Part shown: one piece after another, positions 1 through 64,000 of the stretch
Layout of the letters: each line of letters starts with the position of its first letter
Numbering within the stretch: the stretch's first letter is position 1
Source: Anastatus disparis
Lineage: Eukaryota > Arthropoda > Insecta > Hymenoptera > Eupelmidae
NCBI GenBank assembly: GCA_017163975.1
Contig: JAFFSR010000316.1
Span: forward strand, 1,462,001-1,526,000
DNA: 64,000 nt
Direction: 5' to 3'
Position numbers and translations under genes: made by a program
The notes under the pieces: model-generated
Told to the model about the DNA's origin: nothing
The model's input: the letters and a program-made list of their open reading frames with translations, nothing else
Databases searched by the model: none

Positions 1-1897
1 AAAATGTTTTATTTTTAGTCTAGAATATATGGGTAATTCTTTCATACTTTTAAAAATCATGTTACTGCGTCATTTCTCCTAAATATGAGATAGCACATCT
101 TGTTAGCAAATGTTCACTGATTTATTGAGTTATTAGAAACTAATTTTGTTATATTTTTAATGATAATCAGACGTGTCATTTTATGGCGGATGGGGAAAAG
201 AGGTTTTTTTTTTGAAATTTAAATGTTACCAGGCCATGTAAAATGATAAATTACCGCTATAAAAAAAATGACTACTGCTTTTTTGATTTGAAATTCACAC
301 CAAAGCTTTATCTATACACATACTTTTGGAAAATCAAGAGCATGGGTGTGTGCCTGTTAACAAAAGTACTTTCTGAAAGGTTATTAAAATGTTACCAAAA
401 ATTTATATATTTTACTTTTTTCTGGAAAATACGATGCTGTAAAAAAGACTATTCAGCGGTGACATTTTAAACTACATCAAAAGGTAATATTTAGAATCAC
501 AAAGAGAAATTTTTTTATTAGGAACGTGTGCCTAGTGTAGATAAAGTTCTTTGTTCGTTTGAAATTATACTTAAAAAACGTGACTCACTTTTGAAAATAG
601 GTTTTTATCCACTAATATGAAAACCTAAGCTTTGATTCACCTTTTCTCTGTTGTGAACTTTGTAATTTACTATTTTATAATACTCAATGTAATCTTTAAG
701 TTGCTTTTGAAGTATTATTTCGAGTATTCTGGAAATCATTGAATTTTTCCCGGCTATTAAATTTTCCAAATTTACATCGATTACCTAGTTTCTATCAATG
801 TTTTAATTCTAAAGAGTTTAAACTTTAAAAAGCTCAGTTTTAGTATGTATTTAATAGCTTACACCTAGAACGTTGAGTTGAATCATCACTGAAGTTTCTA
901 GATTTTAAATTTAAAATTTTTAGATTTAATGTTTATTAAATAAACTAAAATATTTGGTTAAAAGGAATATAAGTATTTTTATTCGAAAACATATCTATAC
1001 AAATCATATACAAATCCATGTCAAATTTCATACCCTAAGATTGACAATTTTAGCAAAAATAAATTGATATTCCACTCACTTATGATTTGTAATCAGGAAT
1101 CCCAAAAGCCATTGGATAACTAATATCACTCAATTTTAATACCCGAATCGCCAAAAATGAATTTTCCAAAAAATTGGCATTTCTGGCATATTTTATTTAT
1201 TACAAAAAATTTTGTAATTATTAATGTAAATTGCGTATTTAAATATTTTCTGTAGCATATTAAACATGTAAAAATGAAAAAGCTCAATGGAAAATGATCT
1301 ATTATAGCCCAAAATACTTAAAAAACTGATCTGAGATATGTAAAATATTATACCTGGGTGTGATAATAATGAATATATTTAAATGTCTTATATTAAAAAA
1401 AGCTATCTTCAAAAGTGAGTAATGCGATTTTTTCTTTTATTATCATTTTAATATATCAACATTTAAAAAAAATAAATTTGATACATGTGTCTTCAATTTT
1501 TTTTAATTTATTGAAAGTAAATTTTAACACTATGAAAAATTTACTCGAAAATCTGTCTTTTGATGTTTGTTAAAAAGACTACCCTTAAAAGTGAGTAACA
1601 CGATTTTTTTTTTCATTATAATACGTCAACATTCAGAGAAAATTAGTTTTATACGTGTGCCTGTATTTTTTTTTTTTTAATTTGTTGCAGGTGAAATTTT
1701 AACATTATGAAAGATTTACCCATATATATTTTGTGACCAATAAGTTTCGGGAGAAAAATTTTTTTTTACTTATTTTTTTAGGAAAGTTTTATGAAAAATT
1801 AGTAAAAATTTTAAATTAAACGAGTAAAAAAAAATTTTTTTTCCCAAACTTATTGGTCACAAAATATATGTATTCTAGACTAAAAATAAAACATTTT
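1..1897. repeat. AT-rich element with terminal inverted repeats, left edge at or beyond the window start
   Basis: The first 27 bases recur as their reverse complement at 1871-1897, and bases about 25-48 recur inverted at 1702-1725. The segment therefore looks like one element with inverted ends. A direct duplication with a 176 bp period lies inside (AAAAGTGAGTAA at 1411 and 1587). No coding capacity is visible, and the short ORF at 243-470 has no recognisable motif. The family is unknown, and the true left end may be outside the window. Confidence 0.5.
1721..1870. repeat. nested hairpin MITE
   Basis: Positions 1721-1747 are the inverted complement of about 1846-1870 (TTTGTGACCAATAAGTTT against AAACTTATTGGTCACAAA), with a poly-A/T loop. 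It separates two blocks that are contiguous in the inverted copy at the window start, so it looks like a later insertion into the surrounding element. No target duplication could be fixed. Confidence 0.5.
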
Positions 1898-2327
1898 TTC
1901 TTTAATACAAAATTTTCTATCTTTCTTAGTTTATGAGATAATCATGGTTGAAAAAATAGGTCTTTTTTTCGAAAAATCATCATAACTATGGTTAAAAAAG
2001 TCATGAAAACATTTTACTTAGCTCATTTTAAAGAGGACTATTAGAGTTTTAAATTTCATTTGGTTTTTTCTCGATATCATAATTTCCATAAAAATGGCAT
2101 TTATTTTTATGTAGGCAAAAAAAATTAGTAAAAAAATTATTTTCACATTGCTATAAGCAATTAGAAAATGACTTTTTTATACCGGACTCACTTTATTTTA
2201 AAGATTTTTGACTAATTTTTCAAACGCCGTTTGGATTTTGAAGATGCGATCATTAGTTCCGGAGATATAAAACTTTTTATTTTAATAAATTTTACTCTAG
2301 GGTGGGCAAAAGCAATTGAACGACAGC

Positions 2328-2376
<49 letters not shown>
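2328..2376. repeat. (TA)n microsatellite
   Basis: An uninterrupted run of about 24 TA dinucleotides. Confidence 0.95.
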
Positions 2377-2379
<3 letters not shown>

Positions 2380-2719
2380 GGAACATTATTTTATTATTAT
2401 TTACAATAATGATCATAAAAATTATTTGTAATCATACACGATTAAATGATAAATTGTGTACAATTTAAAATTCAATTGGATCTACAGATTTTAAAGTGAC
2501 TTATATGTACTTTAATAAAAACGAAAAGAAAAAAATAATATAAATATTGTTTTAAATAAACTTATCTCATCACCAATAAAAAACGTTTTTTAATAAAATT
2601 ATATATTAATCTTAATTTGCATTTTATATTCTATAGCAACAACTACAGTTTCTCGATTGAATTGTTAAGTTTGCTGCAGAACTCAAAAATATTGGTTTTC
2701 AAAATTTCGTCTTTCAAAA

Positions 2720-3890
2720 TGAGAATGTTGGCTTGGATAATCCCGAGTAACCTTTTCGTTACGGCAACCACCTTCTCTTAGTTGGGCCATCTTCGGCTGC
2801 CGAACTCGGGCCGCCATATGGGTGAGGCGTGGTGGCGAGCGTGGGCCTACGACGGCTAGCCAAAATTGTATAGATTTTGTCATAACGTCGATGTGTATCT
2901 TACATAACCACAAAATATTTTTTATTGTATTATCATACGATGTAAACACTGTTTTTAATTGAAAATTAATAATAAGTAAATAAATTAATAAAAATAATTT
3001 ACTTTCGACTTGAGTTGAACTCGTTTAAAATTAATTCTAAAATTCTGCCCAAATACACGGACAAATACAACCTAAAACCAATCAATAAAAACATGGTAAA
3101 AAACTAATTTTTCTCGTGGAAATGAGAACTAATTACCATAGATAATATAATCTAGTTATTTAAGTAACTCGAGCTATTCATATTCTGTCGAGTAACTTAT
3201 ATTTTCTTGAGTAATTTGTATTTTTTTCGAATACTCAATTTATTCGATTAATTCATATTTTTTCTGGTACTCGAGGAAATTGAGTAATTCATATTTTTTT
3301 CGAGTACTCGAGTAATTCGAGTAATTCATATTTTTTCGAGTACTCAATTTATTCGATTAATTCATATTTTTTCTGGTACTCGAGGAAATTGAGTAATTCA
3401 TATTTTTTTCAAGTACTCGAGTAATTCGAGTAATTTCTTTTTTTTCGAGTGCTTGGAACGAAAATTCGAGTAACCCTCAAGTGCAAGTACTCAATTATCG
3501 AGTCAAGTTTTTTCTTAGAGTTTAAGCTGAGTACTTGAAACTATCAAGTACTCAACAAAAATATAAACTCGAATAACCAGTGTTACTCGAATAACTCAAG
3601 ATACTTGAATTTTTTCACTAAAAGTATTTTAAAAAGTAGACAGTTGGTTGAACAGTCAATCGATTGGTCACCATTGGAAATCAGCTGTTTGTTTATACAA
3701 ATAATTGTACACAAATTCTACGATTTTATAAGCTAGATTCGGCTGCCCTCTGAGGGCCCTCTTTCACCGCCACGCCTCACGCCGATTCGGAGCCACTGCG
3801 GCGACAATTTGGCAAGAGTTTCGGTGCCACTAAGGGTGGTTCGGGACCAACTGCACGCCGAAGTGAAAAGGTTACTCGGGATGTTGAGTT
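2720..3890. repeat. element with GC-rich inverted ends
   Basis: About 150 bp of unusually GC-rich DNA at 2720-2870 and again at 3735-3890 are degenerate inverted copies of each other; both carry the block CCCGAGTAACCTTTTC in opposite orientation. The interior is AT-rich and holds a CGAGTACTCGAG tandem repeat. There is no credible ORF: the 88-residue minus-strand frame over the left end lacks recognisable motifs. It is probably a non-autonomous DNA transposon of unknown family. Confidence 0.5.
3181..3450. repeat. 109 bp tandem repeat rich in CGAGTACTCGAG
   Basis: TACTCAATTTATTCGATTAA recurs at 3232 and 3341, a 109 bp period. Each unit contains several GAGTAATTC and CGAGTACTCGAG words that are themselves palindromic. 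About two full copies plus degenerate flanks to about 3610. Confidence 0.8.
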
Positions 3891-5246
3891 ACAAGAATAT
3901 ATAATAGAAACATGAATACAGATATATTTCTAATATGAATGTTACGTGTTGTATGTTTTAAGGCAATTATTTTTGTAATCATGTTAATTTTAATGTAATA
4001 ATTATTTGAAATTTTTTTTATTTCTTTGAATATTTATGTTGTAAATGTCTGTTGTAAAAGATTTAATAATAAACTAAAACATTTTTTTATGTGTTTATCG
4101 ATTACTTAAAAGAGTAGAGTCCTTAACGCTTTTCGACGTCGAAACGTTAAGTCAATCGTCATCGTCAAGAAGTTAGTGAATAACCCCCCTGTTATGATTA
4201 TTTTTCAGTAATAAACTAATTTATCGACATTTAGTTGAAATTTGGCAACATTATTCGTTATTCATTTTTTTGCTTCACAATGTAAACATATTTGATTATA
4301 GGCTATAGATATTTATACACTATCACTATATATATCCAATTCATGTAATGCTTCATAAATTTTTATAAATAAAAATGCTACATTTTTTATAATGAAATGA
4401 ATGCTTACTCTATTAAATAAATTATTATTTAGAATGTAAAATGCTATATAACCTACATTTTGGAAATGTCGCAGAATATCATTCTCTCTCTCTCTTTTTT
4501 CTACTACAGAAAACGACGTTGCCAAGTTCATCTCAAATGTATTATTTTGACAATGTTTTATTGAATATTTTAATGAAAAGCTTTATAACATGCGTTGAAA
4601 CTTTAAGGGTTAAATCATCAAATATTTTTTTATTTATTATGAAAAAATTGTTTAAATGTGTCATTTCTAAAAGTTTTATTGATGATTTCAAACGTTGTCT
4701 CATATAACCACGTGTTAAACCTCCTATTTCTTTCCTTATATTCTCAGTTATTAGTGAGTTCAAAATATACTAAACTATCATAATTCTAAATTTCAGCAAT
4801 TTCTGTAATTATTTTATTTAACGGGGCAACGTCCTTAAAATGAACATAACTTTTTATTGGTAACATCCGGCACTCTGATCGGAATTTTATTTTAAAATTT
4901 AAGTAAAATAGAAAAAAATAAACTTTTGAAAAGTAAAATTATTGAGGGGCGAAAAATGTGTGATTTTAATTTGAATGTTTCTAATAAATGATTTAATTAA
5001 AAAATAGTTAAATAAGGATCTGAAAAAATTTTTGTATAATCTTCAACCGATTCCTGATCTAATATATTTATTAATATTTTTCTCTAAAACCTTTAGTTTT
5101 TTAGTAAAAAAGTCATAAAGCTAAAAGTTTATTAAAAAAATTCAGAAAATCAAGAAACTATATGGATTATATCGTTTGTCCTCTTTGACCTTAATACTTG
5201 AAAATTTTTTTTGATATTTTGGGTGACAAATAACATATATTCTCAG
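3891..5246. other. AT-rich stretch without a gene
   Basis: Nothing coding is convincing here. The overlapping short ORFs at 4313-4763 sit on opposite strands and look random. The only structure noted is a 30 bp near-perfect palindrome at 4122-4151 centred on TTTCGACGTCGAAA. Confidence 0.6.
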
Positions 5247-5565
5247 AATTGAAAAATTGGTACTTATGGTACATAATTTTATACGTCAAAAATGATACTT
5301 TTTTATATTTTTAGGTAGTGTAATTTTTAGGTGAAAATTACACTTACATTAAAAATAGTCAAACAGCTACCTGAAGAGGGGCACATGTACCAGGGTGGGC
5401 TTAAACTGTTGTTTTTATCATATTTATTATGCTCAGAAATTTTGTGATTGATCGAAAGTATGGTACTTTTTTATAGCTCAAAAAACACACGTAGAAAAAT
5501 ATAGAAAAAGTATCATTTTTGACGTATAAAATTATGTACTGTAAGTACCAATTTTTCAATCGATA
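5247..5565. repeat. inverted-repeat element
   Basis: About 66 bp at 5247-5312 recur inverted at about 5497-5565 with only a few mismatches (shared word TTTTATACGTCAAAAATGAT). The spacer of about 180 bp is non-coding. Probably a MITE; ends and target duplication are not resolved. Confidence 0.65.
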
Positions 5566-6670
5566 CCAAAATTTAATTACATATTTTTCAACTAGAAACG
5601 AGTGATTTAAGCCCTTATTGAAGTGTATGTCACTCCAGAAATTTGTATTATAGACTTTTCAATTGTTATGAGGTCGCCCTCTCAAAATTAAAAAGTTCCA
5701 GAGATATCCTCATATAGGAGACATTTCACGTCAACTCACACGATCAAAAACTGAAAATTGCTCAAATAACCACGTGTGAAGCGCCTTGTGCCGGCTTACA
5801 CTAGGTCCATGTAAATGAGACGCGCACAAGTAAGAAGGATAGAAAGAGAGAGGAAGATAGCTCACTCTTTCTATCTCGTCATTATTCGTACCGCCGTTGT
5901 AGGAATTGCTAACTTTTTGCCGCGCTCTCTCTGATTAAAAGTCTTTATCGGTTTAGTTAATTAAATTTATTAAAGCCACGCACATTGCAGTGTTGTGTAA
6001 AAGAGTGTTTTAATGGTGTCAAATGCTTGTCTGTAGGCAGATCGCTGTATGCAATATTTGACACAAAATCTTTTGTTTCATTACATCTGGACCACATACA
6101 CAACAACGCGGCATATTCAACCAGTGTATAAGAGAGAGACAACGAGCTGGCTTATTTCTTTTGATTCTTTTCTTGATTCGCGTATGCTGCATTAAAAGAA
6201 AGGTACGTGGATTGCAACCTCGTATGCGTTCAAGTATAAAATTTACTTATTGTATTTTGCGACGCATCTATTTATTTAGTTGATCAACTATTAGATAAGT
6301 TTTATAAGCTCGGCCTGAGCGTTAAGTTTAATCTTTTTAGTTTTGTTTATTCTTTTAATTTTCAATAAACATTATCTGTTATTTTTCTTTTAAATAAAGT
6401 TTTTTTCTTTGCATTCATTCTGTCTGGTGTGATAAAGAATTACCATGCCCGTGTACTTCATCTCATATAATATATATTAAATTTATTTCATATATAACTG
6501 GCAATTTGCATGCTTTTGCATTAACAAAAGCAATTGCACAGTGGATCTGCTATTCTATTTTATTTTGCAATTGAAGTACGAAATCTGAGCGGTTGGTGCA
6601 AGTGATCAGCTGATCACATTATAACAAGTAAGATACTAGTAACAAAAGTTTACAAGTATATCTTATTTAA
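5566..6670. other. unassigned AT-rich DNA
   Basis: No recognisable gene or repeat. A 61-residue minus-strand frame at 5957-6142 lacks motifs I can place. The GAGAGAGAGG-rich run near 5845 is simple sequence. Confidence 0.5.
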
Positions 6671-7049
6671 GAGGAGGTCACGTATCTCTGTCCTTTTTTA
6701 ATCAAAGCATTAAGTTTTTTACAAAAACTAATAACTTTAGCAAAAAATGAAGAGAAAGCCGCATCTCGTATTAAAAAAAGCAATATTTTCTTTGATGAGA
6801 AAGAATTAATTTTATTGCTTCGTTCTCAAGAAAACCTTGAAAAACTTAAATCATAGAGGTTAGGTTGAACAATTTGGTTTTTCAAGGTTTTCTTGAGAAC
6901 GAAGCAATAAAATTAATTCTTTCTCATCAAAGAAAATATTGCTTTTTTTGATACAAGATGCGGCTTTCTCTTCATTTTTTGCTAAAGTTATTAGTTTTTG
7001 TAAAAAAATAATTTCTTTGATTAGAAAAGGACAGAGATACGTGACCTCC
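6671..7049. repeat. foldback element, about 175 bp arms
   Basis: The left arm 6671-6851 and right arm about 6878-7049 are near-identical inverted copies around a loop of about 26 bp. The outer end reads GAGGAGGTCACGTATCTCTG on the left and its complement on the right. Non-coding. Confidence 0.85.
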
Positions 7050-7110
7050 TGTTAACCTAATTTACCACCTATTACAATGACGCCCACTTAACGGTGTCAC
7101 ACCAGACAAT

Positions 7111-7325
7111 TAAGGTTTTTTTGACACTCCGTGCGAGAAGCTCGATTTCACGCACGCTGTACGAAGTGACACGTGCGAAAATGGAGCTTCTCACACGTCG
7201 TGTCAAAAAATAGTGTTCAATACTCGTGGGAGAAAGTGATTTCTTACACGTGTGACCTTTTCACCCTCGCTTCGCTCGGGCGCAAACCACCACACGAGTA
7301 AAAAATCACTTTATCGCACTAGTAC
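7111..7325. repeat. pair of short inverted repeats with GC-rich centre
   Basis: TTGACACTCCGTGCGAGAAGC (about 7117-7140) pairs with about 7178-7210, and TACTCGTGGGAGAAAGTGATTT (about 7221-7243) pairs with about 7301-7323. The centre carries the hairpin CCCTCGCTTCGCTCGGG. Probably a MITE remnant. Confidence 0.5.
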
Positions 7326-7674
7326 CGAAATATACTATTTTTTCGTATTGAAAGTTTTATCGAAAATTTCAGTGTCATTTTGTTTGATTCTGGCAGAAAT
7401 TTCATCTTGGGGCAAGATGAAATTCTCTTAAAAATTGAAATTTTTAGAAAATAATTGAAGTGTTTTTTAGACGTTTTAAGCAATTTTGAAGCGATTTTTC
7501 CGGAAAATTTTATTTTTGTAGAAAATTTTTTTAGTGTCAATGGCCCTGATTTTGCATAATTTATGGTTTTAAAGTATTTTTTCTTTATGTGAAATTTTTT
7601 TTTGAATTCAAAATTTAAGTAAAACTTGAAAAATTTTCATGAAATTTTAAAAATTTTTCTAAGTTTGAAAATTT

Positions 7675-8059
7675 TTAAGAAGGGGACGAATTATTTGTCT
7701 TTGTCTAATAGTGTTTTTTATAATTGATATAAACACTATCGGTTGTAACATGAAAAAAATAGCAGGCCCCGCTAGATATTAGTATAATAAGTTTTATAAT
7801 AACAATAAAAAAATTTAATCACGTAGTTTTTGAATAATATGAGACCTACCAAAAAAGATAGGTTACATTATAGATTGTTAGTAGGTCTCATATTATTTAA
7901 AATCTACGTAATAAAATTATATTGTTGTTATTATATATATTATCTATTATACTAGTATCTAGCAGGGGCTGCAATTTTTTTCGTGTTGCAGCCAATGGTA
8001 TTTATATAAATGATGAAAAATACTATTAGACAAAGACAAATAGTTCGGCCTGCTTTTAA
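7675..8059. repeat. hairpin MITE, TTAAGAGCAGGCCG family, copy 1
   Basis: Almost the whole 385 bp is palindromic, centred near 7865, with the arm word GTAGGTCTCATATTAT. The ends read inward as TTAAG, AGCAGGCCGAA and TTTGTCTTTGTCTAAT. The same termini occur in four further copies in this window (10447-10839, 11419-11671, 25121-25504, 50187-50559). No coding capacity. The 25.1 kb copy is the closest relative. Confidence 0.8.
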
Positions 8060-8304
8060 GGGCAAACATTTTTTATTTCAAGTTAAAGTTAAAATCATTT
8101 TTGAGGCAAATTAAGCCATTTCAGAGTAAAATTTTTTTTTGGCAGACCCACTGACACAGTAACTCTGCTCTAAAAGTGTATGTTTTTTTTTGGTATCTGG
8201 GGTTGATAAAAGTATATAAACTTTTAATAAAAAAACATTCCAGCCAGAATCAAGCAAAATATAGTATATTGGAGTGACGTATAGATCCACACAAGTGTAA
8301 TATA

Positions 8305-9383
8305 CAGTGTCGCCGAGATACTTTTACCCCACTTCGTCTGAAATCGACTTATCTAAAAAGTTTTATAACTCTGGAAAAAATGGTCGTAGCCTAAAAATTC
8401 CAACGTGATTCGAAAGATTGTTAAAAATTCTTTCAAAAACTATTGGTTTGATATAAAAAAAAAACATTTTTTTCGTATCTCTTATCTTTGTTTAAAAAGA
8501 AATTTTTTTTAACTTTGTTTTGACTTTGTAAAATAGTGTTCAATTTTAGTAGAAATCGTTACATTAATACAAAACCAAATAGGTTTTAAAGCTTATATTT
8601 CAACGATGAAAATGCAATGACGAACGTCTAGATTCGACCTTTTAAACCAGAGTTATAAGATTTTATATTTAAAAATAAGGTTTTTTTCGATGTATGAATA
8701 TTTCTGAATTTAAGAGGAATAGAAAAATTTGTCAGAGAGAAAAAATATTCCTTTTTGGTCAAATAATAATAATATATAATAAAATATTGATTTCGGAAAA
8801 AAATTTTGTTTTGCCTTTTTTACCCACGTTGCTCAATATTTTAAAGATCAAAATTTCATTACATTCCAACAAAAAAATTTTTTTGATTTTTTTCGAAATC
8901 AATTTTTTATTATATATTATTATTATTTGACCAAAAAGGAACATTTTTTCTCTCTGACAAATTTTTCTATTCCTCTTAAATTCAGAGATATTCATACATC
9001 GAAAAAACCTTATTTTTAAATATAAAATCTTATAACTCTGGTTTAAAAGGTCGAATCTAGACGTTCGACATTGCATTTTCATCGTTGAAATATAAGCTTT
9101 AAAACCTATTTGGTTTTGTATTAATGTAACGATTTCTACTAAAATTGAACACTATTTTACAAAGTCAAAACAAAGTTAAAAAAAAATTTCTTTTTAAACA
9201 AGGATAAGAGATACGAAAAAAATGTTTTTTTTTATATCAAACCAATAGTTTTTGAAAGAATTTTCAACAATCTTTCGAATCCCATTGAAATTTTTAAGCT
9301 ACGACCATTTTTTCCAGAGTTATAAAACTTTTTAGATAAGTCGATTTTAGACGAAAGGGGGCAAAAGTATCTCGGCGGCAGTG
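8305..9383. repeat. 1.08 kb palindromic element flanked by TA (Tc1/mariner-like MITE)
   Basis: The two halves, 8305-about 8850 and about 8851-9383, are near-perfect inverted copies, so the element is a single palindrome with almost no loop. The termini are CAGTGTCGCCGAGATAC and its slightly diverged inverse (CACTGCCGCCGAGATAC). TA lies on both sides (8303-8304 and 9384-9385), matching TA duplications of Tc1/mariner-type elements. The mirror-image ORFs at 8694-8930 and 8759-9082 are by-products of the palindrome. Confidence 0.85.
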
Positions 9384-9461
9384 TATACGTTGATACATTA
9401 CTTCAATAAGTTCGGACCCAGGCCGAGCAAGGTAGTTTTTTTGGTGCGTTATAAGCAAAAA

Positions 9462-9837
9462 TTAAGGGGATGCAAAACGGACACTGTACTCATGAATTTG
9501 ATTTATCTTTTCATTTTATTGCAAAACTTGAGGGAACGAAATACTTTTGCTTGTAGTATTTATCACGAAGATTATTCAGTTGAATTTTCAAATAAATTCA
9601 TTCATTAGTTATTAAGAATTTTGGGTTTCAATATTATATATTGAAATTTTTTATTTCATACAACAAATCTAAAATTCTGAAAAACTATTGAATGAATTAA
9701 TTTGAAAATTTAACTGAATAATCTTCATGGTAAATATTACAAGCTAACGCATTTCTTTTCTTAAAATTTTTCAATAAAATAAAAATATAGTCAATATTTA
9801 TGAGTACAGGTGTAGTATCCATTTTACATCTTCTTAA
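9462..9837. repeat. inverted-repeat element with TTAAG ends
   Basis: About 150 bp arms (9462-about 9620 and about 9690-9837) are inverted copies. The outer ends are TTAAGGGGATG and, inverted, TTAAGAAGATG. An internal block (CATTTCTTTTC to TATTTATGAGTACAGG) recurs as a half-element at about 44335-44395. Confidence 0.7.
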
Positions 9838-10446
9838 GATAGGAATAGGCCGGCGTTCAGCATAGCTCCACAACCTGTGGATTTGTATAGTGTGTGCAAG
9901 TCAGTTCCAAGATTTTCGATGGCCACACTAACTTCGGAATAATAAAATTGTCTCCAGCTTCTTGGCCCTATCCGCCTGTATAGGGTAGTAAGTTGAAACT
10001 TGTATTAAGTCATAAGTACTCTCTGTAACACGTCGAGCAGGGAAATAGTTTTTATTATTACTATTATTTATTTAATTTTTTTTAATTTAACCTCTCCATA
10101 TTTTTATTTATTACTGCTTTATTTATAATTTAAAATTTAATTTCCTGTTCATTTTTTATATAATAAAATTAATTTTAAATAATAAAACTTAATTAAATTC
10201 ACCATTCACATTACATTCAATTTAATTTATTGATTATTATAAAGTTTAGTTTGTAATTGGTTTTATGGAGTAGGTAGGTAATCGGGGTAATACAAAAGTA
10301 TTACACCCATTTGAATACCCCTACCCCAACATATATACATATAATTAATAAGGAGTTGGAAGAATTTTACATAGAAGTGTAAATTGTTGTTTTGGAAAAG
10401 CTCTGATTGTTCACGCGTTTTACAGGCTAGGCTGGAAATAATTGTG
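9838..10446. other. unassigned AT-rich DNA
   Basis: No gene recognised. Composition is normal until about 10030, then very A/T-rich with TTTAATTTAA-like words. Confidence 0.5.
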
Positions 10447-10839
10447 TTAACGGCAGGCCGGAGTAGAACCTGATACCGACCGAGTAACAATTGAGTTGTT
10501 TGTTATTTACTCAAGTATTAATCGGTGTATCTGCAAATTGAAGGTTATGCGCAATAGATATTATTATTACAAATATTTATGCACAAGAAAAAAAAAATCT
10601 ATCGCTTTGTTTTTGAGAAAAGTAAGGAACGCGAAAATATTATAAACATAATCTTTTACTTCGGCGTTCCTTACTTTTCTCAAAAACAAATCGGTAGATT
10701 TTTTTTTTCTTGTGCATAAATATTTGTAATAATAATATCTATTGCGCATAACCTTCAATTTGCAGATACACCGATTAATACTTGAGTAAATAACAAAAAT
10801 GCCAATTAGACAAGGACAGCGAATCCGGCCTGCTCTTAA
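10447..10839. repeat. hairpin MITE, TTAAGAGCAGGCCG family, copy 2
   Basis: The left end TTAACGGCAGGCCGGA faces the right end TCCGGCCTGCTCTTAA. The interior is a near-perfect palindrome around 10650 with the arm word AAGTAAGGAACGC. 393 bp, non-coding. The sub-family core differs from the 7.7 and 25.1 kb copies but the termini are shared. Confidence 0.8.
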
Positions 10840-11179
10840 TGAGTTTTTTAATTATTGTTGTTTAATTTGTATTGTTTTGTCGTATAAATTTATTGACACA
10901 ATTCCTGAGCTTCTCTCAATTATTTATTATTATTTTGTGCAGGGAATTTCAGCCATTATAGTTTAGATAATAATCCAACCTGGTTTGATTCATTTTGATT
11001 TGGAGCGATTGATGAATTGACTGTCTGACCTTTGATTGCTCGGCCAACAGATCAGCAATTGAGTTGGTACTCCGTCAGAAGTAGGAGATAGCGATTGTTT
11101 TGCAAGCTTGTGACAAATTACTACTATTATATTATAATGAAGAATCAAGACTTTTTTTCTCACCTGAATATCTTTTGCA

Positions 11180-11290
11180 TTATTGTCACATACATACATA
11201 CACATACACACGTGCACCTTTAACATACACAAACACATACACACATACATATACACTTACTCATATACACATACACACATACACAATATT
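11180..11290. repeat. (CATA/CA)n-rich microsatellite
   Basis: Imperfect runs of ACATACACATACACAC. The ORFs across it (for example 11100-11521) are low-complexity frames and not genes. Confidence 0.85.
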
Positions 11291-11294
11291 CGTC

Positions 11295-11415
11295 ACTCCG
11301 TCTCCGTCTCTGTGTTTCCGTCTCCGTCTCTATGTTTCCGTCTCTCCGTCTCCGTTTCTCTGACCCCGTCTTTCCGTCTCCGTCTTTTTGTCTCCGTTTC
11401 TCCGTCTCCATTTCT
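11295..11415. repeat. CCGTCTCCGTCTC minisatellite
   Basis: Degenerate tandem words CCGTCTCCGTCTCTGTGTTT. The array butts directly against the truncated MITE that starts at about 11419. Confidence 0.85.
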
Positions 11416-11418
11416 CCA

Positions 11419-11671
11419 AAACAAAAAATTCTACCGATTTGTTTTTGAGAAAAGTAAGGAACGCAAAAATATTATAAACATAACCTTTTACTCCAGCGTT
11501 CCTTACTTTTCTCAAAAATAAATCGGTAGAATTTTTTTTTCTGATGCATGAATATTCATAATAATAATATCTATTGCGCTCAACTTTCAATTTGCAGATA
11601 CACCGATTAATACTTAAGGAAATAACAAAAAACCCAATTAGACAAGGACAGCAAATCCGACCTGCTTTTAA
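11419..11671. repeat. hairpin MITE, TTAAGAGCAGGCCG family, copy 3 (left-truncated)
   Basis: The core palindrome and right end (GACAAGGACAGC to CCTGCTTTTAA) match the 10.4 kb copy. The left terminus is missing, replaced by the CCGTCTC minisatellite. Confidence 0.8.
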
Positions 11672-11990
11672 TGGATAATTGACAAGTAATTACCATAATT
11701 AAGGCGCTTTTCCACCAGTATTTTGATTTTATATTTCTGACGCGCGAATTTCGAACAGCTTATTATGCTGCTTTTCTACTATATTTCTTATTTCTTTTTT
11801 ATTCATTTTTAAATGTGATATACTTGGACAGAGAGTTTCAAAGGCTGCGGCTGGCCTATTTTTATTATTATTCTTATTTTTTATTTTTATTTTTTGACGA
11901 TGCTTTCTTAACTATCTTTTATTCCTTTTTATTTATATTATTTATTCAGCTTCGTGCTTGTGCCTATTATTTCTTTCGACATTTCCAACC
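11672..11990. other. unassigned AT-rich DNA
   Basis: Nothing recognisable apart from T-rich runs. Confidence 0.5.
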
Positions 11991-13640
11991 ATGTCACAAA
12001 ATACTATGGCCAAGGACTGCTGCGCTATCTGTGGTTTTCCCACAGATAATATACGAGGGTCAAAAAAATTAATTCAATGGTTTGGACGTCGGCAGCGTGC
12101 CATGTAAAATGTATGAAGCACGTACCTCATGATTACGATGGTAATCGTAAATATGACTGTAAGAAATGTATAGCTGGTCGATCTATCGTTTCTTCCGCTC
12201 ACTAGCACTGGCACTAAACTGGGAGCCTCACGCAATGCCACTATGCACGGAGCTCCTATAATCCGGCCTATCGATGCTTCTACACCATATTCACAGAGCA
12301 TATTCACCTGTCGTACTGGTTACAAATGCACAAGGACATTTAGCGAGTAAGAAGATCAATGTGAACTCAAATGTCAACATTTCTGCAGTGGTTGGAGGAG
12401 AACATAGTGTAAGTATTAATTTAGTTAGTAAAACAATTTAGATGTGGCGCTGCATTAGCCCCGGATAGTAATATTGATAAGAATAATAAATGTGGTCCAA
12501 AACTAACCGATTGTGGTGCTGATTCTCCCTCTTTATAGACAACTGTGTCTGCTCAGGAAAGTGTGATATCTCGAGAGCTCAAATTGATTCAAAATAATTT
12601 TTCTCAACTTCCGGCTCTTGAGAGCCATATTATAAATGTTGATGAGGGTCTGCGGGATATCATGACTAAAATGGAGAGTCAAAATAAAATTATTGAGAGA
12701 TTACTTGCTGGGCAGATGTAGCTGCTAGAGAAGAATCGTAAACTTAGGGGAATGTTAGGCACCTTGTTGTCCACTCTAAATGGCAAGCATGAAAATATTT
12801 CTAAATCCCTGTTAACTAATTTTGATAACTTACAGACATTTTTGGATAATGAATTTTATGGAGCGGACAACTTTTCTCAACTTATAACCAGCGTGGCTGA
12901 AGTAGCGTAGACCGTTTTTGATCTCATGACCCTGGACGAGCACTCACTTAATACCAACACTGAAGCACCTGTAAATTCGAGCGAAATATAAACAGTAAAC
13001 ACACATACAGATATTAGCAAAGAGGCATCATGTCATGCAGTGAAGAGGTGTGGTTCTGAAAATGGTGTCTTGGTGATCTCCAGCGGACTGGACTGCTCTG
13101 CGGCTAATGCCGGGTCAGAGGATTATACTTGCGCTATTCTTGGAACCATACTTTCGACTTTTAAACGTTCAAATATCGCATCTGTTACTAAAATCTCTAA
13201 TTCTGAAAATAAGGACAGTATGTCTGCAGGGCGTGATATCGGTGGTGATACGAATGGTACATTCTTATTTTTGGTGAGACTTTCTGGAGGTGACTTAAGA
13301 AGTGTTGATGGCTAGTTGTAGATTAACGGAATTCTTTACGGTAGATCTAAATCCCTCACTTCCCGATAGATTTTCTACTACCAAGCACCATCCTCAAAAA
13401 TATATACATGAGTTTCTCAAAAAAGATAAATATATTGATTTCAAAATGCTAAAAAATTATGCAAAAGGAAAAGGTTTTAAGTTTGTTTGGCATAGAGGTG
13501 GTAACTTCAGGTGAGGAGGGAGAGAGGTGAAAGAGTACAAAGATTTGAGAATAAACATGATTTGGATGAAATATGGAATAATTTTTAAACGTGATGTACA
13601 AAATAATGTTAACGCGACTATTATTCAGAAGCACGGTGAA
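11991..13640 (+). pseudogene. decayed LINE ORF1-like gene (PHD-type zinc finger, coiled coil, basic C-terminal domain)
   Basis: From the ATG at 11991 the frame opens with a zinc-ligand pattern CCAIC. After a frameshift near 12095 it continues CHVKCMKH and YDCKKC, which together look like a PHD finger. At 12540-12720 a frame with heptad-like leucines (ending MTKMESQNKIIERLL) suggests a coiled coil; it stops at a TAG near 12718. At 13390-13560 the word KGKGFKFVWHRGG followed by Arg-rich residues resembles the C-terminal domain of insect LINE ORF1 proteins. The gene is broken by several stops and shifts. It is richer in GC than its surroundings, as expected for former coding DNA. Whether it belongs to the LINE starting at 15.6 kb is unknown. 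An unrelated host gene with a PHD finger is the alternative. Confidence 0.5.
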
Positions 13641-13920
13641 GTTCAAATAAATAATATTTCCACTAATGATGATATATTTACACCTCAAAATACCGAGATG
13701 AACTTGAAACATAAAACTTTTAAGGAACTGAAAACTTCGAAGCAATTTTAACTTAAAAGTAAATGTCAGTAAATTATTCTAGTTATACTTGTAACTATTT
13801 GCTCCGCCATATATATACTTTTATTAAAAACAAAAAATAAAAAAATTAAAAGTTTAATAATTCAAATGTATAATTTTGTTTATTATAAATTATGTTTCTG
13901 CCTAATATTTTATTGAAATT

Positions 13921-13986
13921 TTATATAAAAGCGTGGAAAATATTGAAAGAACATTTAGAATTATATTCTCCATGCTTTTATATAAG
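13921..13986. repeat. short imperfect hairpin
   Basis: TTATATAAAAGCGTGGAAAAT pairs with ATTCTCCATGCTTTTATATAA around a loop of about 32 bp. Confidence 0.6.
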
Positions 13987-14242
13987 TTAATAAAAGCGCT
14001 TTTTTTTTAAATTATTTTTTGAAGCTATGCTTCTTACGCGACGTTACGGCAGGGGCACTAAATGTATAAAAATCGACAGTCCCAAATGTCACCCAGCGTG
14101 AATGAACGAATACGGCACAGGATGCCATTATTGCTATCAACATACAAACATTCTTTTTTCTCTTTCTTTCTTTCCCTCTCTCCCATTCCGCTTAAGAATA
14201 TGCATGTATATACATATAAGAAAGATAAAGAAAAAGAGACTG

Positions 14243-14460
14243 CCTTGTTGTAACCGGCAAAGAAGGCTAGACATAGCCCCCTCCATTCGCGGCTACCTTT
14301 ATTGTACATATAAGAGAAAGAAAGAGAGAGGGAGAGAGTCAATTCTTAAAGCCGGCGGACAGAGAAGGATAGACGCAACCCTCTCTATTCTTTATAAAAA
14401 AGAAAGAGAGAGGGAGAGAGTCAATTCTTAAAGCCAGCGGACAGAGAAGGATAGACGTAG
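14243..14460. repeat. 82 bp tandem repeat, GAGAGAGGGAGAGAG-containing
   Basis: GAGAGAGTCAATTCTTAAAG occurs at about 14333 and 14415, an 82 bp period. A more diverged third unit precedes it (GGCAAAGAAGGCTAGAC at about 14259). The ORFs over it carry only Arg/Glu/Ser-rich low complexity. Confidence 0.8.
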
Positions 14461-14705
14461 AATACGATGATTAAATAAATAAATTATGTAAATAATATTT
14501 ATTTAATTTAAATTTTAAAATTAGTATACGTATGAAAATATGCGTTTGTATTTATAATATTATAATCTTAATATATTTTTTTGGCAAGAATTTTTTTATT
14601 TTCTCTCATTATCTTCCTCCGTTTATTAATATGTGTATATTTATATAGTTGTTATTAATTACTACATTAATAACAAAAAATGAAAATTTAATAAAATTTA
14701 ATAAA

Positions 14706-14996
14706 ATTTTTGTATTTTTCTGTTTACAATGCACATGACGAAAATTACGTTTACCTAAATATATGTTTTTTTAATAATTGATATTAATAAAAAACTACAT
14801 TATTAATACATTTTTAAATACATAATACATCGAATGAATAATAACGTTTTTTTGTATTTTTCTATTTACAATGCACATGACGAAAATTACGTTTACCAAA
14901 ATATATGTTTTTTTAATAATTGATATTAATAAAAAACTACATTATTAATATATTTTTAAATACATAATACATCGAATGAAAAATAACGTTTTCACT
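14706..14996. repeat. 142 bp tandem duplication
   Basis: ATGCACATGACGAAAATTAC occurs at 14729 and 14871. The two 142 bp units are almost identical, so the duplication is recent. Confidence 0.9.
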
Positions 14997-15639
14997 AAAA
15001 AATTAATTATAATTTTGCAAATGTCACACTTCCTAATTTCTATGTATATATACTGGAAGCATAGCTTCTGTCGGCCAGTCCCCACGACTGCCACTCCTGT
15101 TTTTATTTATTTATTTTTACTTTTTAGTTCTTTTTAAATTTAAAAAATTTATTTTTTTCTATTAATTTTTTTAACGTTAAAAGCATTTTTTTTTAAATAT
15201 TTTTTTAATCAATTTTATTTATTTATATGGGTATACAAATGTCCACACGTATACGTACATATATGTATACTTATATATACGTAAGCGTATACATGAGTGT
15301 GTTTTTTGCAAAACACACACACTTATATACATTTTCTTAGTAACACCTATATGTATAAGCCTTTATTGAGAATTGAGTAGCTGGTACGAATAGTCGCACA
15401 AAGAAGAGAGACCGATTAGTCGTATAACACTGGCTATATAATATTGCTTATATATAATAAATATTTAATTATGAAAAAATTTAAAAATAATTACAGAATC
15501 ATGTATTGTCATGCAAAATACCTATATTCTGAAAATTTCAGCCTTCTAAGTCAATGGGAAGTACGTTAATTTTCAATCGCAAGATTTGAGAATATATTCA
15601 GAGGCAGTCAAGTTAAATAAAAGCGTTTAAAAAATTTTT
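14997..15639. other. unassigned AT-rich DNA
   Basis: Runs of TATATGTATACGTATAC words near 15240-15290. No gene recognised. Confidence 0.5.
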
Positions 15640-17610
15640 AAACTCTTATAATTTTGGCAAGAATCACTTGGTAATGGGTGATTTTAATATAGACATAAAT
15701 CAACATGATTCATTGAGTCAAGAATTTTTAGAAAACTTCTTGGGAAAATCCTACATGCAAAGCTTTGAAGGTATTACTAGATCAGCACCAAATTTACCGA
15801 CTCCAGGAACATATATACATAATATTTTTGCTAGGACTAGCGTTTTAAGTCTCAAATCATATAAAGTCGCTAGTGGTTTTACTGATCATTATCCATAGAT
15901 TGTTTCTTTCCAAGATAAATTAGAAAAAGTTGATAAGAATACAAGTAACAAAATAATAAACTGACGGTTTGCGCTGCTAACCAAAATTGGATAGATCTTG
16001 TACAAATGTGTGATCCCAACGAGTCTATGGCAAAAATTATATATATGATTAAGAATTGTATTGAAGAGGCAACAGATATAAACAAGGTTGATTACAGCAA
16101 TCGGAGTTTGAAAACAAGAAAAATTTGGATTACTAAAGTCATCATGGTATCGCGCAAAAAAAAAAGAAAAACTCCATAAGGCTTGGAAAAAATAATCCAA
16201 GTAAAAATATCCTAATAATACCATACTAAAAAACAATTATAAAAAATGCAAAATTACATTATAAACAAAATAATTTTATTAAAAATAAAAGTAATTCTAG
16301 AAATCCAGGGAAACTAATTAATGAAAAGTTGGATAAAAATGTTAAAAAAGATTCACAGATTGACTACATTTTAGACGAGGCTAAAAACAAAATTATCGCA
16401 CTAACTGACATAGCAAATACTATGAATGAACATTTTTGTGGTATAAGAGTTAAATTGGGCTCCAATATTCGTATACCAAATGAACTATATCCAATAAAGA
16501 TATCGTATAACAACAAATCTATATTTTTTAGACCAACATGTGCACTAAAAATTAAAGACATTATCATGGGAATTAAGGATAAAACAGGAGGTGTTGATGG
16601 AATAAATATGAAAGTATTAAAAACGTAGTGTCAAATTTCTTATCTGAACCATTTTCTATTGTGTTTAATGCGTGTATTGAGAGGTCTGTATGGCCTGATG
16701 TTCTGAAATTGGCTGGAGTAATACCAATATACAAAACAGGTAGCAAAAATGATGTAAATAATTATAGACCAATCTCTTTAATTTTGAACATTGCCAAAAT
16801 ATTTGAAAAGATTATACATAGTCGTATTTTTGAATTTATTAATAAGCATAATATACTGGCAAGAAATCAATTTGATTTTAGAAGTAATTTAGGTACCAAA
16901 GACGCCCCAAACCATCTAACAAATTAACTATATAACCTAGATAAGAGTATTTCTATAATTGTTGTTTTTCTCGACCTAACCAAGGCATTTGACACCGTGG
17001 ATCATGGTATTTTATTGGACAAATTATACAAATATGGGATCAGAGGAAGTGCGTTGGATCTACTTAGGATTTATCTAACGAATCGTAAGCAAACTGTAAA
17101 ACTGAATAATTTAAATAACGAACCCAGTGCTTTAACTACAGGAGTCCCGCAAAGAACCGTTCTCGGGCCACTGATGTTTTAACTATATATAAACTTTCTT
17201 CTTGAGGATATGCCTTTGGATAACTCAATAGCTTATGATGATAATACAGCTGTGATATCAACAGATAAAACATGGAAGCAAATAGAAATTAAAATTAATA
17301 ATTATCTGAAGCAACTAAATAAATGGTTAGCCTTTAATAAGATTTCCTAAAATATAAATAAATATGTTTTGGTAATTACTGTGATAGTGTACCAGAAGAA
17401 ATTGGTTTGAAAATTAATAACTACAGTATAAAAAGGGTAAATTAGCGTAAATATCTCGGATTGTTTCTGGACTACAATATGAAATATAATATTCATATTA
17501 ACTACATTATTAAGAAAAGAAAATATTTGATATATGTTTATACTAAGATCTCTGTCTTCATGACTAGTGATGTGCTAATAACATTATATTATGGGGTGGT
17601 GTCTAAAAAA
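15640..17610 (+). pseudogene. LINE ORF2 fragment (endonuclease end plus reverse transcriptase), copy 1
   Basis: The fragment begins at the endonuclease motif GDFNID (15676) and reaches the TDHYP motif near 15885, where a stop follows. The reverse transcriptase then appears in pieces: NNYRPISL (about 16758), FLDLTKAFDTVDH (about 16968), GVPQRTVLGP (about 17142) and an aberrant active site, AYDDN where YADD is expected (about 17230). The thumb follows, with YLGLFLDYNMKYN. Several stops break the frame. It ends abruptly after GTGTCTAAAAAA at 17610, where an oppositely oriented copy starts at its A-rich tail. The family looks jockey/CR1-like from the C-terminal domain in the neighbouring copies; the clade is not certain. 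Confidence 0.85.
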
Positions 17611-18713
17611 TTTATTTATTTATTGAACCAGTACAAAATCACAACATGAGTTGTAAAATTCTATAGAGGCAAAACTAGTTCACCTGTACACAGGACTGGT
17701 ATGAACTGTACTTGCATACTAAAATAAAACTAAAATATATAATATTTGAAAACTTTAAGTAAATTATAAATGCAACATCAGTAATCTATGATAGATGCAA
17801 TAATAGAACAGAATTTTGAAATTTAACTTTTTATTTTAACAAAATATAATACTTTAGGTACATATAAATAGATCACAATAAGAGTTAAATTAGTTTCACA
17901 AATTTGTTTTCACCCATATTTTAAGTTTAAACTTGCTGGACTTTTTATTAATCGCCAATGCTTTGAGTTCATTTGGTAATAAGTTAAAAGTCTTAACTGC
18001 AACTATATACCTATCCTTGTTACTTATGATTTTGTTTATTTTTGGTAAAAGAATACTTTTGATTCTTGTGCAGGTCGCTCTAGTATTTAAAATTACACTC
18101 AATTTGTTATAATGGTATTGTAATACTTTGTTTATAAAGGACTGTTCAATACTTAGAGGTTATTTATTGATTAAAAAAGTGTTTTTACTAACAATCTTCA
18201 ATAATCTGCTTTGCAACCTCTGCATCAGATGTAGACAATTTTTATAGACACAACCCCATAATATAATGTTATTAGCACATCACTAGTCATGAAGACAGAG
18301 AACTTAGTAAAAACATATATCAAATATTTTCTTTTCTTAATAATGTAGTTAATATGAATATTATATTTCATATTGTAGTCCAGAAACAATCCGAGATATT
18401 TACGCTAATTTACCCTTTTTATACTGTAGTTATTAATTTTCAAACCAATTTCTTCTGGTACACTATCACAGTAATTATCAAAACATATGTAAACAGTTTT
18501 ATTTATATTTTAGGAAATCTTATTAAAGGCTAACCATTTATTTAGTTGCTTCAGATAATTATTAATTTTAATTTCTATTTGCTTCCATGTTTTATCTGTT
18601 GATATCACAGCTGTATTATCATCATAAGCTATTGAGTTATCCAAAGGCATATCCTCAAGAAGAAAGTTTATATATAGTTAAAACATCAGTGGCCCGAGAA
18701 CGGTTCTTTGCGG
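17611..18713 (-). pseudogene. LINE ORF2 3' part and 3' end, copy 2
   Basis: Reading on the minus strand, it starts inside the RT at the PQRTVLGP region (18710), runs through thumb and C-terminal domain (68-residue open frame 18102-17896 with NTRATCTRIKS and FNLLPNELKAL), and ends in the 3' tail AATAAATAAATAAA at 17611. The C-terminal NTR...LP pattern is typical of jockey/CR1-like LINEs. Stops are present. Its tail abuts copy 1 tail-to-tail. Confidence 0.85.
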
Positions 18714-19290
18714 GTAAAAACACTTTTTTAATCAATAAATAACCTCTAAGTATTGAACAGTCCTTTATAAACAAAGTGTTACAATACCATTATAACAAAT
18801 TGAGTGTAATTTTAAATACTAGAGCGACCTGCACAAGAATCAAAAGTATTCTTTTACCAAAAATAAACAAAATCATAAGTAACAAGGATAGGTATATAGT
18901 TGCAGTTAAGACTTTTAACTTATTACCAAATGAACTCAAAGCATTGGCGATTAATAAAAAGTCCAGCAAGTTTAAACTTAAAATATGGGTGAAAACAAAT
19001 TTGTGAAACTAATTTAACTCTTATTGTGATCTATTTATATGTACCTAAAGTATTATATTTTGTTAAAATAAAAAGTTAAATTTCAAAATTCTGTTCTATT
19101 ATTGCATCTATCATAGATTACTGATGTTGCATTTATAATTTACTTAAAGTTTTCAAATATTATATATTTTAGTTTTATTTTAGTATGCAAGTACAGTACA
19201 TACCAGTCCTGTGTACAGGTGAACTAGTTTTGCCTCTATAGAATTTTACAACTCATGTTGTGATTTTGTACTGGTTCAATAAATAAATAA
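18714..19290 (+). pseudogene. LINE ORF2 C-terminus and 3' end, copy 3
   Basis: Almost identical to the inverse of 17611-18189. It carries the same open frame (18776-19006, NTRATCTRIKS) and the same 3' tail at about 19270-19290. It is part of the right arm of the 1.8 kb inverted duplication. Confidence 0.85.
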
Positions 19291-20592
19291 ATTTTTTAGA
19301 CACCACCCCATAATATAATGTTATTAGCACATCACTAGTCATGAAGACAGAGATCTTAGTATAAACATATATCAAATATTTTCTTTTCTTAATAATGTAG
19401 TTAATATGAATATTATATTTCATATTGTAGTCCAGAAACAATCCGAGATATTTACGCTAATTTACCCTTTTTATACTGTAGTTATTAATTTTCAAACCAA
19501 TTTCTTCTGGTACACTATCACAGTAATTACCAAAACATATTTATTTATATTTTAGGAAATCTTATTAAAGGCTAACCATTTATTTAGTTGCTTCAGATAA
19601 TTATTAATTTTAATTTCTATTTGCTTCCATGTTTTATCTGTTGATATCACAGCTGTATTATCATCATAAGCTATTGAGTTATCCAAAGGCATATCCTCAA
19701 GAAGAAAGTTTATATATAGTTAAAACATCAGTGGCCCGAGAACGGTTCTTTGCGGGACTCCCGTAGTTAAAGCACTGGGTTCGTTATTTAAATTATTCAG
19801 TTTTACAGTTTGCTTACGATTCGTTAGATAAATCCTAAGTAGATCCAACGCACTTCCTCTGATCCCATATTTGTATAATTTGTCCAATAAAATACCATGA
19901 TCCACGGTGTCAAATGCCTTGGTTAGGTCGAGAAAAACAACAATTATAGAAATACTCTTATCTAGGTTATATAGTTAATTTGTTAGATGGTTTGGGGCGT
20001 CTTTGGTACCTAAATTACTTCTAAAATCAAATTGATTTCTTGCCAGTATATTATGCTTATTAATAAATTCAAAAATACGACTATGTATAATCTTTTCAAA
20101 TATTTTGGCAATGTTCAAAATTAAAGAGATTGGTCTATAATTATTTACATCATTTTTGCTACCTGTTTTGTATATTGGTATTACTCCAGCCAATTTCAGA
20201 ACATCAGGCCATACAGACCTCTCAATACACGCATTAAACAAAATAGTCTAGGCGCCTAGAGGGTTTCGTATGAAGTTAGAGGTCCAACCAAGCAAGTAGG
20301 TGATTTATATGTATTTTGAGCCGCTGAATCCGAATTTGCAACTTGCTTTTCGTGCAAGTGGTCGAGTGATTTGTTATAAACAAATTAATTGTTTAAATCG
20401 CTATAGTTTATAAATTACAATAGATGCAGTAATTTTCTCTGCGAAAATTTGTTCTTTAATAAAAAAAAAAGAAAAATCGTTATTGTTGCATGTTGATTCG
20501 ATAATTAGAACCAGAGATATAGCAAATATATTGCAAAAAAACGTAGAGACGGCGCAAGCGTGGAACGCCCTAGTGAAAAACCTTATAACTCG

Positions 20593-20763
20593 CCCTGGAA
20601 GAAAATTGACCATATTGTAGGCATAATTGCTGGTCAACGAATGTTAAAATGACACTTATCTGGAAATTCTAGAAATAATTTAAACAAAATTTCTAAAGAA
20701 GTGTCATTTTAACATGCGTTGACCGACAATCATGCTTAAGATATGGTCAATTTTCTTCCAGGG
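20593..20763. repeat. 171 bp hairpin MITE with CCCTGG ends
   Basis: CCCTGGAAGAAAATTGACC and its inverse bound a hairpin with about 65 bp arms. CG lies on both sides (20591-20592 and 20764-20765). The homologous position in the opposite arm of the host foldback (near 22130) reads through without it, so this is an empty-site-supported insertion with a 2 bp duplication. Confidence 0.85.
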
Positions 20764-21159
20764 CGACTAGTAATTAATATTTTTTGAAGTTTAACATGTG
20801 TTTGAATAATGTCAGAGTCTCAGCTTTAATGATAAATTGTTATATATTACTTTCAAATGTTGATAAATAAGCTAGAATGATTTAATGCAGAAAAAAATTT
20901 TCAATTTTTTAGAATTTTGTTTGTTTATAACGAAATAATATAGGTAAGCAAACAAAATATTTTTATGTTTTTGATGTAGAATGATAGGAAATTTGATCTA
21001 GTTTAAGAATCTGTCCGGTTTTTCAAATTTAAGTAAGTAGAACCTGAGATATCGCAAATTTAAGCTGTAGCGCCAACTCCTTGCAATACGAAATATATGT
21101 GCAATATGGCGATCACTTTCCTTATTAAAAATTCTTTTATTATAAGGTAAGTAATTTCC

Positions 21160-21410
21160 TTAGAGCATATACTACTGAAGGCAGCTCTGAATTTACCGTC
21201 TGTGTGGTTAGGTTGAGAAAGAGAAAAATATACTAAGGTTGATAGCTATCTGTATCTCTCAGTCATGTGATAAGGGAGTAGGAAACGAAAAAACCAATCA
21301 TGTGCCGGAGAAAAAGAGATATCTGTCAACCTCAATATACCTTCCTCTCTCTCAACTTAACCACGCGTACGGCGCATTTGAAGCTGCCTCCAGTAGTATA
21401 TGCTCTGAAG
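21160..21410. repeat. palindromic segment at the centre of the 2.24 kb foldback
   Basis: AGAGCATATACTACTG at the left is matched by CAGTAGTATATGCTCT at the right; about 100 bp arms with moderate divergence. Probably another nested MITE. The remaining centre (21411-21754) is unpaired AT-rich DNA. Confidence 0.65.
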
Positions 21411-22795
21411 TAATTTCATTCTTCCGTAATAAAATTAATTTTAACCCTGTATTAGGAAATTGAATAAAAATTTAATGAAAAAGGATTCAGCTAAAAATAG
21501 ATGACTAATAAATCGGAAAATTAAAACAAATTTTTTGAATAAAATAGATTGTTGTTCTTTTTGCAATTGCAAAAAAAAAATAAATGTAAAAATACTCCAT
21601 AAGTTGAGTAAATTGTTTACTATTATAGTAGAAAAATCAATGATTATTTAAAACCCTAAATTTACTTCATCTAAATGTATTATACATCATTAATATTATG
21701 ACAATATATAAAATAGAGTCGAAAGTAAATTATTAGAAAAGAATGAGATTACTTACCTTATAATAAAAGAATTTTTAATAAGGAAAGCGATCGCTATATT
21801 GCACACATATGTCGTATTGCTAGGAGTTGGCGCTACAGCTTAAATTTGAGATATCTCAAGATTTACTTGCTCAAATTTAAAAAACCGGACAGATTCTTAA
21901 ACTAGATGAAATTTCCTATCATTCTATATCAAAAATATAAAAATATTTTGTTCGCTAACCTATATTATTTCGTTATAAACAAACAAAATTCTGAAAAATT
22001 GAAAATTTTTTCTGCTTTAAATCATTCTAGCTTATTTATCAACATTTGAAAGTAATATATAACAATTTATCATTAAAGCTGAGACTCTGACATTTTTCTA
22101 ACACATGTTGAACTTCAAAAAATATTAATTAGGAGTCGAGTTATAAGGTTTTTTACCAGGGCGTTCCGCGCTTGCACTACGTCTCTACGTTTTTTTGCAA
22201 TATATCTGCCATATCTCTGGTTCTAATTATGGAATCGACATGCAACAATAACGATTTTTTTTGTTTTTCTATTAAAGAACAAGTTTTTGTAGAGAAAATT
22301 ACTGCATCTATTGTAGTTTATAAACTATAGCCATTTAAACAATTAATTTGTTTATAACAAATTACTCGACCACTTGCGCGAAAAGCAAGTTGCAAATTCG
22401 GATTCAGCGGCTCAAAATACATATGAATCACCTACTTGCTTGGTGGGACCTCTAACTTCATACGACACCCTCTAGGCGCCTAGACTACAATAGAAAATGG
22501 TTCAGATAAGAAATTTGACTATGTTTTTAATACTTTCATATTTTTTCTATCAACACCTCCTGTTTTATCCTTAATTCCCATGATAATGTTTTTAATTTTT
22601 AGTGCACATGTTGGTCTCAAAAATATAAATTTGTTGTTATACGATATCTTTATTGGATATAGTTCATTTGGTATACGAATATTGGAGCCCAATTTAACTC
22701 TTATACCACAAAAATTTTCATTCATAGTATTTGCTATGTCAGTTAGTGCGATAGTTCTTTTTAATTTCCAATATTTTTAAATTTTCCCTGGTAGA

Positions 22796-22942
22796 AATTG
22801 AAACGCTGTGTATTACCATTTTATGACCAGCAGAAATGGAAACGTATTTTTCAACATTTTATGGCCATTTCTTTGGCATTATTATTACTAATAACTTCAA
22901 ATTTTTAGATACACCATTTTTATGGTCACATTTCTACCAGGG
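22796..22942. repeat. 147 bp MITE with CCCTGG ends
   Basis: CCCTGGTAGAAAT at the left and ATTTCTACCAGGG at the right, flanked by TT on both sides (22794-22795 and 22943-22944). The termini match the 60.3-61.5 kb element. The interior is not a long hairpin. Confidence 0.75.
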
Positions 22943-23565
22943 TTTTAATCAAACTTTTAAATTCTTTTTCTTTTTTTTTTAAATAAAAGTGTTATTTTGT
23001 GAATATATATAAATTAAAGATCTTTAAAAATTTTAAAGTCGGTTCGTTGAAAATGGGCTGAGAAAGCAGTGACCACCAAAATCAAGTGTTCAAATAAAAA
23101 AAAGGATTTCGATCATCCGATGAGATTACTTAAAATTATTCATGGGCCAAAGTCTTGTATTTTATATATCTAAGTGTTGTGTAGCATTAAGAATCTTTAT
23201 ATGTCAAACAGATGTATTTTAAAATTATCTTTAGAAATTTACTTTAAATGTATTGTTCAAACGTAAAAATGTTTTTCTTATATTTCTCTTAATACTTTAG
23301 GAAATAATATTTGATTTATTATATAATTTTGAAATAATAGTTTCTTTTAGTATAGAATATATTGAGGACCTTTTTTGTTATATTTAAGAGAAAGAACATA
23401 TTAGCCTATCATAAATTGCATTTTTCAATCTTACTTAAACATCTGTTAATTTTCATTTTGAAAGAATTTTATTTTGACAAATAAGAATATAAATTCGTCA
23501 AACTTCTTGTAAGTTTTCTTCAGTCAACCGATTCCTTTCTTGTATTTGAACCCGTATAAAAAAGG
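22943..23565. other. unassigned AT-rich DNA
   Basis: No gene or repeat recognised. Confidence 0.5.
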
Positions 23566-24662
23566 GTATAGAAACCGACGCCTCCTAATCATAAGATTCT
23601 ACTTCAGAAGTGCTCGCAACAAAATGCTATTTCAAATCTAATTCAATAAAAGTCTCTTTCGAATCATAATGCAACACAATGCTGATTCCCGTAACGCGTC
23701 AACAAAATTCTCCTTCACAGACCAGTGCAACATAATTCTATTTCGGTGACCAATGCAATACAATTCTCATTCGAGATCAGTACAATATAATTCTAACTCG
23801 TCGAACAGCGCAACAAAATTCTACTTCGGATGTTAGAACAACAAAATTCTGTTTTGTAAATATTAATTTATAATATTGATCAATTTATTATTATTATAAT
23901 TCAAAACTTTTGATTTCTACGACAACATTTTTACAAAATAAATCTTTTTGTTTTTTCATACTTTATTATGTTTTATTATTAATAATGAATAGTTATAATT
24001 TCCTATTAAAATTAAATTACTACTACACCTATGTACACCTTCTACTTACTATTTCAGAGACAAGCCTATATATTAGAGTGGAGCGAAAAAAAAATATAAA
24101 AACAAGTCCCCTTAAAATAATTCTATTTAGTCCAAAGAGTGGCTGTGAATTTTTTCAGATTGTTATTTCACGTAGAACATTTTAAGAATGTCCGAGTTTT
24201 TTTGTACGTGCTTATTGAATATATTCATATTTATATCACTATATATTTTTTTGTATTAATAGCATTAAAATATAATATCATTACTGTTTAATACAATATA
24301 TTTTAATAATAATAGATTATCAATTATGCATGCTAATAATTTAGAACAATCGTAAATTCTTATTTCTCCGAAACAGAATTTTGTTGTTCTAACATCCGAA
24401 GTAGAATTTTCTTGCGCTGTCCGACGAGTTAGTATTATATTGTCCTGAGCTCGAATGAGAATTGTATTGCATTGGTCACCGAAATAGAATTATGTTGCAC
24501 TGGTCTGTGAAGGAGAATTTTGTTGACGCGTTACGGGAATCAGCATTGTGTTGCATTATGATTCGAAAGAGACTTTTATTGAATTGGATTTGAAATAGCA
24601 TTTTGTTGCGAGCACTTCTGAAGTAGAATCTTATGATTAGGAGGCGTCGAAACACTCTATAA
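23566..24662. mobile_element. Foldback-like element with tandem subrepeats in its inverted arms
   Basis: Left arm 23566-about 23868 and right arm about 24368-24662 are inverted copies (outer word GACGCCTCCTAATCATAAG). Each arm consists of about ten degenerate units of about 30 bp built on ACAAAATTCTACTTCG. This architecture is the hallmark of Drosophila FB-type foldbacks (known); membership of that family here is only inferred. The 500 bp centre is AT-rich and non-coding. The ORFs at 23910-24185 and 24476-24706 show no domain. Confidence 0.75.
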
Positions 24663-25120
24663 TGGTGAACACTCGGGACAGGCTGCCTGAAATGACCTAT
24701 GGTCAAATCGCGTATAAATGCTAACGCCGATATTAAAAGGTCCTGCCTCTAAATTGTTTTTACTTAAATCTTTCGACCATTCAGAAAATATTTCAAATGT
24801 TTTTTATAAAAGGAGGTTGGCTTAGGAAAGCAATACTTTTCTAAGAGTTTTCTTTTTGGGAAAATGTTAGTCTAGTCTATCGGCACATCTCGCAAGAGAA
24901 ACACATAAAAACTTTAAACTGTTATTTTAACTTGTATTTTCATACTTTTCTTTGAATTAAATCCTTATTAATATTTTAAATTTGTGAATATTTATTTGCG
25001 TATTCTTTCAACAAAAATAATTACATTGGGTTAAGTCTCAATGTAATGTTGTAAAAAATTGCGTAAAAGACGAGACTTACAACCTCGTTTAAATAATTAT
25101 ATTAAAAATTAGAACGCAAA
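24663..25120. other. unassigned AT-rich DNA
   Basis: No gene recognised. Confidence 0.5.
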
Positions 25121-25504
25121 GATTGGGCCGAACTATCTGTCTTTGTCTAATAGTGCCTTTCATCATTTATGTAAACACCATTGGCTGTAGTACGAAAAAA
25201 ATGGCAGCCCCCGCTAGATACTAGTATAATGGTTAAATTTTATAATAAGAATAAAATAATTTAATCAAGTAGTTTTTGAATAATATGAGACCTACCAAAA
25301 AAGATAGGTTATATTTTAAATTTTCAGTAGGTCTCATATTATTCGAAAACCACGTGATAAAATTATTTTGTTCTTATTATAAAATTTATCTATTATACTA
25401 GTATCTAGCAGGAACTGTCATTTTTTTAATGTTACAGCCAATGGTGTTTATATAAATGATGAAAAACATTATTAGACAAGGACATATAGTTCGGCTTGCT
25501 CTTA
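25121..25504. repeat. hairpin MITE, TTAAGAGCAGGCCG family, copy 4
   Basis: Palindromic around 25310 with the same arm word GTAGGTCTCATATTAT as the 7.7 kb copy and the same termini (right end GTTCGGCTTGCTCTTAA). The left boundary is approximate because the first bases have diverged. Confidence 0.8.
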
Positions 25505-26119
25505 AGTTCTTAATTAATTGATATTTTATAAGAGTGTAACTACAATTAATATTGAATAATACTAATATCTCATTAATTTATATTAATACAAAATTTATTT
25601 TTAACATAAATTATAACCTATAAAGTTTGTATTGTTCATTATAACCTTTGTCTATTTGAGTGATGTACTAACAAATAATTAATTGTAAATAATGTTATTA
25701 ATTGTAAATAATGTCAGATTAACTATAACTTTATAAACGAAACTCAAATATGTTATTGTTAATTATAAAAATAAATAGTTTATAACAGTTAATGAAAAAT
25801 AGGTTATAAAATAAATAATTTATAAAAATAATATATGATGATAATTCATTAAAATTAGTCATTTTTTAATAATCCTAAATTATAATTTCTTTAATTATCA
25901 TTCCAAAATTTTAATTTTTTCAAAATTATAAATTTGTATTTCTTGTCAAGTCCATAAGCTGCCCATATTCCGTCGAAATAAGACTGGGTTTGTGTTTACA
26001 AACCATAAAATACACCATAATGACACCGTAAATCCAGGCTTTTTTCTACCACAGCAGGACTTCCATAAACAAATTCACGCGTAACGTTACTCCCAAGTTT
26101 CGCCCAAGCGATGCTCTAA
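25505..26119. other. very AT-rich spacer
   Basis: TTATAA-rich DNA with no recognisable gene. Confidence 0.5.
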
Positions 26120-26552
26120 GATTCGAACTCAAGTAGTATATGTTTGTACAGCGTGTTTACAACTCCAATCATCAAGGGAAGTTCTGGTGGTGGAATCATA
26201 TCGATGATATGTTCTTTATCGCTTGTAGCAGAAAATATAGGATAATTTATGCAGCATTTGAATTTTTTGGCACATTGTTTCTTACTACTTGCTCCCTGCC
26301 AGTCTGTTTAGTTAGTCTTGCAATTTTCAATGGTTCTATATTCGCCACAAACATTCAATTCATCTTTCGATGACATGCACCATGCGCAAGGATAAGTATT
26401 CACGTGCGACATAATACCTTCTAGAATATTAGCCATTTTCAAGTCAGTTGCTACAGTACCTTCAAGTCTCGGATTTTCAACAGTGACCAAAGTATTGACA
26501 CAATTCCGTAATTTTCCTGCGTATCCGCAACCAAAACAAACAATAATATTAA

Positions 26553-26809
26553 AAATAAAAAAAAAACTTTTTAATGTACTACGTTTTTATAATGAACCAA
26601 AAAGTATAAAATAATGTGTAATAAAATGAAAAATGAATAATGATTTGAAATAAAAAAAACGTGGGGCGCATGTTTATTATTATGTATTGTATGCGCCCCA
26701 CGTTTTTTTTATTTCAAATCATTATTCATTTTTCATTTTATTACACATTATTTTATACTTTTTGGTTCATTATAAAAACGTAGTACATTAAAAAGTTTTT
26801 TTTTTATTT
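26553..26809. repeat. perfect 119 bp-arm hairpin
   Basis: Positions 26553-26671 and 26691-26809 are exact reverse complements over 119 bp by direct comparison, around a 19 bp loop. The stem ends in the GC-rich word GTGGGGCGCAT next to the loop, otherwise it is AT-rich. It lies within the repeats that split the 26.1-28.9 kb pseudogene. Such perfection implies a very young or gene-converted structure, or an assembly artefact. Confidence 0.95.
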
Positions 26810-27144
26810 AAATATTATCTTATACATTTTGGTATTATTATTATTATTATTATTAATATTATTTATCGTGTTGTCCAACAGTGCATATTATATAGCATAT
26901 ATATTGTTGTCAAGGGACTAAAACGTGTTTCATCTATTTTTTTTAGAGAACACGTAATCGCATGGTGAGTTTCCCGCCATTTTGACGATAATGACGCCAT
27001 TAGAAATTCAACCAAGATTTATTGTTTTATGCATTGTTAGACCATAAAATGAATAAAATACAGTCTCCAATTCTATATGTATAATAGAAAATGCTGTAAT
27101 TTATGTCTAATTGCAATATATGACAAGTTAAAGAATTTAAAAAA

Positions 27145-27634
27145 TTTTCGAAAATGGTTAGACACTAATGTTAAAAGTATATCTATATATAAAATCTTCA
27201 AAATTTCAATTTTTCCAATATCTCCGTATATAATTGTATTAATATATTTTTCGGTGGGAATATATATTTAATTATATTATCCAACAATGCATGCAAAAAT
27301 ATAATATTGAATATATTAATATATTAATATATTACTATATTTGATATATTAATATATTAATATATTAATATATTAATATATCAAAAGAAGATTTTTTAAA
27401 TTTTCGAAGATGTTTAGACACTAATGTTAAAAGTGTATCTATATATAAAATCTTCAAATCTTCAATTTTGCCAACATCTCCGTATATGATTGAATATATT
27501 AATATATTGTTCGGTAGATATATATATTTTTTTTATAATATTGCATTGTCATCCAGTTCCGAGCTATATTTAAAATTTCAAGTCTCTAGCTCATCAGGAA
27601 GTTAGTTTACAATCGGTTGCAAAATTCGTACCGA

Positions 27635-27685
<51 letters not shown>

Positions 27686-27690
27686 CCAAA
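27145..27690. repeat. repeat cluster: 256 bp-spaced direct repeat, ATATTAAT microsatellite and (CAGA)n tail
   Basis: A block of about 95 bp containing AGACACTAATGTTAAAAG occurs at about 27160 and again 256 bp later. Between the two copies lies an ATATTAATAT array (about 27296-27372). Positions 27635-27686 are a (CAGA)n run preceded by a non-coding end resembling the 3' ends of insect retroposons. The ORF at 27607-27789 is a frame across the CAGA run. Confidence 0.75.
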
Positions 27691-28894
27691 GCGAGTTAAT
27701 AAAAACGTAGTAAAAAAAATAATTTTTTTAACCTCTGAATCTTTGAACTTTTTTGATTTATAATAGTAAAATGATTGATTTTTTTTCATTATTGATTCCT
27801 AAATCAATATCATTAATAGATGAGTATATCGAAAAAGTAATTTTCAGAAAACTACCTCCACCATCTATCCCGAATTTTAAGTGAGTTTGGTGACACACTC
27901 GTTCTCTCTTTCAACATAATCAATGAGGCCTCTAACATTATTACAAAAAATGACGGTTCGAGTGCAAGCCTTCATCTTGTTATTTTTAATTGCGATTATC
28001 TTACAATCTTTTACGTCAAAGTATTCGTCTACTTGGTGGTTAAGTTCTTACAAGTGTTTCCTTATGTTTGGTTCAAAAAGTTTTCTTTTTTTATTGAAGG
28101 AATTTTGTTAAGATGATTAAATACCTTTAATTTAATTGATTGAAATATTGAAATCAGTTGAAATTTTTTAAACAACTGATGCTGATATCAGTCGTTCCTA
28201 ATCACTTTCTGATGCATCCAAGTTTACGTAAGTTGGGAAAAGTTAAGTTTAATTTTTGCCCATGTTCTCGAGATAAATACAGTACCTTATTTGAAGTTTT
28301 TTCTTTGCCGTTTTCTCTTTGTAAATCACTTTTCTTAGCATTAGAAATATCTTTTATTAGTTGGCATGCTAAATGTTCTTGTTTCAACGGTAAATTTTCT
28401 AACACTTTACTTTTCAAACTAGCAATATATTTCGAACAAATATGTTCTTTTACTGCACTATCATTCAATAATGCTTTGCAATTTCGGCAATAGTTATTTT
28501 TTTTCAATTCTTGTCCTTCAGTAGATGATATTTCCTCCAAATTTCCTTTCTTTCTTACCAACTTACACAATTTACATTCACATAATTTATTAGCTGTTGA
28601 TCTACTTTCTCGAGGCATGTTTGAAAATTCTGAATAATGCGATGAATTTAAATTCTTATGTTTTTCACTTGTATTTACTGAACGGTAAATGAGGATTTTA
28701 CATGCTGCACAAACGAGCCTATAGGGAGCCTATTATCTTCTGCATTATATTTGATTAATTTTTCTAGTTTTTTTCTCAAGGCACCCTTTATTGTTAACAT
28801 ATTTTTTTCTTTCGTAGACAAAATAAACAAATTGTTGCTCGATTTTCATCGTGGAATTTGGCGTAATCTTTACACTGACCAAACATTTTTAACG

Positions 28895-29037
28895 CTGAAA
28901 ATAAATATCATTACATTGAAATTAACTAAATATATGACTGATTCCATTCAGTTTCATGCAGACCGCCACTGATCGGTTTTTTTTCTCTCCTAAGTGATAA
29001 AAATACCTTCCAATATGTATATGATGATAAAACTTAC
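28895..29037 (-). other. putative intron of the 26.1-28.9 kb pseudogene
   Basis: Minus strand: GCGAG|GTAAGT at 29037 and TATTTATTTTCAG| at 28895, nine bases before the ATG at 28886. Good 5' and 3' splice-site matches. The upstream exon (about 29150-29038) would be non-coding. Confidence 0.5.
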
Positions 29038-29181
29038 CTCGCAGAGCACCCAAAAAATGTTTTTTCCTCGCTGCAGCGTATTTAGTGTTGGGTGTAAAAA
29101 TAAAAATTAAAAAATTGAAAATGAACCTCAATTTTTAAATTGCTGTAGCTCCGCCAATTTTTAACCTTAATGGACGTTTTT

Positions 29182-31138
29182 TTAATAAAAATGTGCGAAA
29201 TTCTGTCTAGTTTTAAATGCCGTTTCGATTTTTATAATATGAGTTAACATGCGGATAACAAGAATTTTAATCGACGGAGTATACTTTGACACATGACTGG
29301 CGAAATCTCCAGCATTTCTAATAAAATCAGCACTCTTCTTGTATAGATTATGTGAAGTGGCATAATATTTAACTAAACCACCAATGCCGTCACAAGCACC
29401 TTTACCATGACCTGTTGCAGAAAAAAGCCATTTTCTGCCTACTTCTAAGTTTTGAAGCTCGTGGAATTGATATCTGTTTTTGAAATAACTTGCAGCTCCA
29501 TCAAAAGTGGTTACGACTTCTTCAAGTTCTTGCAAAATATGTTTTTTCTTTTAAGCTGTTGATAATTAAACTCATAACTATCAGGGCATGAGACGAATCA
29601 TGTTTAATATCGTCAGAGACGATGACATAACTGACTGTCTTATCATTTCTAAAATAGTATACTGCTGTGAAAATTGGTAATTGGCTTTTACTCAAATGGT
29701 AGCTTTGAATTTCATTTTGAAGTAGGACTTTCCAATATTCAGCAAAATCAACATAAATAACTAATTGAGATTGACTTTTTTTGCTCAAAGTTTAACCTCT
29801 TAAATTGCAACACGTTGAATTTCTTTAACCATTTTATCTGTACTTACAGTGAAAGTGTGCTCTCTTAACTCAGCTAAGAAATCTTCAACAGTTCTAGTTT
29901 TATTCATTAAATCTGATTTTTCCCAAACACCGTAAGTTATTTCTTCATATAAATCTTCCCCTGTCAAATAAATCACTTTAAAATCAATATTATCTCCAAT
30001 TGGGCATTCTTTACATTCTCTTAGAACACGTTTCATATCTTTTAAACGAAAAATTGAAGAATATATTTTCAATATCAAATCCGCAATGTCATGTTTATTC
30101 TCTTTTTTATATTGATTCAAATCATCCAACATAAGTTTCAAGTTCTTGCAATAAACGCAAACGCAATAGACAAGAATCGTTAGGTGGATGTGTGTATAAC
30201 CCACTTTGGACTTAAGGCATAGAATGTTGATTTATCGATTTTTGTTTTCATTTCAGGATTTTATTCTGTAAATAATTGATATGTTTCTTTTATGCTTCAC
30301 ATAAGAAAGCGTTTAACTTTTTTAGTTTTCATACTATTTTCTTTAACAGATATTGTGTCATTTTTATTTGCACTTTGACGAGAACAATTGAAATCATTGT
30401 TCAAATAATAATCTTTCACTTTTGTTATAATTTCACTATCCAAAGAGTGGCCACAATAGTTCTCAGGCTTTTTATAGATAACTTTATTATTTACCAATGA
30501 TCTTGCTTGATCAATCATATAAACAGTTACATTTGGTAAAACTGATGATAAATAATTTTTGGAAATGTCGCTTGGTACAAGACTTAATAACCGAACTTTC
30601 TCAAGAAAATTTGAACTATTATCTAAAGCAATTTCAATATTTTCAAGCTATTTATAACATGTTTCACATTCATTATTTTCATTTAATGTGGGTGAATCCG
30701 TTATATCGTAGACTTTCATAATTTTACTTGTTATTTGTGAATCAAATGCATCGTTCATTTGTTTTCTTTTGCGAAAAGCATAGGATTTTCGCATTTTCAT
30801 ATTGAGACTCTGAGACATTTTAATTGGTGAAATTTTTATTCCAAATTACTTGAAGTCTGATTGACCTTTTCTACCACAGCATCACTACAAAAAACTTCTT
30901 CCGAAGATTGTTGACTGCTTAAGGTAGATGAAATCGGTGTATTTTTCACTTCATCTAAAAATATTCTGTAACATGAAGGACATACTTTATCTTCTCTAGA
31001 AAAAGAAGTACTTGGATATAAGCGTTCCAAAGACTCCGTTATATCACCTAATTCTCTTAAAGGATTTTTGGACCAATCATAAACATCTTTTTCGTGCCTT
31101 TCTTTAAAATCCTTACATTTACAAAGAGAGGTCTCCAC
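29182..31138 (-). pseudogene. broken transposase-like gene of the GHGKG family
   Basis: Read on the minus strand. An N-terminal open frame (31138-30836) has Cys pairs CKCKD and CPSC. A central region (about 30810-30297, one internal TAG near 30651) carries KVKDYYLNNDFNCSRQ and ends in RFLM. After two stops it continues with YALSPKWV and VCVYCKNLKLMLDDL (30204-29800), then VDFAEYW (29788-29522), FDGAASYFKNR and GHGKGACDGIGG (29535-29182). This order matches a many-copy family of uncharacterised animal proteins that I regard as RNase H-fold, transposase-like; the acidic residues of VDFAEYW and FDGAA would be candidate catalytic positions (inference). At least three shifts or stops kill it. Only about 30-40 bp separate its end from the upstream exon of the next broken gene on the same strand. 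Confidence 0.7.
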
Positions 31139-31262
31139 CTCCAGAAAACGGATTTTTCTGAAACTGCGGGATATGATTTTTCGATGAAAAAAATTGATCC
31201 CGTATTTTCTCTTTTCGTCTAATAGGCCCTAGAGACCAAGATATAGACATTTTTTTTAAATA

Positions 31263-31292
31263 CTAGCTACATTCATGCGCGCAAAGCGCGCA
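31263..31292 (-). other. Helitron 3' terminus (hairpin plus CTAG)
   Basis: On the minus strand a GCGCGC-TTT-GCGCGC hairpin (31291-31277) is followed about 10 bases later by CTAG (31266-31263) and then T. This matches the Helitron rule of a short GC hairpin 10-12 nt before CTRR with insertion between A and T. It lies 3' of the helicase motif in the correct orientation. Confidence 0.8.
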
Positions 31293-31828
31293 ACAAATTT
31301 ATACTCCAGGGTCAACTATGGATATAATAACATCTATAAGCATGATAAGTAATTTTAATAAACGCAATTATTTTAGTAGCAATTTTATTGTTTTTAAAAA
31401 AATGATGAGTGGTCATCTATCAAATATTAATTTTAAATAAAAACTAAAATTATGAACCTTAAAATCAAACAGTACGAAGTGCCTTTAATATGTCATCAAA
31501 AAATAAAAAAATTAAATTAAAAGAAATTTTTAATATAATTTTTTACATACATAATTTTCAATATTTATATTAGTTTTTTGGCATGTAGGATATAAGATCA
31601 AACTCTAGATACCGCAGCATACAACTGACCATGATCAAAAACTTCTCTTCATCAATCAATAATTATATTATTCTTTTAAACAGCTAACAACAGCTAAAAT
31701 TTTTTTTAAGCAACTGAATAAACTAATAGCAGTATCTGTTTCAATTTTTCTTTATTTACAACATATAAGTGATTTGAAACATAATAGAGACAAATCTGCG
31801 TTGGTTACACACTGTAAAAATTTCTAGC

Positions 31829-31975
31829 CATAGCTTTGATACAAACATAGGAACCTCAAACATATTAGACATTGAATGCAACTATCAAAAAAGATTGCTA
31901 TCAGAAATGATACATATTAAAAAATATGAAAATTGCAATAATACACGACACTCAAAAATTAAACAACGTATATAA
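31829..31975 (+). pseudogene. Penelope-like GIY-YIG C-terminal fragment
   Basis: The open frame encodes HSFD then ILDIECNYQKRLLSEMIHI. This is clearly homologous to the ILDNECNYYKRLVSEMINIH segment of the Penelope-like elements at 55.9 and 57.4 kb. Truncated on the left; stop at 31973. Confidence 0.8.
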
Positions 31976-32221
31976 TAAATACATAGTTGAATTATTAAAA
32001 AGAAATTAATTTTTTTGATAAAACGGTTTTAAGAATAAATTATTTACAATAAAACGCAATAATTGTTAAATTAGATTAAATATAATTAAATCAAATTCAT
32101 TCATGTGAGTCAAAATCTTGAATCAAATACCAAGTACATAAAAGAAAACACTTGCTAGTCACTTTGTACATACGTAACTCACCTAAATTACCTATGTTAA
32201 AGATTTGTATAACCAAAGAAA

Positions 32222-32445
32222 ATAGACGCTTATAGAAGGATTCTTCTGGGTTACATTTTTCGTCCTAAAGCCTGGGTAACACTTCAACATTGTTTGTATA
32301 TCTATACATATGAAAAATGTGCTATATATATGATTTATATAGATATAAAAATACATGGGATTTGATGGCGTCCCCAAGTAGCTGGGTAACAGAACCAACT
32401 CATTTTTGGCAGAAATTTCCCATGTACGCTTCTATCAGCGTCTAT
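32222..32445. repeat. short MITE with ATAGACGCT ends
   Basis: ATAGACGCTTATAGAAG at the left and CTTCTATCAGCGTCTAT at the right, one mismatch, 224 bp apart. The minus-strand ORF across it is not recognisable. Confidence 0.6.
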
Positions 32446-33067
32446 ATTCGTTGAAATAACTTATACTTCATAATGTCACGTAGATCATGACGACGCATAT
32501 TAGATTGCGTAAATTTTTATTATTAATATAAATATCTATTATTATACATTTTTACAAAACAAAAATAGTTATGTAATACCACATGTTTAATACTTGTGAG
32601 TTTCATTTTTTATTTTTATTGTTACGCCTAAAATGTATTGTTTTAGGTAATGTTTTTTTAATGTATTGTTGATGAATTTAGAAATTTTTAATCATTAAGA
32701 AACTGTTATCAGTTGTTATTAAATTTTATGTTTTAGCACCTGAAGTGGCCTCTCTAAAAAATAGAGGAGAAAAGTCGTTTTTTCTCTTATAGAAATAAAG
32801 AAAAATTGAAACAACTGCTGCTATTAGTTTATTCACAGTTAGAAATATCAAAGACAAAGTCTGTTAAAACCAGTTAATAGACAAAAATGTGTGTTACTTT
32901 AACAAACAAAATGTCTTTAAAGGATTTAACAAACAAATGTCTGTTAAAATTTTACTTATAAATTACAGACATTGTCTGTCAATGTACTAAAACTTTTTTT
33001 GGTCTTGTTTTCCGTACACATACATACACGTTTTATATATATTTTTATTTTTTTAAATTCACGTTTA

Positions 33068-33437
33068 AGGAGTCTCATGTGCTAGCTATAGTTTGCTATA
33101 GTTTGTTGTTCATAATAATCAAAAGTTTAAAAAATTCTTCAATATTTTGAAAAACATTAATTTATACCTGGAAAAAAATCTCTGCAAATTTTTAGTTAGA
33201 CTTATCGACTGATTTTATTATTTATGCTCACTTAAAGTTTATCTTTTTACTACTATGAGATACAAAACACGCGGACTTCGAGTGAGCACATATAAATAAA
33301 TTAGTTGATAAGACTACTTGAAAATTTGTAGAAATTTTTTTCTAGGTATAAATTAATTTTTATCAAAATTTTGAAGAGTTCTTTAAACTTTTAATTTTTA
33401 TGAACAACAAACTATAGCTGACATATGAGACTCCTTA
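33068..33437. repeat. foldback, about 170 bp arms
   Basis: AAGGAGTCTCATGTG at the left is matched by CATATGAGACTCCTT at the right; arms 33068-about 33240 and about 33262-33437 with scattered mismatches. Confidence 0.8.
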
Positions 33438-33574
33438 AATTAATAAATGTACAAGAACTCAAGAAATATTAGAAAGAACGTTTTTTATTATATCTTATAC
33501 AATATTATATTCGTTTATAATATGATATTCGTTGTCTAATGAATAGCTTTCGTGACATTTACAATGATATAATT

Positions 33575-34046
33575 TTAATAATTATTAACAATTTTTATAA
33601 ACAAATTATAATAATACGTTTTTTCGAAAAAAAAAAAAATTATGATATTTTTTAAGTCATTTTGAGTAAAAAAGGTTCTCATGAACATATTGCTAAAATG
33701 AACTGAATCGGCAAAAAAAAAATCGCGGTTTGAAAAAACGCGATTTTTCAAAACTTTGACAGCCTATAGCTCAGCTTCTACTGATTTCATTTTAACTCAC
33801 AATAGCTTAAATTGTTGGTTAAAATATAAACTTAAAGATTACAGTAGTTAGCGACCGTATTTATAAAAAATCGCGTTTTTCAAACTTTGCAATTTGTTTT
33901 CTGCCGATTCAGTGCATTTTAGCAATATGTTCATGAGAACCTTTTTTACTCAAAATAAACTAAAAAAATATGATAAAATTTTTTTTTAAGTGCATTTTTA
34001 TAATTTGTTTATGAAAATTGTTAATAATTATTAAATGCGCCATTTT
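33575..34046. repeat. foldback, about 180 bp arms
   Basis: AATAATTATTAACAATTTT at the left is matched by its inverse at the right. The arm word AAAAGGTTCTCATGAACATA occurs in both orientations. The spacer of about 100 bp is unpaired. Confidence 0.8.
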
Positions 34047-34695
34047 CAGACATTCTACCCAAAAAATTCGGATTCAGCAGGTCAAAAATACATAAAAAAA
34101 CCTGGGTAGAATTGAGGACCTCGATCGACCAAGACTTATGTAGTTTGCCCTGGACTATCTATTTTAGTCGTTTGTTACGGACATTTTCAGAATCAACTGA
34201 CATAAAGTCTGTTAAATCGTCACATCCTTGTTTGTTACTTCAACAGACAATTTAGTAACAGAAAATAAAAGTTAACAGACTACACAATTGTTTTTAACCG
34301 TGTTCAGTTCCTTAAAACAATAATTATATTATCAAACGTTTGTCCACGTAATTTACTAATCGTCATAGCAAAAGATAATTCACATGAAAATTACGTTCTT
34401 TTAAATGTAAAAGGAATATTCATTTTCACAATATAATCTACTACGGTTTGGAAAAATATTATCTTATACCACCCGTCAAAATTTTACATTTTAATAAATG
34501 ATTAGAAAATTCTAAAATTTGCAATCTCGCACTATTGCATGAACCTTTATTAATACTTATATTTCTTATAAGCATTACAATAAATTTTTCTCTCAAATGT
34601 AATTTACTGGAAGGATTAAAAGAATTTAAATATTCTAGAAGAAACATTTCATCTGATTCATTATTGATTTTCATCACTATCAATTTCCGAGTTTT

Positions 34696-35170
34696 AAAAT
34701 AATGTATGAAAATAATATAAATTTTGCAATAAAGAATCAAAAAGTTTTTCAAAAAAAACATTTTATTTTTTACTTGCATTAAATTTTGTTTCAACTCATT
34801 CATATAAAATTGTTTTCACTAATTATTATATGCGTTACATCTTTAGTTTGGATAGCATTAAATTAAATTAAATATTGCAGTAAATTAAATTTTTAAATAC
34901 TATTATTGGTAATAAGAGTTTAAAAATCCCTCATTATTTAAAATTACAAAAGCATCTTTTTCATCTTTATATATTTAATGACTATTAAATAAATGACTTT
35001 ACTTAGCTACTTCATAACCGCATTATAGGTAATAATAAATATATCTATTACATTTATTTGAACTTCAGCATTTACAAAAACGCTGCCAAGTGCTTTGGTG
35101 TAATGCTTTCTCATAGAGCTCATTATGTTAGAGTATTTTGATTTCGTTTTGCTTTCTCAAAAAAAAATTA
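34696..35170. other. unassigned AT-rich DNA
   Basis: The N-terminal part of the 114-residue minus-strand frame (34803-34459) extends here but shows no helicase similarity before about 34690. Otherwise nothing is recognised. Confidence 0.5.
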
Positions 35171-35472
35171 TTGTATCGGTGAAAAAATTTTTTCTATTTT
35201 TTCGTTAATTTGTACATATTTAGACTCCGGGAGTCAAAAAAAGTGGTTTCAAATAAAAATTTTTTCAAAATTTTCAAAATGCTCTAAAATTAAAACTGCG
35301 CTAAGAAAATTAGTTTTTAAAAATGTTTTTCTTCTGACAGTAGCGGATAACTTGCATGCGAATTTTGGGGCAAATCTATAGAGTAATTTACGTAAAATAA
35401 AAGAAAAATGAATTTTTTTTTCAAATTTTACAAAATTATCTAAAATTAAAACCACGCTAAGAAAATCAATTT

Positions 35473-35884
35473 GGGTGGGGCTCGAACATTAGAATGTTTT
35501 TTATTTAATGAATATTTATTTAGAGTGCCACAATTACGAATAGCGTATTCCATAATTTAGAATAAAGTAATAATGAATTTTCATGATTTCAAAAAGCAGT
35601 AGTGATAATCTCAAATTATTCGATTAAAATATTTAGAGTTCTTTCGAAATCTTGATATAATTTATTCTAAATTTAGACGTACATTTATTTTGCTACTTCT
35701 TATTTCGATAAAGTGAATATTCTAAAATGCTTTACTCGCATTAGTTATTTTCGTTACTTCAGTCGCTGAAAATACGAAAATTCTAAAATGAATAAATGAA
35801 CAGTCTTGATATGCACATAATTTATATGAACTTCTAAATAAATGTTAATTAAATAAAAAACATTCTAATGTTCGAGCCCCACCC
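35473..35884. mobile_element. 412 bp MITE with 8 bp target duplication (hAT- or P-like)
   Basis: TIRs GGGTGGGGCTCGAACATT and inverse extend about 50 bp. ATCAATTT (35465-35472) and ATCAGTTT (35885-35892) flank it, an 8 bp duplication with one change. Sister tandem units at 35311 and 36049 show the uninterrupted site. An 8 bp duplication fits hAT or P superfamilies; the TIR does not decide. Confidence 0.8.
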
Positions 35885-36187
35885 ATCAGTTTTCAGAAGT
35901 TTTTCTTTTGGTAGTCGCAAATAATTTCCAAGCAAATTTTAGAGCAAATCCATCGAGTACTTAAAGTAAAATACAAAAAAAAATTAAAAATTAGAATTGA
36001 AAAAAAATGTTTTAAATTGTTCTAAAATTAAAACTATGCCAAGAAAACCAGTTTTCAATAGCTTCCATACCAGTTAGACAAAAAAATAAATTGTATGCAA
36101 AATTTGAAGGAAATCTGTCGAGTACTTTTCGAGATCTAATTGACGTAATGAGTACATACACACACACATACATACAGACATTTTCTG

Positions 36188-36289
36188 CCCTACAAAAAAA
36201 AATCAGGTGAGAGATCATCACATGAGATTTTGGCATGATAAATCATCTAAGAAATCAGGTGATTTCTCGCCTGATTTTTTTTAACAGGG
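36188..36289. repeat. 102 bp hairpin MITE with CCCTG-type ends
   Basis: CCCTACAAAAAAAAATCAGG at the left, inverse CCCTGTTAAAAAAAATCAGG at the right, flanked by TG on both sides (36186-36187 and 36290-36291). The ATCAGGTGA words resemble the subrepeats of the 62-63 kb foldback. Confidence 0.75.
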
Positions 36290-36709
36290 TGGAAACCACT
36301 TTTTTCCACGAGTCTGAATATGTAAAAATTAATAAAAAAATAGAACAAATTTTTTTATTGATACAATGTCTTCTTTATAAGAAAGTAGAAGTGTATTAAA
36401 ATATATTTATGACTCATAAATCTTAAGACATGATACACATACAACATTATTTCATTTTAAATAGTGTTATTAAATAAACAAAATCAAGTTTTTAACTAAT
36501 CAAAAGGATTTTAAGCATCAGATAAGGGTTTTTAAAACTATTCATGGATCAAACTTTTTTTATTTAATGTATATTTAAGCTAAAAAGAAGTTTTATTAGT
36601 TAATATTATAATAACAAAAAATTATCAATTACATTTAAATCTGATTTTTTTTCAGACTGAAACTCAGGTCTGATAGCTCAAATAACTACAGTTGAGTAGA
36701 AAGTGCATA

Positions 36710-37480
36710 GGCGCCCAAGTTATTTCAGCTTATGTCTGTATATTATAAAATAACCCATATGTATAAGTAAACTAATCAGTTAAATATATTATATTAAATA
36801 TTAATTCATTTTATATTATAAAATATAACACACCTATATTAGTAAATATTCAAATTTTTATTAAAAATATAGTCATATGGCTTGTTTGTCAACTGTAATG
36901 CAAATTTTATATATACAAATATATAAAAAGGATGCTTACTATAGTTATAATTTTATCAGCATGTTAATTATTTTTAAGCTTTATTCATTAAAACATAAAT
37001 TGTTTTTCCATTTTTAATTTCATGTATTAATATTTAGTTAAATAGTAATGTATATAATAAAATAACTCACTCGTATAAGCAAACTATTCAGTTAAATACA
37101 TTATATTAAATATTAATTCATCGTATATCATAAAATAGCACACTTATATAAAATGAATAAGTAAATTATTCAAATTTTCATTAAAAATAGACATATAGCT
37201 TGTTCGTCAACTGTAATACAAATTTTATATGTTAATCTATAACAAAGCTGCCTATCGTAGTCATACTTTTATCAGTGTGCAAATTATTTTCAAACTACAT
37301 TTACTGAAAACACACATTTTATACTTCTATTTATTTATGTATTAATATTTAATATAATAAGTTTAACTAAATAGTATTGTATATTATGAAATAGCACACT
37401 CGTATAAGTAGATTCTTTAAATTTTCATTAAAAATAGACATACAGTTTGTTCGTCAATTGTATCATCCATTGTTATCAGT
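36710..37480. repeat. tandem repeat, about 318 bp period
   Basis: CTTGTTTGTCAACTGTAAT at 36881 recurs as CTTGTTCGTCAACTGTAAT at 37199, and a shorter third unit at about 37445. Units are AT-rich and non-coding. Confidence 0.8.
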
Positions 37481-38178
37481 AAATTTTGATCTTGATTCAT
37501 TCTAACCTTATTTTTTTATTAAAATGTGCATAAATTTATCTTTAAAACATTAGTTAAATATATTACTTTTTTTGGTACTTTGATGATTTTTAATCTGAGT
37601 AATAGAAATATAGAATAATAAAACTTTCATAACCTCAAACCTTCATAACCTCAAACCTTCATTAATTGCTGTTACTATACTTATTTTTAAATGAAAAACA
37701 ATTAAAAATATATACATATTGTACCTGCATTAAGCAATACTTATGCAATAAAGGAATAAATTACTTATCTGAATTGTTATATTATTTGATGTCTTTACAA
37801 TTTTACTGGAATTTTTAAATAAAAGGTAGTCACCTTGCTTGTGCTCATAGTTATATATTTTATCATTAAACTATACATTGGTTATATACATAAATAATAT
37901 TGCTTGGTTTAAAATAAAATATTCTTATTCTATTTTAATTGAGTTACTTCTATTATATTTAAAAAACAATGTTTAGAAATTAATTTTTATTTATTTAAAA
38001 AATCTAAACCCTTTAAAATTTAATTTTTGGCGCCTATTCTATATCGACCAATCAGGATTCGATCTTTAGATGCTTCAACATGGCGGCTCATCATTTTTTT
38101 AAGAAGGAATATTAAAAAGAAGCGCTTTCAAGAACTTAAATAGCCAAAAAACTTAAAGTTTTATAGAAAAATGTGTGG
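37481..38178. other. unassigned AT-rich DNA
   Basis: No gene recognised. ACCTCAAACCTTCATA occurs twice in tandem near 37630. Confidence 0.5.
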
Positions 38179-38433
38179 AAAATAAAAGAAAGTAAAAATT
38201 AAATACTTTAATTTAAGCTCTTATGCATTAAAAAAGCTTCTGTAGTTAAGAAGTTATAGACGATCAAAATATGCTAATGAAATATAGTGAAAAATTCATC
38301 ATGTGTTACATGCTAAAAATATTAACAAATATGTTGCAATATTAAATTGAGCATAACTTCTGAACTATAGAAACTTTTTTAATGCACTATAGCTCAAATT
38401 GAAGTATTTAATTTTTACTTTCTTTTATTTTTT
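38179..38433. repeat. inverted-repeat element, about 83 bp arms
   Basis: AAAATAAAAGAAAGTAAAAA at about 38179 is matched by its inverse ending at about 38433. The arms carry AATGCATTAAAAAAG-type words with about 10 percent mismatch. Its right arm overlaps the end of the LINE fragment. Confidence 0.75.
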
Positions 38434-39410
38434 ATATTTAAAATAAATTTAGTCTTAAAGATCTTATGAGATCTATAAACTGCTGACAACACTATATTTT
38501 CATTTTTCAGTCTTAGGATAGTGTTTACTATTTTTATCTCTCCATAAATCAAGGTTTCAGTAGTTTCATTCAAGTTTTCTCTAATGTATATAACAACACC
38601 ATCCGACTTGTTAAGTTTACTTTTATAATAGTATAATTTATATCCAGGTAACTTTACCAGTTGAGGATATTCCAAAGTCCACGTTTCAGTACACACTATT
38701 ACACAAGGCATTATAGTAAGTCTCCCAATAAAACACTCTAAATTTTGTAAATTTGCATTTAGGCTTTTTATAGTTATAATTAAATTGTCATTTTTGTTTA
38801 GATTTTCATTGAGAGACTGTATGTCAGAAATGCTTGTTTCATTCATTCTCGTAGTGGCAGTGGATAAAACAGATTCCATACTATCACTTATCCTCTCAGA
38901 TCTCAGTTTGTTCATTCTGCTAAACATACGGCTATTGTTATTAAAGTTATCAACTTTACCCAAGAATTTTGGTACGTAAGGCTTTACTCTATAATCTTTT
39001 GTATTTATCAGCAAATTTATTTTAGAGGTTAATATTTCACAACTTTCACTGTTTGTTGCAACGTGTTCAGTATTATATTTCTTGCCATATTTCGCATTGC
39101 TCAACTTACAATTAGCACAGCATATAGACTTATTGCCCTCACAATTTCCTGTTGGATGCGAACCAGCGCATTTTAAGCAAACCGGATTATTCGTGCATTT
39201 TGAGCCATTGTGACCGCATCTTGCACAATTGTAACAAGGTCTAGCATTGATGACATCATAAACTCTGCAGTTCTGATGTCCAACAAAAACTCTATCCTTA
39301 TTTTCTTTGATATATTTATGTGTTTCGGCAGATACATCCATTATCATTGTTGTCGTTTTTATTTTTTTTATGTCTTCTATGTGTAAAATTATTCGTGGCT
39401 TCCACCTCAC
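38415..39410 (-). pseudogene. LINE fragment: ORF1 zinc knuckles fused in frame to an endonuclease N-terminus
   Basis: A 331-codon open frame. Residues about 50-125 carry three Cys/His knuckles (CYNCARCGHNGSKC, CLKCAGSHPTGNC, and CANC...H), typical of Gag-like ORF1 proteins of R1/I/jockey-type LINEs. After a Ser/Asn-rich linker, residues about 215-315 look like the start of an AP-type endonuclease (IVCTETW, PGYKLYYYKSK, GVVIYIREN, LSAVYRSH). The frame then ends well before the catalytic core. The ATG assignment is arbitrary (GTG at 39410) because the N-terminus is cut off by a gypsy fragment. The unbroken ORF1-to-EN frame is unusual; it may reflect deletion of the normal ORF1/ORF2 boundary. 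Confidence 0.8.
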
Positions 39411-39865
39411 TTAAGGAGCATGGAAAGCGTTTAAACATAGTGCTTGAAAGATCGCAGGATTCCCATTACCACTTATATTTAATAAAATGCATTCTAAAGG
39501 TAGAACAATTAGTTTCTCTAGGTCATACTATTCATAAAGATGGCCTTAAGAATGATCCTACACTAGTGGAATCTATAAAAAAATTTTCAAAACTCCAAAC
39601 GGTAGACGAGCTACGTCGATTCCTAGGGTTAGTTAACTTTTATAAAAAGGCGACTCCACAAGCAGCAGACACGCAGCGCCATTTGCACGCGCTAATTAAA
39701 ACCAATAAAAAGAAAGATAGAACGCCCGTAGTTTGGAACCCAGACGCGTTTAAAGCCTTCGAAAAAAACTAAGCAAAACTAACAACGATATAAGTAACAT
39801 TACTAGCTTAGCTTATACACGCGAAAACGCGGAAATGCGCGTAACAATAGACACCTCTAATTTCG
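39410..39865 (+). pseudogene. Ty3/gypsy pol fragment (RT thumb to RNase H start)
   Basis: The frame from 39410 encodes LVSLGHTIHKDGL, VDELRRFLGLVNFYKKA and PVVWNPDAFKAFEKN. This is the standard end of a Ty3/gypsy reverse transcriptase and the connection to RNase H. A one-base shift at about 39768 restores the frame through MRVTIDTSNF, where the first RNase H Asp sits. It is then cut by a foldback element. No LTRs, integrase or other pol parts were found. It abuts the LINE fragment head-to-head with no gap. Confidence 0.85.
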
Positions 39866-40247
39866 ATTCTGATAAAATGTATAAATGGACGCAATAAATG
39901 TATTTAGCAAGTATTTTATCACCGAATATAGTTATTTTCGTAAGTTGATTGGTATTTATTATAGGGAAATCTAGAAATTTTAATTTGTATCAATGAAAAC
40001 AATCGGTATAAAGTTGAAAATACCGTGATATATTTTATTTTTATGTCTAGTTTTTAAACGAGACATAAAAATAAAATTTATCCAGGTATTTTCAATTTAT
40101 TTCATTATATTTTTATCGCTTCAAATTAAAATTACTAGATTTCCCTATAAAGGCTACTAACTATCTTACAAAAGTTACTATATTCGGTGATAAAATACTT
40201 GCTAAATACGTTTATTGCATCAATTTATACATTTTATCGGAATCAGG
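39865..40247. repeat. 383 bp foldback in the gypsy fragment
   Basis: GATTCTGATAAAATGTATAAA at the left is matched inverted at the right (to about 40247). Nearly the whole element pairs, with a second nested palindrome at the centre (AGACATAAAAATAAAA). Non-coding. Confidence 0.8.
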
Positions 40248-40317
40248 GTGATAAAACAATATATCGAAAACAAAAATTCTAGATTATGACCCCAACCACT
40301 GGCCCTTGTTATGTATA

Positions 40318-40960
40318 TTAAGCTACGAAATCCACTTAATAGGGCCAAACTCGGAATAGTACCATATTTTGTCGCTAATTCGTCGCTAATTTGTTGCTCT
40401 ATCCCAGATTTTGTCGCTCCAGCCATTTCCGAGAAACAATGGCTACCGTAGCTTAATATTAAGCTACGGCATCCACTACAGTAACTCAGGAACAGCTAGG
40501 GCTAGCCACTACATTCTAGTTGCATAATTTGTCGCTTATTTGTCCCTCTAAGATAGAATAGTTCGTAAGTCCTAAAACCTGACCCAGACCCGGATATGGC
40601 CTATTGGGCCCTAGTGAAAATAAAAACTTTTTTTCTTAATGTATCTAATAAGTCATTCGATGTTTCATAATTTGTTGCTAATTTGTCGCTGACATTTTAT
40701 CCTATACTGGATTTTGTCGCTCCAGCCGTTTCCGAGAAACAATGGTTACTCTAGCTTAATATTAAGCTACGGTATCCACTACAGTAACTCAGGAACGGCT
40801 AGGGCTAGCAACTCCATTCTGGTTGCATAATTTGTCGCTCTAAGATAAGATAGTTCGTAAGTCCCAAAATCTGACCCAGACCCGGATATGGGCATTGGGC
40901 CGAAGCGAAAATAAAAACTCTATTTTTTAATGCATCTAATAAGTCATGCGATGTTTCTGA
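40318..40960 (+). repeat. left terminal blocks (two copies, 303 bp period)
   Basis: GAGAAACAATGG occurs at 40431 and 40734, a 303 bp spacing. Each block contains GTAGCTTAATATTAAGCTAC, ACTACAGTAACTCAGGAAC, CTAGGGCTAGC and CCCAGACCCGGATATG, plus GTCGCT words. Block 2 runs into the satellite. Confidence 0.9.
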
Positions 40961-43900
40961 TACTAAAGTAGCTATAGAAAATTTGTCACCTTAAATATCT
41001 TTACATCCAAGCACTAAGGAAATTTTTTATGTAAAATTGATTTTAATTGAAATACATTTAGAAATAAGTCACTCTTGATAATTAAAACAATTATGACTTT
41101 AAGCGCAATTAGAAGATATTTTTGATCTTACTGAGGCTTTAAGGATTTTGTTGCTCTAGTGATTCTTTGAACTGGACACTCTAAATATATTCTTTTGTTT
41201 GAGTTTTTGGATTTGGATACGTCTGGAAATTTTTCGCTGATGATATTTAAATAAATTTAAACTTTCAATGCAATAAAAATATGATTTTAATACGACAGAA
41301 GCTACAAAGATTTTGTCGCTCTAAAAATCTATAATTCCTAACACGCTAAAGAATTTTTATGCAAATTTTCGTGATTAAAATATATCTAGAAATTTGTCAC
41401 TCTTGATATTTAAACGGATTAACACTTTAAACGCCATATTAAGATGATTCTGATACTACAGAAGCTTCGAGCATTTTGTCGCTCTAAGAATTTATGATTG
41501 CTAGCACTATAAAATAATGTTTCTGCAAATTTTGTGATTATCATACATCTAAGAATTAGTCGCTCTTGAAATTGTTGATTATCAGACCTTTAAAAACAAT
41601 AAAATATATTTCTGATATCACAGAAGCTGCAAAGGATTTGTTGCTTCTTAATTAATAGCATCTAAGCACATAGAAAATACTTTTATGCAAGTTTTTTAAA
41701 TTGGAATAAATTGAAGAGTTGGTCGCTTCTGATATTTGTAACTATTAAGACTTTAAATGCAATGTACAGATGTTTGTGACCTTACTGAAGCTTTAAGGAT
41801 TTTGTCGCTTTAGTAATTCTTTAGTCAGCTCACACTAAATATTTTTTTATATCAGTTCTTCAATTTACATGCGTCTGGGAATTTGTCGCTCATGATATTT
41901 GAACGAATCATAACTTCAAACGAAATTAAAATATGATTCTAATACAACAGAAGCTTCAAGGAGTTGGTCTCTCTTGAAATTTACGATACCTGGAGCTATA
42001 AAATGATTTTTATGCAAATTTTGTGATTTTCAAGCATCTGATTATTTGTGGCTCTTGAGATTGTTAACCATCAGACCTTTAAAAACAATAAAAAGATATT
42101 TCTGATATCACAGAAGCTGCAAAGGATTTGTTGCTTCTTAAGTAATAGCATCTAAGCGCATACGAAATACTTTTATGCAAGTTTTTTGAATCGGAATGAA
42201 TTAGAGAGTTGGTCGCTTCTGACATTTGTAACCACTAAGACTGTGAATGCAATGTAAAGATGTTTGTGACCTTAGTGAAGCTTTGAGGATTTTGTCGCTC
42301 TAGTAATTCTTTAATCAGCTCACTCTAAATATTTTTTTTATCAGTTCTTCAATCTACATGCGTCTGGGAATTTATCGCTCATGATATTTGAACAAATCAT
42401 AACTTTAAACGCAATAAAAATATGGTTCTGATAAAACAGAAGCTTTAAGGATTTTGTCGCTCTTAAAATCTACAATTCCTAGAGCTATTAAATAATTTTT
42501 ATGCAAATTATGTGATTTTCATGCATCTGGGAATTTGTCGCTCTTGAGATTGTTAACCATTAGACCTTAGAAAACAATAAAAAGATATATCTAATATCAC
42601 AGAAACTGCAAAGAATTTGTTGCTCCTAAATTAATAGCATCCAAGCGCATACGAAATACTTTTATGCAAGTTTTTTGAATTAAAATGAATTAAAGAGCTA
42701 GTCGCTTCTAATATTTGTAACTATTAAGACTTTGAATGCAATATAAAGATGTTTGTGACCTTACTGAAGCTTTAAGGATTTTGTCGCTCTAGTAATCCTT
42801 TAATTAGCTAACACAAAATATTTTTTTATATCAGTTCTTCAATTTACACGCGTCTGGGAATTTGTCGCTCGTGATATTTGAACAAATCATAGCTTTAAAC
42901 GAAATAAAAATATGGTTCTGATACAACAGAAGCTTCAAGGATTTACTTGCTCTTAAAATATACAATTCCTAGGGCTATAAAATCATTTGTATACAAATTT
43001 TGTGATTTTTATGTATCGGGGAATTCGTCGCTCATGAGATTGTTAACCATTAGACCTTTTAAAACAATAAAAAGATATATGTGATTTTACGGAGGCTGCA
43101 AAGAATTTGTTGCTCCCTAATTAATAGCATCCAAGCACATAGAAAATACTTTTATGCAAGTTTTCTGAATTGGAATGAATTAGAAAGTTGGTCGCTTCTG
43201 ACATTTAGACTTTTAATGCAATGTAAAGATGTTTGTGACCTTACTGAAGCTTTGAGGATTTTGTCGCTCTAGTAATTCTTTAATCAGCACACTTTAAAGA
43301 TTTTTTTTTATCAGTTCTTCAATTTACATGCGTCTGGGAATTTGACGCTCATGATATTTGAATAAATCATCACTTTGAACGCAATAAATATATGATTCTA
43401 AAACAACAGAAGCTTCAAGGATTTTGTCGCTCTTAAAATCTACAAATGCTAGAGCTAGAAAATCATTTTTATACAAATTTTGTGATTTTCATGCATCTGG
43501 AAATTCGTCACACTTGAGATTGTTAACCATTAGATCTTCAAAAACAATAGAAAGATATCTGTAATATCACAGAAGCTGCAAAGAATTAGTTGCTCCCTAA
43601 TTAATAGCATTCAAGCACATAGAAAATACTTCTATGCAAGTTTTTTGAATTGGAATGAATTAGAGAGCTGGTCGCTTCTGACATTTGTAACCATTAAGAC
43701 TTTGAATACAATGTAAAGATGTTTGTGACCTTACTGAAGCTTTGAGGATTCTGTCGCTTCAGTATCTCTTTAATCAGCTCACTCTGAATATTTTTTTTTA
43801 TCCGTTCTTCAATTTACATGCGTCTGGGAATTCGTCGCTCATAATATTTAAACAAATCATAAATTTAAACGCAATAAAAATGTGGTTCTGATACAACAGA

Positions 43901-44262
43901 AGCTTCAAGGATTTTTTCGCTCTTGAAATTTACAATTCCTAGAGCTATAAAATGATTATTATGCAAATTTTGTGATTTTTATGCATCTGGGAATTTGTCG
44001 CTCTTAAGATTGTTAACCATTAGACCTGTTAAAACAATAAAAAGATATATGTGATTTTACGGAAGCTGCAAAGAATTTGTTGCTCCCTAATTAATAGCAT
44101 CCAAGCACATAGAAAATACTTCTATGCAAGTTTTTTGAATTGGAATGAATTAGAGAGCTGGTCGCTTCTGACATTTGTAACCATTAAGACTTTGAATACA
44201 ATGTAAAGATGTTTGTGACCTTACTGGATTTAAAGAATTTGTCGCTCTAGTAATTCTTTATT
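40960..44262 (+). repeat. left satellite array, 490 bp higher-order repeat of about 163 bp monomers
   Basis: GCGTCTGGGAATTTGTCGCT-type words start at 41871, 42360, 42850, 43330 and 43820: periods of 489, 490, 480 and 490 bp. Each unit holds three related monomers of about 163 bp with GTCGCT motifs: one with CATGATATTTGAAC, one with TTGTTAACCATTAGACC, one with GGTCGCTTCTGACATTTG. A diverged unit at about 41219 precedes these. No ORF of interest. Confidence 0.9.
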
Positions 44263-44647
44263 TATCTTAAAATTTATGAATCAATTAGTTTAAAATCGTA
44301 ACCAAATAATCTTTATAGTACGTACAAGTTCATGCATTTCTTTTCCTAAAATTTTGCAGTCAAATAAAAAAGTTGATATTTATGAGTACAGGTGCATGAA
44401 AACTTAAAAAAAAATACTGAAGGCGAAAATAAGAATATGGTTTTAATTTGTAAAAAAAAATATTTTCTTTCAAAAACAGAAATTAATTTAATCACTTCCT
44501 TTTCAAGGAAAGTTGGAATAACTTTTAAATGCATAATCATTTGCTGTAACCTTTAGTTTTTAGATTATTTATATTTTCCTGCAGAAGAAAAGGATTTTCA
44601 AAATTCATTTATTGTCATTAGAGAAAATATTGTTTTCTGTTATATAC
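44263..44647. other. interior left of the LINE
   Basis: Contains a half-copy of the 9.5-9.8 kb inverted-repeat element (about 44335-44395, TATTTATGAGTACAGGTG). The rest is unassigned. Confidence 0.5.
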
Positions 44648-44836
44648 ATCAAAACTCAGTCGCGTCTGATACGCCATACGATACAGACGTGTTTGTAAGA
44701 TAGCTCTTTGTTTACATTCTGTCTCATTAGATAGGCGTCTGTTTAGTGCGTATAAATTTTCGAAATAGCAAGACTATGTCTACGGGCCGACAAAGAATAA
44801 TTTCCTCTCGTGTCCTGGGCTTGTGATTTCGTGTAT

Positions 44837-46328
44837 ATGAACAACGAGCTGGAGGTTGCGCAGGCACCGGTTGTTGAGGACGGCAATGGTGTCAGCAACA
44901 ACAAAAATCATAGAGGTTATATTAGTTTGAGTGAAATTTTTAAAAAAAGCATCATTGGCTACCGAGGACGGTAGTAATGCTAGTGCTATGCAAAATTCTA
45001 GTGACATTGTGTTGTTAGAAACTAAAAACAAAGAAATCAGTGAACCGGATTTGCCCTGCAAGCATTTAACTCATAGTTAGAATAAAAAGTTATCATACTC
45101 AAACACTACTTAAAGAAGTTTTTTACCTTCATTTGGTCAATCGCTTATTCTCTCAGTAATTGAAGGTTTCACAAACGATCAATACATGGACCAATTTGAG
45201 AAAATAATGCCTATAGAAAATTTACTGGCTTTCTCCAACATCTCTGAAAGCAGGGTTTGTTTTACATTCAATTCAGAAAATGGAGCTCTTGATTTCATCA
45301 ACAAAACAAATCAAAGCAAAATCGAGGTAAGCGGCAAAATTTTAAACTTTACTGCATACGACTCTAGAAGCGTTATACCGAAATACAAGCGCTTTGTTAT
45401 CTCCAATGTTATGCCGCAAATTCTAAATGATTTAATTATAGATCAACTCAAGAAGCTTAATGTAAAAACAAGAAACGGCATTACAAACATTAGGTGTTCT
45501 ACTTCAAATGAAAGCCGGAGACATATAATATTCTATCGCAGGCAATTTTATATTAAAGAAAGCGATGTTGACAAAGTACCACACAAAATTAAAATAAATT
45601 TCCAAGACATAAATTACTGGCTCTTCCTAGGTACTAAAAATATTAAATGCCACTTTTGCAAAGAAGCAGGACATATTGCAAAATACTGCCCTACATTTGT
45701 CAAGGAAATAAATCTAACTCAAGAAACTGAGACTAACCAAACCCAAGAATCAACTATTGATACCATCCCTACTGTCAACATGAACAGAGAAGACACAACA
45801 CCATTTCAAGAGGACATGGAAGTAGATAAATCTCTATAAAGACCAATAGATGCTTTGACCAGCTCTAGCAACCTCTCTATCGACACAGATCTGAATGAAT
45901 ATCCCAACTTTAAGCTACCATCGCTCACAACAGATAACAAGCCTAGAAATCCAAACAAATAAAACAAAAAAAAAATTAAAACAATCAAAAGCACAACGAG
46001 TAGTGAAGATAACAGTAAAAACAGTGAGATTGGGGAACGAGAAGAAGACTTAGATAACGCATTAGATTCAATTAAATTCATTTATAATCAGGACAAATTC
46101 GAAAATGTCTTAGACTACAACCAATTAAAAAAATTTCTTAAAAAAGTTAAATTCCAAAGGGAAGTGGTAGGGATAAGCAAAGATTTTACACCAGACACTC
46201 TATCTCTAATAAACTGGCTCGCGGTACTTGAATCTAAGATACTAAACAACAACCTCAAAAATCGTTTTAAATCTTTGCTAAAAAAACTGAATAAAGATCT
46301 AGAAAAAATAGTTGACCCTCCTACCTAG
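44837..46328 (+). pseudogene. LINE ORF1 (Gag-like, one CCHC knuckle), about 497 codons with stops
   Basis: A start at 44837 (MNNELEVAQ) shifts frame in an A-run near 44940. From there one frame runs to the TAG at 46326-46328, interrupted by TAG 45078, TAA 45111, TAA 45837 and TAA 45960. The longest open part (45186-45839) encodes an RRM-like region and the zinc knuckle CHFCKEAGHIAKYC (CX2CX4HX4C) near residue 155. The tail is Glu/Lys/Asn-rich (SEIGEREEDL). ORF1 proteins of this type bind the element RNA. Codon-level conservation despite stops shows fairly recent death. Confidence 0.85.
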
Positions 46329-49300
46329 GTCAAGTATCTACTAAATTATAAAATTCTTTTTCTACGCAATGTTTAGTCAAGATTACAAAAATAATAATTC
46401 AAACAAAATAAAAATGCTATACCGGAATTTGAGAAGTTTGAATGCTTGCAAACATGAGTTGGAAAATATCATACAAGACTACGACATAATTGTAGGAGTT
46501 GAAACATGGCTTGATACCAATTCCAATATTAATTTTACTGGATTTAACATACATAGAATTGACCGTCCTGCTGTACAGGGACAGGGTGGAGGCATTATAT
46601 TTATATTGAGATACGGTATAGACTTTAGTCACATAGACTTCTCTCTGCCTAATACTGGAATCGAGGTGGGAGATATTAAGATTCGTACTAGCTCTCAAAA
46701 ATTCAATATTATAACCTGTTACAAGCCGCCACATATTCACCCTACTTATAGCAACTGGAATCAAATCATTGGTAATCAACATATAAATAAAGAGCCCGGT
46801 GTGATAGTTGGTGACTTTAACTCACACCACTTAAACTGGAATGGCGAACATACTGACAACAATGGCAAAATATTGCTGCCTGCACTCGATTCAAATAAGA
46901 TGATTATACACAATAACAACTCTTTTACACACATAGATGCTGCCAGGAAGAAAAAGTCTAACATTAACCTCATCATTTTCTCCACTTGCATCGCCGACCG
47001 CATTTACTATCAAGTTGACGACGATCCACATGGCTCTGACCACTACCCGATCAACCTTATTACTGACTTCAAAAAATCCGTATATCATAAAACTTCGATA
47101 AAATCCATTCAAAAAGAACAAACTGAATAGAAATCGACAATATCTTAAATAAAACATACAAAAATTTTTTTAATTCAGAATACCAAAACGCCTCAGCTAT
47201 AGACAAATACGACTATTGGGTTCAACAAGTTAAAACAGCTGTCATTAACAACACGCCTCCCAAAAGGAAAGTTTCAGATTCCATTCATCGGAATCCAGTT
47301 CCATGGTGGAACAATGAATGTGATAAACTCAAAAGAATTCGCGAGGCCAACTATAAAAAATGGGAATACTCAGGCACTCAACAAGATTATTTAAACTACC
47401 TCAATTCAGATAAAACTCTTCGCAAAACTTTAAAGAAAAAGAAATTTGAAAGTTATAAAAAGTTCACCGAAACCATAGACTTCCGAAATAACAGCAAATA
47501 TGTTTGAAACAAAGTTAAAACCTTCAAAAACAAATGGATCAAGACAAGCGCACCAAATCATGACAGGACACTATTCAAGATTCAAGCTGAAAAAAGTCTC
47601 AACAAAATTGCACCACTTACACTTCCTGGCAATACTTCTAAGGCGGTTCCTAAGATTACCACTAAAAATCAATCATTTTTTGATACTCCATTTGATTTCC
47701 ACGAGCTCAACACCGCTCTTCAGTCCAGGAACAAGCATTCTAGTTGCGGGATCGATGAAATTGATTATAATATGTTAATAAACATTCCAATTAAATACAG
47801 ATTAGAACTCCTGGATATTTTTAATCAAATGCAATTAACAAATTTATATCCCTCAAGCTGGAAAGAATTATACATACATTTTATTACCAAACCCGATGGA
47901 TTGGGTCTCAGACCCATAGCGATGACCTCGTGCCTTTCCAAGATGTATGAACTTATGATCAAAAACAGACTGCAATGGTTCTGTGAACATAATTCAATTC
48001 TTTCTAGCTCAAACTCTGGATTTAGAAAAGGACGCTCTTGTAACGACAACCTCACAAACTTAACACTATATATAGAAGATGGGCTGCTCAAAGGTAAATC
48101 CACACTAGCCGCCTTTCTCGACATACAAGGAGCTTTCGACAATGTGGATCTTAAAATTCTTACCACCAGACTTGCAGAAATTGGGTGCTCACTCTCAGTG
48201 ATCAAATTTGTACAACACCTTACTCAACAACGCTTTATTTATACTGAATTTAACCAGAATAATCCACGCTTCACAAATAAAGGTATACCACAAGGAGGAG
48301 TTTTGAGCTCTCTACTTTATTTAATCTATGTTGCTGATATTACAGAAGGCATATCCAAATTTATACGAGATTCTCAATTCGCCGATGATATAACTCTCCA
48401 CGAAAAACATACTTCCGCTAAATAAGACTAGAAGTTTACTTACCGAGGGAGTAGAAATCATTAGGACCAACTTGTTTAAGCTGGACCTTTCTCTAAATCT
48501 TAAGAAAACAAAACTGATTTATTTCAACAGTAAAAAAATAACTCCAGGCAGCATCTCAATCACTATAAATGGGCAAAAAATAAAATCTACAGATTCAACA
48601 AGATTTCTTGGTATTATATTTGATTATGAAATGTCCTTTAAACAGCAAATCAGAATCCTTTCCATCAAGTGCCAAAAAGCTCATAGAATATTAAAATAAA
48701 TTTATAGAACATGGTGGGGGTCACACCCCGAGACCCTACTTAGACTCCATCAAAGCCTCATACGCTCCATCATTGATTATGGGATTAACACTTATTTTCC
48801 TAAAACGAAAGCTTTAGTCAACTCTTTAGGAAGGTTGCAATACGCACCTCTGCAAACTGCTATGGGATATCATTTTTCTACTCCTAAAAATGTTATATTG
48901 GCAGAAACCAAATTCACCACCATCAAAGATAGAGCTATGTACTTGGGATGCAATCATCTAACTAAGGCCCTTTCCAATGAAGATAATTCAGCGCACAAAA
49001 CGATCAAAAATTTCTTTAAACTACACAAAAATAGTAAACTTAAGAGAAAAAGACTAATAAGCGAGTGCGTAAACAGGCTAGTCCAATACATTAACAAAAT
49101 ATTATATACAAGCAAGAGGGAGGATTTCTATTCATTTGATTATCATGTAATTCACTACTCTCCTGATGTAAATTTCGAAATAGGTAAAATTCTTCAAAAT
49201 ACCAACAACCCTAACCATATCTTGGAGATTTGTCTAGCAGATGCAGAGGCAAATAGATTTTTTACTGATGGTAGCAAAATAGCAAACTCTCCTTCTGTTG

Positions 49301-49504
49301 GATTCCCCTGTGTCTCCAATGTCTCTAGAACAGTCAGTGCAGTCAGTGTAAACAATCACTGCTCCATTTACACAGCCGTAGTTGCAGCTATAAATACTGC
49401 ACTTGACCTAACTAACAAAAACAGGCACCAAAGAAACATCATCTTATCCGACTCTCAAAGTGTCCTACAAAGTCTACAAAGTAATAAACCAGCCTCACTT
49501 AGTC

Positions 49505-50186
49505 ATCCCCCACACAGCATGAAAGATTGTTGCAAGGTTGCTGCAAGGTTTCATGAAAGTTTCGAAACTTCGCAGCAACCTTTCATGAAAGATTGCAGCA
49601 ACATTTATATGTCCGCGCTGGAACCCGGTTGAAATATTTCTAAAAACCTCGCAGCAACCTTTCATGAAAACCTCACAGCAATATTTCAGGAAATGTAACA
49701 GAAACATTTCAAGAAACCTTGCAGCAATCTTTTAGAACACCTCGCCGCAACCTTGCAGGAAACCTCGCAGCAATCTTTCAGGAAATGTAACAGGAACATT
49801 TCAAGAAACCTCACAGGAATCTTGCGGGAAAAATAGCAAAAACATTTCAAGCAACCACACAGCAATTTTTCAGAAAATCTCGCCGTAACCTTGCAGAAAA
49901 CCTCGTAGCAACCTTTTATGAGATATTGCAGCAACATTTATATGTCCGCGATAGAACCCGGTTGAAATATTTCTAAAAACCTCGCAGCAACCTTTTATGA
50001 AAACCTCGCAGCAACATTTCAAGAAACCTTGCAGCAATCTTTCATGAAAGGTTTCTCGTAATATTTCATGAAATTTTTCCCAAATTTTGCCGCGAACAAC
50101 GCTCATACCTTTCCGTATGGTTTCCTGCAATATTTTGTAAAATATTTCTTAAACCTTGCCAAAAGCTTACTGCAGTAATATTTACT
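49505..50186 (+). repeat. minisatellite in LINE ORF2, first part (CCTCGCAGCAACCTTTC words)
   Basis: Irregular units of about 24-35 bp built on CTCGCAGCAACCTTTCATG, plus a larger duplication of 333 bp (ACATTTATATGTCCGCG at 49601 and 49934). ORF2 reads into it in frame until a stop at 49630. It ends at an inserted MITE. Confidence 0.85.
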
Positions 50187-50559
50187 AGTAGGCAGGATTT
50201 TCTATCCTTGTGTGATAAAGTTTTTCTTATTTGCTTAAGTATCAATCGCTCTATCTATAAATTACTAGTTGAGCGCAATAGTATTATTATCAATATTTGT
50301 GCACAAGAAGAAAAAATTCCTCAGCATCGTTTTTGAGAAAAGTAGAGGATATTGAAATTTGTTTCTAATATTAATGCGTTCTTTACTTTTTTCAATAACA
50401 ATTCGATGGATTTTTTTACCCTACGCATAAATATTTATAATAATAGCATACTTATTGCGCTCAACTTCCCGTTTACAATACAACTACAGCAATAAATACT
50501 TGAGTAAATAACAGAAAACCAAATATAAGGCTAGAACAGCGAATCTGGACTGCTCTTAG
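50187..50559. repeat. hairpin MITE, TTAAGAGCAGGCCG family, copy 5
   Basis: The left end TAGTAGGCAGGATTTTC and right end GAATCTGGACTGCTCTTA are diverged forms of the family termini. The core matches the 10.4 kb copy (arm words GTGCACAAGAA and TTTTGAGAAAAGTA). It separates two parts of the ORF2 minisatellite. Confidence 0.75.
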
Positions 50560-52250
50560 AATCTTTTATAAAAACTTGCGGAATGATTGCTGAAACTGTT
50601 TATGAAAGGTTTGCTGCAATTTCATTTTGAAATTATTCATGAAACTTTGCTGATACTTTTTATGAAACGCTTTTCTGGAATATTTTATAAAGATTGCCAA
50701 AAATATGGTAATAACCATTGGCGAAATGTACATAGCAATATTTTTTGTGATATCTTAGAAATCTTGTCAAAAACCTTGCAGAAATCTTACTGCAACTTTT
50801 AACAAAAGATACCTCGTAATATTTCATAAAATATTCATCAAATTTTGCTGGAAACCTCGTTGAAACCTTTCATAAAAGGTATCTTGCAATATTTCGTAAA
50901 ATGTTTCTAAAATCTTGCACGAACCTTGCTGCAACCTTTCATCAAAGGTCTCTTGCGATATTTCGTAAAATGTTCCCCAAATCTTGTGAGGAACCTCACT
51001 GAAACCTTTCATGAAAGGTTTCTTGCAATATTTTATAAAATGTTTCTAAAATCTTGCAGGAACCTCGCTGCAATCTTTCATGAAAGGTTTATTGCAATAT
51101 TCTATGAAAAGTTCCCCAAATCTTGCTGGAAAACTCGCTGAAACCTTTCGTGAAAGGTTTCTTGCAATATTTCATGAAATGTTTTTAGAATCTTGCAGAA
51201 ACCTCGCTGCAACCTTTCGTGAAAGGTTTCTTGCAATATTTTATAAAATGTTTCTAAAATCTTGCAGAAAGCTCGCTGCAATCTTTCATAGAAAGTTCGA
51301 TGCAATATTCCATCAAAATGTTGTCTAAATCTTGCTGAAAATCCCGCCGAAACATGTAATAAAAGTTTTCTTGCAATATTTCATGAAATGTTTTTAAAGT
51401 CTTACAGAAACCGCGCTGCAACCTTTCATGAAAGGTTTCTTGCAATATTTCATGAAATATTTCTAAAATATTGCAGAAAACTTGCTGCAACCTTCCATGA
51501 AAGGTTTTTTGCAATATTCCATGAAATGTTTTCTAAATTTTGCTGAAAACCTCGCTGAAACATGTCGTGAAAGTTTTCTTGCAATATTTCATGAAATGTT
51601 TCTAAAATCTTGCAGAAACCTCGCTGCAACCTTTCGTGAAAGTTTTCTTGCAATATTTCATGAAATGTTTCTAAAATCTTACAGAAACCTCGCTGCAACC
51701 TTTCATGAAAGGTTTCTAGCAATATTTCATGAAATATTTCTAAAATCTTGTAGAAACCTCGCTGCCACCTATCATGAAAGGTTGCTTGCAATATTCCATG
51801 AAATAATTTCTAAATCGTACTGAAAACCTCGCTGCAACCTTTCGTGAAAGTTTTCTTGCAATATTTCATGAAATATTTCTAAAATCTTACAGAAACCTCG
51901 CTGCAATCTTTCATGAAAAGTTTCTTGCGAAATTTCATGAAATATTTCTAAAATCTTGCAGAAACCTTGCTGCAACCTTTCATGAAAGGTTCCTTGCAAT
52001 ATTTTATGAAATGTTTTCTAAATTTTGCTGGGAACCTCTATGCAACCTTTTATAAAAGGTTTCTTGCAATATTTCATGAAATATTCCTAAAATCTTTCAG
52101 AAACCTCGCTGCAACCTTTCATGAAAGGTTTCTTGCAATATTCTATGAAATGTTTTCTAAATCTTGCTGGAAACTTCGTTGAAACATGTCATGAAAGTTT
52201 TCTTGCAATATTTCATGAAGTGTTTCTAATATCTTGCAGAAACCTCGCTC
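50560..52250 (+). repeat. 69 bp-period minisatellite in LINE ORF2, open on both strands
   Basis: CTCGCTGCAACCTTTCATG recurs about every 69-70 bp (for example 51203, 51272, 51343, 51412), some 24 units. Because 69 is 23 codons, long frames persist on both strands: plus-strand FHEMFLKSCRNLAATFRESF-like and minus-strand FHEILQETFHERLQRGFCK-like repeats. The plus frame joins ORF2 again at about 52250. Whether anything is translated is unknown; it is best regarded as an expanded minisatellite. Confidence 0.9.
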
Positions 52251-52688
52251 GAAAAAACAAAAACCTAACAAGAAGGAATATAGTCACGATTAATAGGCTA
52301 AGAGCGAATTACTACAGCTCCGCAGCTTCCTTAGCCAGAAAAAATATAGTTGACTCCTCTTCGTGCACATGCGGACACACTATCCAAGACGCAGATCATT
52401 TGTTATGGCACTGCCCACTATATCAGCTACAACGTTCAAAAATGCTCTCTAAGCTAAACGAAAACAAGATCCAAGCACATCAAAACATAAGTGCTAATTT
52501 AAAAAGAGTAAACGTTAAAGTGATTAAAATAATATGTGAATTCTTTACTAATTGTATAATCTCATTATAATGTAAAATTTATAAATATTTTTAGCAATAT
52601 ACATGTAACTTTTTTCTTTGTAAAGCTGTATAAACCTTTTTAGGTTTGGGTAGGCTTAAATAAATAAAAAAAAAAAATAAATCAAAAC

Positions 52689-52849
52689 TAGTTTTTTACA
52701 ATTGTCTTCGGTCGCTAGTTTTTATAATATAATAAATTAGTTAATAAAATAAAGACAGAGAGATACAACAGTCTCCTACTATCAGTATAAAAAAGCAGAT
52801 TACGTTGCAGAGTTGCAGTAAAAGTCTAAATGGCTAGAAATATCGAGAG
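52689..52849. other. interior right of the LINE
   Basis: 160 bp of non-repetitive AT-rich DNA between the LINE target duplication and the right satellite. No gene. Confidence 0.5.
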
Positions 52850-55848
52850 CAAAAAATTTTTAGGACCATTTTTTTTTTTACTAAATGTCTTTAGCTTTAA
52901 ATACCAAGATCGACTAATTCTTTAATTCATTTAAATAAAAAAAATTGCATTGAAACATTTTCCATGTGCTTGGATTTAAAGATTTGTAGAATTACAAATT
53001 CCTTGCAGCTACTGTAGTATATCAGGAACATCTTTAGATTGCGTTTGGAGTATAAATGGTTGAGAATCCCAAGAACGAAAAATCTCCAGATGCATTACAA
53101 ATCTTCGAAAAATTTTCGGAGCGACAAAATACTTGAAACCTCAGTAACGTGATAAAATTTTTTTTATTTCACTAAAAATCTTAATAGCTTTAAATACCAA
53201 GATCGACTAATTCTCTAATTCATTTTAATTAAAAAAACTTGCATAAAACATTTCCTATGTGCTTGGATTTGAAGATCTTTAGTGCAACAAATTCTTCATA
53301 GTTATTGTAGTATCGAAAACATCTTTTTATCGCGTTTCAAGTATTGATGGTTAAGAAACTCAAGAGCAACAAATTACCAGATGCATAAGAATCACAAAAA
53401 TTTGCATAAAAATCATTTTGGCGTGCTAGGGTCCATGGATTATTAGGGCGACAGAATCCTTAATTTGTTGTATCAAAATCATCTTTTTATTGCGTTCAAA
53501 GTATTAATGGTTAAGAATCTCAAGAGTCAGAAATTACCAGATGCATTAGAATCACGAAAATTTGTAAAAAAATCATTTTGGCGTGCTAGGGTCCATGGAT
53601 TATTAGGGGGACAAAATTCTTAATCTATTATAACAAAATCATCTTTTTATCGCGTACAAAGTTTTAATTTATTCAAATATCATTAGCGACCAATTCTTAG
53701 ACGCATCTTCATTAAAAAACTAACAAAAAAATATTAAGATTATGCCGATTGAGGGAATACTAAATCGAAAAAATCTTTAAAGCCTTAGTAGGGTCCAAAA
53801 ACTTCTTTTAACTGAACTCAAAATCTTAATAGTTTCAAATATCAAGAGCGACAAACTCTCTAATTTATTACAATTCAAAAAACTTACATAAAAACATTTT
53901 CTATGTTTTAGTTCAAAGTATTGATAGTTGATAATCTCGGAAGCGACAAATTTTCAGACGAATTTAAGTTCAAAAACTTATATGAAAAAATATTTAGAGT
54001 TGGCTGATAAAAGAATTACAAAAGCGACAAATTCTTTAGGCCTCAGTAAGGTCTCAAACATCTTTTAATTGCACTAAAAGTCCCAATAGTTTCAAATATC
54101 AAGAGCGACAAACTCCCTAAATCATTTCAATTCAAGACACTTGCATAAAAACATTTCCTATATGCTTGGATTTAACGAATTAAGGAACAACAATTATTTT
54201 TATAAGCAAGCTATTCTTTTCAGATACTGTGATATCAGAAATAACTTTTTATTGCGTTAAAAGTATTAATGGTTCTCAATCTCAAGAGCGACAAATCTTC
54301 AAATACATAACCATCACAAAAATTCTCACGGAAATCATTTTAGCGTGCTGGGAACCGTAGATTTTGAGAGCGACCAAATCCTTGAAGCTTCTGTTGTATC
54401 AGAATCATATTTTTATTGCGTTTGAAGTTATAATTTATTCAAATATTATAAGCGTCAAATTCCCAGATGCTTGAAAATCACAAAATTTGCATAAAAATCA
54501 TTTAATAGTACTAGTAACCATAAGTTTTTAAAGCGACAAAATCCTTGAAACTTCTGTACCATCAGAATAATCTTTACATGGCGTTTGAAGTGTTAATTTG
54601 TTCAAACATCATGAGCGACAAATTCCCAGACGCATTTAAGTTCAAAAAATTCTATAAAAAAATATTTAGAGTGAACTGATCAAAGAATTACTAGAGCGAC
54701 AAAATCCTTAAAGCTTCAGTAAGGTTACGAAAATCTTTTAATTGTATTCAAAGTCTTCATAATTATGAATGTCAGAAGCGACTAACTCTCTAATTCATTC
54801 CAATTAAGAAACCTTGCATGAAAACATTTTCTATGTGCTTGGATGCTATTAATAAAGAAGCAAAAAATTCTTTGCAGTTTCTGTGATATCAGAAATAACT
54901 TTTTATTTTTTTCAAATGTCTGATAATTAACAATCTCAAGAGCAACAAATTCCTAGATGCATGAAAATCACAAAATTTGCATAAAAATCATTTTAGCGTG
55001 CTAGGAACCATAGATTTTTAAAGCGACAAAATCCTTGTAGCTTATGTTGAATTAGAATTATATTTTTATTGCATTGAAAGTTTAAATTTATTTAAATATC
55101 ATGAGCGACAAATTTCTAGACGTATCTAAATCTAATAACTTAAAAAAAAGAATTATTATTCATTAGTAGAGTTTAACGACAGTGTAAATAATTCCTTTAA
55201 TAATGATACAAACAACTATTAACTGTCAATAATACTTTTTATTGCTGGTTAATCATACAACGTTTCAGTCATATTTTTGATGACCCTTTTCAAGTGCAAA
55301 AAATTGATTTAAATTAATTTACATAATTATGAGTAACATTCTTTTCCTGAAACATAACATATAAATACATATAATTTTTTTACTTGATAAAATTTACAAA
55401 ATCAATGACAATTAAAATATCAAAGTCTCAATTATAACCTTTCAACTCTCCAAAACCAATAATAAATATTATAAAATCCATTAAAAAACAATTTTACAAT
55501 AAACATTGCTATTTAAACAATTAATAATAGAAACCATTAAGTAGTATAGGTTTCAGTCTATAGTATAAATAAGCTATAAAGAAAGACGATCAAACAAGAA
55601 GCAGTGAAGTCGTTCACAACAATAGTTAAACAGAAATCATAAGGAGGATAACACAATTGTGAGCTACCAAGTTAAAAGATATTTATGTAGTAGGGCGCTG
55701 TTGCCGTATGTACCCATTAGCACATGCGTGTGTGTACTTTGAATTAAATGTATTAATTATAAAAAGAATAAGAATAAAAGAGAAAGCGTAAAGAACAATT
55801 TGAAAGATTAACTATAGTAAACTAATGAATACTAATATAATTATATAC

Positions 55849-55881
<33 letters not shown>

Positions 55882-55928
55882 TGTACATATACACACAAAA
55901 ACATCATTTGTGAAAATAAGAAACATTA

Positions 55929-56936
55929 TCAACTCCGATTCTCAATCCTAAAGTCACCATCAATATAATCTTTAAAAACAGTTAACAACTTTTGTGTATC
56001 AAACATTCTATTGATATTATTCTTGTGAATGTGTATATTAATCATTTCAGATACCAATCTTTTATAGTAATTGCACTCATTATCAAGGATTTTAACATTA
56101 TTAATATCAAAATTCATACTATGACCGGTGTTTAAAACATGAGTATAAAGGGCCGATCTTTCACGTTTATGCAAACAATCAGACCTATGCTCCTTAATTC
56201 GAGTTTCAAGAGTTCTACCGGTCTGCCCAATGTAACAACCATTACAATCATTGCAGTTTATTTTATATACAACATTATTTTTTAATGATTTTTTTGTGAT
56301 ATCCTTACCCTATTGTGAATTGCATTTAATTTTGTTGTTAAGACTAAAAATTAATTTAAAATTGAATTTTTTACATATGTTTTTAAATGCAAATTCATGG
56401 GACCTTGAATAAGGAAATACAATTATATTATTGGACTCTGAATAATATTTATCATTTAAATTGTGGTGACTATGTTTATTTTGGATAATTCTTTTGTCAA
56501 TATACTTATTTATAAACTCTATTGGGTAATTGTTGCCAATAAGCATCCTTCTAATAATATTGAAATTCTTCACATGAAACCTTGTGTCTGAGAGTTTGAG
56601 AACTTCATCCACCAACGAAAACACTATGCCAATCTTTTGAGAAATAGGTCCATGAGAATGGAAGTTCAAGTATAGTCCCGAGTGAGTGTCCTTGAGATAC
56701 CAATCCGTAGTAATGTTGCTTTTATCATTGAAATCAATGTTGACATCTAAGAAGTGCAAGGTGCCGTTTACAGGTTTTTCCAACGTGTGTTGTATGTGCT
56801 GATCAACAGAATTAAAAGCAGTAAGAATCTTGTCAATGTCACTACTCCTAGCACAAATTAAACTATCATCGACATATCTTCTGTAAAACAATATTAATAT
56901 TATCAATATTATTAGAAGGATGCTTATTGGCAACAA
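55929..56936 (-). pseudogene. Penelope-like RT C-terminal half plus GIY-YIG endonuclease (left copy)
   Basis: The frame 56936-56310 starts just upstream of the RT active site YVDD (about 56876) and includes GTLHFLDVNID and LNFHSH, the typical Penelope RT. A TAG at 56308-56310 interrupts what continues as GKDITKKSL, then the GIY-YIG domain with CYIGQTGRTLETRIKEHRS, ending in ILDNECNYYKRLVSEMI and a stop at 55929. The right copy has Leu instead of this stop. 5'-truncated: about the first half of the RT is missing. Confidence 0.9.
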
Positions 56937-57537
56937 TTACCCAATATAGTTTATAAATAAGTATATTGACAAAAGAATTATCCAAAATAAACATAGTCAC
57001 CACAATTTAAATGATAAATATCATTCAGAGTCCAATAATATAATTGTATTTCCTTATTCAAGGTCCCATGAATTTGCATTTAAAAACATATGTAAAAAAT
57101 TCAATTTTAAATTAATTTTTAGTCTTAACAACAAAATTAAATGCAATTCACAATTGGGTAAGGATATCACAAAAAAATCATTAAAAAATAATGTTGTATA
57201 TAAAATAAACTGCAATGATTGTAATGGTTGTTACATTGGGCAGACCGGTAGAACTCTTGAAACTCGAATTAAGGAGCATAGGTCTGATTGTTTGCATAAA
57301 CGTGAAAGATCGGCCCTTTATACTCATGTTTTAAACACCGGTCATAGTATGAATTTTGATATTAATAATGTTAAAATCCTTGATAATGAGTGCAATTACT
57401 ATAAAAGATTGGTATCTGAAATGATTAATATACACATTCACAAGAATAATATCAATAGAATGTTTGATACACAAAAGTTGTTAACTGTTTTTAAAGATTA
57501 TATTGATGGTGACTTTAGGATTGAGAATCGGAGTTGA
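56936..57537 (+). pseudogene. Penelope-like RT end plus GIY-YIG endonuclease (right copy)
   Basis: Same product in the opposite direction. It begins at MLIGNNYPI, has its own TAG (about 56968) where the left copy has Glu, and the RT-GIY linker is open here (SQLGKDITKKS). The GIY-YIG domain (CYIGQTGRTLETRIKEH, about 57227) is intact to the stop at 57535. The YIG Tyr and the Arg of the ETRIKEH helix are present, so the nuclease fold looks complete. No RT active site in this copy. Confidence 0.9.
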
Positions 57538-57583
57538 TAATGTTTCTTATTTTCACAAGTGATGTTTTTGTGTGTATATGTAC

Positions 57584-57587
<4 letters not shown>

Positions 57588-57650
<63 letters not shown>
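57588..57650. repeat. (TA)n microsatellite in the Penelope 3' region
   Basis: About 30 TA units. The mirror site in the left copy (about 55848-55869) has only 11-12, so this tract has changed length since the copies arose. Confidence 0.9.
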
Positions 57651-58958
57651 ATTATATTAGTATTCATTAGTTTACTATAATTAATCTTTCAAATTGCTCT
57701 TTACGCTTTCTCTTTTATTTTTATTCTTTTTATAATTAATACATTTAATTCAAAGTACACACACGCATGTGCTAATGGGTACATACGGCAACAGCGCCCT
57801 ACTACATAAATATCTTTTAACTTGGTAGCTCACAATTGTGTTATCCTCCTTATGATTTCTGTTTAACTATTGTTGTGAACGACTTCACTGCTTCTTGTTT
57901 GATCGTGTTTCTTTATAGCTTATTTATACTATAGACTGAAACCTATACTACTTAATGGTTTCTATTATTAATTGTTTAAATAGCAATGTTTATTGTAAAA
58001 TTGTTTTTTAATGGATTTTATAATATTTATTATTGGTTTTGGAGAGTTGAAAGGTTATAATTGAGACTTTGATATTTTAATTGTCATTGATTTTGTAAAT
58101 TTTATCAAGTAAAAAAATTATATGTATTTATATGTTATGGTTCAGGAAAAGAATGTTACTCATAGTTATGTAAATTAATTTAAATCAATTTTTTGCACTT
58201 GAAAAGGGTCATCAAAACTATGACTGAAACGTTGTATGATTAACCAGCAATAAAAAGTATTATTGACAGTTAATAGTTGTTTGTATCATTATTAAATTAA
58301 AAAAAAAGAATATATTTAGAGTGTCTAGTTCAAAGAATCACTAGAGCAACAAAATCCTTCAAGCCTCAGTAAAATCAAAAACATCTTTTAAATGCGCTCA
58401 AAGTCTTAATTGTTTTAACTATCAGGAACGACTTATTCCCAAATGCATTCAAATTAAAATCCAGTTTACATGAAGAATTTTCTTTGTGCTTGGATGTAAA
58501 GATATTGAAAGTGACAAATTTTCTATAGCTACTTTAGTATCAGAAACATCGCATGACTTATTAGATACATTCAGAAAAAAAGTTTCCATTTTCACTCGGG
58601 CCAAATGGCCATATCCGGGTCTGGGTCAGATTTTGGGACTTACGAACTATCCTATCTTAGAGTGACAAAAAAGCGACAAATTATGCAACCAGAATGAAGT
58701 TGCTAGCCCTAGCCGTTCCTGAGTTACTGTAGTGGATACCGTAGCTTAATATTAAGCTAGAGTAGCCATTGTTTCTCGGAAACGGCTGGAGCGACAAAAT
58801 CTAGTATAGGATAAAATGTCAGCGACAAATTAGCAACAAATTTTCAAACATCGCATGACATTTTAGATACATTAAGAAAAAATATTTTCATTTTCACTTG
58901 GGCCCAATGGCCATATCCGGGTCTGGGTCAGGTTTTGGGACTTACGAACTATTCCATC

Positions 58959-59383
58959 AAGAGCCGGTCTGTGGCACAGTCGGTAGGAGCGTTGGATTCG
59001 TATTCTCGGGGGACCGTGGATCGAATCCCGCTCTCGGCTGTTTTTCAAGCTAGCACCTCTGTTACATGTGCTATGTTTTTCATAAAACACACTTACAAGC
59101 TCCGTCGTTAAAGGACGAAAAGTAACTCAGTTGCCAAAGGCAGCTGGCTTGCGTCCTAGTGGATCGGGGTTGGACTCCCTGGGAAAATTGGGAAAAACAA
59201 TTTTCGTAGTTTTCCGTAGGGAAGAGAACCCGAAGAACACAAAAATACAAAATAGAGAGTTCCTTGGAACAATACAAAAATTTAATAATAAAAAGTCCCC
59301 TCGGGGCAAAAATAATTAATAAAAATAAAATGATGATGGCTTATGATGATAAGTCGAAAGGCCAATTGAAGAAAGAAGAAGAA
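58959..59383 (+). mobile_element. tRNA-derived SINE with 13 bp target duplication
   Basis: The head resembles a tRNA with an A box (TGGCACAGTCGG, about 58973) and B box (GGATCGAATCC, about 59026), the internal RNA polymerase III promoter. The body is unrelated; the tail is GAAGAAAGAAGAAGAA. GAACTATTCCATC (58946-58958) and GAACTATTCTATC (59384-59396) flank it, and the sister block at 58650 shows the uninterrupted site. The ORFs over it (58872-59319) are not genes. Confidence 0.9.
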
Positions 59384-59399
59384 GAACTATTCTATCTTA

Positions 59400-59708
59400 C
59401 ACTGGAAAGGGGTTAGAACAGTGGTTGTACTCTATGGCGGCGAGTGGCGCTAGTATCGATAGCGAACATTCATTGAAGTACGAGAGAGATGCTAGTGTTT
59501 TCTAGAGGATAATGAGTGCTCTCTGCGAGGTTTTGAGTGTTCTCCGCGATGTTTTTTGTTCGAAGAAATGAGCAGATCTTCGCTCAGAGAATAATGAGTC
59601 TTCTCTAGAGACTACTAGTTCGCATTTCGACGCGTAGGCTGACTGTATTCTAAAAATGACACCGATTGTACCGTAGAGTACAGTCACAGTTCGCTTCCCT
59701 TTTCAGTG
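59400..59708. mobile_element. 309 bp TA-flanked MITE (Tc1/mariner-like)
   Basis: CACTGGAAAGGG at the left and CCCTTTTCAGTG at the right, with looser similarity for about 45 bp inward (GTACTCTA words). TA on both sides (59398-59399 and 59709-59710). The sister block (TATCTTAGAGTGAC, about 58650) is the empty site. Confidence 0.85.
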
Positions 59709-59940
59709 TAGAGCGACAAAAAAGCAACAAATTATGTAACCAGAATGGAGTTGCTAGCCCTAGCTGTCCCTGAAATACTGTAGTGGATGCCGTAGCTTAA
59801 TATTAAGCTACGGTAGCCATTGTTTCTCGGAAACGGGTAGAGCGACAAAATCCAGGATAGAGCAACAAATTAGCGACAAAATATGGTACTATTCCCAGTT
59901 TGGCCGTATAAAGTGGATTCCGTAGCTTAATATACATGGT

Positions 59941-60320
59941 CCAAGAGGGTTATCCTCTTGGATATCCAGTTAGCTGAATAAAATCGAAAAATAAAAAATT
60001 ACGCATTTAAATATTTTATTAAATAATTTAATAAAATCGGTGAGAGTAATGTATTTTTCTCCCTCAAATTTGATTTTTTAGAAAATCAAGCGGGGGTAGA
60101 GTACTTTTCTCCCGCTAAATTTGTTCTTTTTGTAAGAATAAATAAATACGTTTATTTAACTATAATAAATAACTTTATTAGTATTAACAAATCTTTCAGT
60201 GTGTTAACGTATCAACCGTCGGAGAGTAATTAACTTTGCTTCGCAACGATTTAGTATTTATTTAAATGTTTATTTCTCGCGTACACACCATGGTAACTTC
60301 TTGAATTACTACCTATCTAA
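59941..60320. other. flank with start of the CCCGC/AAGTACTTT array
   Basis: A short GGTCCAAGAGG hairpin, then at about 60040-60125 two units of AAATTTG...CCCGCT...AAAGTACTTT of the palindromic array seen at 61.5-61.9 kb. No gene. Confidence 0.6.
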
Positions 60321-61458
60321 CCCTGGTAGAAAATTAAGGATAAGATATGCTCAGATAACTAACTGTTGGCTATATCTCGTCGCTACGCAGTCGCGATAAG
60401 TGACCGATAAATACACGATAATATATTAAAGATTACAGAGTTGATATAAAATATAATCACTAAAATAATTAAAATTTTTTTCTTCTAATTCGAAATAAAT
60501 TATAAATATTATTATTACAATTCATATGAGTTGTAAATAATTTTGCAATTAAAATCGTTTATAGAAAGCGAATCTGTATATATACATGCTGCCCGCGATG
60601 GCGCCTGTTTGTACAATCGTAAAATATATCCTATAGTTGTGAATACTGAATGTTGGCTGCGCGCGCATCACTCGACGCTTCGTCTTCTATAAGCATCTAT
60701 CTTCATCACTATATGTGCAGGTTAGATTGACTTGACTTAACTTTAAAATTATTAAAGATGCATATACTGTTATTGTAATAGTGTCAACATTTTCTGTTCT
60801 TTATTGTATAACTTAAATTTATTTGCGAACATATACAGTATGATTATGAATAAAATATCCATGTAAAATCAGTGAGTGCGAAGTGCGAGTGAGCGAGTGC
60901 ATATGTAAACTTAGTGTGAGAGAATACACTGTAAAAGAAAATGGCGAGAAATCACGTCGTTGGTCGACGATTTCAATGCGACCATGCACCGTCGATGTTA
61001 TTTAACATTGTTGAAGCGCAAAATCTAACTGATTTAATCTAAAAATTTTGTGTTCAGTTTACGTGAAATCACGCAAAGCACGTTAAAATGTCGCCGTTGA
61101 ACGAAGTGAAATAACCTCGACGGTGCATGGTCGCATTGAAATCGTCGACCAACAACGTGATTTTCTGCTATTTTTTTTACAGTGTAAGACTGTCCGTTTA
61201 GGAACTGAAAAGGAAACAAGGAGTGAACAGCCTTTCTCTTTCTCACTAACTGCGTTTCCATATGCGTGCTCACTCACACTTTGTAATATGCTGTTTATGA
61301 ATATAGTATAATTCAACATTGACCATATTCTTCCGATACCATCGCGATAATTCGTTAAGAGTAATGGAGGTTTATCGCGATATCTAAAAGCATATGATCG
61401 CGACTGCCCATAAAATACGGGATGATATACTGAAAATATGCTCAACTTTCTACCAGGG
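60321..61458. mobile_element. 1.14 kb element with CCCTGGTAGAAA ends
   Basis: CCCTGGTAGAAAATT at the left, inverse AACTTTCTACCAGGG at the right, AA on both sides (60319-60320 and 61459-61460). Subterminal words TATCTCG and CGCGATAAG also pair. It splits the CCCGC/AAGTACTTT array. No transposase; it contains a nested MITE. Confidence 0.8.
60927..61184. mobile_element. 258 bp TA-flanked MITE nested in the CCCTGG element
   Basis: CACTGTAAAAGAAAATGGCG at the left, inverse CACTGTAAAAAAAATAGCAG at the right; about 80 bp TIRs with words CGACGATTTCAATGCGACC. TA on both sides. The mirrored ORFs at 61034-61445 arise from the TIRs. Confidence 0.85.
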
Positions 61459-61489
61459 AATCTTAGTACATTAACGCAAATGTTTACCT

Positions 61490-61935
61490 CTTACATTTTG
61501 ATTTTTAGCAAGAGTGAAGTATTTTCTTTCCGCGAATAAGCGGAAATAAAGTACTTTTCTCCCGTTGCATTTTGTAAAGAATCAAATTAGTGGATGAAAA
61601 GTACTTTATTCCCGCTAATTGGCAGAAAGAACATACTTTACTTTTGCTACTATTTGGAAGATTAAATTTAGCAAGAGAAAAGGATTTTACACCCTCTCAA
61701 TCGTCTAATGAATCAAATTTGATGGAGAAAAGTACTTGACTTCCGTTAATTTGCGGGAAAAAAGTTTTTTCCTTCCACTCAATTTCTTAAACAATCAAAT
61801 TTGCGGGTACAAAGTACTTTACTTTTGCTAATTTGTGGGATGAAAATACTTCACTCTTGCTACGATTCTGAAGAACAAATTTAGCGGGAGAAAAGCACTT
61901 TATTCCCGATAATTTTTGGGAGAAAAGTACTTTTT
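61490..61935. repeat. palindromic minisatellite (GCGGGAGAAAAGTACTTTACTC)
   Basis: About eight degenerate units, each with AAATTT, GCGGGA, AAAGTACTTT and TCCCGC, so each unit is itself partly palindromic. Continues the array fragment at 60040-60125 across the inserted element. Confidence 0.8.
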
Positions 61936-62043
61936 ATATTATTTATGATTAATTATATAAGGTATATAAACTCAAAAAATTTTATGATTTTCCAAAACCA
62001 TGTGGTTTTCAAAAACCACTAGGTGAATTGAAACGAAAAACTA

Positions 62044-63170
62044 TCCCTACTGAAAAAGCCAAGTGATTAATCACTTGATTTATCATTTGATTTATCATCT
62101 TATTTATTATATTATTAATCACCTGATAAATTACTTGACTTTATGACATGATCTGACCGGTGATTAATCAAGTGAAAAATCATGTGATTAATCAGATGAA
62201 AAATCAGGTAATGAAATGAAATGAAAAATCAGGTGATTAATCAAGTGGAAAATCAAGTGATTAATCAGATGAAAAATCAGGTAATGAAATGAAATGAAAA
62301 ATCAGGTGATTAATCAAGTAAAATATCAAGTGATTATTTAGGTATCATGATTCATTCTATAGGTTTTATTTGTATCTATATTATATTTTTATTAGTTGAC
62401 CAATATAACATAGTTTTAATAATCGAGGATTTCAATGGTAGAAATCAAAGATACAATCTTAAATGTTTTCAACATCTATTGAATTATAGAGCAGATGCAA
62501 AAACAATACATAAGAATATATACAATGCCGATACATTAATCATATTCATATCACCAAGTTTGCATTAATTTTAGGGAATAATTGGGTACATATACACATG
62601 AAGAAAGCCAAAATTTCAGACTTCAATATTACCATGGTAATATTGAAGTCTGATAAATTAAAAAAAATTAATGCAAACTTGGTGATATGAATATGATAAA
62701 TTTATCGGCATTGTATATATTCTTATGTATTGTTTTTGCATCTATTCTAAAATTCAACAAATGTTGAAAACATTTAAGATTGTATCCTCGATTATTAAAA
62801 CTATGTTATATTGAACTAATAAAAATATAATATAGATACAAATAAAACCTATAGAATGAATCATGATACCTAAATAATCACTTGATATTTTACTTGATTA
62901 ATCACCTGATTTTTCATTTCATTTCATTACCTGATTTTTCATCTGATTAATTACTTGATTTTTCACTTAATTAATCACCTGATTTTTCATTTCATTTCAT
63001 TACCTGATTTTTCATCTGACTAATCACATGATTTTTCACTTGATTAATCACAGGTCAGATCATGTCATATAGTCAGGTGATTTATCAGGTGATTAATCAT
63101 ATAATAAATAAGATGATAAATCAGATAATAAATCAAGTGATTAATCACTTGGTTTATTATCAGTAGAGAT
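62044..63170. mobile_element. foldback built of ATCAGGTGATTAATC subrepeats
   Basis: Two arms of about 550 bp meet near 62635 (CCATGG) with nearly no loop. The outer part of each arm is a tandem series of GTGATTAATCAAGTGAAAAATC words of about 22-24 bp. The inner part is unique AT-rich DNA (ATAGGTTTTATTTGTATCTA). The outermost bases CTACTGA...CCAAGTGATTAATCACTTG match at both ends. The 73-residue frame at 62347-62568 has no recognisable domain. Confidence 0.85.
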
Positions 63171-64000
63171 GTGGTTTTACAATGAGATGAAAAGTTTCAT
63201 AATTTTTTATGTTTGTATACATTTTCATCTTGATATATAAAATTTGTGTTTGGATATCATTTCACAATATGGATGTTTATCTTATGTATTCAATAAATAT
63301 TATTTATCAATTTAATCACTTTGATAAATAATTTTTACAGTCAATAAGCAAACCTAAGAAAATGTCACTCAATAGACACTTTTAAAACTGATACTTTTTT
63401 CACAAGCATAGAATATAATAGAATCAGATAATATAGAAATTATGAAGTCTTAAAATGGTTTGGTTTTAGGATCCAAAAGATTTATTCTCATATCAATGAA
63501 AAATAATACAATATTACATTAAATTTATGAATAATTTATTTGACTTCACTATATAAAGTGAAACCTAATGCAAATAGATTTCATCTAATGTGATCAATTA
63601 GTATTCTTTACTTTTGAACTTATGCAAAAAAAAGGTGATTATTTTAATGAAAAAGGAAGAAATAATAAAATGAAATAATTTTTTAATGAGAAATAAAATT
63701 ATTGAAAACAAAAATCAATTTTGCTAAATTTATTTATCTAGAAGATAACGAACTCTATTCATTAAGGATGTTCTATGATTATATCAAAATGTACAGAAAT
63801 GCATGAAACTTCAAAATATGATAATTTAACATATAAAGAACAAGCTAGAATTTTTTCAGTATTTTTTATCGCGAGTTTTTTATTAAAAATCTAGTTTAAA
63901 AATAGTCCCAAATAACATTGCTCTTATGGGAGACTGAAGCAATTTTTGCTTATATCTTGAATTTTTCATATACGCAATGTACAGAATTTAAAAAAAAACT
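63171..64000. other. AT-rich DNA to the window end
   Basis: No gene, repeat or element recognised. Confidence 0.5.

Follow-up and report, generated by a model that had tools for sequence, protein, structure and literature searches.

A giant inverted-repeat structure with satellite arms in Anastatus disparis, probably a decayed copy of a foldback-type DNA transposon

Organization of the inverted-repeat structure

The window (64,000 nucleotides of Anastatus disparis contig JAFFSR010000316.1) contains two arms in opposite orientation, at 40311-44260 and at about 52.8-59.94 kb, and homology between the arms stops at 40311 and 59937, the limits of the window copy. Its features are listed below.

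40311-40457, plus strand: left outer end and shortened outer block, beginning ATGTATATTAAGCTACG, with four TTTGTCGCT-type motifs at ≤1 mismatch
40458-40760, plus strand: ~303-bp terminal block, bounded by palindromes at 40448-40467 (exact) and 40751-40770 (one mismatch)
40761-40949, plus strand: third block, grading into satellite
40950-44261, plus strand: left-arm satellite of 163-bp monomers with a 490-bp higher-order period and an inward motif every ~82 bp
44262-44656, plus strand: what is left of the element core on the left side of the LINE; the part at 44552-44656 matches the related copy L024, the remainder matches other copies in short pieces only
44657-52680, plus strand: nested LINE with endonuclease and RT domains and internal 23/69-bp minisatellites
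52681-52812, minus strand: what is left of the element core on the right side of the LINE
52813-55153, minus strand: right-arm satellite, inverted, motif inward
55154-58296, no strand: head-to-head pair of presumably Penelope-like fragments (97% inverted), with a GIY-YIG domain by Pfam and an A-rich flanking duplication of ~14 bp
58297-58958, minus strand: right arm, end of the satellite and third and second terminal blocks, with a palindrome at 58741-58760 (one mismatch)
58959-59383, plus strand: nested tRNA-type SINE with a 13-bp duplication, GAT[A/G]GAATAGTTC, read by eye
59400-59708, no strand: nested MITE with ends CACTGRAAAGGG and a TA duplication, read by eye
59709-59937, minus strand: right outer end, shortened outer block and beginning of the next block, with a palindrome at 59792-59811 (exact)

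The 19.6 kb inverted-repeat structure proposed in the initial annotation is real and not a chance arrangement, as seen from the two arms and from four palindromes (two exact, two with one mismatch) against zero expected. The arms had been described as 3-4 kb long. The left arm measures 3950 bp and the pieces that belong to the right arm sum to 3153 bp; the right arm extends over about 7.1 kb, solely because of nested insertions, i.e., the Penelope-like pair, the SINE and the MITE, the LINE being located in the element core. Instead of the two full 303-bp blocks thought to start each arm, one shortened outer block of ~141 bp is followed inward by one ~303-bp block and by a third block that merges into the satellite. 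The 490-bp period put forward for both arms leads in the left arm (0.565), however, the right arm is led by a period of 163 bp (0.424), with 490 bp in second place (0.399). The base unit of the satellite is 163 bp, composed of two halves of ~82 bp that each bear the motif. Mutual identity of the arms is only about 70-95%.

The interior LINE had been recognized as independent, in agreement with its own 9-bp duplication (ATCAAAACT, at 44648-44656 and 52681-52689) and with the uninterrupted target site present in L024 (280/304 matches), a single relative; the core sequences to the left and to the right of the LINE are both contiguous with it. The fragments at 55154-58296 carry GIY-YIG and RT-like frames, from which we take them to be Penelope-like. 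Palindromes are frequent in the window. Viral and prokaryote collections gave no matches in a palindrome scan.

A family of paired copies across the assembly

Searching the assembly for the outer end, a check set beforehand, gave 198 forward and 197 reverse matches (≤2 mismatches) and none for the control. The ends pair convergently at distances of 2-42 kb, and the paired inverted arms anticipated at many loci are present in at least 27 convergent pairs among the 100 ends listed, a list of exact matches only. Forty-six of these 100 ends have no listed partner; for C5b, C25 and C6 further partners were found on reading the DNA. In 20 aligned paired copies the outer end, ATGTATATTAAGCTACG, is identical, apart from 2 of 40 ends that differ at one of the first four bases.

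Defined target duplications, likewise expected, are a property of the family but not of the window copy. A 9-bp duplication is exact in 21 of the 31 pairs tested and agrees at eight of nine positions in 6 more (control 6/930); it is poor in three other pairs (C205d 6/9, C229 3/9, C116 1/9), and the window copy, at 2/9, has none. The family has both the long paired inverted arms, mostly of tandem sub-repeats, and the fixed-length duplication of foldback-type DNA transposons, the latter in most of the pairs tested but not in the window copy.

Family arms consist of the shortened outer block, a variable set of ~302-bp blocks and the 163-bp satellite. In C205a the satellite is confined to one of the arms, one C7 copy resembles a lone arm, and one C1 arm, for which no right end is listed, has expanded to about 54 head-to-tail 302-bp block intervals. 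A core of ~4 kb is common to several copies (C117 compared with C5a, C6, C14b, C25 and C36), and in the C117 copy it contains no frame of ≥100 aa; the long frames in the cores of other copies belong to a LINE that we presume to be CR1-like. One shared LINE is present in eight copies that have different target duplications; the comparison across copies covered the 5' side of this LINE, and its (TA)n target could have received repeated hits. For the copies of 27-42 kb the reading covered the ends, and nested insertions may account for their length. No earlier description of the family was found in the literature (open PubMed Central).

The inward motif and the transposase gene

The commonest 9-mer in 16 copies is TTTGTCGCT, found 569 times directed inward and 30 times outward. 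It coincides with the most conserved sites of the satellite and points inward on both sides in all 15 copies read whole. From this arrangement we infer a putative transposase-binding array; conservation of the motif could, instead of binding, result from concerted evolution.

The expectation that some copies hold a transposase is borne out by one copy, C99 (18.9 kb), in which a palindromic insert of 0.7 kb splits the gene. It is the only one among the 26 copies read, 16 of them whole and ten in the central 4 kb, where a gene lying outside that span would escape notice. An intron between the two transposase ORFs of C99 was considered and rejected, as the sequence is the palindromic insert. A close relative of the protein is modelled with an integrase-like, DDE-type catalytic fold, which suggests a DDE/D integrase-transposase (RNase H-like catalytic core with three acidic residues); this assignment is that of the modelled relative, with no Foldseek match at E ≤ 0.001. 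No MULE structure was among the structural comparisons behind the fold assignment, an absence that carries no weight. Pfam gave no match to the MULE domain (PF10551) in the C99 ORFs, 25 relatives and 10 distant relatives, and none to a PHD finger (a diverged finger is possible), P-element or THAP domain in the C99 ORFs or the 25 relatives. Pfam matches were below cut-off only (best Helicase_IV_N, 0.0041, and DUF4428, 0.0058), as was OTU (0.0011, below curated cut-offs) in one distant relative; NCBIfam gave nothing for the C99 ORFs, and the transposase profile matched no sequence in the PDB. The relatives include tick, rotifer and wasp proteins without Pfam annotation, and those that are named are labeled unnamed, hypothetical or uncharacterized. 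The duplication of Galileo and the P superfamily is 8 bp, in contrast to the 9 bp found here, and the P-element and THAP matches are lacking by Pfam.

The inner arms of C99 are 99.6% identical to each other, whereas their identity to a sister locus that arose by duplication is 97-98%, which suggests that the arms have converted each other. A mechanism consistent with these data would have the transposase bind the repeated TTTGTCGCT motif co-operatively, cut at the outer ends and insert with a 9-bp stagger, while unequal exchange among repeats would lengthen and shorten the arms, and conversion within a copy would make its two arms alike again. The window copy would have been mobilised in trans, followed by insertion of the LINE into its core and of three elements into its right arm. 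Satellite DNA and transposons are linked here in one long-contig genome with the steps visible side by side: the transposase-bearing copy, pairs 2-42 kb apart, the eight-copy LINE, the ~54-block arm and apparent inter-arm conversion. With the motif array, the reason for the repeat period of such satellites can be tested directly. A wider reading is tentative and rather doubtful at present, namely that an undescribed transposase clade may drive the family, that the satellite arms may be binding arrays kept in phase through selection acting on a single ~10-bp motif and through inter-arm conversion, and that each mobile copy may seed new satellite DNA; if true, the repeat period of the satellite and its conserved core would be explained by transposase docking.

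Origin of the window copy and relation to known elements

The window structure very probably belongs to a family of cut-and-paste DNA transposons of the foldback type, whose terminal inverted repeats are giant, and is a non-autonomous copy that has decayed in part. The initial annotation had left the choice between a giant non-autonomous foldback and an inverted satellite block; the former is favoured, although the growth of the C1 arm to about 54 blocks implies that foldback and satellite are not exclusive. A plain satellite array inverted by chance would be in line with the largely tandem-repeated arms, the expanded C1 copy with no listed right end and the occurrence of lone ends, however, it is rejected for the family by the paired, defined ends with their 9-bp duplications, and the core common to several copies and the transposase within C99 also speak against it, which makes it very improbable. 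Still less credible is an assembly artefact: frequent palindromes in the window and the near identity of the inner C99 arms would agree with one, but the window arms are too diverged (see above) and 21 loci show the same paired arrangement with different exact target duplications.

Lacking a target duplication, the window copy is probably rearranged. Since its flanks, GCCCTTGTT and GGTCCAAGA, are mismatched, its ends can no longer be read as the product of a single insertion, for which ectopic recombination of two copies would be the simplest account. That the structure comprises two half-elements from separate insertions, joined by recombination, deletion or inversion, comes close to an even chance and is compatible with a foldback-type family. 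It agrees with the flanks and with the identity of the outer arms, which is no higher to each other (0.922) than to the arms of other copies (0.925), whereas it is at odds with uncommon variants common to both arms (AAACTSGG after the end and CTCTAGCTTAATATTAAGCTACGGTATCC at the inner block boundary) and with the contiguity of the core in L024. A further question is whether the family belongs to Rehavkus proper, a Mutator-related group, which we consider plausible though somewhat short of even. Nine bp is the duplication listed for the Rehavkus group (PMC6446971) and falls within the 8-11 bp of Mutator-like elements (MULEs), the inverted termini of Rehavkus-1_TC carry a 164-bp satellite (PMC10218199), and the relative of the transposase has the modelled DDE-type fold; against this stand the missing Pfam matches to a PHD finger or PF10551 in the C99 ORFs and 25 relatives.

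The proposed likeness to Foldback/Galileo elements is valid for structure only; a duplication of 9 bp is indicative of Mutator/Rehavkus-type elements. Galileo shares long arms, multiple transposase sites in the arms (cited in PMC4079207) and chromosomal inversions, and its longest D. willistoni copy has arms of 4.2 and 4.7 kb with ~140-bp tandem repeats; its transposase, however, is of the P superfamily with a THAP domain (PMC4079207, PMC4168063), and direct tandem repeats are reported for the arms of that one D. willistoni copy only (PMC4168063). Arthropod MULEs, surveyed in 2026 (322 types, 222 species; PMC13359780), are Mutator-type with long arms and reach 10 kb, but their arms (13-1193 bp in the text, up to 1527 bp in a table, 126-514 bp in Hymenoptera) are shorter than the several-kb arms described here.

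The closest kinds are Tetris, Tm1 and Rehavkus-1_TC. Tetris of Drosophila virilis is a foldback with long inverted arms of tandem ~220-bp repeats (TIR-220, arrays of up to 66 copies) and 8-10 bp duplications, and its known copies are described as lacking a transposase; it has three structurally complete copies and arms of up to 1.7 kb (PMC4079207), compared with several-kb arms and 395 end matches here, and, unlike Tetris as described there, the present family has two repeat tiers, blocks with palindromes at their borders, an inward motif that recurs regularly and one transposase-bearing copy. Tm1 Mutator/Foldback elements of root-knot nematodes share variable-length composite arms and 9-bp duplications, and one of three groups encodes a transposase, which is Phantom-like (PMC3169594), whereas the transposase here falls into no Pfam family. 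Compared by description with Rehavkus-1_TC (Tribolium castaneum, 9.5 kb; PHD finger listed for the group), the family differs in its longer arms, in its terminal blocks and in the absence of a Pfam match to a PHD finger. Elements of this kind are already known; the present family looks new, as do the layout of its arms and its transposase.

Paired ends and target duplications across the assembly

The initial annotation had named recurrence at many loci of the terminal sequence of each arm, here called the outer end, as support for its reading, and this is borne out in the assembly searched (939 Mb, 399 contigs), where 198 forward and 197 reverse matches with at most two mismatches were found, against 0 for the control; the palindrome has 525 exact sites assembly-wide. 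Pairing was judged by eye from 100 ends listed, every one exact. These include at least 27 convergent pairs, 2.0–42 kb apart, and 46 of the 100 are without partner among the matches listed. The partners of the ends of copies C5b, C25 and C6 (copies are named by contig) are present, at least one base off, and were recovered by reading the DNA. The left end at C7:511394 (L020) is followed by ~1.1 kb of arm, with no right end within the 3.5 kb read beyond, and looks like a lone arm.

Flanks were compared for 31 pairs, i.e., the 27 listed pairs, C5b, C25, C6 and the window copy. The 9-bp flanks are identical at 9/9 positions in 21 pairs and at 8/9 in six, in agreement with the defined target duplications that the initial annotation had named as support, and no good duplication was found in four of the 31 (window copy, 2/9; C205d, 6/9; C229, 3/9; C116, 1/9). 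Among the exact duplications are those at the ends of copies of 27, 31, 36 and 42 kb. As a control, each left flank was set against the right flanks of other copies, and 6 of 930 pairings match at 8/9 or better. The 18.9-kb copy with a transposase gene, C99, and the related loci C27 and C230 have one target duplication and their flanking DNA in common, and thus represent a single insertion that was later duplicated, which explains all six control matches. This duplicated locus (L052–L055, L072–L073) is usable for dating arm conversion. At C229 (L030 positions 231 and 319), two right ends lie 88 bp apart, beside a separate paired element.

Organization and history of the window copy

Self-BLAST of the window and repeat finding place the outer limits of the inverted arms at 40311 and 59937, confirming their opposite orientation. 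The features are as follows.

40311–44261, left arm; inward order: outer block, ~303-bp block, third block, satellite
44657–52680, nested LINE, with ATCAAAACT on either side
right arm, Penelope-like fragment pair, head-to-head, with GIY-YIG domain and 97% inverted identity
right arm, tRNA-type SINE, read by eye
right arm, small TA-flanked MITE, read by eye

In the right arm the left-arm order is inverted and is broken by the three insertions. Two 303-bp blocks had been proposed to start each arm; one block of ~303 bp stands, and the outer block of the left arm is shortened to ~141 bp. The left-arm satellite has a 163-bp unit in a 490-bp arrangement, and the proposed 490-bp period holds for the left arm, where it is strongest (0.565), but not for the right arm, where 163 bp (0.424) is ahead of 490 bp (0.399). 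The Penelope-like pair (55196–58296; 1.4-kb arms, 97% identical) resembles a palindromic retroelement dimer.

The repeat ATCAAAACT on both sides of the LINE, together with the uninterrupted LINE site in the related copy L024 of contig C205, which matches at 280 of 304 positions over the junction, indicates insertion of an independent LINE into the element core, as initially annotated. The best named relatives of its reverse transcriptase are from Trichogramma, Bracon and Trichomalopsis, pointing to a parasitoid-type wasp as the probable host. Tandem repeats of 23 bp and 69 bp (3 × 23, in frame) at 49643–50049 and 50758–52249 sit, by eye, between frames 48700–49632 and 52091–52570; they apparently fall inside the second LINE protein, which would be unusual.

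Identity between the two outer arms of the window copy (0.922) does not exceed that between them and arms of other copies (0.925), whereas across 20 aligned copies arm identity is slightly higher within a copy than between copies (0.954 versus 0.944; permutations as high, 0 of 10,000). Uncommon variants are common to both arms of the window copy. The window copy is best read as an old one in which the two ends have been recombined.

Outside the element, 28202–31228 (−) holds a degraded relative of the C99 transposase (28–55% identical in pieces), and 62043–63170 is a 1.1-kb self-palindrome built of 24/73-bp GTGATTAATCA-type repeats. A nested palindrome at 16384–22762, in which the inner arms share 99.7% identity along 1533 bp, is either a young foldback or an assembly effect.

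Arm growth, homogenization and cargo

Block number is unequal between the two arms of one copy. In C6 the satellite profile hits number 9 in the left arm against 43 in the right; C205a carries satellite on one side only, and the satellite arms of C131 and C229 come within ~10 bp of meeting. The expanded C1 arm (L018–L019, C1:995880–1012279) comprises 54 intervals of ~302-bp blocks over 16.4 kb, followed by 163-bp satellite, with no exact right end among the matches listed on that contig. In C99, identity between the inner arms is 99.6% (2706 and 1373 bp) and between the outer parts 87%; the corresponding C230 and C27 stretches show 97.0–98.0% identity to the C99 arms. The inner C99 arms are thus closer to each other than to C230 or C27, and were made alike after the loci separated, a pattern that fits conversion between arms or renewed inverted copying. 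Arm-to-arm matches in the other copies read are mostly 75–96%. A palindromic insert of ~0.7 kb with 94% self-complementarity interrupts the C99 transposase gene (L044).

A CR1-like LINE, compared on its 5′ side, adjoins one core (TA)n stretch in the eight LINE-bearing copies found (C14b, C25, C36b, C81, C36a, C44, C135 and C214b), and the target duplications of these copies are each different and each exact. The simplest reading is a single LINE insertion spread by transposition of the elements; alternatively, the LINE would have hit a (TA)n target repeatedly. No LINE is present at that (TA)n site in C117b, C5a and C35. In C25 (L012–L013), a long GGTTTATGG-type simple repeat lies in the element interior.

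The inward motif and known foldback elements

The left arm of the window copy holds 19 exact TTTGTCGCT sites and the right arm 17, every one inward, and neither the core nor the window DNA beyond the element has an exact site; at one mismatch, there are none in the right-arm nested inserts and five scattered outside the arms. Among 52,263 9-mers in 16 copies it ranks first by frequency, with 569 inward and 30 outward sites about the element midpoint, and all 32 halves carry it. Orientation is consistent at 1046 of 1067 sites (15 copies, one mismatch, best axis). Spacing is 81 or 82 bp in 457, and 11 bp in 141, of the 968 intervals below 200 bp, and in a profile seeded with a single satellite repeat and built independently of the motif (458 hits), conservation peaks at the two motif sites, 82 bp apart. 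From this pattern we infer a putative transposase-binding array.

No published account of the family was found in the literature searched. Foldback elements with tandem-repeat arms, several with 8–10 bp duplications, are already known, among them Tetris (PMC4079207), Tm1 (PMC3169594), Galileo (PMC4168063) and Rehavkus-1_TC, with its 164-bp satellite within the inverted termini (PMC10218199). In an arthropod MULE survey from 2026, the longest arms measure 1.2 kb according to the text and 1.5 kb according to a table (PMC13359780). Going by descriptions of Rehavkus, the present family is close to it in satellite period and in the length of the duplication, but Pfam detected no PHD finger, a domain listed for the Rehavkus group (PMC6446971), in our family, which is therefore described by mechanism and not assigned to Rehavkus. 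By analogy, the family would work like a Mutator-type foldback.
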